Shown piece after piece: positions 1-64,000 of a stretch of 64,000 bases of DNA. How positions within the stretch are numbered: position 1 is the stretch's first letter; the number at the start of each line of letters is the position of its first letter. Location: the IMG/VR virus record IMGVR_UViG_3300017991_000103, positions 1 through 64,000 of that record. One strand, written 5' to 3'. The DNA is from a virus. The notes under the pieces are model-generated. The model was not told where the DNA came from. It did no database searches and saw only the letters and a program-made list of their open reading frames with translations. The position numbers and the translations under genes were made by a program.

Positions 1-44
1 CAATTTTCATTATCTCAGAAATTGCATATTGATTAATTGCATGG

Positions 45-94
45 AAATTGAAAATCTTGCATATATTGAAATTGATTGAAAATTGAAAATCTTG
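45..94. repeat. 15-bp direct repeat pair in AT-rich leader
   Basis: AAATTGAAAATCTTG occurs at 45-59 and again at 80-94, 35 bp apart, in a run built from variants of ATTGAAA. It lies just upstream of the terminase gene. Repeats in this place can be protein-binding sites (packaging start or operator), but nothing in the sequence decides between these. The copies are seen directly; the function is not known. Confidence 0.5.
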
Positions 95-110
95 AGAGAA
101 AATCAAAATT

Positions 111-169
111 GGGGGATTTTATGGGATTGCAAGGAAATCAAAAAAATCAATTTTCCCGCAAAATCCCCC
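111..169. terminator. Large hairpin upstream of terminase
   Basis: GGGGGATTTT (111-120) pairs perfectly with AAAATCCCCC (160-169), and GGGA at 123-126 can pair with TCCC at 154-157. The loop is long, about 39 nt. A run of Cs follows but no clear T tract. It may end transcription entering from upstream, or be a structured leader of the packaging genes. No other gene is supported in 1-304. Confidence 0.4.
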
Positions 170-304
170 CCTTAATCGCCCATGCAAATTCTGCGTAGCG
201 GGGTTGAAGCCCCTTCGATATGTGTGAAAATTTTTATGTAAAAAGCAGTTTTACAATATTGTGTCAAATTTTTCTTGGGAAATAACGAGTTCCACGAAGA
301 TTCT

Positions 305-1954
305 ATGATAAGAACTATTAAAGAGCCGGCAAAAAGGAATAGGATAGTAAGGACCATCCCACCCCCCACCCGTGAGATGAAAGTGTATGATTCCGATGAT
401 TATAAGATAAGGGAAGCGAAGCGCACGGCCGTTAGATTCCCGTATATGGCCATTGCTGAATTGTGCAGGAGAAGTTTCTTTAGGTTTATGCAGGAATTTT
501 GGGAGTGTGTATCGTCAGATAAGCCTAAGTGGAATTGGCATATTGCATTTCTTTGTAAGGAATTAGAATATATTGCATATAGGGTTGGCGATGGGCTACC
601 AAAGGAGCATGATTTAGTAATAAACATTCCACCGGGGTCGACAAAAAGTATTACATGTACCATTATGTTCCCGGTGTGGTGTTGGACAAAATGGTATTGG
701 ATGCGGTTTATTGCGGCTAGTTATAGTGGGCCGCTGGCATTAGAGCAGGCAGAGTATAGTCGTGATTTGATTAGAAGTGAGAAGTTTAAAAAGATTTTCC
801 CTGAGCTTGAAGTGAAGGAAGACAAGGATACTAAAAGTAATTTTAGAATTGTGAAAATCGACGAGAGAGGTAATAAACTTAGTGGTGGTAATAGATTTAG
901 TACATCTGTGGGTGGAACGTTGACTGGGTATCATGCACATATCCTGATTGTTGATGACCCGTTGAATCCACATGAGGCAGCTAGTGAGGTGAAGCTGGAA
1001 AGGGCTAACACCTGGATGTCTCAAACCCTTCCTACAAGAAAGACCGATAAAGAAGTAACCCCGACCATTCTTATCCAGCAGAGGTTGCACCAGGCAGACC
1101 CCACCGGGACTATGTTGGAGCAAAAGAGGAAGAACATCAAGCATATTTGTTTACCTGGTGAGATTCGTAATTATAGGAAGTATGTTAAGCCGAAAGAAGT
1201 AGTGGAAAATTATGTAGATGATTTGTTGGACCCGAAGAGGTTGAGTTGGGGTGTGCTGGAAGAGCTTGAGGCCGAGCTGGGTCAGTATGGTTATGCAGGA
1301 CAGATTGGTCAAAATCCCACTCCACCTGGTGGGGGTATGTTCAAAGTTGACAACTTTGTTGTTGTTGATAGTATTATGGACAACCTTATTGAATACACCA
1401 TACGATACTGGGATAAAGCGGCTTCTCAAGATGAAGGTGATTTCACTGCTGGAGTAAAGATGGCTAAGTTGAAGGATGGCAGGTATGCTGTTCTTCATGT
1501 TGAACATGGCCAGTGGTCTACCAATATCCGTGAAGATACTATTAAGCAAACTGCTGAATCTGATGGTACTAAGGTCAAGGTAGGTATCGAAGTAGAACCT
1601 GGTGCTTCGGGTAAAAGTGATGCTCAAGCGACTGTAAAGAATCTTGCGGGTTTTTCTGCTTTCACCGATAGACCTTCAGGCGATAAGGTAATTAGAGCAG
1701 ACCCATATAGTGTGCAGGTTAATCATGGTAATGTGATTTTACTCAAAGGGGCTTGGAATAAAAAGTATATTGATGAGTTAAGGTATTTTCCTTTTGGGGC
1801 TCATGATGACATGGTTGACGCTTCGGCTGGGGCTTTCAATGTTCTTTCAGGTAAGAAGAAAGCAGGTTTACTTTTCAAAAAGAGGTCTAAAGAGGAACGC
1901 GAGAAACGAGACAGGAAGATTGCAAGAAAACGGCTTCGGATGAGAACGGTATAA
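305..1954 (+). CDS. terL: Terminase large subunit
   Basis: ATPase-nuclease motor that packages DNA into the prohead. A Walker A-like PPGSTKS lies about 110 residues in, and a Walker B ILIVDD about 105 residues after it. The C-terminal RNase H-like nuclease shows YWDKAAS, GIEVEPG and HDDMVDA, the expected acidic positions. About 550 residues is normal for the family. I prefer ATG 305 (weak GAAG upstream). An in-frame TTG at 275 would add ten residues but has no visible ribosome-binding site. It opens the head operon and is followed 16 bp later by the portal gene. Confidence 0.95.
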   Translation: MIRTIKEPAKRNRIVRTIPPPTREMKVYDSDDYKIREAKRTAVRFPYMAIAELCRRSFFRFMQEFWECVSSDKPKWNWHIAFLCKELEYIAYRVGDGLPKEHDLVINIPPGSTKSITCTIMFPVWCWTKWYWMRFIAASYSGPLALEQAEYSRDLIRSEKFKKIFPELEVKEDKDTKSNFRIVKIDERGNKLSGGNRFSTSVGGTLTGYHAHILIVDDPLNPHEAASEVKLERANTWMSQTLPTRKTDKEVTPTILIQQRLHQADPTGTMLEQKRKNIKHICLPGEIRNYRKYVKPKEVVENYVDDLLDPKRLSWGVLEELEAELGQYGYAGQIGQNPTPPGGGMFKVDNFVVVDSIMDNLIEYTIRYWDKAASQDEGDFTAGVKMAKLKDGRYAVLHVEHGQWSTNIREDTIKQTAESDGTKVKVGIEVEPGASGKSDAQATVKNLAGFSAFTDRPSGDKVIRADPYSVQVNHGNVILLKGAWNKKYIDELRYFPFGAHDDMVDASAGAFNVLSGKKKAGLLFKKRSKEEREKRDRKIARKRLRMRTV

Positions 1955-1970
1955 ATTGGAGACCAGATAA

Positions 1971-3464
1971 ATGGGTGTACTGATACGAACCAAGCCTCCT
2001 AGAAAGTTAGTTCCGCGGTATGTTAAAGCCATAAATAGGCTGAGAAGTCTTCAGGCTATGGCAGAGACTAATTATATTTCTGGTTCGGTTATTTCTCGTG
2101 CTGAATCTGCAAGCATATTAGGGTATCAGTATGGCACTTCACGTGATTTATATGAAGCACTTGGGTATCCAACAAGTATTGAGTTGCGCGACTATCTTGC
2201 TAGATACGAAAGACAAGACATAGCAAAAGCGGTGATTGACCGACCTGTTAAGTCTACCTGGTCCGGTGGTTTGAATGTTATTGAGGCGAACGATGATAAA
2301 GAAACCGATTTTGAGAAACAGTGGAAAGAGTTAGACAAAAGACTCTTTTTGGTTGATAAGTTTGCTCGGGTTGATAAGATGTGTGGTCTTGGACAGTACA
2401 GTGTTCTACTTCTAGGCTTCGATGATATATCAAATAAAAATGGTTTAGCAAAGCCAGTAAGACCTTCAATGAGTAGGGAATTATTGTATGTTAAACCTCT
2501 CTTCCAAAGAAGTGCTGATGTCCATACCTGGGAGAACGACCCATCGAATGAACGATATGGCCAGCCTTTAACTTACAAAATAACTTTAAAAGAGCCGGGT
2601 GATAATAGAGAAAGTATAACAGTTCTTGTTCACCACACCAGGGTTATACATGTTTCTGATGATTTAAACGAGTCAGAGGTGAAAGGCACACCCAAACTCG
2701 AACCTATATGGAACAGACTGATGGACTTAGAGAAGATTATGGGTGGTTCCGCTGAAATGTTTTGGAGAGGTGGTCGACCGGGTTATGCACTTTCTGTGAA
2801 AAATGATGGTGCATTTAGTAGGGATGACCTTGAAGACCTTGAAGACCAGATTGATGAATATGAAAACAATCTCCGTAGAATGTTAGCCTTCGAGAATATG
2901 GATGTTAACCCTCTTGCTATGCAGGTTGCTGACCCTGCTAATCATGTAGATATACAAATTCAGGCAATTAGTGCGATTTCGGGTATTCCAAAAAGAATAT
3001 TGGTTGGAAGTGAAAGGGGTGAACTTGCAAGCAGTGAAGACCGGTCTAATTGGCTTGAAATTGTAAAGAGTCGTCGTGAAGGTTTTGCTGAACCTAGAAT
3101 TATATATCCGTTTGTGGATAGACTAGTATTTGCCGGAGTGTTGTCAACACCATCAACCGAGTCAGGATATTCTACTAAGTGGAAGGATTTATTCTCACCA
3201 AGTGATGAAGACAAAGCAAAGATTGGTGACACTATAAGTCGAGCTCTTAATCAATATGTTGGGTCTGCGGCCTACACAGTATTTCCGTTTAGAGCCTATC
3301 TTGAGTTTGTTCTTAAGTATGATGACCAACAGATTGCAACCATTATGGAAATGGTTAAAGAGGAAGGTTTGGAGGAGCTACGGGATGAAGAGGATTTTAA
3401 CAACGCGAGAGACGAGGTAGATGAAAGTGAAGAAGAAACAGGAGAAGAGAGGAAGGCCTCATAA
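1971..3464 (+). CDS. Portal protein (DUF1073-type)
   Basis: Forms the dodecameric ring at the capsid vertex through which DNA enters and leaves. The 497-residue length, the position right after terL, and family-like stretches such as IAKAVIDRPVKSTWSGG near residue 85, GLGQYSVLLLGF near 140 and ISGIPKRILVGSERGELASS near 340 all match DUF1073 portals. The C-terminus is strongly acidic. GGAGA precedes ATG 1971. Its last 44 bases overlap the next gene in another frame, so the two are probably translationally coupled. Confidence 0.88.
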   Translation: MGVLIRTKPPRKLVPRYVKAINRLRSLQAMAETNYISGSVISRAESASILGYQYGTSRDLYEALGYPTSIELRDYLARYERQDIAKAVIDRPVKSTWSGGLNVIEANDDKETDFEKQWKELDKRLFLVDKFARVDKMCGLGQYSVLLLGFDDISNKNGLAKPVRPSMSRELLYVKPLFQRSADVHTWENDPSNERYGQPLTYKITLKEPGDNRESITVLVHHTRVIHVSDDLNESEVKGTPKLEPIWNRLMDLEKIMGGSAEMFWRGGRPGYALSVKNDGAFSRDDLEDLEDQIDEYENNLRRMLAFENMDVNPLAMQVADPANHVDIQIQAISAISGIPKRILVGSERGELASSEDRSNWLEIVKSRREGFAEPRIIYPFVDRLVFAGVLSTPSTESGYSTKWKDLFSPSDEDKAKIGDTISRALNQYVGSAAYTVFPFRAYLEFVLKYDDQQIATIMEMVKEEGLEELRDEEDFNNARDEVDESEEETGEERKAS

Positions 3465-3984
3465 ATTCACGCCTGAGAGACTAGCGTTCGCAAAGCGGTT
3501 AGCAATGTTAGGTCTCACAGATAAGGAGATGGCCTTCGCATTCGATGTGACCAGGCAGACTATTCTAAATTGGAAGAAGAACTGTGAAGATTTTAAGCAA
3601 GCTATTAGACAAGGCCAGCTAATAGCAGATAGTGCGGTAGCAGATTCTTTATTTAAACTCGCTACCGGCTATGAGCAAGAAGAACTTTATGTTACCACAT
3701 ATCGCGGTAAAGTCATTAAAGAGAAAATTATGAAAAGGTATAAACCTGACACCACCGCGATTATATTCTGGCTTAAGAATCGTTGGCCTAAAATATGGCG
3801 TGATATTTCTACTAAGGAAGTGTCAGGACCTGGTGGGAAGCCTATTGATATTGATTGGTCAACACTTGATGAAGATGAACTTGAATTTCTTGCCAAACTG
3901 GGTTTGAAAGCCGGTGGGCAAGATGGTGATGCGGATGACAGTGGTGCAGAATACGATAGAAAAGACCGAAATGTCTTTAACTGA
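3421..3984 (+). CDS. Terminase small subunit-like HTH protein
   Basis: A 187-residue protein with a basic start (MKVKKKQEKRGRPHKF) and a helix-turn-helix near residues 33-55 (LGLTDKEMAFAFDVTRQTILNWKK). A central part (LATGYEQEELY, then TTAIIFWLKNRWPKIWRD) is characteristic of terminase small subunits and terS-like phage DNA-binding proteins. The tail is acidic. Small terminases recognise the packaging site. The odd point is its place after the portal rather than before terL. GAGG lies upstream of ATG 3421, inside the portal gene. Confidence 0.72.
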   Translation: MKVKKKQEKRGRPHKFTPERLAFAKRLAMLGLTDKEMAFAFDVTRQTILNWKKNCEDFKQAIRQGQLIADSAVADSLFKLATGYEQEELYVTTYRGKVIKEKIMKRYKPDTTAIIFWLKNRWPKIWRDISTKEVSGPGGKPIDIDWSTLDEDELEFLAKLGLKAGGQDGDADDSGAEYDRKDRNVFN

Positions 3985-4960
3985 TATACAAAAAGAACAT
4001 GTGCATATCTGTGCACATGCTAATGGAGTCGACCCGACTAGAACGCTGACTCTTCGCAACTCATTTGCCAGAGACATGAAAAGGCGGTTTAATAGCCTGG
4101 TTAAGGACATCAATAGAGTTATTATTGATGAAGATGGCTTTGGTTCCCAGCGTGAGAAAGAAGCTGAAGAGTTTCGCCGGATGTTAGGAGTACAGCAACA
4201 GTTTGATTTTCCAACATCCGAAGCAAAAATAGCAGCGTTCATGGCTTGGTTCAATGAACAAGTTGAAAAAGGGATACTTGAATCTACAACTTATGAGCAG
4301 GTAGGCCTTGGATTGAAAGAGCCTTGGACCAATATTTATGTGAAACCTGCTTACGAAAGGGGGATTAAAAGAGCTCGTAGTGAGTTGATTAAAGCTGGTT
4401 ATGATGTTCCTGAACTTACTACTACGGGTGGTATTTCTTCAGCGTTTGACTCACCGTTCCATATAGATAGAGTTGGTATTATCTATATAAGAACGTTTAA
4501 AGAACTAACTGGTATAACTTCGGCTATGGATAGCCAAATTAGTCGGGTCTTAGCACAGGGCATAGCTGAAGGACTGGGTCCACGTGCAGTTGCAAGGAAC
4601 CTAACCAGAACTATAACTGGTCCTTTTGGTGACTTGGGGATAACAGACGCGGCAGGTAGATTCATTCCTGCCAAACGTAGGGCCACAATGTTGGCCCGAA
4701 CAGAGATAATCAGAGCTCACCACGTTGCAACTATACAGGAATATAAGAACTGGGCGGTTGAAGGGGTATATATCAAAGCAGAGTTGAAAACGGCCGATTT
4801 TGGGGTATGCCCTGAATGCCTAGCTCTTGAGAAGAAAAGTAGAGCAAAACCCTATACTCTGGATGAAATTGAGTTTATTATACCAGTTCATCCACATTGC
4901 AGGTGTGTTGCTTTACCAGTCGATGTGACTGACAAGGTACGACGAAGGAGACGTAAATAA
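3971..4960 (+). CDS. Head morphogenesis protein (SPP1 gp7 / Mu F-like)
   Basis: Minor head protein made with the portal and needed for prohead assembly or DNA ejection. The C-terminal third has the family signature: RARTEIIRAHH-like helix, CPECLALE, then PVHPHCRC, with cysteines and histidines placed as in Mu gpF-type proteins. It ends in a run of arginines. I prefer ATG 3971, overlapping the preceding stop by 14 bases. An in-frame GTG at 3914 would add 19 residues with no better ribosome-binding site. Its TAATG end starts the protease gene. Confidence 0.85.
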   Translation: MSLTDIQKEHVHICAHANGVDPTRTLTLRNSFARDMKRRFNSLVKDINRVIIDEDGFGSQREKEAEEFRRMLGVQQQFDFPTSEAKIAAFMAWFNEQVEKGILESTTYEQVGLGLKEPWTNIYVKPAYERGIKRARSELIKAGYDVPELTTTGGISSAFDSPFHIDRVGIIYIRTFKELTGITSAMDSQISRVLAQGIAEGLGPRAVARNLTRTITGPFGDLGITDAAGRFIPAKRRATMLARTEIIRAHHVATIQEYKNWAVEGVYIKAELKTADFGVCPECLALEKKSRAKPYTLDEIEFIIPVHPHCRCVALPVDVTDKVRRRRRK

Positions 4961-6630
4961 TGCCGTGGAAAGTGTCTGATGTAGATGAACATAAAAAAGG
5001 CCTATCTGCCAAACAGAAAAGTCAGTGGGTTAGGGTTGCGAATGCAGCTTTGAAAAAATGTATGGATGAAGGTGGCTCTGATGAAGAGTGTGCACCTAAG
5101 GCTATCAGGCAAGCTAATGGTGTAGTTGGTAATGAATTTTCCGACCATGAGGAGACTTTTGAAACTCATGCACTTAGTATAAACAAGTATGAAGTTAGGT
5201 ATGAAACGTATAATGGTAGAGAGCATGTGGTTATTCCCGTAGTTCTTTTTGTTGAAGGTGTACATAACGGTAGCCACGGGCCGATATTACATCTGGATGA
5301 AGAACTCGAGAGGTTTCCAGAGGCATGGAATGGCAGACCTGTTCCATTATGCCATCCAGAGGAAAACGGTGAATACATTTCATGTAACTCTCCAAAGGTT
5401 ATAGAAGATAGTAATTGTGGTTGGCTTTTCAATACACACTTCGATGGTAAGTTACGGTCTGAAGCGTGGCTTGATATTGATAAGGTCAAACAACTTGAAC
5501 CTGATATACTCTTTATGATTGAGAAAGGAGCGAAAATCGAAGGGAGCACTGGGGTGTATACTGATAACGAAATCGTCTCTGGTGTTTGGAATGGTGAAGA
5601 GTATATTGGTATTGCAAGGAATTACCGACCTGACCATTTTGCAATACTATTGGATTCAGTAGGAGCATGTAGTGTTGCAGACGGTTGTGGATTTGGTGCA
5701 AATGAAGGGAAGGGAGGTGAAGGCTTGAACCCCATAAGTGTCGAAATAATTAGAGGTCTAAACAAAAAGGGGTATTCTGTGCTTCAGATGAACGCAGGAT
5801 ACGGGGAGGTGATGGAACGAATACAAAATAAACTTAACGCTATGGACAATGGTGAAAAAATCCATTTCCTGGTAGATGTATTTGAAGATAATACTTTTAT
5901 TTATGAGGTTAGAGGCCCAAATACCTCTGGCTACTATAAGCAAAAGTATGAAATGGGTGATAATGAAGAGATAACCTTGAAAGGTGAACCTAAAGCAGTT
6001 ACAAGAAAAGTCGAGTTTGTTTCTGCAAATACACAAGAGACTAACTCGGAAGGAGGTGACAGTATGCCTAAGGACAAGAAATGTGATGGTTGTGAAGAGG
6101 TTGTTGCCGCACTTATTGCTCACAAAGCAACTAAGTGGGAAGAGAAGGACGAGACCAAGCTCATGGACCTTGGTAGAGAGCTGGGTAAAGACTTCTTGGA
6201 AGAGTTGCTTCCTGTAGAGGAAGAAGAAAGTGAGGAAGAGGTGCAGGAAAACAAGGAAGACACAACTGAGACTGAGGAGAAAAAGCCTGAAACGAATGAG
6301 AAAGATGTGCTTGCGGCTATGGAAGGGAAAATAGCTGATAAGGATACTTTCCTCTCTCTACTTAGTTCTGATATGAGGGATTATGTCGAAGCTGGGTTGA
6401 CTCTCCATCAGGAAAAGCGGCAGGCTCTTATCGCTCATATAACTGAGCGGTCGAGTATCTTCACTAAGGATGACCTGAGCAAGAAATCGACTAAGGAGCT
6501 TGAAGCACTTGCGGAGTTGGCCGGTAAGAAGAGAGACTATTCTGGTCAGGGTGCTGGTGATGACAACATTTCTGCCCATGAGGGAGTAGAGCCTCTCGGT
6601 ACTGGCAGATTTGAAGATGACGAAGAATAA
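4960..6630 (+). CDS. Prohead protease with ChaB-like N-terminus and fused scaffold
   Basis: 556 residues in three parts. Residues 1-55 (MPWKVSDVDEHKKGLSAKQK, then ANAALKKC and AIRQANG) resemble the ChaB-like domain found in phage head proteins. Residues 60-235 match DUF2213-type head maturation proteases (WNGRPVPLCHP, KIEGSTGVY, DHFAIL). Residues 365-556 are an acidic, helical scaffold-like tail rich in Glu and Lys. Protease plus scaffold fits its place between the portal-associated protein and the capsid protein. A second, internal start is described separately. The exact catalytic residues are not assigned. Confidence 0.85.
   Translation: MPWKVSDVDEHKKGLSAKQKSQWVRVANAALKKCMDEGGSDEECAPKAIRQANGVVGNEFSDHEETFETHALSINKYEVRYETYNGREHVVIPVVLFVEGVHNGSHGPILHLDEELERFPEAWNGRPVPLCHPEENGEYISCNSPKVIEDSNCGWLFNTHFDGKLRSEAWLDIDKVKQLEPDILFMIEKGAKIEGSTGVYTDNEIVSGVWNGEEYIGIARNYRPDHFAILLDSVGACSVADGCGFGANEGKGGEGLNPISVEIIRGLNKKGYSVLQMNAGYGEVMERIQNKLNAMDNGEKIHFLVDVFEDNTFIYEVRGPNTSGYYKQKYEMGDNEEITLKGEPKAVTRKVEFVSANTQETNSEGGDSMPKDKKCDGCEEVVAALIAHKATKWEEKDETKLMDLGRELGKDFLEELLPVEEEESEEEVQENKEDTTETEEKKPETNEKDVLAAMEGKIADKDTFLSLLSSDMRDYVEAGLTLHQEKRQALIAHITERSSIFTKDDLSKKSTKELEALAELAGKKRDYSGQGAGDDNISAHEGVEPLGTGRFEDDEE
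6064..6630 (+). CDS. Nested scaffold protein (internal start in protease gene)
   Basis: ATG 6064 is in frame with the protease gene and is preceded by AAGGAGGTGA (6050-6059), one of the best ribosome-binding sites in the window and unneeded inside an ordinary coding region. The product would be 188 residues, beginning MPKDKKCDGC and containing the acidic, coiled-coil-prone tail. This repeats the lambda C/Nu3 arrangement, in which scaffold is made from an in-frame start within the protease gene. The site is seen; production of the short form is inferred. Confidence 0.7.
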   Translation: MPKDKKCDGCEEVVAALIAHKATKWEEKDETKLMDLGRELGKDFLEELLPVEEEESEEEVQENKEDTTETEEKKPETNEKDVLAAMEGKIADKDTFLSLLSSDMRDYVEAGLTLHQEKRQALIAHITERSSIFTKDDLSKKSTKELEALAELAGKKRDYSGQGAGDDNISAHEGVEPLGTGRFEDDEE

Positions 6631-6652
6631 TTGAAGGGAGGTGACATAGCTA

Positions 6653-7108
6653 GTGACGACTTACAATACAGTCATTCTGAAAGACTATACCAATGCTCAG
6701 GATGAGCGTGATGCAGCTTCTGCTATAACACCTGGTATGTTGATTGAGTTTACTTCTGCTGATACTGTTCAGCCTCATTCAACTGCTGATGGTGCGGCGG
6801 CTAAGTTGTTTGCAATAGAAGATGCTCTTCAGGGTAATGGTATAGATGATGCTTACGCTGCCGGTGACCCTGTGCGATTCAGACAGCTTAATACCGGCGA
6901 TGAAGTGTATACACTTATTGCTGATGGTGAGAATATTGCTATTGGTGATAAGTTGGTATCCAATGGTAATGGTAGGTTGAAGGAACGCGAAGGTGCGAGC
7001 TCTGGAGAGGTGCCTGGTAGTATTATAGGTACTGCACTGGAAGCTCTTGACCTTAGGAGTTCGAGTGGTGCTGAATCAACTTACCGCTGTCGAGTTAAAA
7101 TTGACTGA
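6653..7108 (+). CDS. Head decoration-like protein
   Basis: 151 residues, acidic, beta-rich, directly before the major capsid gene, as capsid-stabilising or decoration proteins usually are. GITPGMLIEF-like and GDKLVSNGNGRL stretches resemble DUF2190/gpD-type proteins, but the match is by general character. GTG start at 6653 is preceded by GGGAGGTGA. The leader TTGAAGGGAGGTGA is repeated almost exactly before the capsid gene, suggesting matched high expression. Confidence 0.6.
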   Translation: MTTYNTVILKDYTNAQDERDAASAITPGMLIEFTSADTVQPHSTADGAAAKLFAIEDALQGNGIDDAYAAGDPVRFRQLNTGDEVYTLIADGENIAIGDKLVSNGNGRLKEREGASSGEVPGSIIGTALEALDLRSSSGAESTYRCRVKID

Positions 7109-7130
7109 TTTTGAAGGGAGGTGAAAACTA

Positions 7131-8216
7131 GTGGGAATGCGAGTTAATGTAGATTATATGAGTCTAAACGGTGAAACAAGAGGTGAGATAGCACAGCAAG
7201 TCCAGAAGAACGGTGCTTTAGACCCATTCCAGCGGCGCCCTTTCATCCACGATGATGGTTTTTCATATGTGGATGTACATATGGGTGGTAATCCGAAGAA
7301 GAAAGCCAGTTGGAAAGCTGTGAAGATTCAGGGTAATGCTACCCTTCGCCGTGATGAGTGGAAGCAACTCGATGAAGCCGTTATTGGTATTGCTGAGCAG
7401 AGATTGACTGGGTTTGACTATATCAAGAGTAAAGGTCTGACCTACAATCTTGGTAATGCTATGGGTACAACGGTTCTTGAGTGGCATCAGCGCGGTGACG
7501 CGATGAAAGCCGAGATGACAATGGATGCGTTGACACGAGGACCTGGTGACCGGCCTGTGTATACGACCCATTACATCCCGATTCCGATAATTCACGTAGA
7601 TTACGAAATCAATCTTCGTGAACTTGAGGCATCGCGTAAGTTGGGTAATCCCATTGATGTTGATGATGCGGAACGCGCTACTCGGAAGATAAAAGAGTAT
7701 AAGGAAAACATGCTTTTCACCGATACATCATATGATTTCGGTGGAGGTACCATATACTCATTGGTCAATCACACCGACCGAAATACGTATTCACTCGGTA
7801 CTTCCTGGTCTTCTGATACAGCGGCGAACATCCTTGCCGATGTTATTGCTATGAAGCAGGCCAGCATTGATGATTACCACTATGGTCCGTGGGTCTTGTT
7901 CATACCGACTTCGTATGAAACAGTTATGGATGAAGACTATGACACCAGTGGTAAATCCACCCAGACTATTGATGAGCGTCTGAAGAAGATTCGTAATCTG
8001 GAAGACATTGTTGTTGTTGATAAATTGGCTGCAAATAATGTCTTGTTTGTTCAGATGACTTCTAATGTCGTTAGAATTGTCAATGGTATGGAAGAACAGA
8101 ATGTTCAGTGGACAGTTGAAGGTGGGTTCCTTATAAAGTTTAAGGTGCTGACCATTCAGGTTCCTCAGATTCGTTCTGATGACAATAACCGTTCTGGTAT
8201 TGTCCACGCATCATAA
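7131..8216 (+). CDS. Major capsid protein (HK97-fold type)
   Basis: 361 residues, placed after protease/scaffold and decoration genes. It contains capsid-like features: a long N-arm, VDYEINLRELEASRKLG near residue 155, an alpha/beta domain with DIVVVDKLAANNVLFVQM near 290, and a C-terminal beta strand set (VQWTVEGGFLIKFKVLTIQV). These resemble encapsulin-like/DUF2184-type HK97-fold capsid proteins. The GTG start at 7131 has a strong GGGAGGTGA, as expected for the most abundant virion protein. The family assignment is by pattern and context. Confidence 0.82.
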   Translation: MGMRVNVDYMSLNGETRGEIAQQVQKNGALDPFQRRPFIHDDGFSYVDVHMGGNPKKKASWKAVKIQGNATLRRDEWKQLDEAVIGIAEQRLTGFDYIKSKGLTYNLGNAMGTTVLEWHQRGDAMKAEMTMDALTRGPGDRPVYTTHYIPIPIIHVDYEINLRELEASRKLGNPIDVDDAERATRKIKEYKENMLFTDTSYDFGGGTIYSLVNHTDRNTYSLGTSWSSDTAANILADVIAMKQASIDDYHYGPWVLFIPTSYETVMDEDYDTSGKSTQTIDERLKKIRNLEDIVVVDKLAANNVLFVQMTSNVVRIVNGMEEQNVQWTVEGGFLIKFKVLTIQVPQIRSDDNNRSGIVHAS

Positions 8217-8264
8217 CTGAACTGTTAGGCTAATCATGCCATACTAATGAAAGGACAGCTAATC

Positions 8265-8783
8265 ATGGCTACAAAGAAAACTAAGAAGAAAACAGGTAGT
8301 AAGAGTAAGAAGAAGATAACAAGGTCTAATACGGCTCCGGTTGATGATACGATGCCGGAGCCGTTTGACCCCGAGTATGATGTTGAGCCTCCTGACGATA
8401 ATGACTTTATTTCCAATGTTAAACTAGATGATGGTGAACAAGAGGTTTGGTGGAAGAAGTTGGGTGGTGGTTCTTTCACACTCAAACAGTGGAATGAAGT
8501 TTCACAGAAGTATAAGTCTCAAATAATTAAGCCTAAACAAACCTTCAAAGCTAAACCAAGTGAGATTCCTAAGGCCTTCAGGGATGTGGTGGTCCCGTTG
8601 GAACCACTTCCAGATGAACTTGAGAAAGAAATTCCGGGTTTGGCTCCAACCAGCTATGAGGTCATTGAGAATACAGATGAACCAGGTTCATTTGATATTA
8701 TCAATGTTTCAACTCGTAAAGCATTAAATGCTAAACCTTTATCTAAAGCAAAGGCCGAAGCAATTCTTAGTGGTTTGCAGTAA
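8265..8783 (+). CDS. Hypothetical head-region protein, Lys-rich N-terminus
   Basis: Not recognised. 172 residues from ATG 8265 (AAAGGA about 9 bases upstream); an in-frame ATG at 8247 would add six residues. The N-terminus is a basic tail (MATKKTKKKTGSKSKKKITR), followed by an acidic, proline-rich segment (DDTMPEPFDPEYDVEPPDD) and a compact region with VWWKKLGGGSFTLK and RKALNAKPLSKAKAEAIL. It sits between the capsid gene and the cargo block, and its stop overlaps the next start (TAATG). It may be a head accessory protein. Confidence 0.65.
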   Translation: MATKKTKKKTGSKSKKKITRSNTAPVDDTMPEPFDPEYDVEPPDDNDFISNVKLDDGEQEVWWKKLGGGSFTLKQWNEVSQKYKSQIIKPKQTFKAKPSEIPKAFRDVVVPLEPLPDELEKEIPGLAPTSYEVIENTDEPGSFDIINVSTRKALNAKPLSKAKAEAILSGLQ

Positions 8784-9469
8784 TGGTTGCGTGGGCTGTA
8801 CCCCCTATTTGGGAAGGTGAGGAGTGCTGGATAATGGGTGGTGGACCTTCGATGCCTAGGCAATTTGAAGTGCCAGAGGAAATTGTGCAGAAGGTTATGT
8901 CTGGTGAGTATCCACCACGTGCATACTCTAAGTATTTTGAGCCAATATATGATAAGCATGTTATAGGAGTTAATAACTGCTATATGATTGGCACATGGAT
9001 TGATGTAGAGTTCTTCGGTGACTCCGCATGGTATTTGGTCCACAGAAAAACCTTAGCTGAATGGCCTGGTTTGAAAGTATCTTGTGCACCGCGTGAAGGT
9101 ACCTTTGAAAAAGATGGTGTTAAATTTCTGCCTAAAGATAAGAAGTGTAAGTTTGGAATAACTAGGGACAATACCAAAGTCGCATGGAACAATAATAGTG
9201 GTTCAGCCGCTATAAGTTTGGCTGCACACTTAGGTGCTAAGCGAATTATACTGTTGGGCTTTGATATGTGTCTCGACCCAAAAAGAGTTAGCCACTGGCA
9301 TGGTGGCCATGGAACGGGTAGAAAACCACCTAATTTCAATAGGCACTTAACCGGGTTTCCTAAAATAAAGGAAGATGCACAGGAGATGGACATCCAGATT
9401 ATAAATGCAAGTCCTAATAGTGCTATACTTGAATTTCCTAAAGTTCCGGTTGAGGTGTTGATATGTTAG
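8783..9469 (+). CDS. DUF115/sialyltransferase-like protein (GGGPS motif)
   Basis: 228 residues. N-terminal ECWIMGGGPSM, then VIGVNNCY near residue 55, VEFFGDSAWY near 76 and NNSGSAAISLAAHLGAKRIILLGFDM near 140-165. This set is typical of a family found in phage morphogenesis regions and related to DUF115 or CstII-like sialyltransferases, a Rossmann-like fold that may bind a sugar nucleotide. Substrate is unknown. It opens the cargo block and overlaps the next gene by seven bases. Confidence 0.6.
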   Translation: MVAWAVPPIWEGEECWIMGGGPSMPRQFEVPEEIVQKVMSGEYPPRAYSKYFEPIYDKHVIGVNNCYMIGTWIDVEFFGDSAWYLVHRKTLAEWPGLKVSCAPREGTFEKDGVKFLPKDKKCKFGITRDNTKVAWNNNSGSAAISLAAHLGAKRIILLGFDMCLDPKRVSHWHGGHGTGRKPPNFNRHLTGFPKIKEDAQEMDIQIINASPNSAILEFPKVPVEVLIC

Positions 9470-10485
9470 GTGCTGTTTTAGTAAAATTCGGACAACCTCT
9501 TGAACTTGTGGATGTTACCCTACCCTCTGATTTACAACCTGGTCAGGTTTTGGTAGCTGTAAAAAGGTCTAGCATATGTGGAGCCCAGTTGGGTGAGATA
9601 ATGGGAGCAAAAGGACGGGACCCATATCTTCCACATATGCTGGGCCACGAGGGTGGTGGGGTAGTTGAGAAGGTTGGACCGGGTGTTTGTAAGATAAAAC
9701 CGGGTGACCGCGTAGTAATGCACTGGCGAAAAGGTTCTGGTATAGAGGCTTCACCAGCATACTACCGCACATCAAGTGAGTTATTTGATGGGATTGGTGG
9801 TGGTCCAGTACATACTTTCTGTAAGAAAGCTGTTGTGTCTGAAAACAGATTGACCCAAATAGATAAAAATATACCGTTTGAAATAGCTGCTCTTATGGGC
9901 TGTGCGGTGACAACTGGTTTTGGGATAATTTGTAATGAAGCACAATTGAGAATTGGACAAAGGGTGACTATTATTGGATGTGGTGGTGTTGGTCTTTCAG
10001 CTATACTTGGTGCTAAGTTAGCCGGTGCTTCTATTGTATATGCAATAGATATTAACAAAGATGCTTTGGTTATGGCAAGTCGTATGGGTGCTGTGGTTGC
10101 TCACTATGATGACCTCACCTTTAAAATGTGTGGTGACTCCGATATAGTAATAGAATGTACTGGGGTACCAGATGTAATTAACACTGCACTTAATTTAACA
10201 GCATCGGGTGGGAAACTCATACTAGTAGGTCAACCTCATCATATTTGTGATGTCACCTTTACCCGTATGCGAAAGCACTACAATGGTAAAACTATACTTG
10301 ATAGTCAAGGTGGACTTACTAACCCTGATGTTGATATACCAAGGTATCTTCGGTTGTGGAGAACTGGAAAGTTACCTCTTATGGGTTTGATAACAAAGTA
10401 TTTCCCACTCGAAGATGTGAATAGAGCTATTGAATCTATTCGTTCTGGTGTGGCTGGGAAACACATGTTAGTGATGGACAAATGA
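9463..10485 (+). CDS. Zinc-type alcohol/polyol dehydrogenase (MDR family)
   Basis: 340 residues. The catalytic domain shows the zinc ligand region SSICGAQ near residue 38 and LGHEGGGVVEKVG near 62. The NAD(P) domain shows VTIIGCGGVGLSA near 170. The four-cysteine structural zinc lobe of classic alcohol dehydrogenases is absent. It would oxidise or reduce a hydroxyl, plausibly on a sugar, given the neighbouring transketolase, SDR and glycosyltransferase genes. ATGTTAG overlaps the preceding stop, and the end overlaps the next start (ATGA). Confidence 0.85.
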   Translation: MLGAVLVKFGQPLELVDVTLPSDLQPGQVLVAVKRSSICGAQLGEIMGAKGRDPYLPHMLGHEGGGVVEKVGPGVCKIKPGDRVVMHWRKGSGIEASPAYYRTSSELFDGIGGGPVHTFCKKAVVSENRLTQIDKNIPFEIAALMGCAVTTGFGIICNEAQLRIGQRVTIIGCGGVGLSAILGAKLAGASIVYAIDINKDALVMASRMGAVVAHYDDLTFKMCGDSDIVIECTGVPDVINTALNLTASGGKLILVGQPHHICDVTFTRMRKHYNGKTILDSQGGLTNPDVDIPRYLRLWRTGKLPLMGLITKYFPLEDVNRAIESIRSGVAGKHMLVMDK

Positions 10486-11258
10486 AAAATATAGACAAAT
10501 TCTTTAGCAGTATTGTGATTTATGACTGTGGTCTTACTAAACAAAGGCTCGGTCGTAATGAAGATGGGGGTTATGTTGTTTTAAATGAACTTTGTCAAGG
10601 AACAAATACCCTATATTCATTTGGTGCAGGGGATGATGTTAGCTTTGAGGTGGATTTCATAGGTAGATTTCCAGAAGCAAAAGTTAAGGTATCAGACCCT
10701 AATGTTCGTGGATTGCCAAAAGGTATTCCCGAATTCACTTTCGACCGGTATGGAATAGGTGAAGGGTATGGTACCTTGACTGGTGTTGCACCAAACTCTA
10801 TACTTAAGATGGATATTGAGTGGAATGAATGGAGTGCATTTTTAATGCTGAGCCATGAAGAGCTTAAGAAGTTCACGCAAGTCATTGCGGAGTTCCACAT
10901 AATAACTCTTAATGATAGGGTGAAAGGGAAGAGCCCCTATTTCACTTCATTCTACGGCGATGTTATAAAGAAGGTGAATGAGCAGTTGTTTAGGACATAC
11001 AGTTCGGTTATGTCTAAACTCAGTGAAGACTTTTACCTATTTCATGCTCATGCTAACAATTCTCTACCACCTGAGTGGTATGATGGATATTGTTTCCCAC
11101 CACTTATTGAAATGAGTTTTGTGCGAAAAGACCTTATTTTTCAACCTAAGGTTGCGGATATTTCTTTACCAGTCGAAGGTATTGATTATCCAAACAAAAA
11201 AGATAGACCTGATATTGTTGGATGGTATCCGTTTGAAAGGAAAGCTAACCATGGCTAG
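10482..11258 (+). CDS. FkbM-like SAM-dependent methyltransferase
   Basis: 258 residues. LGRNEDGGYVV near residue 24, YSFGAGDDVSFE near 45, LKMDIEWNEW near 109, EFH near 136 and FHAHANNSLPP near 183 follow the order of motifs in FkbM/Methyltransf_21-like proteins. In many relatives the DIEG motif has Gly where this has Trp. It probably methylates a sugar hydroxyl or lipid-linked sugar. It sits in the tightly overlapping cargo operon and is followed by a small gene starting within its last eight bases. Confidence 0.7.
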   Translation: MKNIDKFFSSIVIYDCGLTKQRLGRNEDGGYVVLNELCQGTNTLYSFGAGDDVSFEVDFIGRFPEAKVKVSDPNVRGLPKGIPEFTFDRYGIGEGYGTLTGVAPNSILKMDIEWNEWSAFLMLSHEELKKFTQVIAEFHIITLNDRVKGKSPYFTSFYGDVIKKVNEQLFRTYSSVMSKLSEDFYLFHAHANNSLPPEWYDGYCFPPLIEMSFVRKDLIFQPKVADISLPVEGIDYPNKKDRPDIVGWYPFERKANHG

Positions 11259-11481
11259 AATTGCTGTTCCACATCCAGCTATAACTGACTTGGTTACGGC
11301 TTTAGGACTTGACCCGTCAAAAGTAAGGGAAGTCACGATAAAGCTGAGTATGGGTGAGATTGCGGTGATGACTGTTGAACACTATATCGAAGATGTTGAC
11401 CTATTTAAAGTTGCTGAAGTTGTTAATAAATACGGTTTGTTTTGTGCGGACGCGATGGTGCAAGATGACAAAGTTGAATGA
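11251..11481 (+). CDS. Small hypothetical protein
   Basis: 76 residues from ATG 11251, with AAAGGA nine bases upstream; it overlaps the methyltransferase stop by eight bases. The sequence (MARIAVPHPAITDLVTALGL, then TIKLSMGEIAVMTVEHYIED) is a predicted mix of helix and strand without a recognised motif. The overlap arrangement and clean codon use argue that it is real. Function unknown. Confidence 0.55.
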   Translation: MARIAVPHPAITDLVTALGLDPSKVREVTIKLSMGEIAVMTVEHYIEDVDLFKVAEVVNKYGLFCADAMVQDDKVE

Positions 11482-12238
11482 AAGGTCAAAACAGATACGC
11501 AGAGATACCTACGTTTTAAGTAAGTCAAATGGTGGGTATCATTATGGTGGGAGTTTCTCGTGCGTAGAAATTCTAATAGCGTTGTTCGACCATGTAATGA
11601 CACCTGAAGATAAGTTTGTCCTGAGCAAAGGGCATGGATGCTGGCCATTCTATGTGCTCTTGCAGGAAAAAGGCTATCAACCAAGGCTCTCAGGGCACCC
11701 TGAGAGGGATATACATAATGGCGTTGAGTCGACTACTGGGAGCCTTGGACATGGCCTTCCTTTCGGAATAGGCATGGCATTTGCAAAAAAGTTTAAAGGA
11801 GAACCTGGTCGAGTATTCGTTCTTATGGGTGATGGTGAAACACAGGAAGGCACAACTTGGGAGTCACTCCTTATAGGAACAAAATTTTGTGCAGATGAGA
11901 TGCGGTGTCTTAACAATCTCGTAGTTATTGTAGATGATAACAGGATTCAAGGCTCAAATTTTATAAGTGACACGTTGCATTCAACCCAATACTTAGACTC
12001 GGTTGCTTTTAATATTGGGTGGAGTGTCAGAAATGTTGATGGTCATGATGTGGCTAAAATAACTGATGCAATAAATAGGCCACCTTCTAAACAAATTGAG
12101 CATACACGCACACCTTTGCTTATAATAGCTGAGACAATCAAAGGTAAGGGGGTTAGTTTTATGGAAGGACAACCCAAGTGGCATGCGAAGTGGCCTAATG
12201 ATGAGGAAGAGCAGTTATTATTGGAGGAGTTACAATGA
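11465..12238 (+). CDS. Transketolase N-terminal (ThDP PP) domain
   Basis: 257 residues. FVLSKGHGCWPFY, STTGSLGHGLPFGIGMA and the thiamine-diphosphate/metal motif GDGETQEGTTWE...NNLVVIVDDNRIQ are all present, so the cofactor's diphosphate site looks intact. Split transketolases pair this chain with a second carrying the pyrimidine domain, here encoded at 13450-13932. Transketolase moves a two-carbon ketol unit between sugar phosphates and can form sedoheptulose 7-phosphate. The start at 11465 overlaps the preceding gene by 17 bases; an in-frame start at 11375 is less likely. Confidence 0.88.
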   Translation: MTKLNERSKQIRRDTYVLSKSNGGYHYGGSFSCVEILIALFDHVMTPEDKFVLSKGHGCWPFYVLLQEKGYQPRLSGHPERDIHNGVESTTGSLGHGLPFGIGMAFAKKFKGEPGRVFVLMGDGETQEGTTWESLLIGTKFCADEMRCLNNLVVIVDDNRIQGSNFISDTLHSTQYLDSVAFNIGWSVRNVDGHDVAKITDAINRPPSKQIEHTRTPLLIIAETIKGKGVSFMEGQPKWHAKWPNDEEEQLLLEELQ

Positions 12239-12702
12239 GTTGGTGTTTATTGTTGACTGGTATGCCTAATTCTGGCAAGAGTACTATTGCTTACCAGCTT
12301 GTTCAAAAGGAAGTAAGAAATGCCCTTGTAATAGATGGTGATAAACACCGTGAGATGCAGTTTCTCGGTAGAAAGTTGGGGTTTACAAAGGAAGATGTAC
12401 TAGCAAATAATGAGCATGTAATAAAACTTGCACAATTTGCTCAGGAACAAGGATTTAATGTAATCATTGCACAAATTGCTCCTTACCTAGAGCAAAGAAT
12501 GCAAATGCGTAAAAGGTTGAAACGGTTCTTTTCGGTTTACTGTGAGTGCTATAAAGATATACGAAGGAATAGACCTAATTTTGTAGATACTGAGTTGCTA
12601 TATGAACCTGGTGATTTTAACTTGGTGGTGGACACCGGTATAACATATTTGGAAAAGTGTGTAGAAAATATACTTGGTGCTATGTTATGGGGTGACAAAT
12701 GA
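12235..12702 (+). CDS. Adenylylsulfate (APS) kinase-like protein
   Basis: 155 residues. P-loop LTGMPNSGKST at residues 7-17, then VIDGDKHRE near 33 and LGRKLGFTKEDVLANNEHV near 43-61, which parallels the DGDNxRxGL...LGFxxxDRxEN block of CysC. The canonical asparagine and some arginines differ and the protein is shorter than usual. It could make PAPS for the adjacent sulfotransferase-like protein, or act as a different small-molecule kinase of the same fold. ATGA-type overlaps on both sides place it firmly in the operon. Confidence 0.7.
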   Translation: MSWCLLLTGMPNSGKSTIAYQLVQKEVRNALVIDGDKHREMQFLGRKLGFTKEDVLANNEHVIKLAQFAQEQGFNVIIAQIAPYLEQRMQMRKRLKRFFSVYCECYKDIRRNRPNFVDTELLYEPGDFNLVVDTGITYLEKCVENILGAMLWGDK

Positions 12703-13445
12703 GCTTAGTATTTTGCCCAACCATGCCACAATCAGGTACATGGTTTGTTTTACGATTGTTCGAAAGGCTTGGATACAAAATTGAACACACTGGGGAGATA
12801 ATGAGTAGAATTGTAAATATGACTGTAGATATTTCAATTCCAACTATTCTTCATACCCATGTTTTTGCTTTTTATTATAACCCAGCACCATATAAGGAAT
12901 CATGGCCTTCATATGGTGGTGATGCTATTCAGGAGTATATCGTTCGGAAGAACAAGATGTCTATTGGTGGTATAAAACTTTTAGCAAGTATGTTTAAAAC
13001 GGTTATACCAATAAGAGACCCACTTGCTTCTCTCTTAACTCGTGAGAGAAGAGCACCAAATTTACGCCATTTCTATATAGTTGATGGCTATGTTGAAGTG
13101 GTAAGGGAATTAAGCAATCACCCAAATGTTAAGTTCTTTCCTCTTGATTTGAATTTGACTGAAGAGGAACGTTATGAATTACTGGTTGATGTTCTTACAC
13201 ATTGTGGGGTTGATGTTTCAAAACACAGTGAGGAAATAAATGATACAGCAATTCACTGGCGGAAAGAAAATGTAACTCCTAATAACTCTTTTCGTGAGCA
13301 TTATGATGCTGGTGATATAGATAAACTTAAAGAGTTACTTGGTCATAAGTGGGCTGAGGTAGCACATCTAAAGAACATGGGTGGGATATTAGTTCCTTTC
13401 CTGTCAAAACTTGGTTATAATGAAAAGCGCACTTTAATATGGTGA
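12699..13445 (+). CDS. Sulfotransferase-like protein
   Basis: 248 residues. MPQSGTWFVLRLFERLGY at residues 8-25 resembles the 5'-phosphosulfate loop of PAPS-dependent sulfotransferases. PIRDPLASLLTRERRAPN near 103-120 resembles the 3'-phosphate-binding segment (RDPxxxxxS). It directly follows the APS-kinase-like gene with a four-base overlap, which supports a PAPS-producing and PAPS-using pair. The acceptor is not known; a sugar is plausible from context. Confidence 0.65.
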   Translation: MSLVFCPTMPQSGTWFVLRLFERLGYKIEHTGEIMSRIVNMTVDISIPTILHTHVFAFYYNPAPYKESWPSYGGDAIQEYIVRKNKMSIGGIKLLASMFKTVIPIRDPLASLLTRERRAPNLRHFYIVDGYVEVVRELSNHPNVKFFPLDLNLTEEERYELLVDVLTHCGVDVSKHSEEINDTAIHWRKENVTPNNSFREHYDAGDIDKLKELLGHKWAEVAHLKNMGGILVPFLSKLGYNEKRTLIW

Positions 13446-13449
13446 TATT

Positions 13450-13932
13450 ATGAGACGAACATTTGGTAAAACTATTGTTAAAATAGCACAGAAGGATTCT
13501 AATGTAGTGTTAATCACTTGTGATGTCCATCAGGAAATGGACGAATTTAAGAGGCTTTTTCCTGATAGGTTTTTTGATTTTGGCCTAACTGAACAAAGTA
13601 CAATATCTATTGCGGCTGGTATGGCGGGTGAGGGTTTGCGACCGTTCGTTTACTCACTGACCCCTTTTCTTCTTGAACGACCGTTTGAGCAAATCAAAAT
13701 CGACATTGATGAGCAGAAACTCCCCGTCATACTGGTCGGTAATTCTGATTATCCAACACACGGGCCAACTCATAGACCTCTTAATGTGGAAGGTCTCGTT
13801 GGATTGTTTAAAAATATACATGGTTACTTCCCCACTAATAGTGGATTGACCGAAAAGGCAATGATTGATGCCTACTTAATGGGTGAGCCAGCTATAATTT
13901 GTTTGAAGAATGACCGATTGCCTTTCTTTTAA
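13450..13932 (+). CDS. Transketolase pyrimidine-binding domain (stand-alone)
   Basis: 160 residues matching the central transketolase domain: FFDFGLTEQSTISIAAGMAGEG near 37-58 supplies the conserved glutamate that activates thiamine diphosphate, followed by PFLLERPFEQIKID and YPTHGPTHRPLN. The third, C-terminal domain of ordinary transketolases is missing; the chain stops after LKNDRLPFF. It should assemble with the product of 11465-12238 to form an active site. The two halves are separated by the APS-kinase and sulfotransferase genes. Confidence 0.85.
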   Translation: MRRTFGKTIVKIAQKDSNVVLITCDVHQEMDEFKRLFPDRFFDFGLTEQSTISIAAGMAGEGLRPFVYSLTPFLLERPFEQIKIDIDEQKLPVILVGNSDYPTHGPTHRPLNVEGLVGLFKNIHGYFPTNSGLTEKAMIDAYLMGEPAIICLKNDRLPFF

Positions 13933-13943
13933 GGAGGTGTTGT

Positions 13944-14618
13944 ATGAACTTATATAAGAAACGCACTGTAATCATAACTGGTGCTGGCAGAGGGTTGGGA
14001 GCTGCACTCACTCGTAAGTTTGCAAAAGAAAATTATGATATAGTATTTGTTAGTAAGAATAGTAAACCACCTGAAGATATTAGGGAAAGTATTGTTAAGG
14101 TATTTAGAGGTGATTTGAGTCACACAAGTTTTCTTAAAGATATTGTAGAAAGTTGTAGTGGTAAAATTCATGTTTTGATTAACAATGCTGGAGTAAGGCA
14201 TGTGGGCGGGCCCGGTAAGTTGGGTTTAATCCAGTTAGCGGAAATGGTTGATGTTAACTTCTTTACACCTATGTTGTTGACATATTGGCTGTGGGATACT
14301 TTAAGTAAGAACCAAGGGGTGGTGGTTAATATAAATTCTCTCTCAGCCAATATGCCGGGCCCTGGTGAGTGGGTATATAGTGCCACCAAAGCAGGATTGC
14401 AAGGAATGTCAAAAGGATTACAGTTTGATGCTACTGAACATGGGGTTAGGGTATTTAATGTTGAGTTAGGTAAGATGGCTACTGATATGGGTGGTGATAA
14501 TAAGAAGGGTGTTTTAATCGACCCAAATGAAGTAGCGTCATTCATAATTCAGCTGTGCCACTGTAATGAACCAAGTTTTAGGATACCTAGTGTAGAATTA
14601 TGTAGGAGACAGTACTAA
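13944..14618 (+). CDS. Short-chain dehydrogenase/reductase
   Basis: 224 residues with classic SDR motifs: TGAGRGLG at residues 12-19 for NAD(P) binding, NNAG near 79, serine in NINSLSAN and YSATKAG as the Tyr-Lys catalytic pair. AAGGAGGTG precedes ATG 13944, the strongest ribosome-binding site in the cargo block. It probably reduces or oxidises a sugar intermediate along with the zinc dehydrogenase. The next gene begins at its final stop (TAATG). Confidence 0.9.
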   Translation: MNLYKKRTVIITGAGRGLGAALTRKFAKENYDIVFVSKNSKPPEDIRESIVKVFRGDLSHTSFLKDIVESCSGKIHVLINNAGVRHVGGPGKLGLIQLAEMVDVNFFTPMLLTYWLWDTLSKNQGVVVNINSLSANMPGPGEWVYSATKAGLQGMSKGLQFDATEHGVRVFNVELGKMATDMGGDNKKGVLIDPNEVASFIIQLCHCNEPSFRIPSVELCRRQY

Positions 14619-17107
14619 TGAAACAAAAAGATGTATTTCATGCACCACCGCCACCACTAGTTGATATTGAGGCTCAGTGCAGAGGATTGTCTTCCATACC
14701 ATGTATATGTGGATGTAAGGAGATGAACTTAGTCGATGATATACCATCGGCTTTTCCTCTTGCAAAGTCTTTTGCAAGACACGATGTCAAGGTTGGTGAA
14801 TGTAAGAAGTGTGGTATTTTTAGAATAATAGGACCACCGTATTATAATGACGAAGAGATGGGTAAATTTTATGCAAATACATACCCACCTGTATGTAATG
14901 AATATAGTGCTAAGAACTGGAATCATGATATACAGCTTGCTGAAAAGAGGTGTGCCGAGTATGGTATACGAGAGGGAACAAATTATAGGATTCTCGATGT
15001 CGGGTCAGGGTCTGGTGCCTTTGTTGTGGAATGTCGAAGACGGGGTGCAGAGGCTTGCGGCTGTGAGTTATCGAAGTATCATTACGCCGATAGTAGTGAA
15101 GATGAATGGGTATATCGTGAGCGTTTGGAAGACATAAATTTTCCAACTGATTATTTTGATATAGTAACGTGCCATGATACTCTTGAACATGTATTAGACC
15201 CTGTTAAAATGCTTGAAGAGATGTTTAGAATAACAAAACAAAATGGGGAGTGTTTTCTAGACTTTCCTAACTATTTTGATGAAAGTGGAGGTCATCACTG
15301 GAAGCATGAGCACCTATGGTATTTTAATAGGGCCGAACTTAGAAAATTACTCAAGAAGGTAGGTTTTAAAATTGTTAATGTTTCACAACCAATTCAGTCG
15401 AAATTACTTTTTAATTGTAAGAAACCTAATCAACAGAGAGCTAGTATATTAGTTCCACCTGGTATAGGTGATTCATTCTGGTCAGTGATAAAACTTGAGG
15501 CCTTTATTGAAAAACATAAATTAGGTATTCCTGATGTATGTATTGTATGTAATAGAGATAAAGCACATGATGGTCATAAACGGTCTGTTCCATTTCTAAG
15601 AATGTTTCCTTTTATTAATTGTACTGGTAAGGTTTTTGTGAATAACGATAGTCCTAAATTAAGGAAGATATGGAAGGAAGCGTACGGGCGACCCGGTAGA
15701 ACGTGTTTTGAAGGGGTGCATGATTGCGATTACTTTATATCGTATAATGGGCACCTTAGGGTTGGAGAGAGTATGGATGAAATCGACCCTCATTTAAAGA
15801 CAAATTGGCATCCGAAAAGATTCGTATCACTTGAAGAGAGAAGGTTTAAAGAAGAGAGTGTCAAGAAGTATGGTGAATATATTGTATGGTATTTACCATT
15901 CTTTGGAACATATAAATACTGGTTGAATGAATTTCCAGTTGAAAAGGTCATTGAGTTTGTTTTATCGGTGACTGAATATACTGGATTAACACCAGTATTT
16001 ACAGGTGCAGCTTGGGATAGAGACGACAATCCGGTACTTGATTGTATTATGGACCATATACCTAATGCTGTTGATTTGCGTGGTGAAACATCAGTTGAGC
16101 AGTTATTTGGTTTAATAAATGGTAGTACTGGTGTTGTAGGTTTTCCATCGGGGCTAACCATAATGGCTGCAACCTTTGGTGTAAGAACTTTTATGATATG
16201 GAATGATTTTTATAACAGAGATTTTGCTTGGTATTGTTGTCCTCCTGAGGTCAAGAATAAGACCTATTTTATAGAGAATACTAAGAATATCCATGATGTT
16301 GCTGAGTTTTCGCAGAGAGTTTCTAATATAATATCTGGTAAAGAAGTTATTATACAAGAAACAGTTAAACCTAAGAAACCTTTAAAGGTAAAAAAGAAAA
16401 AGAAAGAGCGTGTTTCTACACAACAGACCCTTGATGTGATAAGAGAGGTTGTTAGAGATTCTAAAACTGGGATGACTGTTGCTTGTGTATTGCGCTCAGG
16501 TGGACATTTTGATATTTCATATGTGGAGAAACTTAGGAATATGTTATATAGAAATGTCACCGCAGAGTATTCAATGGTATGTTTAACAGATATTGACTTT
16601 AATCTTGATGGAGTAGATATTGTTCCTTTAAAACATGGTTATGACCGGTGGTGGTCTAAAATAGAGTTATTCAGACCAGGGGTTATCCAAACAGACAGAG
16701 TGCTTTATTTTGACCTTGATACAGTTATAATAGGTAATATAGATGATTTGTTTAAGTTAAACGGTGAATTTCTTGCACTTCAACCTTGGAATAGTAAAAA
16801 CAGAAAAAAGGGTTTTCTCGCATCAGGTATGATGCTGTGGAAACCTAAAGATTACACCTTTGTATACGCTGATTTCCATGAGGGAGTAATGTCTTCATGT
16901 CAGGCCGGTGACCAAGAATACGTATCAAAGGAACTTGCGTTACATAATAAACAGTATGTTCCTTTGCAAAATGTGGTATCTGGTATTTATTCATATAAAC
17001 GCAATTGTAGGCATGGTTTACCTAAAGATGCTAGAATAGTATGTTTTCACGGTAGACCGAGACCACATATGGTAAATGAGCAATGGGTGTTGGAGAATTG
17101 GAAATGA
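14618..17107 (+). CDS. Methyltransferase / GT9-like / GT8-like fusion protein
   Basis: 829 residues in three parts. Residues 1-260: zinc-like CICGC and CKKC pairs, then a class I SAM methyltransferase (ILDVGSGSGAFVVECRRRG, HDTLEHVLDPVKML). Residues 270-575: a GT-B-like domain opening ILVPPGIGDSFW and ending VDLRGETSVEQLFGLINGST...GFPSGLTIMAATFG, typical of GT9 heptosyltransferase-like proteins. A Lys-rich linker follows (KPKKPLKVKKKKKE). Residues 615-829: GT-A-like domain with VLYFDLDTVIIGNIDDLF, where DLD is the metal motif, similar to GT8-type enzymes. It likely builds or decorates a glycan; each domain's substrate is unknown. Confidence 0.8.
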   Translation: MKQKDVFHAPPPPLVDIEAQCRGLSSIPCICGCKEMNLVDDIPSAFPLAKSFARHDVKVGECKKCGIFRIIGPPYYNDEEMGKFYANTYPPVCNEYSAKNWNHDIQLAEKRCAEYGIREGTNYRILDVGSGSGAFVVECRRRGAEACGCELSKYHYADSSEDEWVYRERLEDINFPTDYFDIVTCHDTLEHVLDPVKMLEEMFRITKQNGECFLDFPNYFDESGGHHWKHEHLWYFNRAELRKLLKKVGFKIVNVSQPIQSKLLFNCKKPNQQRASILVPPGIGDSFWSVIKLEAFIEKHKLGIPDVCIVCNRDKAHDGHKRSVPFLRMFPFINCTGKVFVNNDSPKLRKIWKEAYGRPGRTCFEGVHDCDYFISYNGHLRVGESMDEIDPHLKTNWHPKRFVSLEERRFKEESVKKYGEYIVWYLPFFGTYKYWLNEFPVEKVIEFVLSVTEYTGLTPVFTGAAWDRDDNPVLDCIMDHIPNAVDLRGETSVEQLFGLINGSTGVVGFPSGLTIMAATFGVRTFMIWNDFYNRDFAWYCCPPEVKNKTYFIENTKNIHDVAEFSQRVSNIISGKEVIIQETVKPKKPLKVKKKKKERVSTQQTLDVIREVVRDSKTGMTVACVLRSGGHFDISYVEKLRNMLYRNVTAEYSMVCLTDIDFNLDGVDIVPLKHGYDRWWSKIELFRPGVIQTDRVLYFDLDTVIIGNIDDLFKLNGEFLALQPWNSKNRKKGFLASGMMLWKPKDYTFVYADFHEGVMSSCQAGDQEYVSKELALHNKQYVPLQNVVSGIYSYKRNCRHGLPKDARIVCFHGRPRPHMVNEQWVLENWK

Positions 17108-17829
17108 TAGACAAAGACAAAATGCCTGACCCAATTCTAATAACAGGTGCAGCTCGTTCTGGCACTAGTATGGTTGCAGGGTCTGTTTGTAAGTGCGGTG
17201 CTTTTGGTGGGAATATGAGAGGGCCTAATAAAAATAATGCAAAAGGTATGTATGAAAATGTTAGGATAATAAATAATATTGTAAAGCCGTATCTTAGAAA
17301 AATAAATGTTGACCCGCTTGGACAGTATCCTCTACCAGATATAAGGTCTTTACCAATACCTGCTGATTTAAGAGATAGAGTTCAGAATGAGATAATAGCC
17401 GATGGGTACACCGGTGGGCCATGGTTTTACAAAGGTGCAAAGCTCTGTTTGATATGGCCTGTTTGGCATTATGCTTTTCCAGATGCTAAGTGGATTATTG
17501 TTCGCAGGAAACCTAGTGATATAGCTAATTCATGTTGTAAAACTGGGTTTATGGCTGCTTTCAGAAAATCGTATGTTAGGAAATATGTAAATGTTGAAAA
17601 CGAATTTGAAGGTTGGAAGTGGTGGGTGCGGCAACATCATAAGCGGTTTATGGAAATGAATGATGTAGGAGTTAATATGAAGTTTGTTTGGCCTGATAGG
17701 ATGGTAAGAGGTGATTATAGGCAGTTATATGATACGATTGAGTGGTTAGGTTTAAAGTGGAATGAGAAAGCGGTATTAGAATTTATCGACCCAAAATTGT
17801 GGAAATCTAGACAGGGGGTGCATACGTAA
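17104..17829 (+). CDS. Sulfotransferase-like P-loop protein
   Basis: 241 residues from ATG 17104, which overlaps the previous stop (ATGA); an in-frame start at 17083 is less likely. ILITGAARSGTSMVAG at residues 10-25 is a sulfotransferase-type phosphosulfate loop, and KWIIVRRKPSDIANSC near 130-145 resembles the 3'-phosphate-binding motif. It closes the cargo block just before the connector genes. It is the second of three such proteins in the window. The acceptor is unknown. Confidence 0.68.
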   Translation: MIDKDKMPDPILITGAARSGTSMVAGSVCKCGAFGGNMRGPNKNNAKGMYENVRIINNIVKPYLRKINVDPLGQYPLPDIRSLPIPADLRDRVQNEIIADGYTGGPWFYKGAKLCLIWPVWHYAFPDAKWIIVRRKPSDIANSCCKTGFMAAFRKSYVRKYVNVENEFEGWKWWVRQHHKRFMEMNDVGVNMKFVWPDRMVRGDYRQLYDTIEWLGLKWNEKAVLEFIDPKLWKSRQGVHT

Positions 17830-18219
17830 ATGGCTCGAACGACAGTAGAAGAGGTAAACGAGATTTTGGAAGAGGACGGTAATTCAACCAAACTTGCGGC
17901 AATGCTTATAGCAGCAAATGCTTTGGTGACTGATGTTGTTGGAAGTGATACCACAATAACGGACACGTTAAAAGAAGAGATTGAGAGGTGGTTGACTGCA
18001 CATCTTTATGTTACTACAGTTAAAAGAGGAACAATGGCTGCTATGGAAAAGATAGGTGGTGGGCCAGCACCGAGTATAGAATTTGCTAATCTTGGTAGAG
18101 GGCTAAAATCGACCACTTATGGTAATACAGTTCTTGAGCTTGACACCACTGGTAAGTTTGCGGCACTTGGTAATAAGAAAGCTAGGGTTACAGCTTTTAC
18201 TAGCTTCACTTATGATTAG
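17830..18219 (+). CDS. Head-tail connector (adaptor-like) protein
   Basis: 129 residues, starting at the base after the preceding stop. An N-terminal helical bundle (VEEVNEILEEDG, AAMLIAANALVTDVV, EEIERWLTAHLYVT) and a C-terminal part with FANLGRGLKSTTYGNTVLELDTTGKFA resemble gp6/gp15-type adaptors that dock on the portal. Position as first gene after the cargo block, followed by a stopper-like and a completion-like gene, supports this. The call rests mainly on architecture and order. Confidence 0.65.
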   Translation: MARTTVEEVNEILEEDGNSTKLAAMLIAANALVTDVVGSDTTITDTLKEEIERWLTAHLYVTTVKRGTMAAMEKIGGGPAPSIEFANLGRGLKSTTYGNTVLELDTTGKFAALGNKKARVTAFTSFTYD

Positions 18220-18229
18220 GAGTTTATAA

Positions 18230-18595
18230 ATGGGAGCATTTCAAAATCTATCTGAAGTATTTGCTGTGCAAACGGCTGTATACTGGGGTGGACCTGAAAA
18301 TGATGGCTATGGGGGCTTTACCTGGGATGAGCCTGTAGAAATCGACGTGAGATGGGATGAGGTAAGTGAATTGGTTACTGATGCTAAAGGACAAGAAGTT
18401 GTATCAAAAGCAAAGGTTATTGTTGCGCAAGACGTTGATTTAAACGGTATACTGTTTCTTGGAGAACTAACAGATTTGGACTCTGACCAGGAAGGTGACC
18501 CACTCACTGTTGATGGTGCATATCCTATAATAAGGGTAGATAAAATACCTGCTCCACTAAGTACTGATGATTTTTTTAGGATGGTGTATTTATAA
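18230..18595 (+). CDS. Head-tail stopper-like protein
   Basis: 121 residues, beta-rich: QTAVYWGGPENDGYGG, then VEIDVRWDEVSE, and VSKAKVIVAQDVDLNGILFLG resemble the small barrel stopper/joining proteins (gp16, HK97 gp10-neighbour class) that close the portal channel. AGGAG lies upstream of ATG 18230. The stop overlaps the next start as TAATG. Confidence 0.6.
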   Translation: MGAFQNLSEVFAVQTAVYWGGPENDGYGGFTWDEPVEIDVRWDEVSELVTDAKGQEVVSKAKVIVAQDVDLNGILFLGELTDLDSDQEGDPLTVDGAYPIIRVDKIPAPLSTDDFFRMVYL

Positions 18596-19221
18596 TGCCT
18601 AGGTCTAAGAGTTATAGAGGTGGAGCACCTGGTCATTTTAAAATACCTAAGACCGGTATTGGCTTGCAAGGGTTAGACGAGGTTATAAATAACGTACAGA
18701 CTGAGATTGATAAAGTGAAAGATAGAACGATGTCTGGGCTTCTTAGAGCGGCTGCACTTGTCAGAAAGGACATGGATGAAACACCACCTGTGATTCCCGT
18801 TGATTTAGGTAATTTGAGTAATAGTTGGTTTGTTGCAACTTCTCGTGGTGCAGTTGCAAGAGGAAGAAAGCCGAAGTTTAGAAAAAGTAAGAGGGGTTCA
18901 GAACAAACTGCTGATGTTAATAAACTGCAACAAGGACATGTTGAAGCTATAGTAAAAGCGCATATGATGCTTTCTACAGCTAAAGGTGAAGCAATAGCTA
19001 TGGGATTTAGTGCTTATTACGCACCGTATGTTCATGAAAATTTACAAGCCAAATTTAAAAGGCCTAATTCTGGTGCTAAGTTTTTTCAGGCCGCACTTCG
19101 TAGAAATAAACGGAAGATACTTCAGTTGATTGCATTTGAAGCTGAAATGAGGGCAACCGGATATGCAACAGGTGGAGCTGGTCGTGCTGTTAGAAGTGAG
19201 ATAAAGAAAGAGTTTGAATAA
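18595..19221 (+). CDS. Tail completion / HK97 gp10-like protein
   Basis: 208 residues with a family-like core: ISGLQGLDEVINNVQTEIDK-type helix, RAAALVRKDMDETPPVIPVDLGNLSNSWFV near 45-80, then a positively charged loop and AYYAPYVHENLQAKF near 145, where the YAxYVHE motif is typical of HK97 gp10-type proteins. These link the head connector to the tail. It lies in the expected order between the stopper and the tail terminator genes. Confidence 0.75.
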   Translation: MPRSKSYRGGAPGHFKIPKTGIGLQGLDEVINNVQTEIDKVKDRTMSGLLRAAALVRKDMDETPPVIPVDLGNLSNSWFVATSRGAVARGRKPKFRKSKRGSEQTADVNKLQQGHVEAIVKAHMMLSTAKGEAIAMGFSAYYAPYVHENLQAKFKRPNSGAKFFQAALRRNKRKILQLIAFEAEMRATGYATGGAGRAVRSEIKKEFE

Positions 19222-19616
19222 TGAATGCACCAAGTGTAGATATAAAAGATATGCTTGAAGATGAAACTAGTTTAGGATTAACCTTTGCTACCAATCTGTT
19301 TATCGGAAGGATACCAGATGCACCTGATGATTGTGTGGTAATTGTGGATACATCAGGTTTTGCTCAAGACCTCACCTTTGATAAGGCCGAAAAATATGAG
19401 AGACCTTCAGTTCAAATAATGGTTAGGAACAATGATTATTTAACAGGATTTGACCTTTTGAACGATATTAAAGATGTACTTCATGGTAAAGGACACACGA
19501 CTGTTAACGGAGCGTACTACTCCGTTATAATGTGCGCAGATGCACCCTCGTTTCTCAACTGGGATGAGAACAATAGGGCGCACTTCGTACTAAATATTGA
19601 TATGCAAAGGAGGTGA
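19221..19616 (+). CDS. Tail terminator-like protein
   Basis: 131 residues. FIGRIPDAPDDCVVIVDTSGF, YERPSVQIMVRNNDYLTGFDLLNDIKDVLHG and the closing FVLNIDMQRR match the small alpha/beta tail terminator or minor capsid family that caps the tail tube at its head-proximal end. It overlaps the previous stop (TAATG) and lies just before the tail tube gene, the usual order. Confidence 0.72.
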   Translation: MNAPSVDIKDMLEDETSLGLTFATNLFIGRIPDAPDDCVVIVDTSGFAQDLTFDKAEKYERPSVQIMVRNNDYLTGFDLLNDIKDVLHGKGHTTVNGAYYSVIMCADAPSFLNWDENNRAHFVLNIDMQRR

Positions 19617-19621
19617 ACTGT

Positions 19622-20059
19622 ATGTCTGATGCTTTTTCAGGTGTAGGTACCCAGTTCAGAAGGTGGAATACGAGTACTGGGCAGTGGGATAGTATCGCTG
19701 AAATTAACAGCATTGAAGGTCCCACTATGACCAGGGAAACCATTGATGTTACCAGCTTGGATTCTACGGATGGGTATAGGGAGTTCATAACTAGTTTCAG
19801 AGATGGTGGAACGGTTACCCTGAATATGAATTTCACTCGTGATGGGTATGAAACTATGAAGGATGACTTTGAAGATGAAGACCTTCAAAACTATGAAATT
19901 GTCCTTCCAGATGATGACAACACGAGCTTTGAATTTCAGGGATTGGTTACTGAGTGTCCCTTGTCAATATCGGCCGACGACAAGGTTGGCTCAACCGTGG
20001 CAATCAAGGTTAGTGGGTCTGTTACAGTGAATAGCGGAAGTGGTCCTAGCCCGGGCTAA
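19622..20059 (+). CDS. Major tail tube protein
   Basis: 145 residues. Beta-rich with IAEINSIEGPTMTRETIDVT, the conserved strand-turn of lambda V/GTA-type tube proteins, then FRDGGTVTLNMNFTRDGYE and a C-terminal VAIKVSGSVTV strand. A strong AAAGGAGGTGAAC precedes ATG 19622, fitting high expression. A hairpin follows the gene at 20065-20087. A related protein is encoded on the other strand at 34546-35265, sharing the SIEGP...DVT.LD core. Confidence 0.82.
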   Translation: MSDAFSGVGTQFRRWNTSTGQWDSIAEINSIEGPTMTRETIDVTSLDSTDGYREFITSFRDGGTVTLNMNFTRDGYETMKDDFEDEDLQNYEIVLPDDDNTSFEFQGLVTECPLSISADDKVGSTVAIKVSGSVTVNSGSGPSPG

Positions 20060-20064
20060 TAACT

Positions 20065-20087
20065 TAATAACCTAATCAAGGTTATTA
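20065..20087 (+). terminator. Hairpin after tail tube gene
   Basis: TAATAACCT (20065-20073) and AGGTTATTA (20079-20087) form a perfect 9-bp stem with a 5-nt AATCA loop. There is no T tract, so it is more likely a 3'-end processing or stabilising element, or a weak attenuator between the abundant tube protein and the chaperone gene, than a full terminator. Confidence 0.5.
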
Positions 20088-20109
20088 TACATAGAAAGGA
20101 AATGTAATC

Positions 20110-20535
20110 ATGGCTTTCCTAAATAGACAAGATTTATTAAAGAAAGTTGAGTTGAAAATTGAGAAGGTGGAGTTTCCAGACAATACACATGTATTTGTTA
20201 GAGAAATGACTGGTAGGGAACGCGACCGGTATGAAAGATGGGTCATGGCAAATGAAAGAGAAGATGAACAGGGTAATTTAACCTTTGAACGGTCTCTTGA
20301 AGATTTGCGTGCGAAGTTGGCTGTAAATACAGTATGTGATGAACATGGCGATTTGCTCTTGACTGAGGAAGATATTACAATACTTAGCACACGAATGCCA
20401 GCATGGAAAATGCAATTAATTGTAAATGCCGCCCATAAGGTAAATAAAATAAGTAGGGAAGAACAAGAGGCTTTGGTAAAAAACTTAAAAGGCGACCAAC
20501 CAGAAGATTCTTCTTCAGACTCTGTGAAAAGTTAG
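20110..20535 (+). CDS. Tail assembly chaperone (gpG-like)
   Basis: 141 residues, between the tube and tape-measure genes. VFVREMTGRERDRYERWVM near residue 25 and LLTEEDITILSTRMP near 83 fit the chaperone family that coats the tape measure during tail assembly. Near its 3' end a heptanucleotide A AAA AAC lies in frame, from which a -1 shift would extend it into the gpT-like frame to make the longer GT form. AGAAAGGAAATG precedes ATG 20110. Confidence 0.82.
   Translation: MAFLNRQDLLKKVELKIEKVEFPDNTHVFVREMTGRERDRYERWVMANEREDEQGNLTFERSLEDLRAKLAVNTVCDEHGDLLLTEEDITILSTRMPAWKMQLIVNAAHKVNKISREEQEALVKNLKGDQPEDSSSDSVKS
20478..20484 (+). promoter_or_regulatory. Programmed -1 frameshift site A_AAA_AAC
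   Basis: AAAAAAC is positioned as X XXY YYZ in the gpG frame (codons GTA AAA AAC). After a -1 slip, reading continues as L-K-R-R-P-T and stays open to 20792, joining GFAHPDHLLEQL and LSEWMAFYE, which are typical gpT residues. No stimulatory pseudoknot was identified by eye. Site and open frame are seen; slippage is inferred from the family's behaviour. Confidence 0.8.
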
Positions 20536-20792
20536 GCTTTGCTCATCCAGACCATTTACTTGAGCAGTTAACTTCTTCCCAGTTATCTGAATGGATGGCT
20601 TTTTATGAAATTGAAGTTAAAGACACCAATAGTGGTTTGAACGAATATAAGAACAAGATTGGTGGTCGCCATAAAGAAGAAAAGAAGCCTAAAAAGCAAA
20701 CGGTTGAAGAACAAAAAGCAATATTGATGGCAATGGTTAAAGCTGGTGAGGTTAGAGATGGTAAAAAGCCTAAAAGGAAGAGGCGAAAATAA
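20484..20792 (+). CDS. gpT-like extension made by -1 frameshift
   Basis: The -1 frame after the slip site encodes about 102 residues with KLGFAHPDHLLEQLTSSQLSEWMAFYE-type sequence, the hallmark of lambda gpT and its relatives, then a basic Lys/Arg tail (KKPKRKRRK). A separate start at ATG 20595 would begin in the middle of this conserved block and is not credible. The fusion G-T protein would be about 227 residues and recruits the tube protein to the tape measure. Confidence 0.75.
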   Translation, partial: LKRRPTRRFFFRLCEKLGFAHPDHLLEQLTSSQLSEWMAFYEIEVKDTNSGLNEYKNKIGGRHKEEKKPKKQTVEEQKAILMAMVKAGEVRDGKKPKRKRRK

Positions 20793-23700
20793 ATGATTAA
20801 TGTTGGTGGTTTAATAGCCTTCTTAGGTCTTGATACCAGTCAAGCTGAGTCTAGTGTTGCAGGGATGAAGACTCAACTTGCAGGACTTGGCACTGCTGGA
20901 ACTCGAACTTTTTTTAATATGCAACATGCAGTTGGTGGATTTAGCAAAGGTCTTCAACATGGTATGAAGATGTCTGCTGAGATGCAAGGGTTGATGATTG
21001 GTATGGCCATCAACCCATTCACCATTGCTATTGGTGGTGCAGCTTTATTCACAGCAGGGGTCAAAAAGACTATAGAGGTTGCGTCTGAATTTGAAAAAGA
21101 GTGGGCAAATGTGACAACGTTATTACACATGAGTGCTCAGGATATGAATGAGTTTAGACGGGAATTAATGTTAACCAATCCTGAACTTGGTAAAATCACT
21201 GAGTTGTCTAAAGCTATGTATCAGGCTTTGTCTGCTTCAGTTAAACCTGCTGAGTCGGTTGAATCTGTTGGTCATGCAGCTATGTTTGCAAAGGCTGCTT
21301 TGACTTCGCAGTTTGATTCAATAGATGTTGGGACGACAGTTATAAATGCGTATGGTATGGAAATCGACCGACTGTCAAATGTATACGATGTGTTATTCAA
21401 AACTATTGAACTTGGGAAAACTACTGGTGAAGAGTTAGCAGGAACTTTTGGAAGAGTTATTCCTGTTGCGGCTGCATTAAATGTTCCACTTGAAGATTTG
21501 GCTGCGGTTACTGCCACTTTAACTAGAGGTGGTTTATCTACGGATGAAGCTATTACTTCTTTAAGGCAAACTCTTGCACAGTTTTTAAGCCCCTCCAAGC
21601 AAGCTAAAGATTTAGCTGCTGAACTTGGTGTTGAGTTGTCTGCTGAAGCAATACAGGCTAAAGGTTTAGCGAAAGCACTTGCTGACTTAGCTGCTAAATC
21701 ACAAAATAATTCTGAAGCAATAGGTGTATTTTTTGAAAATATACGAGCATTAATTGGTGTTTTAGCTTTAACTGGTGCGCAAGCTGATGACTTAGCTGAA
21801 ATTCAGGAAAAGTTGAAGAATTCATCTGGTTCGGTCAGAATTGCATTTGAAAAGCAAACTGATACTTTACGGTCACAGCTAGAAATACTTGGTGCGGTGA
21901 TAGAACGGTATGAAACACTGTTTGGTTTACGCCCAACAAATTGGATTAAAAACTGGGTTAAAGGTATAAATAAAGATTTGACTGATATGTTGTATATGCT
22001 TGCTGATTTTGACATGTCTATGGAAAATCTTGGTGAAAATATACTCGAACTAACGTTTAATTTGCGTAAACTAGCTTTTGAGTTTAGTACAGGTGGACCT
22101 GGAGCTGTGCGTATTGGTACGTTTGCTTTCAAAAAGGCTGCCGAATGGAATATGGAACTTAACTTATGGATACTTAGAAATATAATGGGTATGCAAGAGT
22201 ACCATAAGTTGGCTAAACTTATGATAACAAACTTTCCTGATATAGAGTCACTAATACCGGGTGATGTTTTTAAAGTTTCTTTCACCAAGAAAGAAACGAA
22301 TGAGCGTTTACGACAAATAGATATGATGTTTGCTAAGCTAAGAGAGAAACCTGGTTTTAAATTCACCGAAGAGTTACGTGATGAACTAGAAAGACTTGAA
22401 GAAGATTTACCTGAACTTGAAATTAAAGCTCGGTATAGTAGTGATTTTGAACAAGAGAAACAGTTACTTATACATAATTACAAGAAACTTATGGATATGT
22501 TTGAAGGATATGAAAAGGCTAAATTAATTATATTTGAGTCTTTCCAAGCTGAAAAGACTATACTTAATCGTAAGTTTAGTGAGAAGGAAAAGGAATTTAT
22601 AAAGAGTGTTGAACTTGAGTATTTAAAATCTACAAATAATATACTCGAAGCAAACAAACGTGAATATGAGATGGCTGCAGAGGCTGCTAGAAATAGAATA
22701 GACAGTGAACAAGAGTTGAATAGGGTATTAAACTGGTATAGAGAGATACGAGAATCAAAGGACGAAGAGTATTATGACAAAAAGAGGGAGTATGAAGAAG
22801 AACTATTTTCTGATTTACGCGAGTTACACGATTCATTCTATATGAACGATATTGAGCAGGTCAATCTTTGGTATACACAGCAGAAGCGAATATTTATGTT
22901 ACTTACTGATGATGCCGATAAGCTTAGGGAATCTTTAGAACTACTTGCTGAAGTACGTGAAGCGAAAATTGATGTTATAGGTGATAGAGAAGCAAAACAG
23001 GTTGAAGATTTTATTCAAGAAGTTACAGATGAATATAACCAATTGTTTAAAACAAAGAAGAAATTACTTTTAGATGAACATATTAATAGAGTAAACATGG
23101 CTGCGGCTATTATAGAAAATGAGAAGGAATTTCAAACAACGTTATTTCAGTTGGAAATGATATACGCAGAAAAGAAAAGACAATTGCAGTGGGATATGGT
23201 GAAGTTTTCACAGCGAACTGCAGAGGCTATGGAAGATGCGTTTTCAATGTTCTTTGTTGATGCTATGAAAGGGGAGCTTGATGGTCTAAGAGAGTATTTT
23301 ATAGCATTTCTTGAAGCGTTGCAGAAAGCTGTATCAGAAATACTCGGACAGCTTATGAAAGAACTTTTCATGGGTAAGGGTGATGAACTTGGTGGTTTAT
23401 TTGGTGCGGTATTTAGTGGTTTAGGTTTTAGTTTAGGTGGACCATCTGCAGCTCAACAACAGATTGCGGTGTATCAAACACAAGGAGCAGTAAGTGCTTT
23501 TTCAAATGTGTCAGCAGTTCCAAGTTTTGCTAAAGGTGGTGTTGTTACTAATTTTGCGGCTGGTGGTTTGGTAGATAAGCCGGTTGTGTTTCCTATGCAA
23601 CGCGGTGCAGGAGTTATGGGTGAAGCTGGTCCTGAAGCGGTCGTGCCTCTTTCCAGAACTTCTAGTGGAGAACTTGGGGTCAAAACTACTGATACTAAAC

Positions 23701-23861
23701 AGGATAAGCCTTTAACTATACAACTTAATATAGCTGCACTTGATTCCAAGAGTTTTGTAGAGTTTACTAGAAGGAATCCGAATGCTATAATTGGTCCCTT
23801 TGTGGAAGCTTTACAGAGAGGACATTCACAATTAAGAACAGTAATCAAGGAGACTAGATAG
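20793..23861 (+). CDS. Tail tape measure protein
   Basis: 1022 residues, the longest gene in the window, directly after G/GT. Residues 1-110 include a hydrophobic helix (GLMIGMAINPFTIAIGGAALFTAG). Residues 110-350 match the TP901-type core (FRRELMLTNPE, LSASVKPAESVE, GLSTDEAITSLRQTLAQFLSP). Long charged coiled-coil stretches follow. The C-terminal part has Gly-rich FAKGGVVTNFAAGGLV and MGEAGPEAVVPLSR, a standard tape-measure ending. The length sets that of a long non-contractile tail. Confidence 0.95.
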   Translation: MINVGGLIAFLGLDTSQAESSVAGMKTQLAGLGTAGTRTFFNMQHAVGGFSKGLQHGMKMSAEMQGLMIGMAINPFTIAIGGAALFTAGVKKTIEVASEFEKEWANVTTLLHMSAQDMNEFRRELMLTNPELGKITELSKAMYQALSASVKPAESVESVGHAAMFAKAALTSQFDSIDVGTTVINAYGMEIDRLSNVYDVLFKTIELGKTTGEELAGTFGRVIPVAAALNVPLEDLAAVTATLTRGGLSTDEAITSLRQTLAQFLSPSKQAKDLAAELGVELSAEAIQAKGLAKALADLAAKSQNNSEAIGVFFENIRALIGVLALTGAQADDLAEIQEKLKNSSGSVRIAFEKQTDTLRSQLEILGAVIERYETLFGLRPTNWIKNWVKGINKDLTDMLYMLADFDMSMENLGENILELTFNLRKLAFEFSTGGPGAVRIGTFAFKKAAEWNMELNLWILRNIMGMQEYHKLAKLMITNFPDIESLIPGDVFKVSFTKKETNERLRQIDMMFAKLREKPGFKFTEELRDELERLEEDLPELEIKARYSSDFEQEKQLLIHNYKKLMDMFEGYEKAKLIIFESFQAEKTILNRKFSEKEKEFIKSVELEYLKSTNNILEANKREYEMAAEAARNRIDSEQELNRVLNWYREIRESKDEEYYDKKREYEEELFSDLRELHDSFYMNDIEQVNLWYTQQKRIFMLLTDDADKLRESLELLAEVREAKIDVIGDREAKQVEDFIQEVTDEYNQLFKTKKKLLLDEHINRVNMAAAIIENEKEFQTTLFQLEMIYAEKKRQLQWDMVKFSQRTAEAMEDAFSMFFVDAMKGELDGLREYFIAFLEALQKAVSEILGQLMKELFMGKGDELGGLFGAVFSGLGFSLGGPSAAQQQIAVYQTQGAVSAFSNVSAVPSFAKGGVVTNFAAGGLVDKPVVFPMQRGAGVMGEAGPEAVVPLSRTSSGELGVKTTDTKQDKPLTIQLNIAALDSKSFVEFTRRNPNAIIGPFVEALQRGHSQLRTVIKETR

Positions 23862-23862
23862 T

Positions 23863-24471
23863 ATGGCTAAGTTTCCAGAGTACTCGAGTATTTCAATAAC
23901 ACCTAGGGTTGTTGTTAAAATACGGTGGAAGACTTTAAAGACCCAATTTAATGATGAGTCTGTTGAAAAACGCCGGCAGAAATGGCTTTATCCGCGTAGG
24001 GATGTTATTGTTAGATACAATCATATACCGAAGTCAGACGGAGAAACTTTATGGGAATTCTATAATGCAAGGAAAGGCTCTTACAGTTCGTTTAACTTCT
24101 TTTTACCTGAGCCAGAAATGAGTTACCCAACATACACGGGAGAATATGTGGGCGAAGGAGATGGAAGCACAACCGATTTTAATATGCCGTGTAAAAGTGC
24201 GGTTACCCATACTATATATATAGATGGTGTTGCCCAAAATGATGGTTCTGATTATAATTATACAGTTGGTGGTGGCACTGATGGTGCAGATAAGATAGAT
24301 TTTGATGACAGTGCAATGGTCACACCCAGTGATGGTTCAATAATAACCGCTGACTTTCAGGGTATACTAAAGATTCGATGCACCTTTGCAGAGGACATAT
24401 TTGAGTTTGAAACATTTAGGGATTTATTTGTATCCACAGGTGTTGAGTTAAGAGGGGTATTGAACGAATGA
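23863..24471 (+). CDS. Distal tail protein (DUF2460-like)
   Basis: 202 residues following the tape measure. PEYSSISITPRVVVKIRWKT, WEFYNARKGSYSSFNFFLPEP (fold region), GDGSTTDFNMPCKSA and FAEDIFEFETFRDLFVSTGVELRGV agree with DUF2460-type proteins, which form the tail-end ring in GTA-like tails. The following genes are the matching tip components. AATCAAGGAGAC lies before ATG 23863. Confidence 0.8.
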   Translation: MAKFPEYSSISITPRVVVKIRWKTLKTQFNDESVEKRRQKWLYPRRDVIVRYNHIPKSDGETLWEFYNARKGSYSSFNFFLPEPEMSYPTYTGEYVGEGDGSTTDFNMPCKSAVTHTIYIDGVAQNDGSDYNYTVGGGTDGADKIDFDDSAMVTPSDGSIITADFQGILKIRCTFAEDIFEFETFRDLFVSTGVELRGVLNE

Positions 24472-25001
24472 GGTCTCTTGTTTCTGCAGTCGTTTCTGAG
24501 TTGCAAAGTTCAGAAGTCCGTATATTTCACTTACTGGATATTGAGATAGAAGGCACTCATTTCAGATATACTGATTGTGACATTCCACTAGTCGTTGGTG
24601 GTGATAAGTATGTTCCTAGAGCTTTCTTTGCTGATGCAGCTATGCACTCGTCTGAAGAAATAGTGGATAAGTTCACTGTTGATGTAGATAATGTTGATAG
24701 GGTTTTGGTAAACACATTTGTTGGTGGTTCCCCACGTAATGGTACACTTACATACAGTATTGTTCTTTTAGATGAAAACCATAATATAGTATCTTATGAC
24801 GTTTTAGAATCAACCTTAGAGTCATACTGGGAGAGTGATTCCGAAGTCCAAGACCTCCAGCCTGTAGCTGGTATAGGTGATACTGTATTAGGAATGTGGG
24901 AGTATAATGCAACGACTGGTGGTATAATGCCATCAGCTTCAATAGGTGAAGAAGATTACTGGGAGTATAATGAGACAACCGGTGGGATAATGCCAAAGTG
25001 A
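24468..25001 (+). CDS. Tail tip protein, N-terminal half (lambda gpL / DUF2163-like) with fibre-like tail
   Basis: Residues 1-115 match the N-terminal domain of gpL/DUF2163 tip proteins: VRIFHLLDIEIEGTHFRYTDCDIPLVVGGDKYVPR and KFTVDVDNVDRVLVNTFV. The usual continuation (FEGEI strand and cysteine domain) is absent here and is encoded at 28466-28846. Instead the chain ends with two near repeats, MWEYNATTGGIMP and YWEYNETTGGIMP, as in tail-fibre-associated proteins. It appears that the gene was interrupted by an inserted fibre module. ATGA overlap with the preceding gene. Confidence 0.72.
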   Translation: MRSLVSAVVSELQSSEVRIFHLLDIEIEGTHFRYTDCDIPLVVGGDKYVPRAFFADAAMHSSEEIVDKFTVDVDNVDRVLVNTFVGGSPRNGTLTYSIVLLDENHNIVSYDVLESTLESYWESDSEVQDLQPVAGIGDTVLGMWEYNATTGGIMPSASIGEEDYWEYNETTGGIMPK

Positions 25002-25012
25002 GGTAATGTTTT

Positions 25013-25375
25013 ATGTCTACTAAAGCACCGCATCCACGCGCTGACCAGGATGGAGACCTTGGTACTTCTTCGTATAGGTGGAATTATCTCTATGCCATAG
25101 TTTTGGCTGCAAGTGGAACAAAGTCTAAAAATACTGAAGATATAATTGACCATGTTGATGCAACTGCACCTCACTCTGGGCATGTTGACGTTACTGGTGA
25201 TACTATGTCTGGTCAATTAAATGTGCCTAATTTGAGAATTGGAGACAACGGTAAGTTATTTTTGGTAACTGATGAGTCTGCGTATTTCATTGTTAATATC
25301 CAGTCTGATAGTAGTTGTTTGTTGGAATACTGGGATACAAACAGGGATGCTAGTAATCCAATAGCTCAGTTTTAA
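25013..25375 (+). CDS. Fibre-like tail protein
   Basis: 120 residues. YRWNYLYAIVLAASG, DHVDATAPHSGHVDVTGDTMSGQLNV and GDNGKLFLVTDE resemble fibre or appendage modules in which the DTMSGQLNV strand recurs. The chain ends without a receptor-binding domain, so it may be a linker or one subunit of a multi-part fibre. GAGG is near ATG 25013. It lies in the insert that splits the tip gene. Confidence 0.55.
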   Translation: MSTKAPHPRADQDGDLGTSSYRWNYLYAIVLAASGTKSKNTEDIIDHVDATAPHSGHVDVTGDTMSGQLNVPNLRIGDNGKLFLVTDESAYFIVNIQSDSSCLLEYWDTNRDASNPIAQF

Positions 25376-25390
25376 ATAAGGAGAATTGTT

Positions 25391-26161
25391 ATGAAAGTGA
25401 TTAAACGAATTCTTAAAGCGGTATTGGTGAGTACAGCATTCGTGCCGATACTGTTCTGTCTATTCGCAGGTCTGGTGTTCGCAGCCTACATTGGTAGTGA
25501 CTTGGATATGGATGTCGACCGTGATGGGACTCAGGATATACACCTTGTGTATGACGGCACGTATATGGCTCTGCTCTTCGGTTCAGAGGACGACCCAACA
25601 TCCGCAAGTGCAAGAGGTATTAGGTACTCGACCGGTGACCTTGAGTATAACGATTCAGGTTCATGGGCTGATATTGGTTCTGGTGGTGGTAGTGAAACGA
25701 AGGCAATTGTACTTGACTGGCGCGGAGCGATAGGTGAAACTAATCTTGATAAGGTTTGGTTTGTGCAGGAGCGTGATGGTGCACGAATATCGGCCTCACG
25801 TGCAAATCAGAGTGGTGATGCTAATGTATCTTCTGACTTGTATTTGCCATTCAGACTACCTGAAGACTTTGACTCTTGGTATGACGGTGGAGCGAATGTG
25901 TCTATTGATGTGTATCGTGATGGAACGGTTGACACAATGACTCTAACTATATATGATAGTAATGAAGATGCCGATGACGGTGTTAACGCGGCCGATGTAG
26001 AACCTTCGTCAGACACGACATGGGAAACAAAGACTGACACTCTTACCGAGACTGACTATACTGCTGGTGAATGGTGCTATGCAAAGCTGTCATGCCAGCT
26101 TGATGATGCAATCGAAGTGAATGCCGCTCGGTTTTATCTAAAATACGATACGGCAGAATAA
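25391..26161 (+). CDS. Secreted or membrane-anchored fibre-like protein
   Basis: 256 residues. N-terminal MKVIKRILKAVLVSTAFVP followed by a hydrophobic core to FAA looks like a Sec signal peptide or a signal anchor, unexpected for a virion protein. Then DMDVDRDGTQDIHLVYDGTY, GIRYSTGDLEYNDSGSW and a carbohydrate-binding-like beta segment (WFVQERDGARISASRAN, PEDFDSWYDGG, ARFYLKYDT). Base composition appears more GC-rich than the neighbours, suggesting transfer. AAGGAG precedes ATG 25391. Function unknown. Confidence 0.55.
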   Translation: MKVIKRILKAVLVSTAFVPILFCLFAGLVFAAYIGSDLDMDVDRDGTQDIHLVYDGTYMALLFGSEDDPTSASARGIRYSTGDLEYNDSGSWADIGSGGGSETKAIVLDWRGAIGETNLDKVWFVQERDGARISASRANQSGDANVSSDLYLPFRLPEDFDSWYDGGANVSIDVYRDGTVDTMTLTIYDSNEDADDGVNAADVEPSSDTTWETKTDTLTETDYTAGEWCYAKLSCQLDDAIEVNAARFYLKYDTAE

Positions 26162-26174
26162 AGGGGGGCTAAAC

Positions 26175-27530
26175 ATGAAAAGGTTGCTTGTATTACTGCT
26201 TTCACTTCTGCTTCTATCTGGACCGGCATACGGTCTTACAGAAGAGGAGCGTGAAGCACTGCTTGCCGGAGCAGGCAATGTTAAATTTCCTAACCCGGGT
26301 AATACCTACCAGCCTAGAACGGTAGAAGTAAAGATTCAGTCAGGGAGTGTAGAGCATGAAGGCTCTAAAACATTTGTTACAGACCTTACTCCCGACTTCT
26401 CTGTCAAGGCAGGAGAGTCTCTCTATACTGTTCAGGTTGGTATGTCAAAGATAAAGTACACGGTAAATGGGGAAACCATGGAACTTGTTCCCCTGAACAC
26501 TCAGACACTCTCGGCCTCGGCAGATACGCTTGACAATAAATATGACATAAACGACCTCTGGAGAGACACCGATGTAAGGTTTGAAGCTCGTGACTACGGC
26601 GTGAAAGTGTCTCTTGTACTGACCTCTTCCAGCGCACCGACATCGTTCACTTTCCAAGTAACTCGAAGCGCAAAGTGGAACAAGAATTATGAACTGCCTA
26701 TAAGTGCGTGGGGTGCTCAAAAAGGGAGCAAAGCTGTCGTCCCTATACTTGACGCACAGGTTCGAGTGGATGGTGACAGGGAGACGTGGTCTGTGCCGAC
26801 TGACATCTTCGACCACTTCGACCCGCCCATCGTCATAGACCCGAGCCTTATGGTGGCTGGTAGTTATGACGATGCCACTTCTAATAATGGAACGACACAA
26901 GACACAAATGCAAACATACTTTTTGGAAAGTGGACTTATGTTTCAACACCGATAGACTCTGTTTCATATCTTCGGTGGGACATGAATCTTCCGAGAATGT
27001 GCTCAATTTCCGAAACGGGAGACTACTTTTCCTTCTATCCGAGTGCAAGTGTCAGTGGCTCGTTCAGTTCAAATCCCATATCACTAAAGCCAGATGGAGT
27101 GTGGAACGATGACGGCTTTTCATCGGCAAACTATCCGAATAATGGAGACCTTAGTAACATAGAAGTAGTTATAGCTGCTTCCGCTTCTGAGACATGGGGA
27201 GCTTGGACTAACAACACTTGGGTCAACGAGGACACCGATGACTGCTACAGTCTAGTAGAAACTATGACGCAGGCTAAATGGTATCATCCCGGTGAAGCCC
27301 TTGGTAAGTGGGGCGGCTTTAAGATTGGTTACGGTGATGGTGCTGATTATGCAGGGACCTATTACCGACAGTTTGACGCGGTGGACTCTGGAACCGGAAA
27401 CTATGCAAAAGTCACATTCACTGTAGAACGTGCTTGGCCTGAACGCAAGAACATGTATGGATTCATTTACAACTCTACTGCAGGACAGTGGTGGCAGGAT
27501 TTCAATGGAGATTCTACCTTAACCTATTGA
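26175..27530 (+). CDS. Secreted beta-rich protein with signal peptide
   Basis: 451 residues. MKRLLVLLLSLLLLSGPAYG is a textbook Sec signal peptide with a likely cut after AYG. The mature part is Ser/Thr/Trp/Tyr-rich and beta-like, without a recognised catalytic motif; it ends with WPERKNMYGFIYN and TAGQWWQDFNGDSTLTY. It could be an adhesin, a surface-exposed receptor-blocking protein, or part of the tail tip exported before assembly. More GC-rich than the flanks by eye. GGGGGG lies before ATG 26175. Confidence 0.5.
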   Translation: MKRLLVLLLSLLLLSGPAYGLTEEEREALLAGAGNVKFPNPGNTYQPRTVEVKIQSGSVEHEGSKTFVTDLTPDFSVKAGESLYTVQVGMSKIKYTVNGETMELVPLNTQTLSASADTLDNKYDINDLWRDTDVRFEARDYGVKVSLVLTSSSAPTSFTFQVTRSAKWNKNYELPISAWGAQKGSKAVVPILDAQVRVDGDRETWSVPTDIFDHFDPPIVIDPSLMVAGSYDDATSNNGTTQDTNANILFGKWTYVSTPIDSVSYLRWDMNLPRMCSISETGDYFSFYPSASVSGSFSSNPISLKPDGVWNDDGFSSANYPNNGDLSNIEVVIAASASETWGAWTNNTWVNEDTDDCYSLVETMTQAKWYHPGEALGKWGGFKIGYGDGADYAGTYYRQFDAVDSGTGNYAKVTFTVERAWPERKNMYGFIYNSTAGQWWQDFNGDSTLTY

Positions 27531-27552
27531 ACTAACAGAAAGGAGTGTAAGG

Positions 27553-27972
27553 TTGGGAGAGAGAAGTACAAACACATGTCAAGCACACGATAAGATGGTT
27601 CAGCTTGTAACGGAGCATGCAAATGATTTGAAACATGGCATGGAAAAGTTTGCCGAGATAGACGAACGCCTTAAAAGCCACGAAAGGACGCTCAAGGCGA
27701 TTAATGATTCACAGATGAAGGTAGAAGGTTTCATGAACGGCAAGGCACAGATGAAGAAAGCCATTATAGGTTGGGTCAGTGTCACCGTTGTAGTAGGTAT
27801 TGCGGTCCTTGGAGCAGTCTATGCTGTTGTGGCTACTGTTTCATCTAACAAGTTTATGGGTGAAATTATGAAGGAGTACATACAAGAGGAGCGCACAAAG
27901 GAAATTATTAGACGGAACGACAGGGTGAGAGAGGAGTTATACGGTGGGTCAAGAAGTGAAATTAAACCTTAA
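27553..27972 (+). CDS. XhlA-like membrane protein, possible holin accessory
   Basis: 139 residues from TTG 27553, preceded by AGGAGTG. A coiled coil (ANDLKHGMEKFAEIDERLKSHERTLK) comes before one transmembrane helix near 78-100 (AIIGWVSVTVVVGIAVLGAVYAVVATV), then a charged tail. This layout is that of XhlA-type haemolysin/holin proteins, but a structural membrane protein is also possible. It sits within the inserted module of the tail region rather than beside the endolysin, which weakens the holin idea. Confidence 0.5.
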   Translation: MGERSTNTCQAHDKMVQLVTEHANDLKHGMEKFAEIDERLKSHERTLKAINDSQMKVEGFMNGKAQMKKAIIGWVSVTVVVGIAVLGAVYAVVATVSSNKFMGEIMKEYIQEERTKEIIRRNDRVREELYGGSRSEIKP

Positions 27973-28060
27973 AGCGGTCGTTAGAGTATTAAAGTTTAGA
28001 GAGGGTGAAGACGAACCGTATGAGGTAAGAGAGGTGGAAGTAGATGTCCCTGACAGATGA
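27944..28060 (+). CDS. Very small hypothetical protein
   Basis: 38 residues from GTG 27944 (MGQEVKLNLKAVVRVLKFRE, then acidic). AGGAG lies about eight bases upstream, and the frame overlaps both the preceding stop and the following start, as is usual for translationally coupled genes here. Without a homologue the evidence is modest. Confidence 0.35.
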   Translation: MGQEVKLNLKAVVRVLKFREGEDEPYEVREVEVDVPDR

Positions 28061-28466
28061 TGGTGCAATAGCAATTGCCTCTGCTATTATAGGTGATGGT
28101 GGGGTCACTTTGTTTAATGAAGCGAATGCAGCTTTAGGTGTTGGTGATAATAATACTGCGTTTGATGTTTCACAAACTACATTGGAAGCGGAAAGTAGTA
28201 GTAGTGGTGGGCAGGCTCTTAGGAAAGGTATGGATAGTGGTTACCCACTCAGAGACCCCGATTCAGATGGTAGTACAGATAAAGTAAGGTTTAAATCTAC
28301 TTTCACAACATCAGAAGCAAATTTTCATTGGTATGAGTGGGGGGTCTTTAATAACACTACCGATGGTGGTGGTGATATGCTACTAAGAGTAGTGGAAGAT
28401 TTAGGAACTAAGACAAGTGGTGATTCTTGGATTCTTCAGGTTGATATAACCGTTGCGAGTGAATAA
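28044..28466 (+). CDS. Tail fibre/collar-like protein
   Basis: 140 residues. MSLTDDGAIAIASAIIGDGG, FNEANAALGVGDNNTAF, and FHWYEWGVFNNTTDGGGDMLLR follow the pattern of phage tail proteins that carry a small collar/fibre domain (GVGDNNTAFD...LR.GMDSGYP...W.EWGVFN). It is the last gene of the insert before the second half of the tip protein, and its stop overlaps that start (TAATG). Ribosome-binding GAGAGGTGG is upstream. Confidence 0.55.
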   Translation: MSLTDDGAIAIASAIIGDGGVTLFNEANAALGVGDNNTAFDVSQTTLEAESSSSGGQALRKGMDSGYPLRDPDSDGSTDKVRFKSTFTTSEANFHWYEWGVFNNTTDGGGDMLLRVVEDLGTKTSGDSWILQVDITVASE

Positions 28467-28846
28467 TGGGAACTGTAAATAAAAACTCATCCGCTACCAT
28501 AACACCTGTTTTTAGTAGTGAGTATAGTTTATATGCACCTGCTAAAATAACTATATTTGAAGGGGAAATAGACAGTTGGGGTCTCACAGAATCAAAAGTA
28601 AATATTACCGCAACAAATATTTTATCAAGGTGGGCACGCAGAACTTTGTCTGTGCATTCATCAAGTTGTAGATGGAAAAAGTTTAAAGGTACCGAATGTG
28701 GATACACTGGTGCACAGACTTGGTGTGATAGGTCTTTTTCAAGATGTAGTGCACTTAACAATACTTCTAACTTTGGAGGTTTCAGGTGGCTACCAAGTAT
28801 AGTAGACAAAGAAATATGGTGGGGAAAAGTTCCAGAAAACGAATGA
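28466..28846 (+). CDS. Tail tip protein, C-terminal half (lambda gpL-like, four-cysteine domain)
   Basis: 126 residues. ITIFEGEIDSWGLTESKVNITATN near 27-50 continues the domain missing from the product at 24468. SCRWKKFKGTECGYTGAQTWCDRSFSRC near 70-97 holds the four cysteines that in lambda gpL-type proteins ligate an iron-sulfur cluster. NNTSNFGGFRWLPSI follows. The N-terminal half is about 3.5 kb upstream. Either the halves associate as two chains, or this one acts alone. ATGA leads into the peptidase gene. Confidence 0.72.
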   Translation: MGTVNKNSSATITPVFSSEYSLYAPAKITIFEGEIDSWGLTESKVNITATNILSRWARRTLSVHSSSCRWKKFKGTECGYTGAQTWCDRSFSRCSALNNTSNFGGFRWLPSIVDKEIWWGKVPENE

Positions 28847-29244
28847 GTTTAGCAGATGCTACAGCGACATTAATAGGTCGAGAATATACTCTTGGTAGTT
28901 GTGATTGCTTTTCAGTGATTATAGACTATCTTCGTTTAATGGGCGTTGAATTACCTGAAAAATATCATGGGTACACTCTTGATACTTATAGTGAATTGTT
29001 CACTTCAGCTCCTGCTAAGGCTTGTGAAATTATGGTTAATCTTATGGATGACATTTTACAACCTATAGTACCAGGTTTAATACGACCTGGTGATATTATG
29101 TTACTCCATCTTAGAGGTAAATCTGGTAATATGTTTCTTGCAATAAATGGTGGGAATGGTCATGCTCTTTTTGCAGTTAGAGGCCACCCGGTATCGTTAT
29201 ATCCCGCTAGATATTACAGGGTGCTTAAAGGATGGCGTGTATGA
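28843..29244 (+). CDS. NlpC/P60-like tail tip peptidase
   Basis: 133 residues from ATG 28843 (ATGA overlap; an in-frame ATG at 28786 lies inside the preceding gene). LGSCDCFSVIIDYLRLMGVELP near residue 20 supplies the nucleophile cysteine context of NlpC/P60 proteins. RPGDIMLLHLRG and NGHALFAVRGHPVSLYP are consistent with the histidine-bearing strand. In GTA-like tails this protein cuts peptidoglycan during entry. The third catalytic residue is not assigned. Confidence 0.72.
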   Translation: MSLADATATLIGREYTLGSCDCFSVIIDYLRLMGVELPEKYHGYTLDTYSELFTSAPAKACEIMVNLMDDILQPIVPGLIRPGDIMLLHLRGKSGNMFLAINGGNGHALFAVRGHPVSLYPARYYRVLKGWRV

Positions 29245-31751
29245 TTGATTCACTTTTAATTCTTCTTTTTGGCACCATGTCAGATTACATTCATGCTGAC
29301 GGTGGTGCGATAATAGGGTGGATTGTAGTTAGTATTATTCTGTCTGCTATAAGTAGTGCTATACAACAAGCACTTGCAGGTGAGCCTGAGGTAGAGCGAA
29401 CCAGGGGGTTGAGAGCAAATACACGAGACCCAAGTATTAAATTGCCTATACTGTATGGTAAATTAAGAATTGGTGGAAATGATGTATTTGTAGAAGCCAC
29501 AGGTGATGATAATAAACACCTTTGGGTTGTGCAGACTTTATCTGAAGGTGAATGTGAAGGTATAGACACAGCTCCTGAAGACGATGCAGAACCTGGTGAT
29601 AGTACTGAGTATGACCAACTTTGGCTTGGTGATAAACTCGCTAATGAATTTGGTTCAAATGCTCTATACTATTTCCATGGTGGAACAGCAACACAAACTG
29701 TTGATTCAAATTTAAATGCAGCTATATCAAAGTTTACTGACCCGATGCGGTATACTTGCTATATTGTTTGGCATCTTATATATGATTATGACCTATTCCA
29801 AAACTTACCACAAAGGAATGTTCTTTTAAAGGGTAGGAAATTATATGATTTTAGAACATATGAAATAGCGTGGAGTGATAATCCTGTTTTAGCATTATAT
29901 GATTTTATGACTAATGACCGGTATGGGTATGGATTTGATGCCACTAGGATAGACGTATCTTCTTGGTCGACAGCTGCTAATTATTGTGATACTAAAGGCT
30001 GGACAATAAATATGCGTATTGACCGAGATATGGCCGGTAAGGATGTTATAGATAATATATGTAATTTATTCCGAGGTCAGTTAGTTTGGTATGACGGTAA
30101 ATTTTATTTGTATTACGCTGACCTTAATTATGAATCAACTGCTTTGGCACTAACAGATAAGAATATAGTTCAGAATACAGAAGGACTTGCGGAGCTTTCC
30201 ATTATAGAGCAAAGTAAATTTGACTATCCTGACGGTCTTCGTATATCGTTCATAGATGCAGAAAAGGAGTATGTTGAAGATGCAATTGTTGTTGGTGACA
30301 ATACAGGTGTTATAAGAGAAATAACTCTAGATGGTTGTACATCAAGGCAGCAAGCTAGTGATATGGGAATTTATATACTTGAGAGGATGCGCCTTGACCG
30401 AACGATTAAAGGAACTTTTAGTGATGATGCACTTCGATTAGAACCCAATGATGTTGTAACTTTAACCAATAGTGATTTTGGTTTATCTGCACAGAAGATG
30501 CGAGTTCAAAGCTCTGCTGTTAGACAAGATGGTCTTGTAGAACTTTCTCTAGTTTATGAAAGTGATGAACTGTATGACGATGATTATGATGTTGCAATAG
30601 AAGAGGAGTATACCTGTTCTCTACCAGACCCATATACAACTCCACCAACTGTATCAAATGTGAGTATAACTGAGGAACAGTATTATTACAGATTACGCAA
30701 CTTCACTAGGTTAGTTATAACATTTGATGAACCGGCAAACTATCCGTGGTATGACCACGTTGAGGTTTGGATTTCACGCGGCGGTGAAGACAGTACTGGT
30801 GCATATGAGCATCAGTTCAATGCAACTGATGATTTCTCAATAGAAAATGTTGAGGAAGGTGAAGAGTACCTTATAATTCTTAGGACAGTTTCACTTCATG
30901 GGGTTAAACAAGACCTGGATGATGGTTTTAAGTTGCGCCATGTAGTACTTGGTTATTCAGATACACCTTCATCTTTAAACGCGTTGGTTGCCGTGGTTAA
31001 TGAGAATTCCATCATATTATATTCTTCTAAAGTTAACGATGCTGATATTGAGTTGTACGAATTTAGATTCGGGTTATCATGGAATTCATCAGTGTTTTTG
31101 GCAGCGTTGCGGGCTCCAAACTATAGTCTTATTGGTGTCAAGCCGGGTGAGCATACTTTTTGGGCTAATACACTTTCAAACAACGGAGTCTATGGTGGTA
31201 CACCAGTTTCAGCTACTGTTGACTTGATAGACCCGCCAGATGGGTGGGCAGTCCAACATACAGAAACATGTGACTATTCTGAAAGTGATGATGTCCATGA
31301 TAATACGGAACAGACAACATATTCTGGTGAAGACTATTTAAAATGTTCGCACGAGAGTGGTGGGTTAGTAGGTACCTATACTTCTCCTATATATGACCTT
31401 GGGAGTTCTGGAAGGTATCTTGTATACATACTTGCAGATATAGTATTACTCGGTGTTGGTAATACATGGGATGATGTTGTGCCAGATAATTCGGTAGAAA
31501 GCACAACGTGGAATGATATTAGTGCTTCAACTAGAACATGGAATGAGATATTTGAACTCAATGAGGCTGCACAGGTAAGTATGAAATTGAAGTATGGAGA
31601 TACTAGTCCTCCTACTAACGAAGTAGGTAAGATGGAAATATTATCGGCTATTGTGACTGCTAGATATTATCAGGTAGAAATAACAATAACTGACCCGAGT
31701 GAACCAATCAATGCTTTGGTAGAACATTTTACATTAAAGTTCTGTCAGTAA
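29232..31751 (+). CDS. Tail tip hub protein J-like
   Basis: 839 residues. Hydrophobic N-terminal helix (IIGWIVVSIILSAISSAI), then GLRANTRDPSIKLPILYGKLRIGG, the typical beginning of lambda J-like hub proteins, followed by QLWLGDKLANEF, NPVLALYDFMTNDRYGYG near 220, YDGKFYLYYADLNYE, and DALRLEPNDVVTLTNSDFGL. C-terminal fibronectin-like beta modules follow. These proteins close the tail tip and contact the receptor. ATG 29232 and ATG 29241 are both possible; the latter overlaps the preceding stop as ATGATTGA. Confidence 0.85.
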   Translation: MACMIDSLLILLFGTMSDYIHADGGAIIGWIVVSIILSAISSAIQQALAGEPEVERTRGLRANTRDPSIKLPILYGKLRIGGNDVFVEATGDDNKHLWVVQTLSEGECEGIDTAPEDDAEPGDSTEYDQLWLGDKLANEFGSNALYYFHGGTATQTVDSNLNAAISKFTDPMRYTCYIVWHLIYDYDLFQNLPQRNVLLKGRKLYDFRTYEIAWSDNPVLALYDFMTNDRYGYGFDATRIDVSSWSTAANYCDTKGWTINMRIDRDMAGKDVIDNICNLFRGQLVWYDGKFYLYYADLNYESTALALTDKNIVQNTEGLAELSIIEQSKFDYPDGLRISFIDAEKEYVEDAIVVGDNTGVIREITLDGCTSRQQASDMGIYILERMRLDRTIKGTFSDDALRLEPNDVVTLTNSDFGLSAQKMRVQSSAVRQDGLVELSLVYESDELYDDDYDVAIEEEYTCSLPDPYTTPPTVSNVSITEEQYYYRLRNFTRLVITFDEPANYPWYDHVEVWISRGGEDSTGAYEHQFNATDDFSIENVEEGEEYLIILRTVSLHGVKQDLDDGFKLRHVVLGYSDTPSSLNALVAVVNENSIILYSSKVNDADIELYEFRFGLSWNSSVFLAALRAPNYSLIGVKPGEHTFWANTLSNNGVYGGTPVSATVDLIDPPDGWAVQHTETCDYSESDDVHDNTEQTTYSGEDYLKCSHESGGLVGTYTSPIYDLGSSGRYLVYILADIVLLGVGNTWDDVVPDNSVESTTWNDISASTRTWNEIFELNEAAQVSMKLKYGDTSPPTNEVGKMEILSAIVTARYYQVEITITDPSEPINALVEHFTLKFCQ

Positions 31752-31765
31752 GGAGATGAAAACCA

Positions 31766-32548
31766 ATGACACAAGGTTGGACTTCTGATGTTTTTGCAGG
31801 AACACATATTGCACAAACAGACCTTCAAAATATTGAGACAAATTTTGCGTGCTTGAGGAGTACTTTTTCAGGGTCTAGTGCACCTGCAAGTCCGGTTGGA
31901 TACCAGTTTTGGGGTGATAGTGCAAACACTCTATTAAAAATAAGAGATAGTTCAAACGCGTCTTGGCTTAGTTTATTTAATTGCAATACTGGTAAAATTG
32001 CAACTGGTGCGGTCTCAAGTGACTCTCTGGCTGCTGATGCAGTTACCTCTGCTAAAATTGCATCTGGTGCAGTTGACACTTCAGAACTTGCTGACGGTGC
32101 GGTAACTGAAGATAAGATTGAAGACGGTGCAGTAAGTGAAGCAAAACTGGCTGCTGATTTGTATCCAGATATGGAAGCTGGTGATTTTACTGTCCATTAC
32201 AACGATGCTGAACAAACAACAACTTCTACCACGTGGGTTAAGTTGAAAGAGAGTACTCTCGGTAATAGATGTGAAGGTGAACTTACAGTTGAACTCAAGG
32301 GTAAATCTGAGTATAGCCACCTAACTGTATATTTTAGGGTATACAGGAATGGTGTTGCAGTTGGTTCAACACAAAGTACTAACTCATTAACATATGATAC
32401 ATTCACGGAAGACATTTCAGGTTGGTCTGATGGGGATGCACTTCAAATATATGGTTATACTAGTAGTGGTGCTGGAACACCTAAAGCATATGTTAAGGAA
32501 CTTAGGTTAAAGGTTGATGACCCAAGCAGGGCTGTGGTGGTGACATAA
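31766..32548 (+). CDS. Tail fibre protein with repeated AVTxAKIA units
   Basis: 260 residues. An N-terminal virion-anchor-like part (WTSDVFAGTHIAQTDLQNIE), then tandem short repeats (DAVTSAKIASGAV, ELADGAVTEDKIEDGAVSEAKL), the coil-forming register common in trimeric phage fibres, then a beta-rich C-terminal domain (AEQTTTSTTWVKLKEST, VYFRVYRNGVAVGSTQ). AAGGAGATG precedes ATG 31766. It is likely a receptor-contacting fibre attached to the hub. Confidence 0.72.
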   Translation: MTQGWTSDVFAGTHIAQTDLQNIETNFACLRSTFSGSSAPASPVGYQFWGDSANTLLKIRDSSNASWLSLFNCNTGKIATGAVSSDSLAADAVTSAKIASGAVDTSELADGAVTEDKIEDGAVSEAKLAADLYPDMEAGDFTVHYNDAEQTTTSTTWVKLKESTLGNRCEGELTVELKGKSEYSHLTVYFRVYRNGVAVGSTQSTNSLTYDTFTEDISGWSDGDALQIYGYTSSGAGTPKAYVKELRLKVDDPSRAVVVT

Positions 32549-33060
32549 TGAAAGCTTTTCTTAAAGAGGATATTATATTACATATTACTGCTAATGGTGA
32601 TACTGAAATAGGTGACTTGGTTCCTAAGGTCGGTCTTGAAAGGCAGAGATTTGATGGCACTGAAATGGTGGACCTTATAAACCTTGATGAGATGTGGGTT
32701 CGGCACAAGGGTGGTGATGCGTTTGAACTTCATGCAGTTCAGGTTCCGAATAGCCAGTTGGTACAAATGAATTACCTTGACCGCAAATGGTTAACTAAGG
32801 ATGACGATGGGATTATAAGAGTGCTAACTCCACTTGAACGTGAAGCAAAACTTGAATCTGCCTATAATAGAAGTTCTGTCAGTGTGAGGTTTAACGAAAT
32901 TAAAAAGTTGGATAATTTTATAAATGGGGTATTACATGCGACTCCAGAAACAATAAATCAGTATATTGAGAATAATGTAACCAACCTTGATTCAGCAAAG
33001 GAAGTTCTTAAACGTATGGCTTTGTTGATTGCATACTGTATGAGGAAACTAGAAAAATGA
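32548..33060 (+). CDS. Hypothetical protein downstream of fibre
   Basis: 170 residues, not recognised. N-terminal strands (DIILHITANGDTEIGDLVP), a central RVLTPLEREAKLESAYNRSS and C-terminal helices (FINGVLHATPETINQYIENN, KEVLKRMALLIAYCMRKLEK). Its place after the fibre gene could suggest a fibre assembly chaperone. TAATG and ATGA overlaps on both sides support its being real. Confidence 0.55.
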   Translation: MKAFLKEDIILHITANGDTEIGDLVPKVGLERQRFDGTEMVDLINLDEMWVRHKGGDAFELHAVQVPNSQLVQMNYLDRKWLTKDDDGIIRVLTPLEREAKLESAYNRSSVSVRFNEIKKLDNFINGVLHATPETINQYIENNVTNLDSAKEVLKRMALLIAYCMRKLEK

Positions 33061-33377
33061 ATAGAACAGAATTTACTAAAATACTCGCTCAGTTACTTCT
33101 GGAAATGATACTTGACGGTGAAAATCCACTTCTTGATTATGTTAAGCGCTCTGATGAAGGTCAGATGGCAATGTACCTTTCTGGTAAAAGTAAGTGTGAT
33201 GGTAAGGTTAAAATTTCAAAACACCAGAGAGGTAAAGCGGCTGATATATATTTTGTTGAAGATGGTGAATTAGTTGCACCAAAACGGGGGTGGGAGTATT
33301 GGCATGAACGATGGATGGAACTTGGTGGTGAACCAATGATTGAGTGGGATAAAGGCCATTTTGAGGTAGGTGATTAA
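33057..33377 (+). CDS. M15-type peptidase endolysin
   Basis: 106 residues. KISKHQRGKAADIYFV near 50-65 gives the SxHxxGxAxD zinc motif, and WDKGHFEVGD at the end gives the HFE zinc/catalytic motif of VanY/L-alanyl-D-glutamate peptidases (M15). The chain is short but covers the core. It cuts peptide cross-links at lysis. It begins inside the previous stop (ATGA) and is followed by two more probable lysis-region genes. Confidence 0.82.
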   Translation: MNRTEFTKILAQLLLEMILDGENPLLDYVKRSDEGQMAMYLSGKSKCDGKVKISKHQRGKAADIYFVEDGELVAPKRGWEYWHERWMELGGEPMIEWDKGHFEVGD

Positions 33378-33378
33378 C

Positions 33379-34023
33379 ATGAAAATAGAAAACTTGGATG
33401 TCATTGCTTTTCCGTTTACCTGGAAAAGCATATGGAAACCGTATCCACTGGCGATACGCATAGCTACTGGAGCATATACGCATGTGGGTATATGTTTAAA
33501 TGAGATTAATACGGGTCTTGATGGGCCGATAGTCGAAACAAGTATAATTGAAGCAGTGTGGGGTGGGTTTATTCCTTCACCATTCAGTGGATATGAGCAA
33601 GAAAAACGGGCACCATTTGAGGTGTACCGCCTTCGTTACGATTGGTTTTTCGATTCTCCTTTGGATATTGAGGCTTATAAATTTCACTGCGTAGAACGCA
33701 TAAAGAAGATGGAAGGTCAAAAATATGATGTATCTGCTATATTCAGTTTCCCAGTAAGAATATTGCTTGGTGCACCATATAGGAAGTTAAGGAAGAGACC
33801 TCTGTTTGATACCACAGATGAAGTATTTTGTTCAGAAGCCGTGTCGCAAGCACTAAGACTTGGTGGCCCTGATTGGTTAGAGGTCACTGATAAATTGAAG
33901 CCTAAGGTTGATTTTCAAAATGTTATAACACTTAATAACTTGGATGATGCTGATGTTACACCAACTATGATAGCTAAGAGTCCAGCATTTATTAAAGTAG
34001 GGGAGGTGAAAGTTAATGAGTAA
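33379..34023 (+). CDS. Permuted papain-like (YiiX/NlpC-P60-type) protein
   Basis: 214 residues from ATG 33379. IAFPFTWKSIWKPYPLAIRIATGAYTHVGI near 5-40 has the His-containing strand, and DEVFCSEAVSQALRLGG near 152-168 the nucleophile cysteine in the reversed order of permuted NlpC/P60 proteins. Such proteins may act on the wall, lipids or amides. It lies between the endolysin and a lipoprotein gene and overlaps the latter. Confidence 0.6.
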   Translation: MKIENLDVIAFPFTWKSIWKPYPLAIRIATGAYTHVGICLNEINTGLDGPIVETSIIEAVWGGFIPSPFSGYEQEKRAPFEVYRLRYDWFFDSPLDIEAYKFHCVERIKKMEGQKYDVSAIFSFPVRILLGAPYRKLRKRPLFDTTDEVFCSEAVSQALRLGGPDWLEVTDKLKPKVDFQNVITLNNLDDADVTPTMIAKSPAFIKVGEVKVNE

Positions 34024-34315
34024 TGAAGGAATTAGAGAGTTTGTATTGGTATATGCGGTGATGATTATTCTTGCATGTATGGTGTGGTCTGGTTGTGCAT
34101 CTGTGAGTTTCGATTATAAAGCTCCAACAGATATGGTTGCACAGATGGCTAAATACAATGCTGAGAATAATAGGGATGCGTCCTTCACTGTATTAAGACT
34201 TAGAGCTGCTTTGGATATTTTACCACCGCTGTCACCGGATGCTCCAGGTCTTATTAAACCTGAGGCAGAGGCTTTACTTATAAGATATTCTGCAAAAAAG
34301 AATACAGATATGTAA
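34016..34315 (+). CDS. Small lipoprotein, possible outer spanin
   Basis: 99 residues. A hydrophobic stretch (FVLVYAVMIILACMVWSGC) ends in a lipobox-like MVWSGC, so Cys28 may be lipidated. The mature part is short with helices (DMVAQMAKYNAENN, AALDILPPLSPDAPG). Beside the endolysin this recalls outer-membrane spanins, but no inner spanin was identified. GGGGAGGTG precedes ATG 34016. A strong terminator follows. Confidence 0.6.
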   Translation: MSNEGIREFVLVYAVMIILACMVWSGCASVSFDYKAPTDMVAQMAKYNAENNRDASFTVLRLRAALDILPPLSPDAPGLIKPEAEALLIRYSAKKNTDM

Positions 34316-34344
34316 ACCCCCTCCGTACCGGCGCTTGCTCCAAC

Positions 34345-34376
34345 GGGAGAGGAGTTTTTCGGGAGGCTCCTCTCCC
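34345..34376. terminator. Terminator between converging transcription units
   Basis: GGGAGAGGAG (34345-34354) and CTCCTCTCCC (34367-34376) form a perfect 10-bp GC-rich stem with a 12-nt loop that includes TTTTTC. It lies between the + strand lysis genes and the - strand early genes, so it may stop both. The T runs are in the loop, not after the stem, so it is not a textbook intrinsic terminator. Confidence 0.65.
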
Positions 34377-34384
34377 ACCCGCCT

Positions 34385-34546
34385 TTATCTAAATTTATCA
34401 TTAAATTTTTTTACTAAGTCTCTTGCTTTTTCAAGTGATTCGAGTGTATGCTTTTCATAGCAAGGTGGGCATATTTTACCAAGACCCCTAATTGAAATTA
34501 TTGAGTGCGATTCTTTACCACACCATTCGCATGTTTTCGATTCCAT
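34385..34546 (-). CDS. Small zinc-ribbon protein
   Basis: 53 residues, MESKTCEWCGKESHSI then ICPPCYEKHTLESLEKARDL. The pair CEWC...CPPC is a likely zinc-binding ribbon. GGAGGTGAATAATG is a strong start region, and its ATG overlaps the upstream stop by one base. It is last in the - strand unit, next to the terminator. It may bind nucleic acid; function is not known. Confidence 0.65.
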   Translation of the reverse strand: MESKTCEWCGKESHSIISIRGLGKICPPCYEKHTLESLEKARDLVKKFNDKFR

Positions 34547-35265
34547 TATTCACCTCCATATGTGGTGATTTGTGCATCACCTGATATTCTTAGAGTAATA
34601 GGATAAAGGCGTAGAGCTTGCATCTCTCGTTGTAATATAATAGGGTCTAAGCTGTTATCTATTGGTAATATACTTAAAGGAATTTCAGTAGGAAAGGCGA
34701 AAAATATCATACTGGTGCCATACTCATCGTTGAACTTTACTTTAAAGTCGCATCTCTCACCGGACTCAAATGCTTTTGTTAGAAGTTCTAACCCGTCTCT
34801 ATAACCTATGCCACAATGTATAGTTATTTCTGGTTGTAATTCTCTTTGCTGAAACATGAATTCTTTATATCCATATGCGGTATCAAGTGTAGTTACATCT
34901 ACTATATCTCTTTGAAAAGATGGTCCTTCTATACTTTCTATTTCGCATACAGATATATATTCACCATTATAAAAAATGGACAGCTTAGTAGAACTCTGGT
35001 TTGTGGTTCTATCCCAGTGCATTTCGTGTTCAACTATGTCATTATTTTCAAAGGTTGATACATATGTTTGCCACTCACTTAAATCAGGCTCATCCAGTGT
35101 TCTCAATTTATTGTTGTCAATACTACCACGCTCTTGTATTTTCTTGTTAGCAGTTTCGGCTAGCAACATTGGGGATATTGTAATAACCGCTCCGGTCTTT
35201 GCCGTTCTTTTGAAAAACTCACCCCTGCTTATAGGTTTTGTGAAGAAGTCTTTAATGAATCCCAT
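34546..35265 (-). CDS. Tail-tube-like protein with Tat-like leader
   Basis: 239 residues. The N-terminus has ISRGEFFKRTAKTGAVITIS followed by PMLLA, close to a twin-arginine signal (SRRxFLK) except that the second Arg is Gly. The C-terminal 130 residues resemble the tail tube protein: SIEGPSFQRDIVDVTTLDTA against SIEGPTMTRETIDVTSLDST there. The final YPITLRISGDAQIT also matches the tube's last strand. It is thus a diverged tube paralogue on the opposite strand. AAAGGA precedes ATG 35265. Confidence 0.6.
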   Translation of the reverse strand: MGFIKDFFTKPISRGEFFKRTAKTGAVITISPMLLAETANKKIQERGSIDNNKLRTLDEPDLSEWQTYVSTFENNDIVEHEMHWDRTTNQSSTKLSIFYNGEYISVCEIESIEGPSFQRDIVDVTTLDTAYGYKEFMFQQRELQPEITIHCGIGYRDGLELLTKAFESGERCDFKVKFNDEYGTSMIFFAFPTEIPLSILPIDNSLDPIILQREMQALRLYPITLRISGDAQITTYGGE

Positions 35266-35268
35266 TGT

Positions 35269-35493
35269 TCAGTCCTTTCTATGTGGTCCGGATGTGGTAC
35301 AAACTATTTTTACATTGTTTAGGATTGTCTCAAATTCAGCTGTATGGTGATGATTCCATAAGTCATCTTTAAATGCAAAAAAGTCTGCAGTAATCCTTGT
35401 ATTAGTACTAATCAAATGGTTAACAGTTTTGGATAAATCTTCAACTTGTCGTTTAAGATTTTCAATTTCTACTGACATATCTGAGCTACTCAT
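35269..35493 (-). CDS. Small coiled-coil protein
   Basis: 74 residues; residues 6-45 (SVEIENLKRQVEDLSKTVNH) form a heptad-like coil, followed by an aromatic and histidine-rich tail (DFFAFKDDLWNHHHTAEF). AGAGGAGG precedes ATG 35493. It lies between the SbcC C-terminal half and the tube-like gene, with a one-base gap to the former. Function unknown. Confidence 0.55.
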   Translation of the reverse strand: MSSSDMSVEIENLKRQVEDLSKTVNHLISTNTRITADFFAFKDDLWNHHHTAEFETILNNVKIVCTTSGPHRKD

Positions 35494-35494
35494 T

Positions 35495-36109
35495 TTACAG
35501 AACCTCCTCTACTTTACTAATTCTCTTTTTCATTGATACCTCAAATATCTTGTCAGCACATTCAGTGAGTTCTTCTGAATGTGTAACCATTATTATTTGC
35601 AATCCAGCTTTCTCAGACATTTGCTTCAACATATCGCTTGCTTTGGGTAGAAGATTAGTTGATAAGTTTTTGAATGGTTCATCTAAAACAAGTAGAGGTC
35701 TTGAGCGAGGTCTTTGCATCGACCAGCTGGCGGTGCGTAAAGCAAATGCGGCCACATCTACCGCACCGCCACCAGTCGCCTCAAGGGGGTTGAATACTTT
35801 TTCATCACGCTCAAATAGTAAATCACACTCAGTCTTGTTTCTTCTTTGCACAAACTCCACGTTGAGTGTATAAGGATTGGAAAAGACTGAATCAAGAGCT
35901 AATGAAGCAACCTCAGAGATGTGAAACTGAAGTTGGGCTTGCGTTTTAAGGCCTACCTCTCTGATTATCTCTCGGGCCTTTTCATGACTTCGTAGACTTC
36001 GTTTAACTTGCTTGAGTTTCTTTTTGGCCGACTTAAGTTCACTTTCTATTCGGTCTCTTTCTCCTTTTTTTCGTTCAATAAGAGCTCGTGCTGAAGAAAC
36101 CTTACCCAT
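35495..36109 (-). CDS. SbcC/Rad50 C-terminal ATPase half
   Basis: 204 residues. A short coil (1-50), then ATGGGAVDVAAFALR at 111-125 as the ABC signature, PLLVLDEPF at 138-146 as Walker B, and MVTHSEE near 174 as the H-loop. This is the second half of a Rad50-type ATPase; Walker A lies on the separate product of 39182-40102. The two must associate to make ATP sites for DNA end processing with the nuclease at 36335. It overlaps the preceding coil gene by eight bases. Confidence 0.85.
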   Translation of the reverse strand: MGKVSSARALIERKKGERDRIESELKSAKKKLKQVKRSLRSHEKAREIIREVGLKTQAQLQFHISEVASLALDSVFSNPYTLNVEFVQRRNKTECDLLFERDEKVFNPLEATGGGAVDVAAFALRTASWSMQRPRSRPLLVLDEPFKNLSTNLLPKASDMLKQMSEKAGLQIIMVTHSEELTECADKIFEVSMKKRISKVEEVL

Positions 36110-36338
36110 CGTTTAACTCCTCTTCTAGTTCGGCAAGACCTTCATCAATTGTATTTTGGATTTTATGTGCATCCCTTTTTAGGTCTTTGACCATCTTTTT
36201 CGCCTGCATTATTGTTTCACATTTGAATTGAGTTTTAAGTTGCTCCACTAGAAGTTTTTTCTTACCCTTCAACTCAGATATTTCCTGGTTGATACTGGCC
36301 ATGTTTTCTTTGAGTTCTAATAATTGTCTTTCATTCAT
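36102..36338 (-). CDS. Coiled-coil protein of the split SbcC complex
   Basis: 78 residues, almost all heptad-like helix (LELKENMASINQEISELKGK, then LVEQLKTQFKC...LAELEEELND). Located between the nuclease gene and the SbcC C-terminal half, it may supply the ascending coil arm that the split Rad50 lacks. There is a single Cys (FKCETI), not a CxxC hook. GGAGGTGGAG precedes ATG 36338. Confidence 0.55.
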   Translation of the reverse strand: MNERQLLELKENMASINQEISELKGKKKLLVEQLKTQFKCETIMQAKKMVKDLKRDAHKIQNTIDEGLAELEEELNDG

Positions 36339-37243
36339 TTTATCTCCACCTCCAATGCTTCATAGATTATGTTTTTAATTTGTTCTTTAACATTATGTTT
36401 TTGTATAAACATTTCTATATTTTCCTTGAAGTCTAAACCTACTTCGATTTCTTCTGAAAGTCTTTCTACAAATGCTTCTATTCTCGCATCTCGTTGCTCT
36501 CTCCGTTCTATGTGTTCTCTTGAAACATCCTTTTTACCTATTGGAAATAAGAAAGGCTCTACTGTATTACTTTCTTCAAACCATAAATATACTTTTGGCT
36601 TATGATTTGCTTCCGATGCTTTCTGTCTGGTCAAGCAACCAGGGTTGACTAGTAATCTTCCTTCATGTTTAACAACGAATGATGCGTGGTTATCACCAGT
36701 TACAATAAGGTCGAATTCTGAGAATTCCTCTAATACCTCTTTTGCTGTGAGACCATCTTTATCCCAGTGCGGTGGTCTTTTTTCCCAAATGAGTTTATGC
36801 CATAAACCAACTACCATTTCAGAATCCACAAGTTCTATAACATGCGGTTTATCTGACCCGAAGTGGCCACCACTTGCTTTTGTCATTGTTCCTGCACTAA
36901 ATAGGGTTTCTATTCCACTCTTATACATTAACTCGAGATTATGCTGTGGCAAATCATGCTGCCCAGCTATTGCTATTACACCATATTCTTTAGAGTCATC
37001 ATAAAATGGTAGGTTAGCTACCACATTACTTAGTAAATACGGAGAAGGTTTCCAATGGTGAAATACATCACCTGCATGAAGTATAGGGATTCTACCATTT
37101 GAATAGTATAGTTCGTTTATTAGAAGAAGTTTATCCCACTGTGCTTGCATAAAGTTATCTGTTCTGCATTCAGGTATACTTTCTCTTATATGCCAGTCAC
37201 TAGTTAGAATCGCTGTTGCTTTCCCAAATTTAGTCCTCTTCAT
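36335..37243 (-). CDS. SbcD/Mre11-like nuclease
   Basis: 302 residues from ATG 37243 (AGGA upstream; in-frame GTG at 37255 also possible). Calcineurin-like phosphoesterase motifs in order: LTSDWHIRE near residue 13, HAGDVFHHWKP near 55, IAGQHDLP near 90, LIVTGDNHASFV near 180, VNPGCLTR near 203. The N of the usual GNHD is Gln here. It is the Mre11-type nuclease partner of the split Rad50, processing ends and joints during replication and recombination. Confidence 0.88.
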   Translation of the reverse strand: MKRTKFGKATAILTSDWHIRESIPECRTDNFMQAQWDKLLLINELYYSNGRIPILHAGDVFHHWKPSPYLLSNVVANLPFYDDSKEYGVIAIAGQHDLPQHNLELMYKSGIETLFSAGTMTKASGGHFGSDKPHVIELVDSEMVVGLWHKLIWEKRPPHWDKDGLTAKEVLEEFSEFDLIVTGDNHASFVVKHEGRLLVNPGCLTRQKASEANHKPKVYLWFEESNTVEPFLFPIGKKDVSREHIERREQRDARIEAFVERLSEEIEVGLDFKENIEMFIQKHNVKEQIKNIIYEALEVEIK

Positions 37244-37592
37244 AACTTTCCTCACTATATTTTATTGGGAGCCCATCACATAATTTTCTACATAGTGTAA
37301 ACTCCCATTTTTTAGTCCGCTCCTTATAAAAATCACATCCATATTTTATACAATCTTCTTCAGAATTTATGACAACATGCTTCCCCAAACCACCTCTTAT
37401 TTTTCTTGCGTGCTCTCTACCTACTTCCCTATTCCGTGCAAGTCGGCACTCCTTTTTACCACAGGTTGTTCTCTTATACGCATCGGAACCTATTATAGGC
37501 TTTCCACATACCGCACATACTTTTACTTCTTTTCCAGTGCGCATTTTCTCAGTGTATTCAAGTATTGCATATGCACTTTTTATAGCGTTCAT
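37230..37592 (-). CDS. Zinc-finger-like protein
   Basis: 120 residues. VCAVCGKPIIGSDAYKRTTCGKKECRLARNREVGR near 25-60 is a CxxC...CxxxxC zinc motif followed by a basic segment, suggesting nucleic-acid contact. A second Cys set (CIKYGCDFY, LCRKLCDG) follows. It overlaps genes on both sides by four to fourteen bases within the SbcCD operon, so a role in recombination is plausible but unproven. Confidence 0.65.
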   Translation of the reverse strand: MNAIKSAYAILEYTEKMRTGKEVKVCAVCGKPIIGSDAYKRTTCGKKECRLARNREVGREHARKIRGGLGKHVVINSEEDCIKYGCDFYKERTKKWEFTLCRKLCDGLPIKYSEESYEED

Positions 37593-38386
37593 AATCCTAA
37601 CTTCTCTTCCTTTTTTTTAGTTTCAATACACATAGTTAGAGCATCCTTAAATCCTTGAGAAAACCCTAATAGGAACTCGGTAGAAACCGTACCTTTAATC
37701 TGTGTCATTCTCTGATACATTGTTGAGTAGGTTTGTATCTGCTCAACGGCGTCGGGCTTTCCGCCGTATCCGAGGTCGTGCAAGATGGCGTGGGCTTCGG
37801 CGGGATTGGCAATAGTCGCAATGTGGCTTACATAATGCTCGCGGTCATTTGAATCTCTCATCATATAACTTGTCGATTTCGCTTCGACCTTTATGACTGT
37901 ACCCGGTGCGTATGGAATCGTGCGATAATTTTCCGCTATCCGCACCGCCGCATACGGCTTGAACTCCGGCTCCGGCTTGCGCTCGTTGTGCTCAAGTAGT
38001 TTTTGCGCGACGTAGCGGATGGTGGCCTCGCCGTATTTGTTGCAGGGGTAACACCCAGTGCCTTGCAACTCAGGGAAAATTTCTAATACATACCGATACC
38101 ATAAGTGACTGTCCCCACCCGGCCATCCCTCAGGGCATCCTTTCTCCAGCCATTCGCGCAATTCCGCGCACCGCTCCGGCGATAGGTTGATAAGGTTGTA
38201 GCGGGGCAGGGGGGTGGCTATAGATTTGCATAAATAATCTTTGCCATCCCGGTCAATAAAATAGGTCTCGTCATCCTCGGAATAGACCTTCGCCACATAG
38301 TAGACACCATCGGGACCTTCGTAAACCACATCAAAAGGCTCAACGTCCCACTGCCGTTGCTCCTGTCCACATTTTTCGCATTTCAT
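37589..38386 (-). CDS. Hypothetical chimeric protein, CxxC N-terminus
   Basis: 265 residues, not recognised. The start MKCEKCGQEQRQW is zinc-ribbon-like. A middle section (LSPERCAELREWLEKGCPEG) and GTGCYPCNKYGEATIRYVAQKLLEHNERKP are encoded in clearly GC-rich DNA. The last about 50 residues, from EQIQTYSTMYQRMTQI onward, are encoded by AT-rich DNA like the surroundings. This change within one gene looks like a recombination join. AGGGGGGC precedes ATG 38386. Confidence 0.5.
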   Translation of the reverse strand: MKCEKCGQEQRQWDVEPFDVVYEGPDGVYYVAKVYSEDDETYFIDRDGKDYLCKSIATPLPRYNLINLSPERCAELREWLEKGCPEGWPGGDSHLWYRYVLEIFPELQGTGCYPCNKYGEATIRYVAQKLLEHNERKPEPEFKPYAAVRIAENYRTIPYAPGTVIKVEAKSTSYMMRDSNDREHYVSHIATIANPAEAHAILHDLGYGGKPDAVEQIQTYSTMYQRMTQIKGTVSTEFLLGFSQGFKDALTMCIETKKKEEKLGL

Positions 38387-39180
38387 GATTTTGCCCCCCT
38401 TAATCTTTTAGTTATATGTTTAATCATTAACTTCTTGCCATTATTAGTCAGATGAAACAAGTCTGTAAAGTAAGTATCATCGAGTAATTTAGTAAGGTCT
38501 ATAAATGGTAAATCACTGTTTTTAAAATAGGAGACCATAGAATAGACCACCTTTGATACATCGTCGTGGTCAAAACCACTATGAGGATGGAGAACAAACA
38601 CTATATTTGGAAAGTCATCATATATCCTTTTGAATTTATCAAAGTCAAACTCAGCAGACTTATACTTTCTGCGCTGTCTAAGAGTCAAGTAGTCATGTCG
38701 ATTTTCCTCATCTTTAAAATCACTCATAGTTAAGAAAGGCTTACTGGAACCGATAACTACCCTTATTAGGTGTAATCTTCGTTTGAATGTTGGGTAAGCA
38801 ACAGCTTCAAGCAGTGGATTTCCATCTGACACTATTGCATCAAGAGGTGTTATAATGTATAATACCATTTCCGCTTCTTTTACTTCAGTTAAAGTATTCC
38901 TCAAGATACACTCCGAATTAGAACTACCACGAATACTGATATTGCAAAATTTTTCGTCCCCAAGGTCGGCTGCATACGAACTGCCAACTATTATTATGTT
39001 TGATTCTGATATGTTCTGTAAGTTTTTATCAACTAAAAGCAAATTTTTATCTAAACCACCCAGGTTTTGGTCTGGTAGAAAAGTATGTAGTAGTTGGCCT
39101 ACCATATTACTACTTAGTAGTATAATCACTGATATACAAAATAATAGGTAGTATATTGTAATTACATATATCTTTTTCAT
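38383..39180 (-). CDS. Membrane-anchored SGNH/GDSL-like protein
   Basis: 265 residues from ATG 39180, one base after the SbcC N-half stop. One transmembrane helix near 4-25 (IYVITIYYLLFCISVIILLS). Then IIIVGSSYAADLG near 62 as a possible nucleophile Ser block, and TDLFHLTNNGKKLM near 243 as the Asp-x-x-His-like end block. This resembles AlgX/DUF1574-type SGNH proteins that attach or remove acetyl groups on sugars. Orientation would place the catalytic part outside the membrane. It lies between two SbcC halves. Confidence 0.55.
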   Translation of the reverse strand: MKKIYVITIYYLLFCISVIILLSSNMVGQLLHTFLPDQNLGGLDKNLLLVDKNLQNISESNIIIVGSSYAADLGDEKFCNISIRGSSNSECILRNTLTEVKEAEMVLYIITPLDAIVSDGNPLLEAVAYPTFKRRLHLIRVVIGSSKPFLTMSDFKDEENRHDYLTLRQRRKYKSAEFDFDKFKRIYDDFPNIVFVLHPHSGFDHDDVSKVVYSMVSYFKNSDLPFIDLTKLLDDTYFTDLFHLTNNGKKLMIKHITKRLRGAKS

Positions 39181-39181
39181 A

Positions 39182-40102
39182 TCACATAGGCCTTTCACAT
39201 AATGGACACACATCAGGAAAATTATTTTCATATTCTTCTTCCAGTCTCTCGAGTTTAAACTCGATGGCTTCAGTTCTACTTCTCGTTGATTTAATTCTTG
39301 ATAAGATATTATCAATAGCGTTTGCACGAGCGTTCAACCCTTTCCTATCCTTCATGAGTTTTGCAATACTGTCAACCTTTTTGCTGAGTTTCTGTATAGG
39401 TTTTAATTCTTTGAGTGCAGATTCAACCGTTTTATATTGTGAAATATAGTCTTTCAACTGTATGGCCTTCATACTCTTTTCTGCTTTTTGTTTTTCTAAC
39501 CTCTCGAGTGCCTTAACTTTTTCTTCAAGAGATTCTATATTTTCAAATTGAGTTAATTGTAGTTTAAGTCCATCTATATGTTCTTCACTCGAAATAACTT
39601 TACGCTCTAAATCACGCAACCATCTTTGTACATTTTTTATACTTGAATCTATGGAATCTATATGTGCTAGAGTATTGAAATGTTTTGCAACTTCACCTGG
39701 ACTTGAAGTGAATAAATATAATAAGTCATGTTGTTGTTGTATACTTATAGGTGAAATTCTCAGTGCTTTTTGTACTTCCTCTGGAACTTCAGACCGTACT
39801 GCTTTGAAAATTAGAGCACCTTTAGTTGCGTCTGGGTTCCACATACCGTATTCATTCTGGTCTTTATTCCTAACACGCCATACAGTGAATTTACCTAAAT
39901 CAAGTTCGACGAATGTTGAACCTCCCCAGTCCGAACGAAACGAATCACCGCTAGGTCTATTTTCTACTAACCATATCAGTGCTCTTAATATTGCTGACTT
40001 TCCACTATCACTTGGACCTGTTATTACATTAACTCCAGGTGATAAGTCTAATATAGTTTCCTTGTGCGATTGAAAATTCCGTATTGTCAAGGTGTTAATC
40101 AT
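39182..40102 (-). CDS. SbcC/Rad50 N-terminal half ending at the zinc hook
   Basis: 306 residues. Begins LTIRNFQSHKETILDL, Walker A ITGPSDSGKSAILRALIW near 27-44, and ISIQQQHDLLYLF as the Q-loop region, followed by about 150 residues of coiled coil, and stops at CPLCERPM. The CxxC zinc hook that normally lies mid-protein is thus the C-terminus. The ATPase C-half is at 35495-36109, about 3 kb away. Split so exactly at the hook, the protein must work as two chains. Confidence 0.88.
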   Translation of the reverse strand: MINTLTIRNFQSHKETILDLSPGVNVITGPSDSGKSAILRALIWLVENRPSGDSFRSDWGGSTFVELDLGKFTVWRVRNKDQNEYGMWNPDATKGALIFKAVRSEVPEEVQKALRISPISIQQQHDLLYLFTSSPGEVAKHFNTLAHIDSIDSSIKNVQRWLRDLERKVISSEEHIDGLKLQLTQFENIESLEEKVKALERLEKQKAEKSMKAIQLKDYISQYKTVESALKELKPIQKLSKKVDSIAKLMKDRKGLNARANAIDNILSRIKSTRSRTEAIEFKLERLEEEYENNFPDVCPLCERPM

Positions 40103-40326
40103 GACTCTATTATTTTCCCTTTCCGTGAGTAAGGACTTATAGTTACTACCTCACCTCTGTATTTAACATAAAAATCGACTATCATTCTTCTTCGTTCAAA
40201 TGCACGAATAAGGTCTTTTATTTCTTCTAAATTAGGTGTAGAAAATTCATGCTCATAGTCTTTCATACCCTTGTAGCGAATATAAAGTTTATACTCATCT
40301 GGTTTTATTTTTTTAGTATTGCTCAT
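40099..40326 (-). CDS. Small hypothetical protein
   Basis: 75 residues: MSNTKKIKPDEYKLYIRYKG, then LEEIKDLIRAFERRRMIVDFYVKYRGEVVTIS. A strand-helix-strand layout, basic, without a recognised motif. AAAGGAGAATATCC lies before ATG 40326, and its stop overlaps the SbcC N-half start. It is the first gene of this AT-rich run after the GC-rich array. Confidence 0.55.
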   Translation of the reverse strand: MSNTKKIKPDEYKLYIRYKGMKDYEHEFSTPNLEEIKDLIRAFERRRMIVDFYVKYRGEVVTISPYSRKGKIIES

Positions 40327-40339
40327 TGGATATTCTCCT

Positions 40340-40429
40340 TTACCACGTTTTCGGATAGTCCTCGATGTTCTCCAGCATCATCACGCCGCCGCATTTGGGG
40401 CAGTCGGTTTCGTGGTAGCTGTTAGGCAT
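40340..40429 (-). CDS. Tiny CxxC peptide
   Basis: 29 residues (MPNSYHETDCPKCGGVMM, then LENIEDYPKTW). One CPKC pair as in a zinc ribbon half. It overlaps the upstream stop by eight bases and is followed 13 bases on by the next start. GC-rich like the array. Too short to be sure; the overlap pattern is the main support. Confidence 0.4.
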   Translation of the reverse strand: MPNSYHETDCPKCGGVMMLENIEDYPKTW

Positions 40430-40823
40430 TGTCGGTATCTTGTTCTTCATCATAGTAATCCCATCTCTCCTGTATGGCATCGCAAACCATTTCCCGTGCT
40501 CGCGGCGTAAGTTCGGCTAATTCCTTCAGAGAAATATCACCGCAACACTCCCATATGTGTTCTCTCACTATCGGCCACGGGTCGATGTACCATCCCTCGC
40601 AGAACAGCGCCTTCATTGACAGGCAATCCGCACAGTTGACGGAGCGATGTTCGCGCTGACCGCCATAATCTGGACATTTGTAAACTATCGCGTCAAACGA
40701 TTCCCCAATACCAATAGTCCTGCCACAGCTGCTACATTCTTCCGGCTCTTTGCAAAGCGTCCATCTCCCGACAATGTCGATGTGTTCTGCGTCACCGGCG
40801 TATATACACGCACATTCACCCAT
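40422..40823 (-). CDS. Cys-rich phage protein of unknown function
   Basis: 133 residues from ATG 40823, which has GGAGGAAAAGC just upstream. MGECACIYAGDAEHIDIVGR, KEPEECSSCGRTIGIGESFD and VNCADCLSMKALFCEGW, then LTPRAREMVCDAIQERWDYYDE. CSSCG and CADC pairs suggest zinc. I recognise it as resembling a family of small phage proteins of unknown role. The frame is open upstream to 40919, but those 32 codons look like the remnant of another gene. Confidence 0.65.
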   Translation of the reverse strand: MGECACIYAGDAEHIDIVGRWTLCKEPEECSSCGRTIGIGESFDAIVYKCPDYGGQREHRSVNCADCLSMKALFCEGWYIDPWPIVREHIWECCGDISLKELAELTPRAREMVCDAIQERWDYYDEEQDTDNA

Positions 40824-40919
40824 CGCTTTTCCTCCTGCTCCGCATACGTGATTGCCACAGCCAACGCGCTCCACATACGCGCTCTGCTCTGTGCCGGGGT
40901 CTATTCCGAGGATTCGCAT
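40824..40919 (-). pseudogene. 5' remnant of a RuvC-like gene fused in frame
   Basis: The 32 codons before ATG 40823 begin MRILGIDPGTEQSAYV, which matches the first strand of RuvC/RNase H-fold resolvases with its catalytic Asp, and then lose any similarity (ERVGCGNHVCGAGGKA). ATG 40919 overlaps the upstream stop. The parent gene was probably cut when the downstream cassette was added. A fused protein could still be made, but without the other catalytic residues. Confidence 0.5.
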
Positions 40920-41266
40920 GAGTTCACTTTCTTGAGAAATTCATTCGCCTTCGCGGCCATCATCATCCTGCTAATCGGAGTCACCGCTTTCTGCCACGCT
41001 TCGATTATCTCCACCGCCTCTTTCAGCAGAGGGCTGTTGCGCTCCATATCACGCACAAGCGCGAGCGCGGTTTCGGCGGCGGCGAGGGGGGTGTCGTAAG
41101 GCCAGCCACTTTTGCTTATGGCTACCCTTAATTTTTCATTCCGTAGCGTCCAAGTGTAAAGCGGTTTATTGGTTTTCTTACGCACGAATGCCGATGTGTG
41201 TATTTTCAAATTCAACCCCCGCTGCTCAAGCTCTGCGCGGATTTCCGCAATGCGGTTATCACTCAT
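40901..41266 (-). CDS. Small cassette protein
   Basis: 121 residues from ATG 41266, which ends a 16-bp cassette repeat (AAGGAGGCCAGCGATG). Sequence: MSDNRIAEIRAELEQRGLNL, then TWTLRNEKLRVAISKSGWPY and LLKEAVEIIEAWQKAV, mostly helical, not recognised. GC-rich. The frame continues upstream to GTG 41401, giving a possible 166-residue form with a Cys-rich head. Confidence 0.55.
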   Translation of the reverse strand: MSDNRIAEIRAELEQRGLNLKIHTSAFVRKKTNKPLYTWTLRNEKLRVAISKSGWPYDTPLAAAETALALVRDMERNSPLLKEAVEIIEAWQKAVTPISRMMMAAKANEFLKKVNSCESSE

Positions 41267-41401
41267 CGCTGGCCTCCTTAAGTGACATTTAATATCACAA
41301 GTATAACAATAAGAATCAGTATCCCAATCATCTACACACGGGATTTTGTAGGGGCACCCATCGGGAACAGGTTTACTCATCTCAGCTTGCTCTTTACTCA
41401 C
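41267..41401 (-). other. Cys-rich leader ORF running into the next cassette
   Basis: 45 codons from GTG 41401, itself at a cassette repeat (41399-41414). MSKEQAEMSKPVPDGCPYKI, then CVDDWDTDSYCYTCDIKCH has a zinc-like CxxCxxxC set. It runs without a stop into the next cassette's start, so either it makes a fused protein with 40901-41266 or it is a truncated cassette whose own stop was lost. Confidence 0.4.
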
Positions 41402-41663
41402 TGCTGGCCTCCTTATTCCTTTTTCTCACGCACGAACGAAGCACAAGATACAGCAAATCCCATGGGCCTCTACCCTTCCTGTCAAAGTCAACAACGTGTC
41501 CCGTTTTCCACACCTCATGTGTTTTTGGTGCCCACTTTGACAAAGTAAAATTATAGTTCCCTCTATTTTTATCGCCTGTTCCGTCATTGGTTATTTCAGC
41601 AATTCCGAGAGTTCTCGGTTCGCCGACACCAAACGGTATAAGCTCAATTGTTACTCGTATCAT
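41394..41663 (-). CDS. Small cassette protein
   Basis: 89 residues from ATG 41663 in a cassette repeat. MIRVTIELIPFGVGEPRTLG, then NRGNYNFTLSKWAPKTHEVWKTG and GPWDLLYLVLRSCVRKR. This resembles small phage proteins of unknown role with the same start. The C-terminus KEASSE is encoded by the next cassette repeat. Confidence 0.6.
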   Translation of the reverse strand: MIRVTIELIPFGVGEPRTLGIAEITNDGTGDKNRGNYNFTLSKWAPKTHEVWKTGHVVDFDRKGRGPWDLLYLVLRSCVRKRNKEASSE

Positions 41664-42144
41664 CGCTAGCCTCCTTGTCATCGAGTATGGCGCGCACTTC
41701 GGCTTGAGCAGTAGTAAAGACATGTTTCAAATCTTTTAACGTTAGCGCTGAGTCTTCTCCATATGGAGTGCCGTACTCCCTGCGACACTCAGTCCACTCC
41801 CGCACCCGTTCCAGCGTTTTCTCGGCGGCGTGGAGTTGACGTTCTAACTTCATTTCTCGGTGTTCGGCTTTCCCAATATCGCAATCTGCATGGTGACAAC
41901 CGCCGTGCCCGCCAACAACAGCGTTGCACCCATATATTCCGTGGTCTTTAGCATCTTGCTTCAACCGCTCAATCTCCGCGTCCTTCTCGGCGACCTTTTG
42001 CTCGGCGGCGCGGAGTGCTCGCGATTCGCTTAGTAGTTGAGCCGCAGCCACATCAGCACGGCCCTTGTGCCAACCAATCTCGGCATCCTTCTCGGCGAGG
42101 GCACACAATAACCGCTTTATTTCTTCAGCCTGTTCCCTGCTCAT
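41644..42144 (-). CDS. Coiled-coil cassette protein
   Basis: 166 residues from ATG 42144 in a cassette repeat (a longer frame from 42186 reads through the upstream repeat). MSREQAEEIKRLLCALAEKD begins a long coil containing LRAAEQKVAEKDAEIERLKQ and LHAAEKTLERVREW, which share their DNA with the next gene upstream. A central Cys/His set (GCNAVVGGHGGCHHADCD) could bind zinc. Function unknown. Confidence 0.55.
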   Translation of the reverse strand: MSREQAEEIKRLLCALAEKDAEIGWHKGRADVAAAQLLSESRALRAAEQKVAEKDAEIERLKQDAKDHGIYGCNAVVGGHGGCHHADCDIGKAEHREMKLERQLHAAEKTLERVREWTECRREYGTPYGEDSALTLKDLKHVFTTAQAEVRAILDDKEASDDTSNN

Positions 42145-42661
42145 CGCTGGCCTCCTTGTCATAGAGAATTGCGAGCATCTTGTCATTTATTTGTAATATC
42201 TCTGCGAGTTCACGCCTGACATTTTCTTGGTCAGATAAATTTGGGTCTTTATTGCGGGCCGCAACGATAACAATGGCCGATGAACACTCCCGCACCCGTT
42301 CCAGCTTTTGCTCGGCGGCGCGGAGTTGGCGGCTTCTGCATTCCCGTACCGCCCTGACCATCTCACTCAGTTTTGCGTCAGCGTCACCGCCATGATAATC
42401 AAGCGGTTTACTGACATCCACTTCAACTTTATTGACGCGTTCAAACACCTTAGGATAGTAAGCTCCATTCCACTCTTCTGGTTCATCAGGTCGCAAGTCG
42501 TTTAGAGTTATTGGTCCAACAAAATGCTTTTCAGTTGTGGCATGACTAACCGCTTCCTGCTCGGTGTCGAAGACCCCACAAATGCTCCAGTTTGACACCG
42601 TCTCGCCAGTTAGTTTGTCTTCACAAAATGAATGAACGACTCCTAATATCCAAAGTTGCAT
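42125..42661 (-). CDS. Cassette protein with LRAAEQKLERVREC coil
   Basis: 178 residues. N-terminal alpha/beta part (MQLWILGVVHSFCEDKLTGE, then FDTEQEAVSHATTEKHFVGPI) with an EWNGAYYPKVFE link, then the LRAAEQKLERVREC coil repeated in the next gene. AAGGGGGAAATATA lies before ATG 42661. The C-terminal KEASDEQGTG is read through the cassette repeat. Not recognised. Confidence 0.55.
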   Translation of the reverse strand: MQLWILGVVHSFCEDKLTGETVSNWSICGVFDTEQEAVSHATTEKHFVGPITLNDLRPDEPEEWNGAYYPKVFERVNKVEVDVSKPLDYHGGDADAKLSEMVRAVRECRSRQLRAAEQKLERVRECSSAIVIVAARNKDPNLSDQENVRRELAEILQINDKMLAILYDKEASDEQGTG

Positions 42662-43071
42662 TATATTTCCCCCTTAAACAGTTTGAAAAAGGCTTCAGCA
42701 TCCATTATTACTACCTCTTTCCTACGGCTTCTTCTTGCAACTATTAACCAATCAGTACCATCCATTTTATTAATTCTTGCTTGCTTAACCCACTGATGGA
42801 CAGACCAATTCTCCTGCGCCTTGCATTCAACTGAGTATGGAAAAACTTCCAATACCGATTTTTCAAGGCGTATATCAACACCAGATTGTCCCATGGGTCT
42901 TGGTTCTATGGGACAGTCTTTACCCCAATCAAACCCGGTCACCTTACTTATTTCCTCCGCAGTCCACTTCTGTAGTTTACGTGCTTTACTTTTTCGAGAG
43001 GCAATTGTAATACTTTTTTTCTTTTTTCTTTTCTTCTTGTTTTTCTTAACATTCTTTGTACGCTTAATCAT
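42661..43071 (-). CDS. PD-(D/E)XK nuclease-like protein, Lys-rich N-terminus
   Basis: 136 residues. First about 35 residues are a basic tail (MIKRTKNVKKNKKKRKKKKS). Then GQSGVDIRLEKSVLEVFPYSVECKAQENWS near 80-110 presents D...ExK in the right spacing, followed by VHQWVKQARINK and DWLIVARRSRRKEVVIMDAEAF. This is a Holliday-junction-resolvase/VRR-type nuclease fold by motif. It may resolve recombination or packaging joints. Confidence 0.7.
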   Translation of the reverse strand: MIKRTKNVKKNKKKRKKKKSITIASRKSKARKLQKWTAEEISKVTGFDWGKDCPIEPRPMGQSGVDIRLEKSVLEVFPYSVECKAQENWSVHQWVKQARINKMDGTDWLIVARRSRRKEVVIMDAEAFFKLFKGEI

Positions 43072-43454
43072 AGTATTTCTACTCCTTCCACATGAACTTT
43101 CGCACCAAATTCACTTTCACATATTCTCATGAGTATTCTACGATGGCACGCTTTCTGCATACCTTCAAAACATACAAAGAATATAGTATGTTCTTTTGCC
43201 CTTAAACTTATTTTAAATAATTCAGCCATTGAGTCATTACTTCTTATTATCTGTCTTCTAAATCTAACTGTATAGTCGACTAGTTCAAAGGCTGCATTAT
43301 GCTCATAGTATCTTTTTGCTCGAGTGAAATCATTTAGTAATAAAGCTGAAGGAGCAAGTAATTTGTTTGCACTCCTATTTACCCTAATAAAAGTTGCATT
43401 AGGATATTCTTGTCTGGTTTCCTTTAGTTTTGCTAAGTAGGTTTCTTTAATCAT
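43068..43454 (-). CDS. DUF488-like protein
   Basis: 128 residues. The C-terminal part HTIFFVCFEGMQKACHRRILMRI near 92-114 has the CxE...CHR motif of DUF488 proteins, whose role is not settled. FIRVNRSANKLLAPSALLLN near 22-41 is consistent with the family's first strand. It overlaps both neighbouring genes. It could act on nucleotides or as a thiol-dependent enzyme. Confidence 0.6.
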   Translation of the reverse strand: MIKETYLAKLKETRQEYPNATFIRVNRSANKLLAPSALLLNDFTRAKRYYEHNAAFELVDYTVRFRRQIIRSNDSMAELFKISLRAKEHTIFFVCFEGMQKACHRRILMRICESEFGAKVHVEGVEIL

Positions 43455-43641
43455 TGTATAATACCATTAGATAAAATACACCTGCAATAAGAATCCAGTA
43501 GAAACCACATACTATAAATTCAATTTTTGCATCTTTGTACCGACCTCTTATTAAGTTGAAGTATGCACTTATTTCCAAGTGTATAGACATAAGTGCAAGT
43601 AGAAACATATAGCCCAAAATCATGAACTGTTCTGATTCCAT
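43447..43641 (-). CDS. Small two-helix membrane protein
   Basis: 64 residues from ATG 43641 (GGGGGC upstream; an in-frame GTG at 43656 is less likely). Two probable transmembrane helices: FMILGYMFLLALMSIHLEI and FIVCGFYWILIAGVFYLMVL, joined by a basic loop (NLIRGRYKDAKI). Function unknown. Confidence 0.55.
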   Translation of the reverse strand: MESEQFMILGYMFLLALMSIHLEISAYFNLIRGRYKDAKIEFIVCGFYWILIAGVFYLMVLYND

Positions 43642-43663
43642 AATTACTGCCCCCACTTAATTA

Positions 43664-44206
43664 CTACTGTTTATTATATGTTAGAGCTGCTTCAACTTGA
43701 CCTGCTATATAGTGAAGTATTTGTATATGCTCTTCTTGTATTTCATCTGTAAAGCAAGAAGAGGTAGTTATTAGAATAGAACAAGGAGCGAGAAATGGAG
43801 TGTTTTTATCTAAAGGCATGTTACCAACTAGCCCAACAGTCATAATACTTAAACCTCTCGCTTTATGCAGACCACGTATTACATTTTCCGATGTACCTGA
43901 GGTGGAAATTCCTATTGCCATATCATTAGGTTTACCATGTGCTTCAACCTGCCTTGAAAATACCTCTTCGTATCCATAATCATTTGCTATCGCAGTCATA
44001 ACTGCTGTATTGCAGTTGAGAGAAAGTGCATTTATTGGTTTCCTAGCCCTCATCATATATGCACCAACAAGTTCTGCAACAAAGTGGTCTGCTTGGCTTG
44101 CAGAACCACCGTTGCCGAATACCAATAACTTATTGCCATATTTTAGACACTCTACTATGTTGTGTATTGTATCTTCAACCGCTTGATTATCTTTAAAGTC
44201 GGCCAT
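43664..44206 (-). CDS. gmhA: Phosphoheptose isomerase (SIS domain)
   Basis: 180 residues, the family's usual length. GNGGSASQADHFVAELVGAY near 32-52, LSLNCNTAVMTAIANDYGYEEVFSRQV near 61-87, GISTSGTSENVIRGLHKA near 95-112 and EEHIQILHYIAGQVEAAL near 157 match GmhA throughout. It converts sedoheptulose 7-phosphate to a mannoheptose 7-phosphate. I prefer ATG 44206, with GAGGAGG about 11 bases upstream; GTG 44215 is too close to it. The transketolase halves on the + strand could supply its substrate. Confidence 0.85.
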   Translation of the reverse strand: MADFKDNQAVEDTIHNIVECLKYGNKLLVFGNGGSASQADHFVAELVGAYMMRARKPINALSLNCNTAVMTAIANDYGYEEVFSRQVEAHGKPNDMAIGISTSGTSENVIRGLHKARGLSIMTVGLVGNMPLDKNTPFLAPCSILITTSSCFTDEIQEEHIQILHYIAGQVEAALTYNKQ

Positions 44207-44211
44207 TATTA

Positions 44212-45258
44212 TCACAACCTCCTCTTTGGCTTTCTATTTGTGCTAAATTCAGATTCAATCTCTTCCCAAAGCCTTATTGTTTGATTGCGTAATTTGCGTT
44301 CTAACCCCTCGTTCTCCACTATTGCAATGGATTTCTCCATTGATTTATTTAACTTTGTCTTACCTGCGGTATATACCGTTTCACCTAAGCAAGTTTTGAC
44401 AAACTGAAGATTTTGACGAATATCATCTATACCATAATCAAAAATTATAGTTACTGGTGCTGACCTAAATGGCTTCCATACGGAACTTTTATGCACAAAA
44501 ACTTCGACCTCAACCCCAACTATTCTTGACTGGGGCTTACCCAGTACCCTTTTCTTCTCTTTAAGCTTCTTTGCTCCCCTACAGTGAAGTCGCAAACTTG
44601 CATAATGAGGTATTGCTTTACCACCTGGAGTACTATGTTTTGGCTCGAACGGACCTGCTCCAAAATTATCTCTTATCTGGTTGGTGCATACCAGAAGGTA
44701 ATTATTCTTTTTAAGAATACTGTTGGTTTTTCGCAACTCAGTACTGAATTCTTTTGCTCTTCTCCCACCGTATTCATCCTTATCAGCCATTTCCATCTCT
44801 GTGGTTAAAGCAGCTAATGAATCTGCACATATAATATGTGGTGCATCTTCGGGTGATGGTTCCCATTCTCTTATGGGCTTGAATATGTCAGGGACATAGT
44901 ATGGTATTATATAATTATCTTCGTCAACATGCATTCCAAACATTTGAGCAAACTGCCTATCAAGTCGAGCTTCAGGGTCAAAGAACATAAGTTCTCCACC
45001 TTTTCTTTGCACGTCACCTGCTATTTCACATGCAAGAACTGTTTTACCCGAGCTTGGAACACCAAATATTTCTACAAATATACCTAAGGGGATGCCACCA
45101 CCTTTGGCCCTACCCCCCGATATGGCGAGGTCAAGTAACGTTGAACCGGTGCTTATCATTGTAGTAGCGTCCCCTGAATATAAGGTCTTCTTCTTCTTAG
45201 TTTTTTTCTTCGCTCGTTTTTTTAATTGTGTACTGAGTGGTGTATTTGTTCTTTTCAT
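44212..45258 (-). CDS. recA: RecA-type recombinase
   Basis: 348 residues. Basic start (MKRTNTPLSTQLKKRAKKKT), then LDLAISGGRAKGGGIPLGIFVEIFGVPSSGKT, where GVPSSGKT is Walker A, FFDPEARLD as the metal-binding strand, HIICADSLAAL as Walker B and STPGGKAIPHYASLRLHCR as the L2-like region. It forms filaments for strand exchange and repair. The extra N-terminal Lys run is unusual. Overlaps the upstream gene by four bases; an internal hairpin in that gene may attenuate its mRNA. Confidence 0.9.
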   Translation of the reverse strand: MKRTNTPLSTQLKKRAKKKTKKKKTLYSGDATTMISTGSTLLDLAISGGRAKGGGIPLGIFVEIFGVPSSGKTVLACEIAGDVQRKGGELMFFDPEARLDRQFAQMFGMHVDEDNYIIPYYVPDIFKPIREWEPSPEDAPHIICADSLAALTTEMEMADKDEYGGRRAKEFSTELRKTNSILKKNNYLLVCTNQIRDNFGAGPFEPKHSTPGGKAIPHYASLRLHCRGAKKLKEKKRVLGKPQSRIVGVEVEVFVHKSSVWKPFRSAPVTIIFDYGIDDIRQNLQFVKTCLGETVYTAGKTKLNKSMEKSIAIVENEGLERKLRNQTIRLWEEIESEFSTNRKPKRRL

Positions 45259-45716
45259 AACCGCACCTTTTTCTCAAAGTCTGATACTATCATTTCTATA
45301 TAATTTTCAGATAGTTTCCTCTTTTGTAGGTGTTTCCTCATTTCTTGTTTAAATTGGTCTAAACGGTCTATCAAATTCTTATCAGTTCTCCACCCTTGTC
45401 TTCCTTCATTGAGTGCATACATTGAATTCCAGTTTGCAACCGCTTTTTTAACAATGGTATCAATCATTTCTCCATGGTTGTTCATTGCTTTCTTTAGACG
45501 ATTGGCAAGTGCTTGATGTATTATTAGTATGTTTGTTACATCGTGGCATAAGGTGAACAAAACTAAGGTATCAAAAAGCTGTCGGGGTATCAAGCCCCCG
45601 ACAGCCTTTTTATCCTTACTGGTTCCCTCTTTAGGTGCTCTAGATGGGAAAGTGGTTGACTCTACACCCCGTTTGAATGGAGTCGGTTTCTTTCTTGTCT
45701 TCTTGGTCCGTTTCAT
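45255..45716 (-). CDS. Hypothetical protein before recA, with internal terminator-like hairpin
   Basis: 153 residues. Basic start (MKRTKKTRKKPTPFKRG), then a helical part (FDTLVLFTLCHDVTNILIIH, ALNEGRQGWRTDKNLIDRLD). Not recognised; may bind DNA or act with RecA. Within its coding region, 45578-45605 forms a GC-rich hairpin flanked by A and T runs, so the codons K-K-A-V-G-G-L-I-P-R-Q-L-F are constrained by an RNA structure. GAGGCC lies before ATG 45716. Confidence 0.6.
   Translation of the reverse strand: MKRTKKTRKKPTPFKRGVESTTFPSRAPKEGTSKDKKAVGGLIPRQLFDTLVLFTLCHDVTNILIIHQALANRLKKAMNNHGEMIDTIVKKAVANWNSMYALNEGRQGWRTDKNLIDRLDQFKQEMRKHLQKRKLSENYIEMIVSDFEKKVRL
45578..45605. terminator. Intrinsic-terminator-like hairpin inside a coding region
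   Basis: GCTGTCGGGG (45578-45587) pairs perfectly with CCCCGACAGC (45596-45605) around an 8-nt loop. On the - strand it is preceded by an A run and followed by a run of five Ts (45573-45577 on +), and the + strand also has CTTTTT after it. It thus has intrinsic-terminator form in both directions while lying in the gene between the ssDNA-binding-like protein and recA. Confidence 0.75.
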
Positions 45717-45718
45717 TA

Positions 45719-46966
45719 TTAACTGGCCTCATAACATGCTTGCCACTTATTACAATCTTCACATTCTTCATATTCGTCATTGTCTTTCCCAAACTTATAC
45801 CCATGAGGGCATTTGTTCTTCTTTTTCTTCTTACTCTTTTTGCTCTTCTTACCTTTTTTCTTCTTACTCTTTTTTACCTTTTTCTTCTTACGAGGCCTTT
45901 CTTCCTCTTCTTCCTCGTCTTCATCATCATCGTCTTCTATCGGACCTTCCTTAGGTTCTGGCTTCACTCCAGTTCCTTTACATATCCGACAGGTATTTCC
46001 TTTTGAGTTTTTACCTGACCCTTCACATGCTATACATGAATCTTCCTCTTCTTCGTCCTCGTCATCATCTTCATCATCTTCATCATCTTCATCATCTAAC
46101 TCTTCTTCTACTTCGTCCTCATCTTCGTCCTCTTCATCGACCTCCTCATCATCATCGACCTCCTCGTCTTCCTCTTCGTCAGCAGGTTCTTCACTTTCAT
46201 CTTCATCTTCGTCATACTCAAGGAACTTTTTCTCAAGCTCATCATAGTCCATGATATTAAGAACTGTATCCAGGTCTGGTAATCCGTCTATAATATCTTG
46301 GTCTATTGGGTCTCGTTCCTCAAAGTCTATACGCGTTGCTTCTGCATAGGGGTCACCACTACCGACTGATGACTTCTTCCATCGAACAGTGACAGTATAG
46401 CCCTCTTCGGTATCTGGAAATACCCCAAACTCTTCTCGTTCATCAACTTCATCGTCAAGAAGAATCTGGTAGTTCCAGTACGAATGGTCAAACAGGTGAG
46501 GAACCTCATCCTTTCCTTTTATTCCGCGTGGAATCACATAATACAGTGTACGAAACTTTGGTTTAATTGCATCAAGGCTTTCCCTGGTCGCACCAGAAGC
46601 CAACTGCTTTGCTCTATATTCACATATAGGGCATTTCTTTCCGATGGTTGTTGGACATAACTCGGTGTCATTCTCTGAGCCTACACCCCTATGAGTTTTG
46701 ATAGGTCTCTTATACCAATATGAACCTTTCTTTGCACGACCTGCTTTATTTCGGTCTGGATGATTCTTTGTTGTGACCTTATACATTATGTGGTCAAAAG
46801 ATTCGGTTTCACCCGGCTCAGGTTGATATAGTGGTATACCACGAGGGATATTTAAATATCCGTATGAGCCACCTCTACTTTTCTGCTCTCGTGAGTTACT
46901 TGTTACTTGCTCCCTAAGTTGTGGATTACCCCGTTTCGACTTCTTCTTCTTTCTCTTCTTTGCCAT
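45719..46966 (-). CDS. ssDNA-binding-like protein with acidic and zinc modules
   Basis: 415 residues. Basic start (MAKKRKKKKSKRGNP); an N-terminal domain with CPTTIGKKCPICEYRAKQL near 105-123, as in phage gp32-like ssDNA-binding proteins; then an acidic stretch (residues about 250-310) of Asp/Glu, a DnaJ-type zinc repeat CIACEGSG...CRICKGTG near 315-335, a second acidic run, a Lys-rich run and a final CPHGYKFG...CEDCNKW. The N-domain plus acidic tail fits a T4 gp32-like role next to recA; the added zinc modules are unusual. AGAGGAGGTAAG precedes ATG 46966. Confidence 0.65.
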   Translation of the reverse strand: MAKKRKKKKSKRGNPQLREQVTSNSREQKSRGGSYGYLNIPRGIPLYQPEPGETESFDHIMYKVTTKNHPDRNKAGRAKKGSYWYKRPIKTHRGVGSENDTELCPTTIGKKCPICEYRAKQLASGATRESLDAIKPKFRTLYYVIPRGIKGKDEVPHLFDHSYWNYQILLDDEVDEREEFGVFPDTEEGYTVTVRWKKSSVGSGDPYAEATRIDFEERDPIDQDIIDGLPDLDTVLNIMDYDELEKKFLEYDEDEDESEEPADEEEDEEVDDDEEVDEEDEDEDEVEEELDDEDDEDDEDDDEDEEEEDSCIACEGSGKNSKGNTCRICKGTGVKPEPKEGPIEDDDDEDEEEEEERPRKKKKVKKSKKKKGKKSKKSKKKKKNKCPHGYKFGKDNDEYEECEDCNKWQACYEAS

Positions 46967-47144
46967 TACTTACCTCCTCTGCGAGTTCTTGAATGAGTTC
47001 TTTACTCATTCGCCTAAAAGCACTAAGCCACCCGAGCATTTGCGCTCTACTTATTGCAAATGACACGGCACCAGCGGCTATAACGCACAATACTATAGTT
47101 GATAGTATTAAAAACAACATAGAAACAACCCACAATTTATCCAT
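46926..47144 (-). CDS. Small single-helix membrane protein
   Basis: 72 residues: MDKLWVVSMLFLILSTIVLC followed by VIAAGAVSFAISRA form one long or two short transmembrane helices; the C-terminus is charged (ELIQELAEEVSNGKEEKEEE). It overlaps the upstream gene by eight bases and the downstream by 41, within the replication operon. Function unknown. Confidence 0.55.
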   Translation of the reverse strand: MDKLWVVSMLFLILSTIVLCVIAAGAVSFAISRAQMLGWLSAFRRMSKELIQELAEEVSNGKEEKEEEVETG

Positions 47145-47673
47145 TTGACTTCTTTCTTTTCTTCTTTTTCTTTTTGTTTAATTGTTTTTCTACTACTGAA
47201 TCGGCTGCTAAGGACTTCTTTTTTTGTATGAACTCTCTGGTTAAATTACGCGGAACTTCAGGACCAGCAAAATAATTCTGGCCGTGTAACTCTATTAGTC
47301 CTTCAATAGTTTGCTTTCGTGTAACAGCAATTTCCCACTTTGCTACTTCGGCATAATCCAGTTCGGTCTGAGCTTTGAGGAGTTTTTTAACCACCTTTCT
47401 ATATTTAGGGTGGGCTCTGTAATATGCTTCAAGGTCCGCAGAGTTGGGTGACTTCTTGCCAATGCAGGTCTCAGGGTCTTCATTGGCTTTGAGTATAAGC
47501 TCAGACCGAACCGTTTTCTTCCTTTCTTCAAGTCTTCTTACTCTATCTTTCAACTGGACCACATGCTTACCATATCTTTCTGCAAGCATAGCTTGCATAA
47601 GGAATTCAACATCTAGTTGGTCCGGGTCTACTTCTACATCTCTTTCGTAATCTAAATTGTACTTTTCGTTCAT
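47137..47673 (-). CDS. Helical protein at the head of the recombination unit
   Basis: 178 residues, mostly helical: VVQLKDRVRRLEERKKTVRS near 39, AQTELDYAEVAKWEIAVTRKQTIEGLIEL near 101-130 and a YFAGPEVPRNL stretch, ending in KKKKKKRKKSNG. Possibly a recombination mediator (UvsY-like position next to ssDNA-binding and recA genes), but similarity was not established. A promoter of the GCAAAC-N13-TATAAT type lies 32-56 bases upstream. Confidence 0.6.
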   Translation of the reverse strand: MNEKYNLDYERDVEVDPDQLDVEFLMQAMLAERYGKHVVQLKDRVRRLEERKKTVRSELILKANEDPETCIGKKSPNSADLEAYYRAHPKYRKVVKKLLKAQTELDYAEVAKWEIAVTRKQTIEGLIELHGQNYFAGPEVPRNLTREFIQKKKSLAADSVVEKQLNKKKKKKRKKSNG

Positions 47674-47704
47674 TACTACCCCCTTGCGTTTATCATTTTT
47701 CTAT

Positions 47705-47729
47705 ATTATAGAAAATCATTTCTGTTTGC
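47705..47729 (-). promoter_or_regulatory. Early promoter, GCAAAC-N13-TATAAT class
   Basis: On the - strand, GCAAAC (47724-47729), 13 bp, TATAAT (47705-47710). The same pair with the same 13-bp spacing is found at 59894-59918 and 60615-60639. Start of transcription would be near 47697, 24 bases before ATG 47673. TTTTCTATA and TATAGAAAA (47697-47715) form a 19-bp palindrome over the -10, which could be an operator. Confidence 0.7.
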
Positions 47730-47743
47730 ATTAAGTAGTTACT

Positions 47744-48655
47744 TTATTTATGCACGGAACGATAACATGCGAGTACCAACCCTGGCCACCCTGAATCGTA
47801 AAAGGGGTCAATAAACTCTTCTAGTATTATACCTGCTTGCATGTTATCACTGTTTAGTAAAACTGAAGAGCAATAGGCCATAACATGCCTGCGTATACCT
47901 TCAGGCTCCTGGTCTTTTAGTCCGGATAATATTTTGCGTATTGAACCCCACCCTTTATTTTTGAGTAATGCTCTACATAATTCTATTGATTGTGATTGTG
48001 CCTCTGCAGCCTTCTGTGCGGTTTTAAGCCTTCTCTTTTTTGGCACAGCAAGTACCTTCTCTAATATTTGCAACGCATTTCTAGGATAGCATAGACTATC
48101 TTGGACTATCTGTTCATATATTTCTCTTGATAATTCCTCTTTTTCTTTTTTCACGATGCGTCTGAGTAGTTTAAACATCTGTTCTTCTGATAGTGGTGAG
48201 AATTGGAATTGCGCACATCGACCTTTAAGAGTGGAAAGCAATTTTTGAGGCTCAGTGGTACAGAGAATCATATATACATGTGGAGGGGTATCTTCGAGTA
48301 ATTTTAATAGAGCATTTTGTGCATCATTGGTAAGTTTGTGACATTCATCAAGAACCCAAACTCTGGTTGGTCCTTGTAATGCTTTGAGTTGTGCGCGTTT
48401 TCTTATATCTCGTATAGTGTCAATGCCTCTAAAGTCTGCTGAATCTACTTCTCTATAGTCAAGACCATCACATTCTAATTCTTTTGCTATTATTCTGGCA
48501 GTTGTGGTCTTACCACATCCGGTAGGTCCTGTTAAAAGAAATGCGTGTGGTCTACTATCTGAATCTTCTAAGAGTTTACGTATTGCCACTACCGAATCTT
48601 TATTACCCAATATTTTGTCAAAAGATTTTGGTCTGTACTTTAGATGCAGAGGCAT
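47744..48655 (-). CDS. Clamp loader subunit (AAA+, DnaX/RFC-like)
   Basis: 303 residues. KYRPKSFDKILGNKD near 6, Walker A LTGPTGCGKTTTAR near 41-54, Walker B VWVLDECHKL near 97 and TTEPQKLLSTLKGRCAQFQF (sensor and arginine-finger-like GRC) near 132-151, then the AAA+ lid. It loads the sliding clamp encoded at 52576. Only one clamp-loader gene is visible in the window. AAAGGAG precedes ATG 48655. The next promoter lies just after its stop. Confidence 0.85.
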   Translation of the reverse strand: MPLHLKYRPKSFDKILGNKDSVVAIRKLLEDSDSRPHAFLLTGPTGCGKTTTARIIAKELECDGLDYREVDSADFRGIDTIRDIRKRAQLKALQGPTRVWVLDECHKLTNDAQNALLKLLEDTPPHVYMILCTTEPQKLLSTLKGRCAQFQFSPLSEEQMFKLLRRIVKKEKEELSREIYEQIVQDSLCYPRNALQILEKVLAVPKKRRLKTAQKAAEAQSQSIELCRALLKNKGWGSIRKILSGLKDQEPEGIRRHVMAYCSSVLLNSDNMQAGIILEEFIDPFYDSGWPGLVLACYRSVHK

Positions 48656-48667
48656 TGACTACTCCTT

Positions 48668-49168
48668 TCATTTGTAGACAACAATAATATCTTTACACAC
48701 TTCATTTTCTAGTATAGGTTTAACCTCAGTACTCCAATCAAGCCGTCCATTTCCGCAACCAGGTCTGGGTATATATACTTTTAATGAACTTGGCAGCCTT
48801 TTTTCTTTTCTCAGTTTTGCAACCAGTCTTCTCAACCTAAGGTACGAATGCTTTATGAGTTCAGTATTTGAATCATATCTCCAGTGGTGTTTGGTTGGAA
48901 AAGTAAATATATTATACTCAGGGAAATAATATACAATATTGTGTGGTCTGTTTGCGGTTTTATTTGACTGTATTTTCATAGCTAGTTCTGCTGGTAGTCT
49001 AGGAAATCGGGTTGCGGCTTCCTTTGCAATACCTCTACCCATGACTACCTTACCTCTTGTGTTAATTATAGGATTAGTAGTAACCGCTATTGGGTTACCT
49101 TCACTATGAAATTCCCAAATGTCACCTTTTACTTCTATTAAGCTACTAGTGCTTCTTTTTCTGACCAT
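48668..49168 (-). CDS. Macro domain (ADP-ribose-binding-like) protein
   Basis: 166 residues. DIWEFHSEGNPIAVTTNPII near 16-35, GKVVMGRGIAKEAATRFP near 39-56 and VYIPRPGCGNGRLDWSTEVKPIL near 128-150 are the strand-loop blocks of macro domains that bind ADP-ribose derivatives. Such phage proteins may remove ADP-ribose marks or bind host signal nucleotides. It overlaps the end of the polymerase gene by 31 bases and lies between polymerase and clamp loader. Confidence 0.72.
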   Translation of the reverse strand: MVRKRSTSSLIEVKGDIWEFHSEGNPIAVTTNPIINTRGKVVMGRGIAKEAATRFPRLPAELAMKIQSNKTANRPHNIVYYFPEYNIFTFPTKHHWRYDSNTELIKHSYLRLRRLVAKLRKEKRLPSSLKVYIPRPGCGNGRLDWSTEVKPILENEVCKDIIVVYK

Positions 49169-50544
49169 GGTTTATCAACCTCACAACGTTCTATTTTCAT
49201 CTCTAGTGGAACAATAATCCAACGCCATGCTTTTGGTAAATCTCCGCAACTTATTTCTCTGACTACCCTTACTACATGGTCGAGCTCTGATGGGTGAATA
49301 TCCATCAGTATAGAGTCGTGTATCTGACCAATTAACCGGCTTTTCCACTTTTCTCGTCTCATCACCTCATCAATCCTATTGAATGACCACATAAGACAAT
49401 GAAATGCGCTACCTTGAATAGGGGTATTCCCACACTGTCTTTTATCCATTAAGTCGGACACTGTGAATCCTGATAATAATTCTATATATCCTTTTTTAAT
49501 ATACTCTTCCCACCACTCGTCTTTCCATTGATTATACACCCTGAATCTTGAATTCCAGAATCTCTTTTCTATACGTTTTATATGAGTTACAAATTGCTTG
49601 TATGAACCTATTCCATTTTGTATCAACCAATCAGATAAGTGAGCATCTTCTCCAACAGATGGCATTACTATTCCTTGTCCTGATTTCCATTTAGATTGTG
49701 GTAATTTACCCCACTTGCAAGCAAGGTTGAACGCACACCCTTCATAATAATCACCATAGAATTGTGGGAACACAAAACCGTTCTTTGTAGCATCTCTAAG
49801 TCTGTCATGTTCATGGATTGATTCATCGAAGTTATTGAGTAGGTATATCTCCTGAGCCATGTCTCGGTGCATATCAGTTGTAGGGTCTTCTACGTATTGT
49901 CTCATTTTTGGGTCTTTGTGGTAACATATTGATACCCTTACTTCTATACCTGAGTAGTCAAACTCAACCAACAAGTAACCTTCTCTTGGTAAGAGACCAC
50001 CTCTCACTATTTGCATAGCAAAGTCATCTCTTTTTGGAATGTTCTGGAGATTAGGATGGTCAGAAGATGACCTGAAAGTTCTAACTAAATGAAGGTTGAA
50101 TACAGGATGAATGATGTTATTAACTTGTTCTCTTGCAAGTTGCTTTATATACGTGTCTCTAATCTTTTTCAACTTCCTAGCAGTTAATAACCACTGAAGT
50201 TCTTTTATGCCTAAGTAGGTAAGAGAATCATCATCGGTTGCTCCTTGACCACCCATTTTAGTTCTCTTAGGTGGTTTCAACTTCTTTTTCTTATATAAAT
50301 AATACGAGAGTTGTTGACTTGAGTATATGTTAAATTTAACTTTCTTTATTGAAGACTTCCAATTTTTAACAAATTCACTTTTATGTAATCTTTTCTCGAG
50401 TTTCTTTATTCTTTTAGTAAGCCGTTCTTCTTGCTCCTTGAAATATTCAGTATCTATTCTAACTCCTTGCATTTCTGCTCTTGCAAGAGCTTGAGCACCG
50501 TCATGGAATAATTGGTATGCCTCTAATGTATTTGCTTTCACCAT
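49138..50544 (-). CDS. DNA polymerase, family A (polymerase domain only)
   Basis: 468 residues. Motif A LLVEFDYSGIEVRVSICY, an O-helix-like RLRDATKNGFVFPQFYG, and motif C IGQIHDSILMDI. The catalytic Asp in motifs A and C are present; the usual Glu after HD is Ser. The K-to-Y spacing of the O-helix seems one residue longer than in E. coli Pol I. No 3'-5' exonuclease domain precedes it; one is fused to a uracil-DNA glycosylase at 51305. Overlaps the PAPS-reductase-like gene start by one base. Confidence 0.88.
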   Translation of the reverse strand: MVKANTLEAYQLFHDGAQALARAEMQGVRIDTEYFKEQEERLTKRIKKLEKRLHKSEFVKNWKSSIKKVKFNIYSSQQLSYYLYKKKKLKPPKRTKMGGQGATDDDSLTYLGIKELQWLLTARKLKKIRDTYIKQLAREQVNNIIHPVFNLHLVRTFRSSSDHPNLQNIPKRDDFAMQIVRGGLLPREGYLLVEFDYSGIEVRVSICYHKDPKMRQYVEDPTTDMHRDMAQEIYLLNNFDESIHEHDRLRDATKNGFVFPQFYGDYYEGCAFNLACKWGKLPQSKWKSGQGIVMPSVGEDAHLSDWLIQNGIGSYKQFVTHIKRIEKRFWNSRFRVYNQWKDEWWEEYIKKGYIELLSGFTVSDLMDKRQCGNTPIQGSAFHCLMWSFNRIDEVMRREKWKSRLIGQIHDSILMDIHPSELDHVVRVVREISCGDLPKAWRWIIVPLEMKIERCEVDKPWSEKEALVA

Positions 50545-51308
50545 TATAGTATCCTTTTAAGTTTAAACATCCCATCTATGTATGGGTCACCTTTTATATC
50601 ACTTGTATGCAACCACCATCTGAAGAGCTCTTCACCCGAATCCCATTTATTAAGTAGTTTGCCTTTTTTCTTTCGGTGTTCATAAAGTTTAATAAACGCT
50701 TTAATAAAGGCTTTCTCAAACTTTGGGTAAGTTTGAGCGTGTAAAATTCTTTCCCTTCGTGTCGCATTTGGACAAAATAAACATCCTATACGGTGCCACT
50801 CACCATTATATAGGGAACAATAAGGTATATTTTCTTTTATTATGTACCTCCACACATCTTCAGATGACCAATCAAGTATTGGATTTATTATGGTGCATTT
50901 ATCGTTCGTTCTGCTTTTTTCATATACCTTTCTACTTTTTCTATTCACTGATTCCTCATGTCGCAAACCCATCAGTAGTGAACCGTCAGGTTTAAACGAT
51001 TCTTTGAATTCTGCGCAACACCATCTCTGATGTCTAAGAGGTGGAAACCCATGATAAAACAATCTTTTAAGAAAGGGTACCTTTGGTCTCATCCAAGTAA
51101 TATCACTATGATATTTACGCATAAAGTATATAACTTCTGGTGGGTCTATTGTTGTAACATTATAGAATGGAATGTATTTAACCTTTGCTCTATCTGCAAG
51201 GTGGCGCATGACAATACTATCTTTTCCACCTGAGAATGCAAGCCAATAACCTTCATCAGGTTCAAACTCTTTTAGTATCTCTATTGACCTTTTTATAAAG
51301 TGCCTCAT
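50544..51308 (-). CDS. PAPS reductase-family protein
   Basis: 254 residues from ATG 51308 (ATGA overlap; a TTG start at 51326 would add six). WLAFSGGKDSIVMRHL near 22-37 is the PP-loop, RHQRWCCAEFK near 90-100 and IGCLFCPNATRRER near 174-187 supply CC and CxxC. This matches CysH-type PAPS reductase/sulfurtransferase-like phage proteins; DndC-like DNA phosphorothioation cannot be excluded. It sits between the polymerase and the UDG-exonuclease genes. Substrate unknown. Confidence 0.75.
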   Translation of the reverse strand: MRHFIKRSIEILKEFEPDEGYWLAFSGGKDSIVMRHLADRAKVKYIPFYNVTTIDPPEVIYFMRKYHSDITWMRPKVPFLKRLFYHGFPPLRHQRWCCAEFKESFKPDGSLLMGLRHEESVNRKSRKVYEKSRTNDKCTIINPILDWSSEDVWRYIIKENIPYCSLYNGEWHRIGCLFCPNATRRERILHAQTYPKFEKAFIKAFIKLYEHRKKKGKLLNKWDSGEELFRWWLHTSDIKGDPYIDGMFKLKRIL

Positions 51309-52570
51309 TCTATCCAACTTTCGCAACCTATTTCTTCCATTTGTTGTAGTGCTAACTTATATTCAAATAAACTATCAAGACCACAATACTTCAGAGCCTC
51401 TTCCTTTCGGCCCATTTCATACACATACTTCTCGAGTTTATTAAACGCATTTGCATTGGCAGACCCTGATGTTAAATACCGTTCTATCTCACTAGCGTAA
51501 TCAACCACTCCGAAATGCACATATGCTTGGAACTTCAAACTGGTTATACCGCTCCTATTGTCGATAATATGTGCGGCTTGCATAGTGTCCCATACCCAGT
51601 TTTGAACTTCAGTCTTAAGTTTCACCTTACTCCATATGTGCTCGAACTTTAAATTCGCTGCTCCCTTACCTATATTCTCATTTGTCAACAACCTTAGGAA
51701 TGGTTTTCTAGCTCTAGGTGTATTAGGCATTTCAAATGCGAAGGCCTTGTCTGGTGCAACTCCGACAGATGCTAGTAGTATCTTATGACCTTTAGCATGT
51801 GGTTTCAATCCGGTACATTCATAATCAAAGGTTATAAATTTTACTTTGTTTTCAAAGGAAGATAGTATAGATAAGTCCTCTATTATTTCCACCTGGTCCC
51901 GTTCATTTGGAAATGATGGAAAGGGTGCTTTTATAAACTTCAAAGCATTTCGTAAGTCTTTGAGCCATATAGTTTCTACAATACCTTCATTATCTCTTTC
52001 AACAAAACTTGGATGATATGTAGGGCATACCCAAGCATGAAAGTCCCTATCTGGTATATTCCACCCTCTCCATACTGATATTTTGTCTGCTTTGCCTTTT
52101 GCACCTGCAGTTAAGCCTCTCGTCCATCTGTGACCTAAAAAGGACTGAACTGCTGAGCCACCTAGGAGAAGTATTAATCTAGGTTTGTTTTGGTCAATGA
52201 CTTTTAGTACCCTCTTTCTGCAACAAGCTATTTCCATATCTGTAGGCTTTCTATTTCTTCCCTTTTCGTCTATTGGCCTACAGTTTATTGAGTTAATATT
52301 TAGACAATCTTTAAATAAGTCAATTCCCATAGAACTTAAGGTGCGTTTCAACCTTCTTCCTACTTTACCTTGCCACTGCTTTCCATTACGGTCTTCTGTC
52401 TCACCAGGAGCCTCACCTATAATAAGTATTTTCTTTTTGAATTTACCAAACGGCTCCATACGCGGGCTTAAGACATTCTTATATAAACCGCATGAGACAC
52501 AAGTATGCTTCGTGCTTGTGCCTAATCTATTCTTAACCTGGTCTCGGTCAAAGAAACTTTTCATAGCCAT
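51305..52570 (-). CDS. Uracil-DNA glycosylase (family 4) fused to 3'-5' exonuclease
   Basis: 421 residues from ATG 52570 (AGGAT upstream, overlapping no other gene). N-terminal family 4 UDG: CVSCGLYKN, IIGEAPGETEDRNGKQWQG near 48-66, NSINCRPIDEKGRNRKP and CPTYHPSF, with the cysteines that ligate an iron-sulfur cluster. C-terminal DnaQ/Pol I-type exonuclease: FITFDYECTGLKPHAKGHKI with D-x-E, AANLKFEHIW and KYCGLDSLFEYKL. SPO1-type polymerases carry UDG, exonuclease and polymerase in one chain; here the polymerase is a separate gene. Confidence 0.85.
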   Translation of the reverse strand: MAMKSFFDRDQVKNRLGTSTKHTCVSCGLYKNVLSPRMEPFGKFKKKILIIGEAPGETEDRNGKQWQGKVGRRLKRTLSSMGIDLFKDCLNINSINCRPIDEKGRNRKPTDMEIACCRKRVLKVIDQNKPRLILLLGGSAVQSFLGHRWTRGLTAGAKGKADKISVWRGWNIPDRDFHAWVCPTYHPSFVERDNEGIVETIWLKDLRNALKFIKAPFPSFPNERDQVEIIEDLSILSSFENKVKFITFDYECTGLKPHAKGHKILLASVGVAPDKAFAFEMPNTPRARKPFLRLLTNENIGKGAANLKFEHIWSKVKLKTEVQNWVWDTMQAAHIIDNRSGITSLKFQAYVHFGVVDYASEIERYLTSGSANANAFNKLEKYVYEMGRKEEALKYCGLDSLFEYKLALQQMEEIGCESWIE

Positions 52571-52575
52571 AGTAT

Positions 52576-53580
52576 TTATCCTACTAGAGACATTACATGA
52601 ATCCAATTATCGCCTGAGAATTTTGCCATCTTCTCACTTAATATACACTCTCTAAGTTGGTCAACAATATCACTCAGGAAGTTTGGGTTCATTTTGAATG
52701 AGTGTTCCTCTCCCTTGTATGATACCTTTGCTTTTTCTCTAAACCAACCTTGGGCGTTTCTTGCAGATATTTGCACTTTATTTTTCTTAAAACTTAGTGT
52801 AACTGCTTCATCTATGTAGTGGTCGGCCTTGGCAAATATGGCTGCGCGTGATAATATCTCTTTAATATTCTCAGGGAATAGAATCTCACGCCCTTCTACT
52901 TCAAGGTGGGATGAAGTGTCGGGAAAAGTGGCATCTTCATATATCCTGCATGAGAACATGGTGCCTTCCTTTGTTCTAAAGTGCACCCAACCTGATGATA
53001 GGCTTACCTTCTTAATATCATATTTAAGTACCTCTCGTGCTGTGGTACCTGGAAGTAGGAAGGTGGGAATAGGCATCTTTTCTGGCATTTCATATTGGGT
53101 TATTCTATATCCGTCTGACGATTCTATCACACCATCTTGCCTTACATGGATGCAAGTTAGATTTGGACGGCTCATATCTGCTGAACAAGAGAAGCTGGTG
53201 AAATTTATCGCGGTGGTGAACTCTTCTGGAAGTTTGAACCATTTCTTTTTTGACTTTATTTCCTCAAGAGGAAGTCTAACATCTTCAGTTAGAGCTAAAC
53301 CTATCTTTGCTTTTCCTGCTTTGAGTCGAAGTTCATTTTCATTTGCGGTAATCTTAACAGCATCTCCTTTTGCTTTACCTAGGAACTTGTATAATTCATC
53401 GGCGGGAACAACACCTTTCACATTTAGACCATCAAGTGGGTGGGAAATGCTTATTTCATCATTGTAGGTTACCACCTTATCACCTATAAATGCAAAAGAG
53501 GTGGTCTGCTCAATCACTTCCTTATCTGCAAGACCTGGCTTCACAATTTCTAACGCTTTTAGAAGTTCAGCCCTTTCCAT
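52576..53580 (-). CDS. Sliding clamp (DnaN-like)
   Basis: 334 residues, three repeats of a beta-clamp-like fold: MERAELLKALEIVKPGLADK, KVVTYNDEISISHPLDGLNVKG near 33-54, FTSFSCSADMSRPNLTCIHVRQDGVIESSDGYRI near 127-160 and the third domain. ASDGYRI-type sequences (SSDGYRI) are typical of DnaN. It tethers the family A polymerase and is loaded by the product at 47744. GGAGGTGC precedes ATG 53580. Confidence 0.8.
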   Translation of the reverse strand: MERAELLKALEIVKPGLADKEVIEQTTSFAFIGDKVVTYNDEISISHPLDGLNVKGVVPADELYKFLGKAKGDAVKITANENELRLKAGKAKIGLALTEDVRLPLEEIKSKKKWFKLPEEFTTAINFTSFSCSADMSRPNLTCIHVRQDGVIESSDGYRITQYEMPEKMPIPTFLLPGTTAREVLKYDIKKVSLSSGWVHFRTKEGTMFSCRIYEDATFPDTSSHLEVEGREILFPENIKEILSRAAIFAKADHYIDEAVTLSFKKNKVQISARNAQGWFREKAKVSYKGEEHSFKMNPNFLSDIVDQLRECILSEKMAKFSGDNWIHVMSLVG

Positions 53581-53606
53581 AACAGTGCACCTCCATTTTG
53601 TATGGC

Positions 53607-54230
53607 CTACTTTTTGAATCCAGGTTCATCCCACATATCAAAAATAAAAATGTTTTTCTCGTCAAAACTATCTTTGCTTGTTATGGCTGGCATTACCATA
53701 ATGAATGGGTCTAGTATACGTGTCACCTCTGAAACAAAAAACATAACATCTCTCCCAAAGTTATCAATTATTTGTTCTACTTTGCGTAGAGTTTCTATCG
53801 GTATGGGTTTATCATATGGAGTTGGGTCATCCCACGAGGAGAAATGGTGGAATAATAGTGTTTTATTACCAAATAGTTGAGTTTCAATATTTCTGAGTGG
53901 CCACCAAATCCAAGTTCTACCAGGGCCGGCCTTCTTTTCAAGCCATCGGTCTACTGTAGTGTAATCATATAACTCTATTTTATTTTTAATAAAGAACGTA
54001 GATAGTCTTGAGGCTATTTCATCAGCCTTTATAATTTCTCTAGTTATTCTCGTAGGTTCATGACTTATACCAATACGTGTTGCAATTTCTTCGTAGTTTT
54101 TAAGAGTTCGCTGTGCAGTCTCAACTTGGGTTTCAACCTTTATACCTTTTTCTGTAACTACTATTTGAGCATCCATCGGTACTGGTTTTTCTACGGTTAC
54201 TTTCTTTCTTAACAGTGTGGTGAGTAGCAT
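53607..54230 (-). CDS. Hypothetical replication-region protein
   Basis: 207 residues from ATG 54230 (AAAGGAGG upstream; ATG 54251 is weaker). A mid-part AGPGRTWIWWPLRNIETQLFGNKTLLFHHFSSWDDPTPYD and a C-terminal FFVSEVTRILDPFIMVMPAI are not linked by me to a family. It lies upstream of the clamp gene and overlaps the preceding small gene by 98 bases, which raises doubt about that gene's end. Confidence 0.55.
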   Translation of the reverse strand: MLLTTLLRKKVTVEKPVPMDAQIVVTEKGIKVETQVETAQRTLKNYEEIATRIGISHEPTRITREIIKADEIASRLSTFFIKNKIELYDYTTVDRWLEKKAGPGRTWIWWPLRNIETQLFGNKTLLFHHFSSWDDPTPYDKPIPIETLRKVEQIIDNFGRDVMFFVSEVTRILDPFIMVMPAITSKDSFDEKNIFIFDMWDEPGFKK

Positions 54231-54396
54231 CTTCCTGCCTCCTTTTCTCATTCCCTATAGTGTTGAATACTTGGTCTGATTGCATCTCTTTATGTATTAT
54301 CCAAAAGTAGCTTAACAGCCTTCTAGGAATGTCAAGCATACCTCTTTCTCTAGGAACCTCGTTGCATGGACCCGTGTCCGCTAGATATATCTTCAT
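54133..54396 (-). CDS. Small MKIYLA-type protein
   Basis: 87 residues. MKIYLADTGPCNEVPRERGM, then RRLLSYFWIIHKE resembles the product of 54350-54550 (MKIYLA, RLLSFYH). The first 45 residues look like the first strand and helix of TGT/DpdA-like barrels; the rest is basic and overlaps the next gene by 98 bases, so the real end may be shorter in function. Role unknown. Confidence 0.5.
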   Translation of the reverse strand: MKIYLADTGPCNEVPRERGMLDIPRRLLSYFWIIHKEMQSDQVFNTIGNEKRRQEDATHHTVKKESNRRKTSTDGCSNSSYRKRYKG

Positions 54397-54550
54397 CTTT
54401 TGGGTTTCTCCCAGTCCTTATGTATTTTTTAAACTGTTCCTTCCTTTCAGCAGTGTGATAGAAACTTAGAAGTCGATGTCTACATTTAGCATTGGTCAGA
54501 GCATTCCCCTGCTCTGGCTCGAACAGCCACGTTGCTAAGTATATTTTCAT
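54350..54550 (-). CDS. Small MKIYLA-type protein
   Basis: 66 residues. MKIYLATWLFEPEQGNALTN, then HRLLSFYHTAERKEQFKKYIRTGRNPKDED. It shares the opening with 54133-54396, so the pair may be duplicates. AAGGGTTATG lies before ATG 54550. It overlaps neighbours on both sides by 47-65 bases. Some phage TGT-like proteins begin in a similar way; the link is inference. Confidence 0.55.
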   Translation of the reverse strand: MKIYLATWLFEPEQGNALTNAKCRHRLLSFYHTAERKEQFKKYIRTGRNPKDEDISSGHGSMQRGS

Positions 54551-55067
54551 TGAACATAACCCTTAACCTTTCACTCATTGGGAGAGTTACTTCGTCGAGT
54601 ATACCAACAGGAACTGTATATAAATCTTTATAGATTAGAGTAGCAGGATTAACCCTTATACACAATCTATTCTTGTTACCTGTTGATTCTCTCATGTGCC
54701 ATCCGTATGTTTTTACAAGGTCGCGAACCAAGCATGGTCCAGCATACTTGTGTCTAAGTATACCATCTGGCCTGTAAACAAACAGCATCCAGTACTCACC
54801 AAAGGATTCGATGGCACTTTCCACATCTTCCATCTCACATTGCCTTAGTTTAATATAGACCTGACTATCATTTGAGAATCGGATGAAACCGAACCACTTC
54901 CTTTTTCTCTTGTTGTTAACAAAAGCATAGTCAAGTCCACGCTCTTTTGGCCACTCAAGTCTTAGTTCTGAATGAACAGATTTAAGATATGTATTTACAT
55001 AATTTGCTACTTGTCTCCTATCTTCCTTTCCCTTTTCAAAGTCTCTGAACTTCTTAAAAGATGGCAT
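54486..55067 (-). CDS. Hypothetical protein downstream of dpdA-like gene
   Basis: 193 residues from ATG 55067 (AAAAAGGAGGC upstream; 55088 also possible). MPSFKKFRDFEKGKEDRRQV, then WFGFIRFSNDSQVYIKLRQC near 63, and AGPCLVRDLVKTYGWHMREST. Basic, alpha/beta, not recognised. Overlap with the dpdA-like gene suggests co-expression and perhaps a role in DNA modification. Confidence 0.5.
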   Translation of the reverse strand: MPSFKKFRDFEKGKEDRRQVANYVNTYLKSVHSELRLEWPKERGLDYAFVNNKRKRKWFGFIRFSNDSQVYIKLRQCEMEDVESAIESFGEYWMLFVYRPDGILRHKYAGPCLVRDLVKTYGWHMRESTGNKNRLCIRVNPATLIYKDLYTVPVGILDEVTLPMSERLRVMFNENILSNVAVRARAGECSDQC

Positions 55068-55992
55068 TGGTTGTGCCTCCTTTTTCAAATGGCCAAGGCC
55101 ATTTCCTGAAAGACTTTTCCAAATCTACAAAATACAGTATGTTCAACTCATCTCTCAACTGGTATCGGTTACTCACCCCCTCTTCTTCTATTATTTCAAG
55201 TTTCCTTTTCTGGTCTGGGTCTGCTGGTCTCTTTTCAGCCCACCTCTCATTTTGTCTCACAGTATGGGTCTGCTTAACCTTTTTGAACCGCGACGCACCC
55301 ACTTTATAACCTTTACTATGTATATAGTCTATTATGATGTCTCTTTGTCTTGGGGTGAAAGTGCTTATATGTTTACCAGCTTCCTTAGTATTAGGGCTTT
55401 GACTTGACACACATACAGACCATGACCGTTCATCATAAACCCACCCACCATTTTTATATCTAGGAACAAGGATAGTGCCCATTCTTGAACTCATAACCCA
55501 GGTAGTTGAATCGACAGAATACCATGGGTATCTTAACATAAGTTTTAGACCGGTCAATCCGAAACCATGAACTTTGGTCTTAGGCATTCTATCGGGGGTA
55601 TCACATATTACATTGAAGCATCGGTCTAAAAACATCATTCTGGTCTTAGGTGTGAAACCTCTTGCCATCCCACCTAAGCAGAAGTATGGGTATTCCAAAC
55701 ATCTATCCAAATACTTTCTTCCCTTACTAGTTTTTTCATCACTTAGATGGTATACTGGTAACGGATTAAGACCAGCTTTCTCCATTATCCTTTGGTTGCG
55801 CCAGGTAGCCTTTGCATCACCTATGACATCAAGATTTGCATACACATCTATGATGTCCTCATGCTTTTTTATAAATGCTATGTAATCGTCTATATCAATT
55901 TTAGTGTCTTGAGTCCAAGCTGAGAATGCTCCTGAATCTAGGAATAAGTCAACCATTCTTTGTTTATTTTTTCTCTTGCTCTTTTTGGTCAT
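55054..55992 (-). CDS. dpdA: DpdA-like 7-deazaguanine DNA transglycosylase
   Basis: 312 residues from ATG 55992 (GAGG six bases upstream). After a basic start, LFLDSGAFSAWTQDTKIDID near 15-35, VYANLDVIGDAKATWRNQRIM near 50-70, FCLGGMARGF near 104, KVHGFGLTGLKLMLRYPWYSVDSTTW near 138-163. These are blocks of TGT-like barrels in phage DpdA proteins, which exchange guanine in DNA for preQ0. Other DpdA/TGT proteins begin with MKIYLA-like sequence, absent here. The linked folE, queC, queE and queD genes support the call. About 150 bp of AT-rich sequence without a gene separates it from folE. Confidence 0.72.
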   Translation of the reverse strand: MTKKSKRKNKQRMVDLFLDSGAFSAWTQDTKIDIDDYIAFIKKHEDIIDVYANLDVIGDAKATWRNQRIMEKAGLNPLPVYHLSDEKTSKGRKYLDRCLEYPYFCLGGMARGFTPKTRMMFLDRCFNVICDTPDRMPKTKVHGFGLTGLKLMLRYPWYSVDSTTWVMSSRMGTILVPRYKNGGWVYDERSWSVCVSSQSPNTKEAGKHISTFTPRQRDIIIDYIHSKGYKVGASRFKKVKQTHTVRQNERWAEKRPADPDQKRKLEIIEEEGVSNRYQLRDELNILYFVDLEKSFRKWPWPFEKGGTTNAIF

Positions 55993-56143
55993 ACGCATCC
56001 TCACTTTATATTTAGGATAGGAATCATATAGAAGATATATAACTCTTTTCTTACCTATGATTACCTCTCAGCTATATTTGAACTTCATATATTTTTGCTG
56101 ATTAGGAGATAATATAGATACTGTTACTCTATCGTAATCTACG

Positions 56144-57001
56144 TCACTTTATTGGTGCCGTACAGAGTGTTATAAATTCATCCCTTACTTTGTGCTCAGT
56201 TAGGAATATACCTTTCATAGAAGAGTACACCATTGTGGAGTCTCTTTTAACACCTCTGCAGCCCATACACATGTGCTTTCCTATTGTAATACATCCACAT
56301 CCTTTTGGTCTAAAATACTTCATCATTGCATTAGTTACTTGTTCTCCTATGCGCTCTTGCATTTGTAATCGCCGTGCGAAAGCATCGAGTAACCTGATTA
56401 TCTTACTTGCACCAAGAACAGGACCATCTGGAATATATCCTATATGGGCAACACCGCTGAATGGTAGCATATGATGTTCACAGGTGGAGAAGAATTCTAT
56501 GTCCCTTTTTATCACAAGACCTTCATATTTCTCTTCGTCTTCGAACTCCTTGAATATAGATTCAATGTCTGCACCATAGCCGGCATAAATCTCTTTAAAC
56601 GATTCTACAATTCTTTTCGGGGTTTCTTGCAAGCCTTTACGCATTGGGTTATCACCAATATGTTCTATTATCCGAACTATATTATCGTGCACTCCTTCTT
56701 CAGATGCAGGATGTTCGGCTTCCCACGGGAATACAAGCCATGGGTCTTTAGGTGTTTTACTATACAGTGAGATAAACGGTGCTGTGTACTTTTCTTGATA
56801 AAACTGCCTGGTTCGACCAGTATACTCAACATCGTCGAGTATTAAATCCGCATCAGCAGGATTCATGGTTGCAACTGCATTTTTCAGGAATGCAGTAAGT
56901 ATCATTCCATTTTTTGGAACACCATATATGTGATACCCTATTATATCAACAGATTCGAGTTTTGAAAGAACCACGTCCCAACTGATATACTTTTTAAACA
57001 T
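56144..57001 (-). CDS. folE: GTP cyclohydrolase I with N-terminal PRTase-like domain
   Basis: 285 residues. Residues 1-100 resemble a phosphoribosyltransferase: IYGVPKNGMI and ADLILDDVEYTGRTRQFYQ, the DDxxxTGxT ribose-phosphate loop. Residues 103-285 are FolE: NPMRKGLQETPKRI, FFSTCEHHMLPFSGVAHIGY, QMQERIGEQVTNAM and MCMGCRGVKRDSTMV, with the zinc Cys and His residues present. FolE makes dihydroneopterin triphosphate for QueD. The fused domain might capture a base or act on a nucleotide. AAGGAG precedes ATG 57001. Confidence 0.85.
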   Translation of the reverse strand: MFKKYISWDVVLSKLESVDIIGYHIYGVPKNGMILTAFLKNAVATMNPADADLILDDVEYTGRTRQFYQEKYTAPFISLYSKTPKDPWLVFPWEAEHPASEEGVHDNIVRIIEHIGDNPMRKGLQETPKRIVESFKEIYAGYGADIESIFKEFEDEEKYEGLVIKRDIEFFSTCEHHMLPFSGVAHIGYIPDGPVLGASKIIRLLDAFARRLQMQERIGEQVTNAMMKYFRPKGCGCITIGKHMCMGCRGVKRDSTMVYSSMKGIFLTEHKVRDEFITLCTAPIK

Positions 57002-57012
57002 GAACTTTCTCC

Positions 57013-57660
57013 TTATTTGAAGTGTATTTTTGACGGGTCTACCATATCATACCATATTTTTATTGCATCATCTGGTAGCATGAATTCGGGTGCAAGTAGA
57101 TTTTGTAACATATCTACTGAATTTTCGGGTTCGATGATAAATCGTGGGGATAGTAATACTGTATGTCTTTTAAAACTTGCACTAAGCATACCGTAACAGA
57201 ATAATCTGCTAAGTTCAATTTGACCTGGAGATTGTTTTAACAAATCGCAATCTGTTTCAAAGTGAGGGTGCCTTAACTCTTTGGAGGCAACAATATCCTT
57301 TGTATCTCTCCAAAGTATTATAAACTTATCTTCGCGGTCACCTCTTTCCTCAAGCCAGATTCGAAGTATAGAGGGGTGCATTAATAGATAAGAGAATTTT
57401 ATAATCCTATCCTTTTCACTCCCGAGTGACTCCAATGGCTCGAATCGTTCTCTAGGTTCTATCATATCCCAGTAATTGGAAAATGGGAAATCAGGAATTT
57501 CCAAAGCCTCTCTGTAGTATGCACAGACATCTGGATTCTCATATCCGCCATCCACCTCGTCGTGCCAGAATTTGGTTCCTAAATCGAAGCCGCATTTAAC
57601 AAAAAAGGAAGCCAAGAAACTAGTCCCCGACCTTTGAGCACCTGTTATTACAGCTAACAT
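57013..57660 (-). CDS. Sulfotransferase-like protein in the deazaguanine cluster
   Basis: 215 residues. LAVITGAQRSGTSFLASFF at residues 2-20 is a sulfotransferase-type P-loop, and FIILWRDTKDIVASKELRHP near 113-132 resembles the 3'-phosphate-binding segment. It is similar in design to 17104-17829 but lies between queC and folE. It may act on an unrelated glycan or on a modified base; nothing in the sequence decides. AGGAGAG precedes ATG 57660. Confidence 0.65.
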   Translation of the reverse strand: MLAVITGAQRSGTSFLASFFVKCGFDLGTKFWHDEVDGGYENPDVCAYYREALEIPDFPFSNYWDMIEPRERFEPLESLGSEKDRIIKFSYLLMHPSILRIWLEERGDREDKFIILWRDTKDIVASKELRHPHFETDCDLLKQSPGQIELSRLFCYGMLSASFKRHTVLLSPRFIIEPENSVDMLQNLLAPEFMLPDDAIKIWYDMVDPSKIHFK

Positions 57661-57669
57661 AGTTCTCTC

Positions 57670-58356
57670 CTATTCGTAATCTATTGGGTCTTTTACACCT
57701 GCTATTTCAAAAGCTTCTAACCTCTCGACACAACTTCCGCACTTACCACACGCTTTATCTCTCCCATTGTAACAAGTTGTAGTAAGAGCGAAAGGCACCT
57801 TCATTGCTAAACCCCACTGAATTATTTCATGCTTTGTCATATTCATAAGTGGGGCTTCTATTTGCACTTTACCTTCAGTAGCATAATACATTACAATATT
57901 CATGGCTGCAACATATTCAGGTCTGCAGTCTGGATAGATTGCATGGTCACCCTCATGTGCACCAAATAATATTGTTGGTGCACCAACGGTTTCTGCTTTA
58001 CCCATTAGCATACTTAGGAATATAGTATTTCTAGCAGGCACCACTGTCGACTTCATTTTAGCATCTGTATAATGTCCTTCAGGAATTTGTTTTGGACTTC
58101 TTTTTAGCAGACTTGTTGCTGTTGCAAACTGTGAGACAACCCCTCGCACGTCAAAAAAATCTAGGGATAAATGGTTCTCATAATCCCTATAGTAATATAC
58201 TAGACGCATTGAAGCATTGTATTCGACATCATTGTGTCGAGACCCATAGTGGAAGAAACAGCACCAAATATCAGCACCCTGCTCGAGTAGATACCCGAGC
58301 AGGGTTGCCGAATCGGTGCCACCAGACAATGCTAACACTGCTTTAGTCTGTGGCAT
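57670..58356 (-). CDS. queC: 7-cyano-7-deazaguanine synthase QueC
   Basis: 228 residues, normal length. VLALSGGTDSATLLGYLLEQG near 7-27 is the PP-loop, PARNTIFLSMLMGKAE near 107-122 and YNGRDKACGKCGSCVERLEAF near 196-216 contain the zinc-binding cysteines of QueC. It converts carboxy-deazaguanine to preQ0. Motifs for substrate binding (GAHEGDHAIYPDCRPEY) are present. GGAGAC precedes ATG 58356. A perfect inverted repeat lies near its start codon. Confidence 0.92.
   Translation of the reverse strand: MPQTKAVLALSGGTDSATLLGYLLEQGADIWCCFFHYGSRHNDVEYNASMRLVYYYRDYENHLSLDFFDVRGVVSQFATATSLLKRSPKQIPEGHYTDAKMKSTVVPARNTIFLSMLMGKAETVGAPTILFGAHEGDHAIYPDCRPEYVAAMNIVMYYATEGKVQIEAPLMNMTKHEIIQWGLAMKVPFALTTTCYNGRDKACGKCGSCVERLEAFEIAGVKDPIDYE
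58277..58304. repeat. Inverted repeat near the start of queC
   Basis: CCCTGCTCG (58277-58285) and CGAGCAGGG (58296-58304) pair around a 10-nt loop, about 52 bases after the queC start on its mRNA. There is no T run. It may slow translation or bind a protein; it may equally follow from the two LLGYLLEQG-like codon runs. Seen directly; function unknown. Confidence 0.4.
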
Positions 58357-58368
58357 ATGTATGTCTCC

Positions 58369-59400
58369 TTACTTCTTGCTCTTCTTGCCTTTCTTTTCCT
58401 TCTTGCTCTTCTTACCTTTCTTTTCCTTCTTGGTCTTGTCTTCCTTTTTCTCTTTCTTTTCCTTTTTTGCAGGCTTTTCATCTGCGCCCTGCTGTTTTGC
58501 TATGGCAGGAAGAGCATTGCCTTTCTCCCACTGTTTTATCCAGCTGGATATGGTGGCCTCTTTGACAGCACCTTTAATCTTCTTGTGAAGTTTCTTCACT
58601 TTGGTTTCGCCATCTTTCCATGCCTTCCATACCTGTGCTTTGTTGGATTTGCTGTGGTCAACCGGCTTGCTGGGTTTCTTCGGTTTGGGTTTCAACTCTT
58701 CTTCAGGAACACCGAGTTTGATGAGCATCGCCCTCTTCAATTCCTTCGGGCCGTGCAATCCCTGGTAACTTTTCAATTTCTTTTTCAGGGATTTGAGCTC
58801 ATCGTTTTCCTTGACGATGTCTTTGAGGTCAGCGAGTTTTGAGGTATCGCGAACGAGGTCTATAAGGCTCTTTTCTTCTTCCTCGTCTTCCTCGTCCTCT
58901 TCTTCTTCTTCTTCTTCTTCTTCTTCGTCCTCTTCTTCGTCTTCGTCTTCCTCGTCCTCTTCTTCGTCTTCGTCTTCCTCGTCCTCTTCTTCGTCTTCGT
59001 CTTCCTCGTCCTCTTCCTCGTCCTCTTCTTCTTCCTCTTCCTCGTCTTCCTCGTCCTCGTCTTCCTCGTCCTCTTCTTCTTCTTCTTCGTCTTCTTCTTC
59101 TTCTTCTTCGTCCTCGTCTTCCTCTTCCTCGTCCTCTTCGAGTTCCTCGTCTTCAGGTTCTTCTTCATCGTCGACGAGTCCCTCTTCCTCTCTTATTTGG
59201 TCGAGAATCTTCTGAGTCTTTTTGGTGAATTCGTCCTCTTCAGAAATCACCTCAGTGAGAGCCTCAACAATACCTGCTCTCATAGTCTTCATGTTTTTGG
59301 TTGAGATTCCCTTTTCGCCAGTTTCCTCGTTAACCAGCCCGAGAGTCTTGTTGAGTTCCTTTGCGACCTTTTCCAGGTCAGATTTGCTAATACGTGCCAT
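58369..59400 (-). CDS. Alternative internal start giving the acidic half alone
   Basis: ATG 59400 in the same frame has GAAGGAGAATTGAAG before it, a complete ribosome-binding site, and starts MARISKSDLEKVAKEL, a natural protein beginning. The 343-residue product would have the acidic tract and Lys-rich end only. Either two genes have fused by loss of a stop codon, or two proteins are made from one frame. Confidence 0.5.
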   Translation of the reverse strand: MARISKSDLEKVAKELNKTLGLVNEETGEKGISTKNMKTMRAGIVEALTEVISEEDEFTKKTQKILDQIREEEGLVDDEEEPEDEELEEDEEEEDEDEEEEEEDEEEEEEDEEDEDEEDEEEEEEEDEEEDEEDEDEEEDEEDEDEEEDEEDEDEEEDEEEEEEEEEEDEEDEEEEKSLIDLVRDTSKLADLKDIVKENDELKSLKKKLKSYQGLHGPKELKRAMLIKLGVPEEELKPKPKKPSKPVDHSKSNKAQVWKAWKDGETKVKKLHKKIKGAVKEATISSWIKQWEKGNALPAIAKQQGADEKPAKKEKKEKKEDKTKKEKKGKKSKKEKKGKKSKK

Positions 59401-59871
59401 CTTCAATTCTCCTTCAGTTTGTTTACTTCTTCTGATTAGTTGGTACACACTCTGTGTTTCTGGATTACCGAGAACAACGGAGCCGTATTCATTTGCAAGA
59501 CCGAACCCCCTCAAGGTTCCCATATGCTCACTCCTTAATATCTCTTCATATATTGTTCTCAATAATCGGTCGCGACTGTTAGGTACCTTACTCAATTTCC
59601 TTTTCATTTGGGTAATAAGTCGCGTCCACTTTGCTTTGGCACCACCCCCTTTACGCTTATCTCCTTGTTGAAGTTCTCTCTTTTCTATTTCACGCCTTTC
59701 ATACTGAGCCAACTTAATAATGGTCTTGAGGGAACCTACATATAATTTCTTCAACGCAGGATACGACCAATATTGAAAGTCAGCACGGCGACTTAATAGA
59801 TGGGAAGTGAGTAGACGTGCATCTGTCGGGAATCTTTCTCCGTCCACCGCCCAATTCTTACGGCGTCTCAC
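58369..59871 (-). CDS. Large acidic protein with helical N-domain and Lys-rich end
   Basis: 500 residues from GTG 59871 (AGAGAGGTGG upstream; GTG 59880 would sit about seven bases after the predicted transcription start). Residues 1-155: helical basic domain (VYQLIRRSKQ, NSRDRLLRTIYEEI). Then MARISKSDLEKVAKELNKTL, an acidic tract of about 100 Glu/Asp, a helical part (SNKAQVWKAWKDGETKVKKL, ISSWIKQWEKG) and a Lys tail (KKEKKGKKSKK). Role unknown; it could bind DNA or basic host proteins. Confidence 0.6.
   Translation of the reverse strand: MRRRKNWAVDGERFPTDARLLTSHLLSRRADFQYWSYPALKKLYVGSLKTIIKLAQYERREIEKRELQQGDKRKGGGAKAKWTRLITQMKRKLSKVPNSRDRLLRTIYEEILRSEHMGTLRGFGLANEYGSVVLGNPETQSVYQLIRRSKQTEGELKMARISKSDLEKVAKELNKTLGLVNEETGEKGISTKNMKTMRAGIVEALTEVISEEDEFTKKTQKILDQIREEEGLVDDEEEPEDEELEEDEEEEDEDEEEEEEDEEEEEEDEEDEDEEDEEEEEEEDEEEDEEDEDEEEDEEDEDEEEDEEDEDEEEDEEEEEEEEEEDEEDEEEEKSLIDLVRDTSKLADLKDIVKENDELKSLKKKLKSYQGLHGPKELKRAMLIKLGVPEEELKPKPKKPSKPVDHSKSNKAQVWKAWKDGETKVKKLHKKIKGAVKEATISSWIKQWEKGNALPAIAKQQGADEKPAKKEKKEKKEDKTKKEKKGKKSKKEKKGKKSKK
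58927..59007 (-). repeat. 27-bp tandem repeat in the acidic tract
   Basis: Three perfect consecutive copies of a 27-bp unit start at 58927, 58954 and 58981, with a partial fourth from 59008; each unit encodes nine Asp/Glu residues. Exact copies mean recent expansion, so tract length is likely variable between relatives. Confidence 0.8.
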
Positions 59872-59893
59872 TTCAACCACCTCTCTTTCATAT

Positions 59894-59918
59894 ATTATAT
59901 TGTGGATTATTAGTTTGC
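59894..59918 (-). promoter_or_regulatory. Early promoter, GCAAAC-N13-TATAAT class
   Basis: On the - strand GCAAAC (59913-59918), 13 bp, TATAAT (59894-59899), with the CACAA element shared with the promoter at 60615. Transcription would begin near 59887, only about 16 bases before GTG 59871. It lies right after queE and drives the acidic-protein gene. Confidence 0.7.
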
Positions 59919-59919
59919 G

Positions 59920-60582
59920 TTAAGGCATCCCAATTAGCTTATGAATTTGGAGTGAGAATATTATACGGTTTGTATACTCATACATTCGCGTTTTAAGCCA
60001 ATCAATTAATGAACCGTTTGCTCCGACTGGGCTGACTATGAAATCTTCTGAGTATCCGCAATCAGTAAGTTGTTTCATTACTTTAAGTGCTTCATCAGCA
60101 TCCGCTCTACAGGCTATAACAAATTTAACTTTAACATATGGATACATACATAACATACCACGCCACGTGGGTTCAAAAGCCTTATTGAGTTCTGTATGCA
60201 CTTTTGGGTGTTCTGATGACCAGCACTTATAATCAACAACCCAGTAGTTGTTATACATCTCAGGGGGAATTAGTATGGAACCGTTGGTTTCTATTTGTAC
60301 TTCATGACCATTTTCCCACAGTGCATCAGTAAGTGTTTTAATACTTTTTCCTTGAAGTAATGGTTCACCCCCAGTTAATATAACTTTAACTGTATTGCAC
60401 ATTCGCAATACATGGTCGACGTGCATTACAGTACCTTCACTTGGGTCTTGTGACTTTTTAGTATCACACCATGCACATTTTAGATTGCAACCTTGGAATC
60501 GAATAAATGTGCACCAAGACCCTTGTGGAAAGAAACCGGCCTCACCACAAATAGACTCGAATATCTCATTTACTCTAATCAT
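59920..60582 (-). CDS. queE: 7-carboxy-7-deazaguanine synthase QueE
   Basis: 220 residues. FESICGEAGFFPQGSWCTFIRF near 8-29, FQGCNLKCAWCDTKKSQ near 29-45 as the radical SAM CxxxCxxC, ILTGGEPLLQG near 68-78, and IETNGS near 97 are all typical. It converts carboxy-tetrahydropterin, made by QueD, to carboxy-deazaguanine. GGGGGTAAG precedes ATG 60582; a promoter lies 33-57 bases upstream. Confidence 0.92.
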   Translation of the reverse strand: MIRVNEIFESICGEAGFFPQGSWCTFIRFQGCNLKCAWCDTKKSQDPSEGTVMHVDHVLRMCNTVKVILTGGEPLLQGKSIKTLTDALWENGHEVQIETNGSILIPPEMYNNYWVVDYKCWSSEHPKVHTELNKAFEPTWRGMLCMYPYVKVKFVIACRADADEALKVMKQLTDCGYSEDFIVSPVGANGSLIDWLKTRMYEYTNRIIFSLQIHKLIGMP

Positions 60583-60614
60583 ATCACTTACCCCCTTTCT
60601 TTTTCATTTATTAT

Positions 60615-60639
60615 ATTATATTGTGAAACCTCTGTTTGC
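60615..60639 (-). promoter_or_regulatory. Early promoter, GCAAAC-N13-TATAAT class
   Basis: On the - strand GCAAAC (60634-60639), 13 bp, TATAAT (60615-60620), followed by a second overlapping TATAAT. Predicted start near 60607, about 25 bases before ATG 60582 of queE. Confidence 0.7.
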
Positions 60640-60653
60640 GTGAAGGCTTAACT

Positions 60654-60998
60654 TTAAAGCAATCCTTTGATACATTCGAGTAAATATAACCTTGGTGCCA
60701 CAAGTACCTTAATGAGTTGTACTAACTGAATAACACCAATAGAAAATGGGATTGACGCTAGTAAACTAAGAAACACGCATCCAACTATCTTATCATCAGT
60801 ATCATATCGCGGCTCTTTCCACACCCGGTATATAAAATATAACGCGACAGCTACTAGGGACATTGTTAACCCAATGAAGAATAAGTGCCGAACTGCACCG
60901 TAATGTAGAATCTCTCTTGCAAGTGCTGGCAATTCACCTTTTAAGAATATGGTTCCCTCATTTACTGTTTCTAAAAGTTTCTCAAGTTGCTCTTCCAT
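60654..60998 (-). CDS. Two-helix membrane protein between queE and queD
   Basis: 114 residues. Two transmembrane helices: LFFIGLTMSLVAVALYFIYRV near 39-59 and IVGCVFLSLLASIPFSIGVI near 71-90, with a helical N-terminus (EEQLEKLLETVNEG). Possible holin or membrane accessory, unrecognised. GGGAGGTACAC precedes ATG 60998. Confidence 0.55.
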   Translation of the reverse strand: MEEQLEKLLETVNEGTIFLKGELPALAREILHYGAVRHLFFIGLTMSLVAVALYFIYRVWKEPRYDTDDKIVGCVFLSLLASIPFSIGVIQLVQLIKVLVAPRLYLLECIKGLL

Positions 60999-61012
60999 TG
61001 TGTACCTCCCTT

Positions 61013-61456
61013 TTAGTTATTTCCCCTAAGTGATTTTGTATAACTCGCATATGAAGTTGGAGTTTCATACACTGTTACCCTTTTTAATGTTGCAAGAGGT
61101 GCATAGCCAGTAAAATACACTTCCAACCCACCTAATATCAGTTGATAAAGTATATATGCTAGGTTCTCTGCAGTTGGATTCTCTGTTCTCCAATCGTCGA
61201 TACCATCTTCGGTTTCGATTGAAAGACTTGAATCCTGAAGAACTGTATTTAGCACCGAATGGTCTAAGCAATCAATGAGTGGCCCGACCACCTCTTTTAT
61301 AAACCCAAAGTCTATCAACATTCCATGCCGTGATAGTAACATTCCCTCAAAAGTAACCAGAACGCGATAGGTATGCCCGTGCATCTGCCCGCAAGTCTCA
61401 TGACCTGGGAGGTAATGAGCTGCATCAAAAATGAACTCTTTAGTTACCTCAAACAT
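61013..61456 (-). CDS. queD: 6-carboxytetrahydropterin synthase QueD
   Basis: 147 residues. FDAAHYLPGHETCGQMHGHTY near 10-30 gives the zinc histidines and the catalytic cysteine, DFGFIKEVVGPLIDCLDHSVLN near 49-70 the Asp-His pair, and PTAENLAYILYQ near 99 the glutamate. It turns FolE's product into carboxy-tetrahydropterin for QueE. A sigma70-like promoter precedes it. AAAGGAAG precedes ATG 61456. Confidence 0.92.
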   Translation of the reverse strand: MFEVTKEFIFDAAHYLPGHETCGQMHGHTYRVLVTFEGMLLSRHGMLIDFGFIKEVVGPLIDCLDHSVLNTVLQDSSLSIETEDGIDDWRTENPTAENLAYILYQLILGGLEVYFTGYAPLATLKRVTVYETPTSYASYTKSLRGNN

Positions 61457-61481
61457 GGTTTTCTTCCTTTCATTTTCTTTT

Positions 61482-61510
61482 ATTATATCATAGTATTTTT
61501 GTCATTGCAA
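61482..61510 (-). promoter_or_regulatory. sigma70-like promoter for queD
   Basis: TTGCAA (61505-61510), 17 bp, TATAAT (61482-61487) on the - strand, with transcription starting near 61475. It lacks the GCAAAC element of the other promoters in the area. It sits between the helicase stop and queD. Confidence 0.6.
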
Positions 61511-61524
61511 GATATTTTTTCAGT

Positions 61525-63060
61525 CTATCTGAAACTTGCAAGAAACGGTCTCCCAATCTCCAACCTCTGTAACACCTTGACAGGTCGGTGTCTATCAACT
61601 CCAGATTCTCGAACGACCACTTCGTTTACTCTGGTAATGCCTATCAACTCCTCTTCCCACGTTCTATTTAAACCAAACTCTGCAGTTAGATGTGCATGTT
61701 TTCGTTTATCTTCTGAGAAGTTAGACATATCAATTAAACTCTTACCATAACTTCTCGAATCAGTTTGAGAAGCACCGATTACAAGAAAATCTCTTTCAAG
61801 AGATAGTCCTCTAACTCGCATCCATATACTATTTATTTGGTCTCTTCTTGACATTGTTGTGACATCAGGGTCTGGTGCAAGAAGGTCAAGATAGTCTATT
61901 ATGACCACGTCTGGGACGAAACGCTTAGTTTTCTCCCATATAGTTAATACTGATTTTATTTCCATTACTGTTAACGTGTCACTTGGATACGAAATTATCT
62001 CAAACTTTGATGGATACATATCTCTGAAGTTAGCAAAGGCAATTTTTGCGTCCCTACTATCAATAGGGATTACTGGAGGTCTTCTTTTAAACCATATCAC
62101 CCCTTTCAAACTCTCACAGTTTCTGCATGTTCTATGGTTTAGAAACTCGTCATACTTACTCACAAGGTCATCATATGTGAATTCTAGTATCTGCTCTTCG
62201 CTAGATACTCCTATACCTTCACCCCTTTCTCTCTCAGATTTGTCACATGAGTCAACCTGGTGGTATAAACAATCTACTTCAGGAATAAACAACTCGTTGC
62301 AGTAGCGTTCTTCATCCGACCTTCTGCATAAGTATATTCCCATTCTACGAATCTTCTGCTCTTTGCTCTGGTCTCCAGCTTCAAAGAAAGCTACATTACT
62401 TCCTGAACGCAAGGCTCTGAATGCGAATTCCATTAGCCAAAAAGACTTGCCACTTTTTTCAGGTCCAACTATCCCAACAAATCCACCTCTAACCATTTCA
62501 TAATTGAACAATGTTCCAAGTGCACGGGGGAAATGTATAAGTTTCTCTTTTCTTTCTGAGAATGCACGGTCTATTATCTGATAACTATTTTCTACATCAA
62601 ACGGGTCAACCGATATATTATCATCTGGTGCTACAGTAACATATTGACATGCGGTACCTTCAGCTTCTGTTATTTTACCTCTATCAAGTCGGTCTCTGAT
62701 TTCATCAGTGAAACGTCTCAGGTGTTGTTCCTTGAAAAACTGTTTTGTTTCGTCGGTAAGGTAGGTCACATTAAACTGTTCAGGGTTATAATCGGTACTC
62801 ATACTATCCAGAACGCGTTCTATCCATTCTGCCCTGTCCTGGTGTAACCCTTCCTTAAGTTTTTGGGAAAATATACCTTCAATATCACGACCTGGTGCTT
62901 TGTCATATTGGCGGAAATACTCAAGACACCAGCGTGCTAATAATCCAGCGGTTGGTGATACAAAGAGCTTAGGTTTAATTATACTTGAGCATCTTTGTAT
63001 ATATTCGGTTGAGACAATTAATCCGGTTATAATTCTTCGTTCGATAAACTCTTCAGCCAT
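61525..63060 (-). CDS. Replicative DNA helicase (DnaB-like)
   Basis: 511 residues. An N-terminal helical domain (IERRIITGLIVSTEYIQRC), then a RecA-type core: Walker A GIVGPEKSGKSFWLMEF near 195-211, Walker B VPDVVIIDYLDLLAP near 388-402, and FLVIGASQTDSRSYGKSL near 432-449. A segment of about 90 residues between the Walker motifs has CRNCESLKG-like cysteines, unusual for DnaB. It unwinds the fork for the polymerase and clamp. GGGAGATTAG precedes ATG 63060. Confidence 0.85.
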   Translation of the reverse strand: MAEEFIERRIITGLIVSTEYIQRCSSIIKPKLFVSPTAGLLARWCLEYFRQYDKAPGRDIEGIFSQKLKEGLHQDRAEWIERVLDSMSTDYNPEQFNVTYLTDETKQFFKEQHLRRFTDEIRDRLDRGKITEAEGTACQYVTVAPDDNISVDPFDVENSYQIIDRAFSERKEKLIHFPRALGTLFNYEMVRGGFVGIVGPEKSGKSFWLMEFAFRALRSGSNVAFFEAGDQSKEQKIRRMGIYLCRRSDEERYCNELFIPEVDCLYHQVDSCDKSERERGEGIGVSSEEQILEFTYDDLVSKYDEFLNHRTCRNCESLKGVIWFKRRPPVIPIDSRDAKIAFANFRDMYPSKFEIISYPSDTLTVMEIKSVLTIWEKTKRFVPDVVIIDYLDLLAPDPDVTTMSRRDQINSIWMRVRGLSLERDFLVIGASQTDSRSYGKSLIDMSNFSEDKRKHAHLTAEFGLNRTWEEELIGITRVNEVVVRESGVDRHRPVKVLQRLEIGRPFLASFR

Positions 63061-63177
63061 TTCTTCTAATCTCCCATAGATGTGACTTGAAATTTAATAT
63101 CGTTAGACTCTCTGTGACTGCGCGTACTCTAGATTCTGAATATCATTCTATCTGAATTGAAATGACTCTTCTTATAC

Positions 63178-64000
63178 CTATGTCCTACTGAATGGGCGAC
63201 CTGATATTATATCCACCCCTAAATTCCTTTGATATTCAGTGAGAAACTTTGAGAATAGAGTGGAGGTTGGCTCAAATGTTTTAGGGGTACATGAATCTAT
63301 CCAGTAACTATTTGCCGATAACCATTTGACATACTCTCGGATGAGTTTAACAGAACCTGGAGTTCTATCCCATCTTGAAGCTCTGCGTCTTATATGTGGC
63401 TTGTCTGAGTTCCTCATTTCTCTCAACTCTCTAATGGATGGTTTTTTCTTATTTTCCATATACCAGTTTGAAAGATTCACCAGCTTCTGAGCAAGTATTC
63501 TACTACCTGTAGATTTGTTGCTCAGTAGTTGTAGCGCAGGTTCATAACAAAATTCTATGAACGCGTGCACTGAAGGTGCATCGTTTAGGTCTAAAGAATC
63601 TGAGTTGGAGAATATTTGTTTTAGGAAGTCTAAGGTGGCAGGTTTATTACTTGATTGAATTACCTTTGAAGGGAATACTCCCGTCCAACTGTTCTCTACC
63701 GAACTATTGAGAGCTGATATGGCGGTTTCCATATCATATTTTGTTAACTTATTTGCTAACCGTTTCATTGATAGTGGGGTGAGCTTTCGTTTAAGTTCTT
63801 TTCTGTGCTGACAGAAATCCTTTAGTGCTTTCCTGAAAACTCGTTCATCTTGCCATACCTTTGGAAAGAGTTCGAGAAATTGTTTTCTCTGCGAGTTTTT
63901 TGTGGCTGGTCTTTTTTCTTTTTTTCCTTTTTCTTTTTTATATTTTTTGTCTTTTTTTCTTTTTTCTTTTGATTCTTTTCTTTTTTCTTTTTTTCCTTTT
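63178..64000 (-). CDS. Replication-associated protein, 5' end outside window
   Basis: At least 273 codons in one open frame, running past the window edge. From the edge: a Lys/Arg/Glu-rich run (about 63900-64000), then QRKQFLELFPKVWQDERVFRKALKDFCQHRKELKRK and LTPLSMKRLANKLTKYDMETAISALNSSVENSWTGVFP. Later SVHAFIEFCYEPALQLLS and SIRELREMRNS. The LTP...AISALN...SWTGVF pattern recalls replication-initiator or helicase-loader accessory proteins. A start at ATG 63768 would cut a conserved block and is unlikely. The 117 bp to the helicase gene hold no gene. Confidence 0.6.
   Translation of the reverse strand, partial: KGKKEKRKESKEKRKKDKKYKKEKGKKEKRPATKNSQRKQFLELFPKVWQDERVFRKALKDFCQHRKELKRKLTPLSMKRLANKLTKYDMETAISALNSSVENSWTGVFPSKVIQSSNKPATLDFLKQIFSNSDSLDLNDAPSVHAFIEFCYEPALQLLSNKSTGSRILAQKLVNLSNWYMENKKKPSIRELREMRNSDKPHIRRRASRWDRTPGSVKLIREYVKWLSANSYWIDSCTPKTFEPTSTLFSKFLTEYQRNLGVDIISGRPFSRT

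What the first reader, a model, noticed from the sequence alone, without database searches (positions are those of the whole stretch)
35495..40102. SbcC/Rad50 split exactly at its zinc hook
The N-half stops at CPLCERPM, leaving the hook as its C-terminus. The C-half has the ABC signature and Walker B, and a separate 78-residue coil lies next to it. The halves are 3 kb apart with zinc-finger, SGNH-like and nuclease genes between. A Rad50 made of two or three chains would need a new way to join its arms.
Basis: seen in the sequence. Interest (0 to 1): 0.68.

Follow-up and report, generated by a model that had tools for sequence, protein, structure and literature searches.

The report
Rad50 cut open at its hook
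A large family of phages makes the DNA-repair ATPase Rad50 as separate proteins cut exactly at the zinc hook, with a small conserved helper protein, and relatives on bacterial megaplasmids have the two halves rejoined in reverse order, so the usual closed Rad50 arm is not needed for this machine to be kept by evolution.

Summary
N-half (39182-40102, ends CPLCERPM), Mre11-like nuclease (36335-37243), 78-aa helical protein (36102-36338) and C-half (35495-36109) are four genes on one strand. The same order (N, nuclease, small protein, C) occurs in 95 of 124 fetched loci; no reading frame carries both halves. In 90 of 93 distinct complete N-halves the CxxC lies 2-38 (median about 6) residues from the C-terminus. 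In T4 gp46 and E. coli SbcC it lies mid-chain. Thirty large records each hold one C-half, and no fused SbcC was found.

The decisive new evidence comes from plasmids. Bacillota plasmids carry the split form, two of them with nuclease and N-half fused. Megaplasmids of Pseudomonadota carry a circularly permuted Rad50 (C-half then N-half in one chain) that still ends at the hook, with a small helical gene upstream and a nuclease-like gene downstream. So the halves are one ATPase and the opened hook is the family's defining trait.

The small protein's fixed length does not follow the N-arm, which varies in about 47-residue steps, so a simple "return arm" reading fails for most members. I found no description of this architecture. 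No complex was modelled or tested.

The parts
39182..40102 (-). Rad50/SbcC N-half: Walker A lobe, arm of two ~47-residue repeats, C-terminal zinc-hook motif CPLC (residues 299-302 of 306)
36335..37243 (-). Mre11/SbcD-like metallophosphoesterase (302 aa from ATG 37243); D15, H17, D58, H95, D96, H148 and H185 of the family invariant
36102..36338 (-).
35495..36109 (-). Rad50/SbcC C-half: ~50-residue coil, signature GGG, Walker B, H-loop; start codon overlaps the end of the 78-aa gene
38383..39180 (-). Intervening SGNH-like gene, 265 aa, starts 2 nt after the N-half stop; cargo, not part of the machine
37589..38386 (-). Intervening gene of unknown function, 265 aa; not seen in relatives
37230..37592 (-). 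Intervening Cys-rich (zinc-finger-like) gene, 120 aa; not seen in relatives

Best explanation
This is a Mre11-Rad50 (SbcCD) DNA-end-processing nuclease whose Rad50 is built in trans and is open at the hook. SHOWN by sequence: the N-chain carries the Walker A lobe and ends at the zinc-hook CxxC; the C-chain carries the signature and Walker B lobe; an Mre11-like nuclease and a ~78-aa helix-loop-helix protein are encoded with them; the set is conserved in phages; on plasmids the nuclease can be fused to N, or C can be fused in front of N (circular permutation), with the hook always terminal. INFERRED: one N and one C chain form one ABC half-head, and two such heads sandwich ATP; the nuclease dimer sits at the base of the arms; the short C-chain coil pairs with the root of the N-arm; the N-arm is a tandem of ~47-residue helical repeats, braced by the small helical protein, and brings the CxxC to its free end, where two N-chains share one zinc. 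Because the descending arm is not covalently continuous, the arms need not enclose DNA as a closed protein loop and could open without breaking the hook. In this phage, which has a UvsX-like recombinase, sliding clamp and clamp loader, it most likely does what T4 gp46/47 does: make 3' ends for recombination-dependent replication and repair.
For: Profile matches to solved Rad50 and Mre11 and Foldseek matches of the N model to Rad50 (best 1f2u_A, E 1e-7). Conserved four-gene order in 95 of 124 loci, no ORF matched by both N and C profiles. CxxC within 2-38 residues of the C-terminus in 90 of 93 distinct complete N-halves, also in the distant phage Tunturi_5, whose halves lie ~108 kb apart. In 30 large records: one C-half each; one N-half each by A1 (10 records) or PF13476 over cut-off (28 of 30), with N frames of 305-472 aa and C frames of 203-252 aa, so no fused SbcC. 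Rosetta-stone fusions: nuclease-N in Paenibacillus and Geobacillus plasmids; C-then-N in one chain in 11 examined megaplasmid genes, C-lobe matches E 3e-11 to 1e-23 and N-lobe matches E 3e-16 to 1e-35 in that order, hook 7-58 residues from the end. Permuted forms and nuclease-N fusions each monophyletic, support 1.0. Catalytic motifs invariant or nearly so. UvsX, clamp and clamp loader in the window.
Against: No complex was predicted or tested; only single chains could be modelled, and the N model has pTM 0.41. Membership of the 78-aa protein in the complex rests on gene order and conservation alone; outside the main clade its similarity is weak. The hook is not universal: phage Magritte's N-half has no CxxC and L035 has lost one Cys. 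Several gammaproteobacterial permuted systems have a nuclease-like partner without the usual motifs. IMG/VR records are not certified complete.
Confidence: 0.82

Rival explanations
1. The small helix-loop-helix protein is simply the missing descending arm: N-arm, small protein and C-coil together rebuild a normal antiparallel Rad50 coiled coil of equal arm lengths.
For: For the window phage the numbers roughly fit: outgoing arm about residues 148-294, return 78 aa plus ~50 aa of the C-half; T4 gp46 has its hook at 288 of 560, so its C-part is about 65 residues longer than this C-half.
Against: Across the family the hook position steps through about 296, 340, 386 and 457 while the small protein stays 75-100 aa and the C-half mostly 197-214 aa, with correlations of 0.17 and 0.15. 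The modelled protein has a break in the middle.
Confidence: 0.3
2. The split genes are scars of homing-endonuclease insertion (as in T4 60/39 or Aeh1 nrdA), with halves that merely still work.
For: Phage genes are split this way (PMC2988022); a few relatives have HNH, NUMOD or AP2 genes between the halves.
Against: Only a handful of 84 scanned intervening genes are endonuclease-like. What lies between the halves is the complex's own nuclease and the small protein, in the same order in 95 loci. The cut is always at the hook, and the permuted plasmid forms keep it there.
Confidence: 0.08
3. Sequencing error, frameshifted pseudogene or programmed frameshift.
For: None found.
Against: Conserved across about 100 loci and named complete records; adjacent small-protein and C frames are not in a fixed relation (24, 13 and 4 in the three phases); motifs intact.
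Confidence: 0.01
4. N and C halves are not partners; each works in another ATPase.
For: In Magritte and Tunturi_5 the halves are far apart in the genome.
Against: One of each per genome, shared operon, and natural fusion of the two in permuted Rad50s.
Confidence: 0.03

Closest known systems
T4 gp46/gp47 and E. coli SbcCD (Rad50-Mre11)
   Same: ABC-SMC head motifs, CxxC hook at the far end of a helical arm, partner metallophosphoesterase, recombination-gene neighbourhood
   Different: There one Rad50 chain with the hook in mid-chain (288 of 560; 506 of 1048); here the chain ends at the hook, the C-lobe is a separate chain (or is fused in front of N), and an extra small helical subunit candidate is present
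Mre11/Rad50 fusion proteins (Mimivirus R555 and others, PMC3175470)
   Same: Rearranged MR genes in viruses and plasmids; nuclease fused to Rad50; that paper notes two fusions (Anaerostipes, Bacillus phage 0305phi8-36) in which one P-loop NTPase segment was not observed, which may be members of this family (not tested)
   Different: That work reports fusions of Mre11 with Rad50; it does not mention a split at the hook (no 'split' or 'zinc hook' in its text), a permutation of Rad50 or a small helical partner
PHROG families phrog_16465 ('exonuclease') and phrog_15167 ('ATPase')
   Same: These are the N-half and C-half families (E 2e-39 and 1e-25), so the pieces are catalogued
   Different: Listed separately, without a shared system, hook position or small partner
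Engineered two-chain Rad50 heads (PDB 1f2t/1f2u, 1ii8, 3qkr)
   Same: N-lobe and C-lobe as separate chains form one ATPase head (separate chains; that they are engineered truncations is from my own knowledge)
   Different: Truncations without the hook; here natural, with hook and arm retained on the N chain
T4 topoisomerase 60/39 and Aeh1 nrdA split genes (PMC2988022)
   Same: Phage enzyme made from a gene broken in two
   Different: There a mobile endonuclease made the break; here the break is widespread, always at the hook, with functional partner genes between

Membership tests
Rad50/SbcC | N-lobe with Walker A | tested here: met
   G29, G34, K35 invariant in 40 sequences; PDB Rad50 matches
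Rad50/SbcC | C-lobe with signature, Walker B, H-loop | tested here: met
   G113, D143, E144 invariant in 42 sequences; H177 in 34 of 42; PDB Rad50 3aux E 6e-16
Rad50/SbcC | CxxC hook at the far end of a helical arm | tested here: met
   C299 and C302 aligned in all 40 sequences of A1, but at the chain terminus
Rad50/SbcC | Both lobes in one chain joined by an antiparallel coiled coil that turns at the hook | tested here: not met
   Separate genes, no ORF with both; permuted relatives also leave the hook open
Rad50/SbcC | Zinc-mediated hook dimerisation and ATP-driven head engagement | not testable with these tools
   needs protein work
Mre11/SbcD | Phosphoesterase metal-binding motifs | tested here: met
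   D15, H17, D58, H95, D96, H148, H185 invariant; N94 is Q in 18 of 39 (window included) and the first His of GHxH is D in 31 of 39
Mre11/SbcD | C-terminal Rad50-binding helices | tested here: inconclusive
   A C-terminal region of helical character is present in the alignment, but PDB matches cover only the phosphoesterase and part of the cap
Homing-endonuclease split gene | Endonuclease gene at the break | tested here: not met
   None in the window; rare in relatives

The most novel reading that the evidence does not exclude
An open-hook Rad50 family: Rad50 ATPases of phages, plasmids and megaplasmids in which the coiled-coil arm is severed at the zinc hook, either as separate chains or as a circular permutant, braced by a dedicated helical hairpin subunit, so that the complex clamps and processes DNA without ever forming a covalently closed arm.
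Probability: 0.6. Interest if true: 0.85.

Novelty: new variant of a known kind. Interest (0 to 1): 0.75.

Why it matters
Models of Rad50 and SMC machines rest on a head-arm-hook chain that runs out and back. A large natural family in which the chain is cut exactly at the hook, and a permuted relative that keeps the cut there, says the continuous return arm is dispensable while the hook itself is kept. That makes directly testable which jobs (tethering, ATP signalling along the arm, DNA entrapment) need a closed arm. It also gives structural biologists short, separable chains, including one set from a Geobacillus plasmid.

Tried and rejected
Sequencing error and frameshift. A second full-length SbcC in the record. 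Programmed frameshift between the small protein and C: frames not fixed. Idea that the conserved Cys of the small protein completes the zinc site: only 27 of 38 have it, and by eye hook variants do not follow it. Homing endonuclease at the break. Sequence or fold relatives of the small protein in the PDB: none convincing. Rooting the tree with T4 gp46 and SbcC: too few alignable columns, and the IQ-TREE run failed; the tree is unrooted, so whether splitting or permutation came first is open (the 'monophyletic versus fused outgroup' line is empty, since the outgroups had been dropped). Phage and IMG/VR scans with the permuted and nuclease-N proteins found no close relatives there apart from vB_BboS-125, so permuted forms are known here only from plasmids. 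Literature search for a split or permuted Rad50 gave nothing in the open-access library.

Full report
OBSERVATION. The window is part of a 69,478-bp virus record. On the minus strand lie, in order of transcription: N-half 40102-39182 (306 aa, ends ...FPDVCPLCERPM), an SGNH-like gene, a 265-aa gene, a 120-aa Cys-rich gene, an Mre11-like nuclease 37243-36335, a 78-aa helical protein 36338-36102 and the C-half 36109-35495. Start and stop codons of the last three overlap, and plausible ribosome sites precede the small protein and C, so they look translationally coupled (read from the sequence). Profiles built from relatives match solved Rad50 (N: E 1e-13; C: E 6e-16) and Mre11 (E 4e-10). The record holds one N and one C and no fused copy.

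CONSERVATION. Scans of IMG/VR with N, C and a C alignment fetched about 110 loci; one pattern alone gave 291 confirmed relatives of the C-half. A GTDB genome scan gave only 11 contigs, all from metagenome-assembled genomes and many of them short (that they are stray phage contigs is my reading). Of 124 loci, 95 have N-nuclease-small protein-C in that order; the rest are mostly truncated, and a few are rearranged. No reading frame is hit by both N and C profiles. Among 93 distinct complete N-halves, 90 have CxxC 2-38 residues from the end, usually 4-8; of the three exceptions L121 also ends CPLCGRSDA, L035 has lost one Cys, and Magritte has no CxxC. For contrast the hook is at 288 of 560 in T4 gp46 and 506 of 1048 in E. 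coli SbcC. Of 96 loci with all four genes, 11 have all three junctions tight, while others have unrelated genes at one or more of them. So the ancestral unit looks like a compact four-gene operon into which cargo was inserted; the window phage is at the loose end at the N-nuclease junction. In cultured phages the parts are also separate: vB_BboS-125 (N 471 aa, AP2 protein, 78-aa protein, C 211 aa), Magritte (C at 0.3 kb, N at 93.8 kb, nuclease at 119.6 kb, an 81-aa small protein at 127.2 kb) and Tunturi_5 (C at 19 kb, N at 127.7 kb ending in CGKC plus ten residues). In 30 large records every one has exactly one C-half and none has a fused SbcC.

ROSETTA STONES. A tblastn of the C-half against plasmids led to relatives with known hosts. 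Alkaliphilus pB6464 and B. velezensis p3 have the split form with a 77-91 aa small gene next to C. Geobacillus subterraneus pGspE55-1 and Paenibacillus polymyxa pSC2 have the nuclease fused to N in one 801-841 aa chain that ends 20-22 residues after CPxC, followed by a 92-96 aa small gene and a 212-215 aa C-half. Megaplasmids of Variovorax, Bosea, Acidiphilium, Rhizobium, Pseudomonas, Vibrio, Methylorubrum, Aeromonas and Alteromonas carry a 546-772 aa protein with the C-lobe first (Walker B near residue 102-168) and the N-lobe second (Walker A near 224-302), ending 7-58 residues after CxxC: a circular permutation of Rad50 cut at the hook (Methylorubrum's Walker B did not match the simple pattern used). 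In the nine annotated cases a 97-213 aa gene lies directly upstream, and its start shows the same helix - (F/Y)G(T/V)x(D/S) - helix layout as the small phage proteins (judged by eye, profile similarity is weak). A nuclease-like gene lies directly downstream; in Bosea, Variovorax and Acidiphilium it keeps the motifs, while in several gammaproteobacterial cases the usual motifs are missing. These fusions are strong evidence that N, C and nuclease form one machine. The permuted forms are one clade (support 1.0), as are the two nuclease-N fusions (unrooted).

STRUCTURE. AlphaFold2 gives the small protein two helices, 3-38 and 43-77, with high local confidence (pLDDT 95, pTM 0.57); I read this as a hairpin, but the angle between the helices was not available to me. 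The N-half model has a Rad50-like lobe, a helix 148-185 and a long helix 189-294 up to the hook (pTM 0.41). The N-arm shows a ~47-residue repeat: similarity at lag 47 stands 40 standard errors above shuffles and lag 94 stands 18 above. Hook positions cluster near 296, 340 and 386, with 457 once. The small protein (75-100 aa) and C-half (mostly 197-214 aa) do not follow these steps. So equal-length antiparallel arms can hold at most for the shortest members such as this one; I favour the small protein as a brace or cap on the N-arm, in unknown copy number.

FUNCTION. The window also encodes a UvsX-like recombinase, clamp loader, sliding clamp, family A polymerase and a DnaB-like helicase. With an Mre11-type nuclease whose core motifs are intact the likely role is that of T4 gp46/47: processing DNA ends for recombination-dependent replication. 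This is inference from the families involved.

WHAT IS KNOWN. PHROGs lists the halves as separate families. Papers describe Mre11/Rad50 fusions in viruses and plasmids (PMC3175470), split phage genes caused by homing endonucleases (PMC2988022) and T4 Rad50 (PMC13402864). I found no account of a Rad50 split or permuted at the hook, but the library misses most subscription journals. Verdict: real, conserved, a new variant of Mre11-Rad50, with an unexplained extra subunit candidate.

Noticed in passing
49138-50544 and 51305-52606 (-): The phage's family A DNA polymerase is also in two genes: a uracil-DNA-glycosylase plus 3'-5' exonuclease protein and a polymerase protein, both matching parts of phrog_17, with a PAPS-reductase-like gene (50544-51326) between them.
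   Followed up: partly
55054-60582 (-): A 7-deazaguanine-type cluster (queuine tRNA-ribosyltransferase-like, GTP cyclohydrolase, QueC-like, QueE-like) suggests modified phage DNA.
   Followed up: no
L153, L158-L160, L162, L164 (megaplasmids): The nuclease-like partner of several permuted Rad50s lacks the usual phosphoesterase motifs (for example Alteromonas, Aeromonas, Vibrio), hinting at complexes without nuclease activity.
   Followed up: partly
36335-37243 (-) and family A4: Metal ligands vary together: Q in GxHD occurs only with D in GxNH (18 of 18) and H in GxNH only with N in GxHD (8 of 8).
   Followed up: no
39182-40102 (-) and relatives: The N-arm is a tandem of ~47-residue helical repeats whose number varies between phages.
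   Followed up: partly
43664-44215 (-): A SIS-domain protein sits next to the UvsX-like gene.
   Followed up: no

Follow-up and report, generated by a model that had tools for sequence, protein, structure and literature searches.

Among the described systems, phage 9g (Queuovirinae, dG+/dPreQ0 cassettes) carries the genes for polymerase, clamp, DpdA, FolE, QueD, Gat-QueC and QueE in one block, and its DpdA is a single chain that includes the N-terminal part. Passages of PMC6884629 describe 9g as carrying Gat-QueC. A second point of reference is the structure 7ui4, identified by its title as the DNA preQ0 insertase DpdA. The window studied here, a stretch of 64,000 nucleotides of a virus record from IMG/VR, contains a comparable block, in which all the named genes are ORFs on the minus strand (Table 1). 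The reading of this block as a single unit was supported inasmuch as it is co-directional with the replication genes. The initial annotation had seen novelty in the exact gene set and its order, which was not supported, 9g having a comparable block; as polymerase, clamp, DpdA, FolE and the other preQ0 genes are arranged as in 9g, the pathway belongs to a known kind. Unlike 9g, the window phage has a plain QueC instead of Gat-QueC, and the 9g block has no annotated sulfotransferase or module genes. What is new is an apparently split DpdA accompanied by small modules for its N-terminus; the window DpdA core is devoid of the part that 9g DpdA has in the same chain. A megablast comparison of 24 kb of the window with named phages gave no match.

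Table 1. Features of the DNA modification block in the window
Feature	Position	Strand	Evidence
Standalone DpdA N-terminal module, PGNE-like	54133..54396	-	HMM 9.9e-13
Standalone DpdA N-terminal module, ATW type	54350..54550	-	HMM 5.2e-14
193-aa protein between DpdA core and modules	54486..55067	-	no family (searched with longer TTG start)
DpdA core, barrel strands 3-8	55054..55992	-	phrog_887 5.1e-49 from profile position 50
FolE with N-terminal extension	56144..57001	-	PF01227 1.3e-57 at residues 107-280
Sulfotransferase-like P-loop protein	57013..57660	-	PF13469 E 0.098, sub-threshold
QueC, preQ0 synthase	57670..58356	-	TIGR00364 164.8 bits (cut-off 150.3); PF06508 3.1e-54
Acidic low-complexity protein	58369..59880	-	no Pfam or PHROG family match
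QueE, radical SAM 7-carboxy-7-deazaguanine synthase	59920..60582	-	phrog_2076 1e-39; PF04055 1.3e-09
Small membrane protein	60654..60998	-	hydrophobic by eye; phrog_3054 (unknown function) 2.8e-07
QueD, 6-carboxytetrahydropterin synthase	61013..61456	-	PF01242 7.3e-30; phrog_2389 2.3e-24

Results and Discussion

The preQ0 Genes and Their Neighbours

Profile searches recovered all four enzymes of the preQ0 pathway (FolE, QueD, QueE and QueC), in agreement with the initial annotation, which had called them complete. QueD reached 83.3 bits with TIGR03367, slightly below the cut-off of 89.25, and no NCBIfam QueE model exceeded its cut-off among the matches listed (25 of 48); both proteins thus stay below the NCBIfam cut-offs among the matches listed, yet have strong Pfam or PHROG matches. 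QueC has 228 aa, and a Pfam profile search found no Gat (amidotransferase) domain in it. Neither Gat-QueC nor QueF was found by profile search in the record, which may be incomplete; the QueF model gave a sub-cut-off match only (E 0.003), inside FolE. The N-terminal extension of FolE (about residues 1-98) appears phosphoribosyltransferase-like by eye and had no Pfam match at E ≤ 0.1. The whole FolE was matched over at least 80% of its length in 33 of 379 phage records, and no relative was recovered when viral contigs were probed with it.

The block was compared in 104 non-redundant loci, the window counted, which remained from 155 sequences after removal of 51 (47 duplicates or near-identical contigs and four named-phage loci); in one collection step the best 80 of 534 relatives were taken. 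Nearly all the loci are metagenome assemblies. FolE was found beside dpdA in 87, QueE in 66, QueD in 62 and QueC in 62 of them, these being counts over loci cut at contig ends or flanks; the FolE extension was matched in 18, including the window. The pathway likely makes preQ0, and its product in DNA is likely dPreQ0. FolE, QueD, QueE and QueC would convert GTP to preQ0, DpdA would exchange guanine in the phage DNA for it, and the 7-deaza base that the phage DNA should then contain would probably shield the phage from host restriction.

The acidic, membrane and sulfotransferase-like proteins listed earlier as extra genes are present in the block. For the membrane protein, tblastn of the remaining 103 loci gave no relative at E ≤ 1e-4. 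By its motifs, inspected by eye, the sulfotransferase-like protein may be related to PAPS sulfotransferases (13.3 bits with PF13469, cut-off 27). At the same tblastn threshold it occurs in three of the 104 loci, with a relative in L017; L002 encodes a 43% identical protein between QueC and FolE (PF13469 0.033), and no relative was found in named phages at E ≤ 0.01 (tblastn). Near-identical relatives show in-frame length differences of 3, 30 and 27 nt in tracts coding for Glu/Asp, apparently in the gene of the acidic protein. Relatives of the 193-aa protein were found by tblastn of the 104 loci in L101 (6e-19) and, weakly, in L027 (4e-05).

The DpdA Core

The ORF next to the preQ0 genes, annotated initially as a TGT-like protein with affinity to DpdA, encodes a DpdA-like protein outside the tRNA-type TGT family; the proposal that preQ0 synthesis and a DpdA-type insertase are both encoded was supported. 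Its product is 33% identical to 9g DpdA, and the histidine at position 196 of the latter is invariant in an alignment of seven sequences including that of the window; in passages of PMC6884629 this residue is given as kept in DpdA and said to be missing from DpdA2. The structure search proposed as a check returned, for an AlphaFold model of the core (pLDDT 87.4), TGT-family chains in 50 of 50 PDB matches among the matches listed, with Z 11.8 to 12.7. The best PDB match of a fused relative (L038) was DpdA 7ui4 (Z 15.0, rmsd 3.5 over 243 residues), with which it has its fold in common. By profile, grouping with tRNA enzymes was not seen: PF01702 (tRNA-type TGT) had no match in the record of the window vs. 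14 of 14 control genomes, and the core had no match to the Pfam TGT model at E ≤ 0.1. A sequence search of the PDB with the DpdA alignment yielded nothing at E ≤ 1.

The most plausible start of the core, ATG 55992, is the one annotated initially and is preceded by GAGG 6 nt upstream. What had been overlooked is that the N-terminal part is missing from this ORF, as well as the modules at 54133-54550. The ORF begins immediately 5' of the DSGA strand (barrel strand 3) and is devoid of strand 1, helix 1 and strand 2. In structure comparison the core was aligned to Zymomonas mobilis TGT only from residue 85 on, and the alignment of fused L038 begins at residue 40 of TGT and residue 4 of 7ui4. Strand 1, helix 1 and strand 2 lie in the same chain in 13 of the 14 named-phage DpdAs fetched and in 9g, the exception being phage ZHS, which the N-terminal alignment of named-phage DpdAs leaves out. 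A Shine-Dalgarno-like motif precedes the core-start ATG in 32 of the 56 loci where the pattern recognised no in-frame module (a class that includes some fused loci missed by the pattern, for example L018 and L021), in 7 of 11 loci with an out-of-frame module and in 5 of 16 fused loci, as compared with 55 of 686 internal ATGs. These counts, and those of core-only, N-extended and pattern-fused loci and of frame offsets given below, refer to 99 loci in which the core match reached its start, five being skipped.

The N-Terminal Modules

Both modules of the window are located downstream of the core, are in frame and encode strand 1, helix 1 and strand 2. They were recognised with an HMM built with the window left out and scored against 1,213 ORFs (best decoy 0.27); a counterpart of the PGNE-like module was seen by eye in L001 (9261-9485). 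By tblastn neither was found in named phages at E ≤ 1. A profile-to-profile comparison of modules with named-phage DpdA N-termini gave a probability of 84.6 (E 6.8e-6), and their homology is well supported. The modules have a start similar to that of nucleoside deoxyribosyltransferases, and assignment to this group found no support in a Pfam scan of 33 modules, in which the best match was 0.018 and no family was shared by more than one member.

From one to six modules, fused or standalone, lie beside dpdA in 77 of the 104 loci, the window included; in the other 27 none of any kind was recognised by the pattern. The module pattern gave 209 matches on the dpdA strand vs. two on the opposite strand, and removal of five matches away from any core left 204 modules. 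The ATW motif type is present in 41 loci. Modules showed pN < pS in 139 of 139 pairs, pointing to purifying selection, the pairs having been pre-chosen at 45% identity or more, a choice that lowers pN. In-frame fusion to the core was recognised by pattern in 19 loci; in an AlphaFold model the fused module had pLDDT < 50 at residues 5-49, that is, a placement of low confidence.

Repeats and Frame State of the Modules

Strong slippage-prone repeats, (AG)n and G tracts, occur at 2.91 per kb in modules vs. 0.035 per kb elsewhere, and in the 57 loci fetched later at 1.81 vs. 0.038 per kb. When 90 in-frame modules from the first set were shuffled synonymously, with four pattern matches judged false omitted (two in the window away from dpdA and one each in L010 and L031), the mean was 1.23 repeats and the maximum 6 in 2,000 runs, as compared with 23 observed. 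A module with a strong repeat is present in only 23 of the 104 loci, and the two modules of the window have none. Repeat-bearing loci include L001, L010, L023, L031 and L087. A frame difference or a stop codon separates the halves of 36 of the 204 modules, the remaining 168 being in frame. A strong repeat lies between the halves in 22 of these 36; of the 14 without one, two have stop codons and not shifts. Some out-of-frame modules without a strong repeat resemble chance matches.

In the cultured Edwardsiella phage ZHS an (AG)6 tract, the sole tract of the pattern in 13,041 bases, lies in the 5' part of dpdA, where no clear MKIYLA or RLLSY was seen, RLLSY being conserved in the second strand of the modules. 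Among 14 named-phage loci scanned, tracts of at least 10 nt occur only in ZHS, and a single 8-nt tract was present in each of L004, L006 and L161. ZHS_62 and ZHS_63 look module-like by eye and were left out of the module count because the module profile had no match to the ZHS record at E ≤ 1. Of the near-identical contig pairs, L020 and L034 are distinguished by a 29-nt deletion in a module.

Proposed Model and Alternatives

We consider it moderately probable that DpdA is here a split barrel that receives its first quarter in trans from one of several modules, many of them phase-variable. In favour of this model are the part missing from the core, the homology of the modules to DpdA N-termini, their bias to the dpdA strand, their overlap with the core stop codon, their purifying selection, the start signal of the core and the enrichment of repeats. 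Against it stand the low-confidence placement of the fused module, the core-only loci in which the pattern recognised no in-frame standalone module, the 27 loci with no module, the constant repeat lengths in near-identical contigs, the restriction of strong module repeats to 23 loci that do not include the window, the out-of-frame modules that have no strong repeat, and the metagenomic origin of nearly all the sequences. The large ORF would contribute barrel strands 3 to 8 and the catalytic residues, and the small adjoining ORFs strand 1, helix 1 and strand 2, the quarter next to the substrate pocket in barrels of the TGT family. Core and one module may join non-covalently, and such assembly in trans with alternative modules could give holoenzymes differing in DNA context or activity, that is, of altered specificity. 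In a fair number of relatives, slippage at (AG)n or G tracts may reversibly move modules in or out of frame; since repeat slippage would set the module frame, the active module set could vary within the virus population (phase variation). The wider proposal is put forward tentatively: an invariant core with competing quarter-barrel modules, many of them switched by slippage, might provide a phage population with a shifting mix of modification specificities against host restriction.

Alternatively, the modules might mainly be a store of cassettes that recombination fuses to the core to yield a DpdA of new specificity, as in hsdS shuffling; a protein function of the standalone copies would then not be required. 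Fused modules have a mean identity of 27.3% vs. 49.9% for the cores behind them (105 pairs, 15 sequences), the NTPD type occurs by itself in L001 and L010 but as a fusion in L016, and standalone copies are also found in 35 of 53 N-extended loci, all of which would fit a store. This explanation is nevertheless unlikely: standalone modules are under purifying selection and retain their starts and stops, a start signal precedes the core itself, 35 of the 66 loci that have a module downstream share an exact distance of 4 nt from the module start to the end of the core stop codon, and of 45 ATW copies 44 are downstream of the core and 42 in frame. A minimal but complete DpdA in the core ORF, with the modules as regulators or other small proteins resembling the DpdA N-terminus, is distinctly unlikely. 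The pLDDT of the core model indicates a good fold, and 13 of 45 core-only loci have no pattern-recognised in-frame standalone module; however, a TGT-type barrel minus strands 1 and 2 would not be closed, the named-phage DpdAs, ZHS excepted, have this part in the same chain, and modules occur fused in frame.

The phase variation in the split-barrel model would be absent if out-of-frame modules were assembly errors or decaying pseudogenes, a reading that we judge just as improbable as a minimal DpdA. Against it stand the excess of repeats over the synonymous-codon null, their occurrence in 3 of 17 loci from genome bins and in cultured ZHS, and the fact that both module halves remain recognisable past the shift; in its favour, 7 of 22 shifts in the first set lie outside repeats, and near-identical contig pairs, few of which carry long repeats, had no length change in module repeats. 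The recurrence of shifts at AGAGAG codons would also suit programmed ribosomal frameshifting at the repeats in place of mutation, but both offsets were seen (16 of one kind and 6 of the other), AG, G and TA repeats are all involved and most modules are in frame, making this very improbable. Finally, relatives carry the annotation "queuine tRNA-ribosyltransferase", as expected of an enzyme acting on tRNA instead of DNA; given the missing Pfam TGT match, the structural match of fused L038, which was best with DpdA 7ui4, and a 9g-like position next to the clamp and polymerase genes, this appears extremely improbable.

Conclusions

According to one view of their origin, TIM barrels arose by growth from smaller beta-alpha units, and tests of this idea have mostly used engineered fragments. 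If the split-barrel model is true, a natural barrel with a separate, exchangeable gene for its first quarter would make this idea directly testable, and the ORFs of 50-90 aa beside dpdA, now without a family, would acquire a role. The diversification of phage DNA modification by exchangeable parts and slippage would then be a counterpart of bacterial phase-variable methyltransferases. The wider proposal, if true, would represent a natural combinatorial TIM barrel and an SSR-switched viral epigenome.

As compared with DpdA 7ui4, the core of the window is devoid of the first barrel quarter, which is found on separate ORFs. Engineered half- and quarter-barrels of TIM-barrel proteins, as in the work on HisF, have reportedly been studied as separate chains; the split described here is natural, and its fragments exist in several variants. 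Repeat tracts, out-of-frame alleles and an exchangeable specificity part are known from bacterial phase-variable DNA methyltransferases and hsdS shuffling. Some module loci share with these systems the repeat tracts inside a modification gene, the out-of-frame alleles and an exchangeable part that would bear on specificity; they differ from the bacterial cases in belonging to viruses and in that switching would affect a TIM-barrel quarter of a base exchanger.

Gene Block for 7-Deazaguanine Modification

The virus record comprises 69,478 bases, 64,000 of which lie in the window, where tailed-phage head and tail genes (terminase, portal, tape measure and tail fibre J) were found on the (+) strand and replication genes on the (-) strand. 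The initial annotation had proposed a 7-deazaguanine DNA modification set at 54133-61456, and this was borne out, the genes being present as named within that interval. The preQ0 enzymes FolE, QueD, QueE and QueC were complete (4/4), and past the two small ORFs that end the block one further ORF was followed by the sliding clamp and polymerase pieces. No amidotransferase domain was found in the window QueC and no QueF in the virus record; thus, under the rule that Hutinet et al. (PMC6884629) base on gene content, dPreQ0 is the likely product.

Features of the window (block genes in transcription order) and of two related loci
Feature	Record	Position	Strand	Remark
QueD	window		-	
Small membrane protein	window		-	
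QueE	window		-	
Acidic protein	window	58369-59880	-	
QueC	window		-	
Sulfotransferase-like protein	window	57013-57660	-	
FolE with N-terminal extension	window	56144-57001	-	
DpdA-like core	window	55054-55992	-	barrel strands 3-8
193-aa protein	window		-	
Small ORF, module	window	54350-54550	-	'ATW' type
Small ORF, module	window	54133-54396	-	'PGNE'-like
PAPS-reductase/DndC-like PP-loop protein	window	50544-51326		flanked by two polymerase-related ORFs (phrog_424, 2.6e-32)
829-aa protein	window	14618-17107		among virion genes; methyltransferase-like part at about residues 121-257, glycosyltransferase-like part at 619-828
ORF adjoining QueC	L001	5038-5724		
5' region of dpdA	L165 (phage vB_EpM_ZHS)	6104-6230		in-frame open upstream of annotated start; contains (AG)6

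The sulfotransferase-like protein lies between QueC and FolE in both the window and locus L002 (43% identity), with a relative also in L017; its Pfam matches were sub-threshold (0.098 in the window, 0.033 in L002). In locus L001, the ORF adjoining QueC, which is related to one in L020, matched a methyltransferase family below the cut-off (PF13489, 7.8e-05). This QueC-adjoining position, where the gene differs between relatives, may be a slot for further base modification (hypermodification). The FolE extension, for which no Pfam match was found, looks phosphoribosyltransferase-like by eye only (GVPKNG loop, LILDDVEYTGRT); it is present in named phages too, is preceded in L001 by a further HAD-like domain (sub-cut-off Pfam matches), and might recycle guanine released by DpdA. 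Between near-identical contigs (pairs L021/L022, L025/L026 and L143/L146), stretches coding for Glu/Asp that seem to belong to the acidic protein gene differed in length by 3, 30 and 27 nt.

The Missing N-Terminal Part of DpdA

The window DpdA is incomplete, lacking the piece made up of strand 1, helix 1 and strand 2. When compared with the PHROG profile for 'queuine tRNA-ribosyltransferases' of phages, it aligns from position 50 onward, and the L002 DpdA from position 10. In structure comparison, the AlphaFold model of the core (pLDDT 87.4) matched human TGT (Z 12.7) and Zymomonas TGT (Z 12.3), the alignment with the latter beginning at its residue 85. The model of a fused relative (L038) aligned from its first residue onward, beginning at TGT residue 40, and matched the crystal structure of the DNA preQ0 insertase DpdA (7ui4) from residue 4 (Z 15.0, rmsd 3.5, 243 residues); the exact placement of its N-terminal piece is uncertain because the model is not confident there (pLDDT <50 at residues 5-49). 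This piece was not found in the in-frame sequence upstream of the window core.

Sequence comparison places this piece beside the core, on separate small ORFs. Both module ORFs of the window lie downstream of the core, begin with MKIYLA and carry RLLS(F/Y) about 20 residues on, as do fused N-termini. With an HMM built without the window, they were retrieved among 1,213 ORFs at 5.2e-14 and 9.9e-13, the next ORF giving 0.0068 and the best reversed decoy 0.27. Profile-profile comparison of 33 standalone modules with the DpdA N-termini of 13 named phages gave a match with probability 84.6 and E 6.8e-6. No Pfam family consistently matching the modules was found, and tblastn of the two window modules against 50,697 phage records gave no match at E <= 1.

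Modules Beside dpdA in Relatives

Loci were taken from a first scan (51 viral), a wider profile (80 rows, the top-ranking of 534 relatives) and genome bins (18), and 104 were kept, counting the window, once duplicates and named phages had been removed. Modules beside dpdA are a trait of the family: 204 modules, fused copies included, lay near the core in 77 of the 104 loci (one to six per locus), and the module pattern matched 209 times on the sense strand versus 2 on the antisense strand. The module profile, partly built from these same records, matched 28 of the 29 whole records searched. The 'ATW' type occurred in 41 loci as 45 copies, 44 of them downstream of the core and 3 out of frame.

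Among 99 loci in which the start of the core was fully covered, fewer than 35 residues preceded strand 3 in 45, an in-frame standalone module being present in 32 of these and absent in 13; the core was N-extended in 53, of which 35 had standalone modules as well, and one ran off its contig. A Shine-Dalgarno-like motif stood at the core's own start in 32/56 loci without a recognised in-frame module, 7/11 with an out-of-frame module and 5/16 fused loci, against a background of 55/686 internal ATGs. In 35 of the 66 loci having a downstream module, its start overlapped the core stop by exactly 4 nt, the arrangement to be expected of partners synthesised at a constant ratio. In all 139 module pairs, which were chosen for identity, pN was below pS (median 0.305 vs 0.823).

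Repeats and Reading Frames

Of the 204 modules, 36 had their start and RLLSY motif in different frames or (2 cases) separated by a stop, and 22 of these 36 contained a strong repeat, defined as 10 nt or more of a two-base repeat (such as AG, GA, TA or AT) or a run of 7 or more G or C. Both frame offsets were found (16 and 6). Phase variation by slippage is the simplest reading. Strong repeats, on which module detection did not depend, had a density of 2.91/kb in modules vs 0.035/kb elsewhere (3.96 vs 0.032 in the first 47 loci; 1.81 vs 0.038 in the 57 fetched later). The 90 first-set modules that were in frame held 23 of them, compared with 1.23 on average and at most 6 across 2,000 runs in which the synonymous codons of these modules were resampled. 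They were concentrated, 23 of the 104 loci having one inside a module, and strong tracts also occurred in 3/17 genome-bin loci. In Edwardsiella phage vB_EpM_ZHS, which has been cultured, a single tract was found in 13,041 bases, an (AG)6 in the 5' portion of dpdA that precedes the annotated start. Against phase variation count the lack of any length change seen in module tracts between near-identical contig pairs and of a strong tract in the window's own two modules. Between the 98-99% identical contigs L020 and L034, a 29-nt deletion was found inside a module (about 7091-7146). Downstream of vB_EpM_ZHS dpdA, ORFs ZHS_62 and ZHS_63 are module-like by eye only.

Proposed Mechanism and Comparison with Known Systems

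Core and module together would form one barrel, several modules could allow the phage to vary what DpdA recognises, and the repeats would act as on-off switches for modules. Mean identity was 27.3% for fused modules vs 49.9% for the cores behind them (105 pairs), a greater variability of the modules that is to be expected should the first quarter determine specificity.

Work published in NAR in 2023 reportedly describes further phage 7-deazaguanines. In a search that covered a minority of subscription papers, no literature on DpdA as a split TIM barrel was found, nor, among the matches listed, any paper joining dpdA or 7-deazaguanine with phase variation or slippage; in the accessible part of PMC8651126, a haloarchaeal virus phase variation system is cited in the references only. 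In phage 9g, polymerase, clamp, DpdA, FolE, QueD, Gat-QueC and QueE lie together, and this neighbourhood, shared by the block in the window, makes that block, at the pathway level, another case of an already known cassette.
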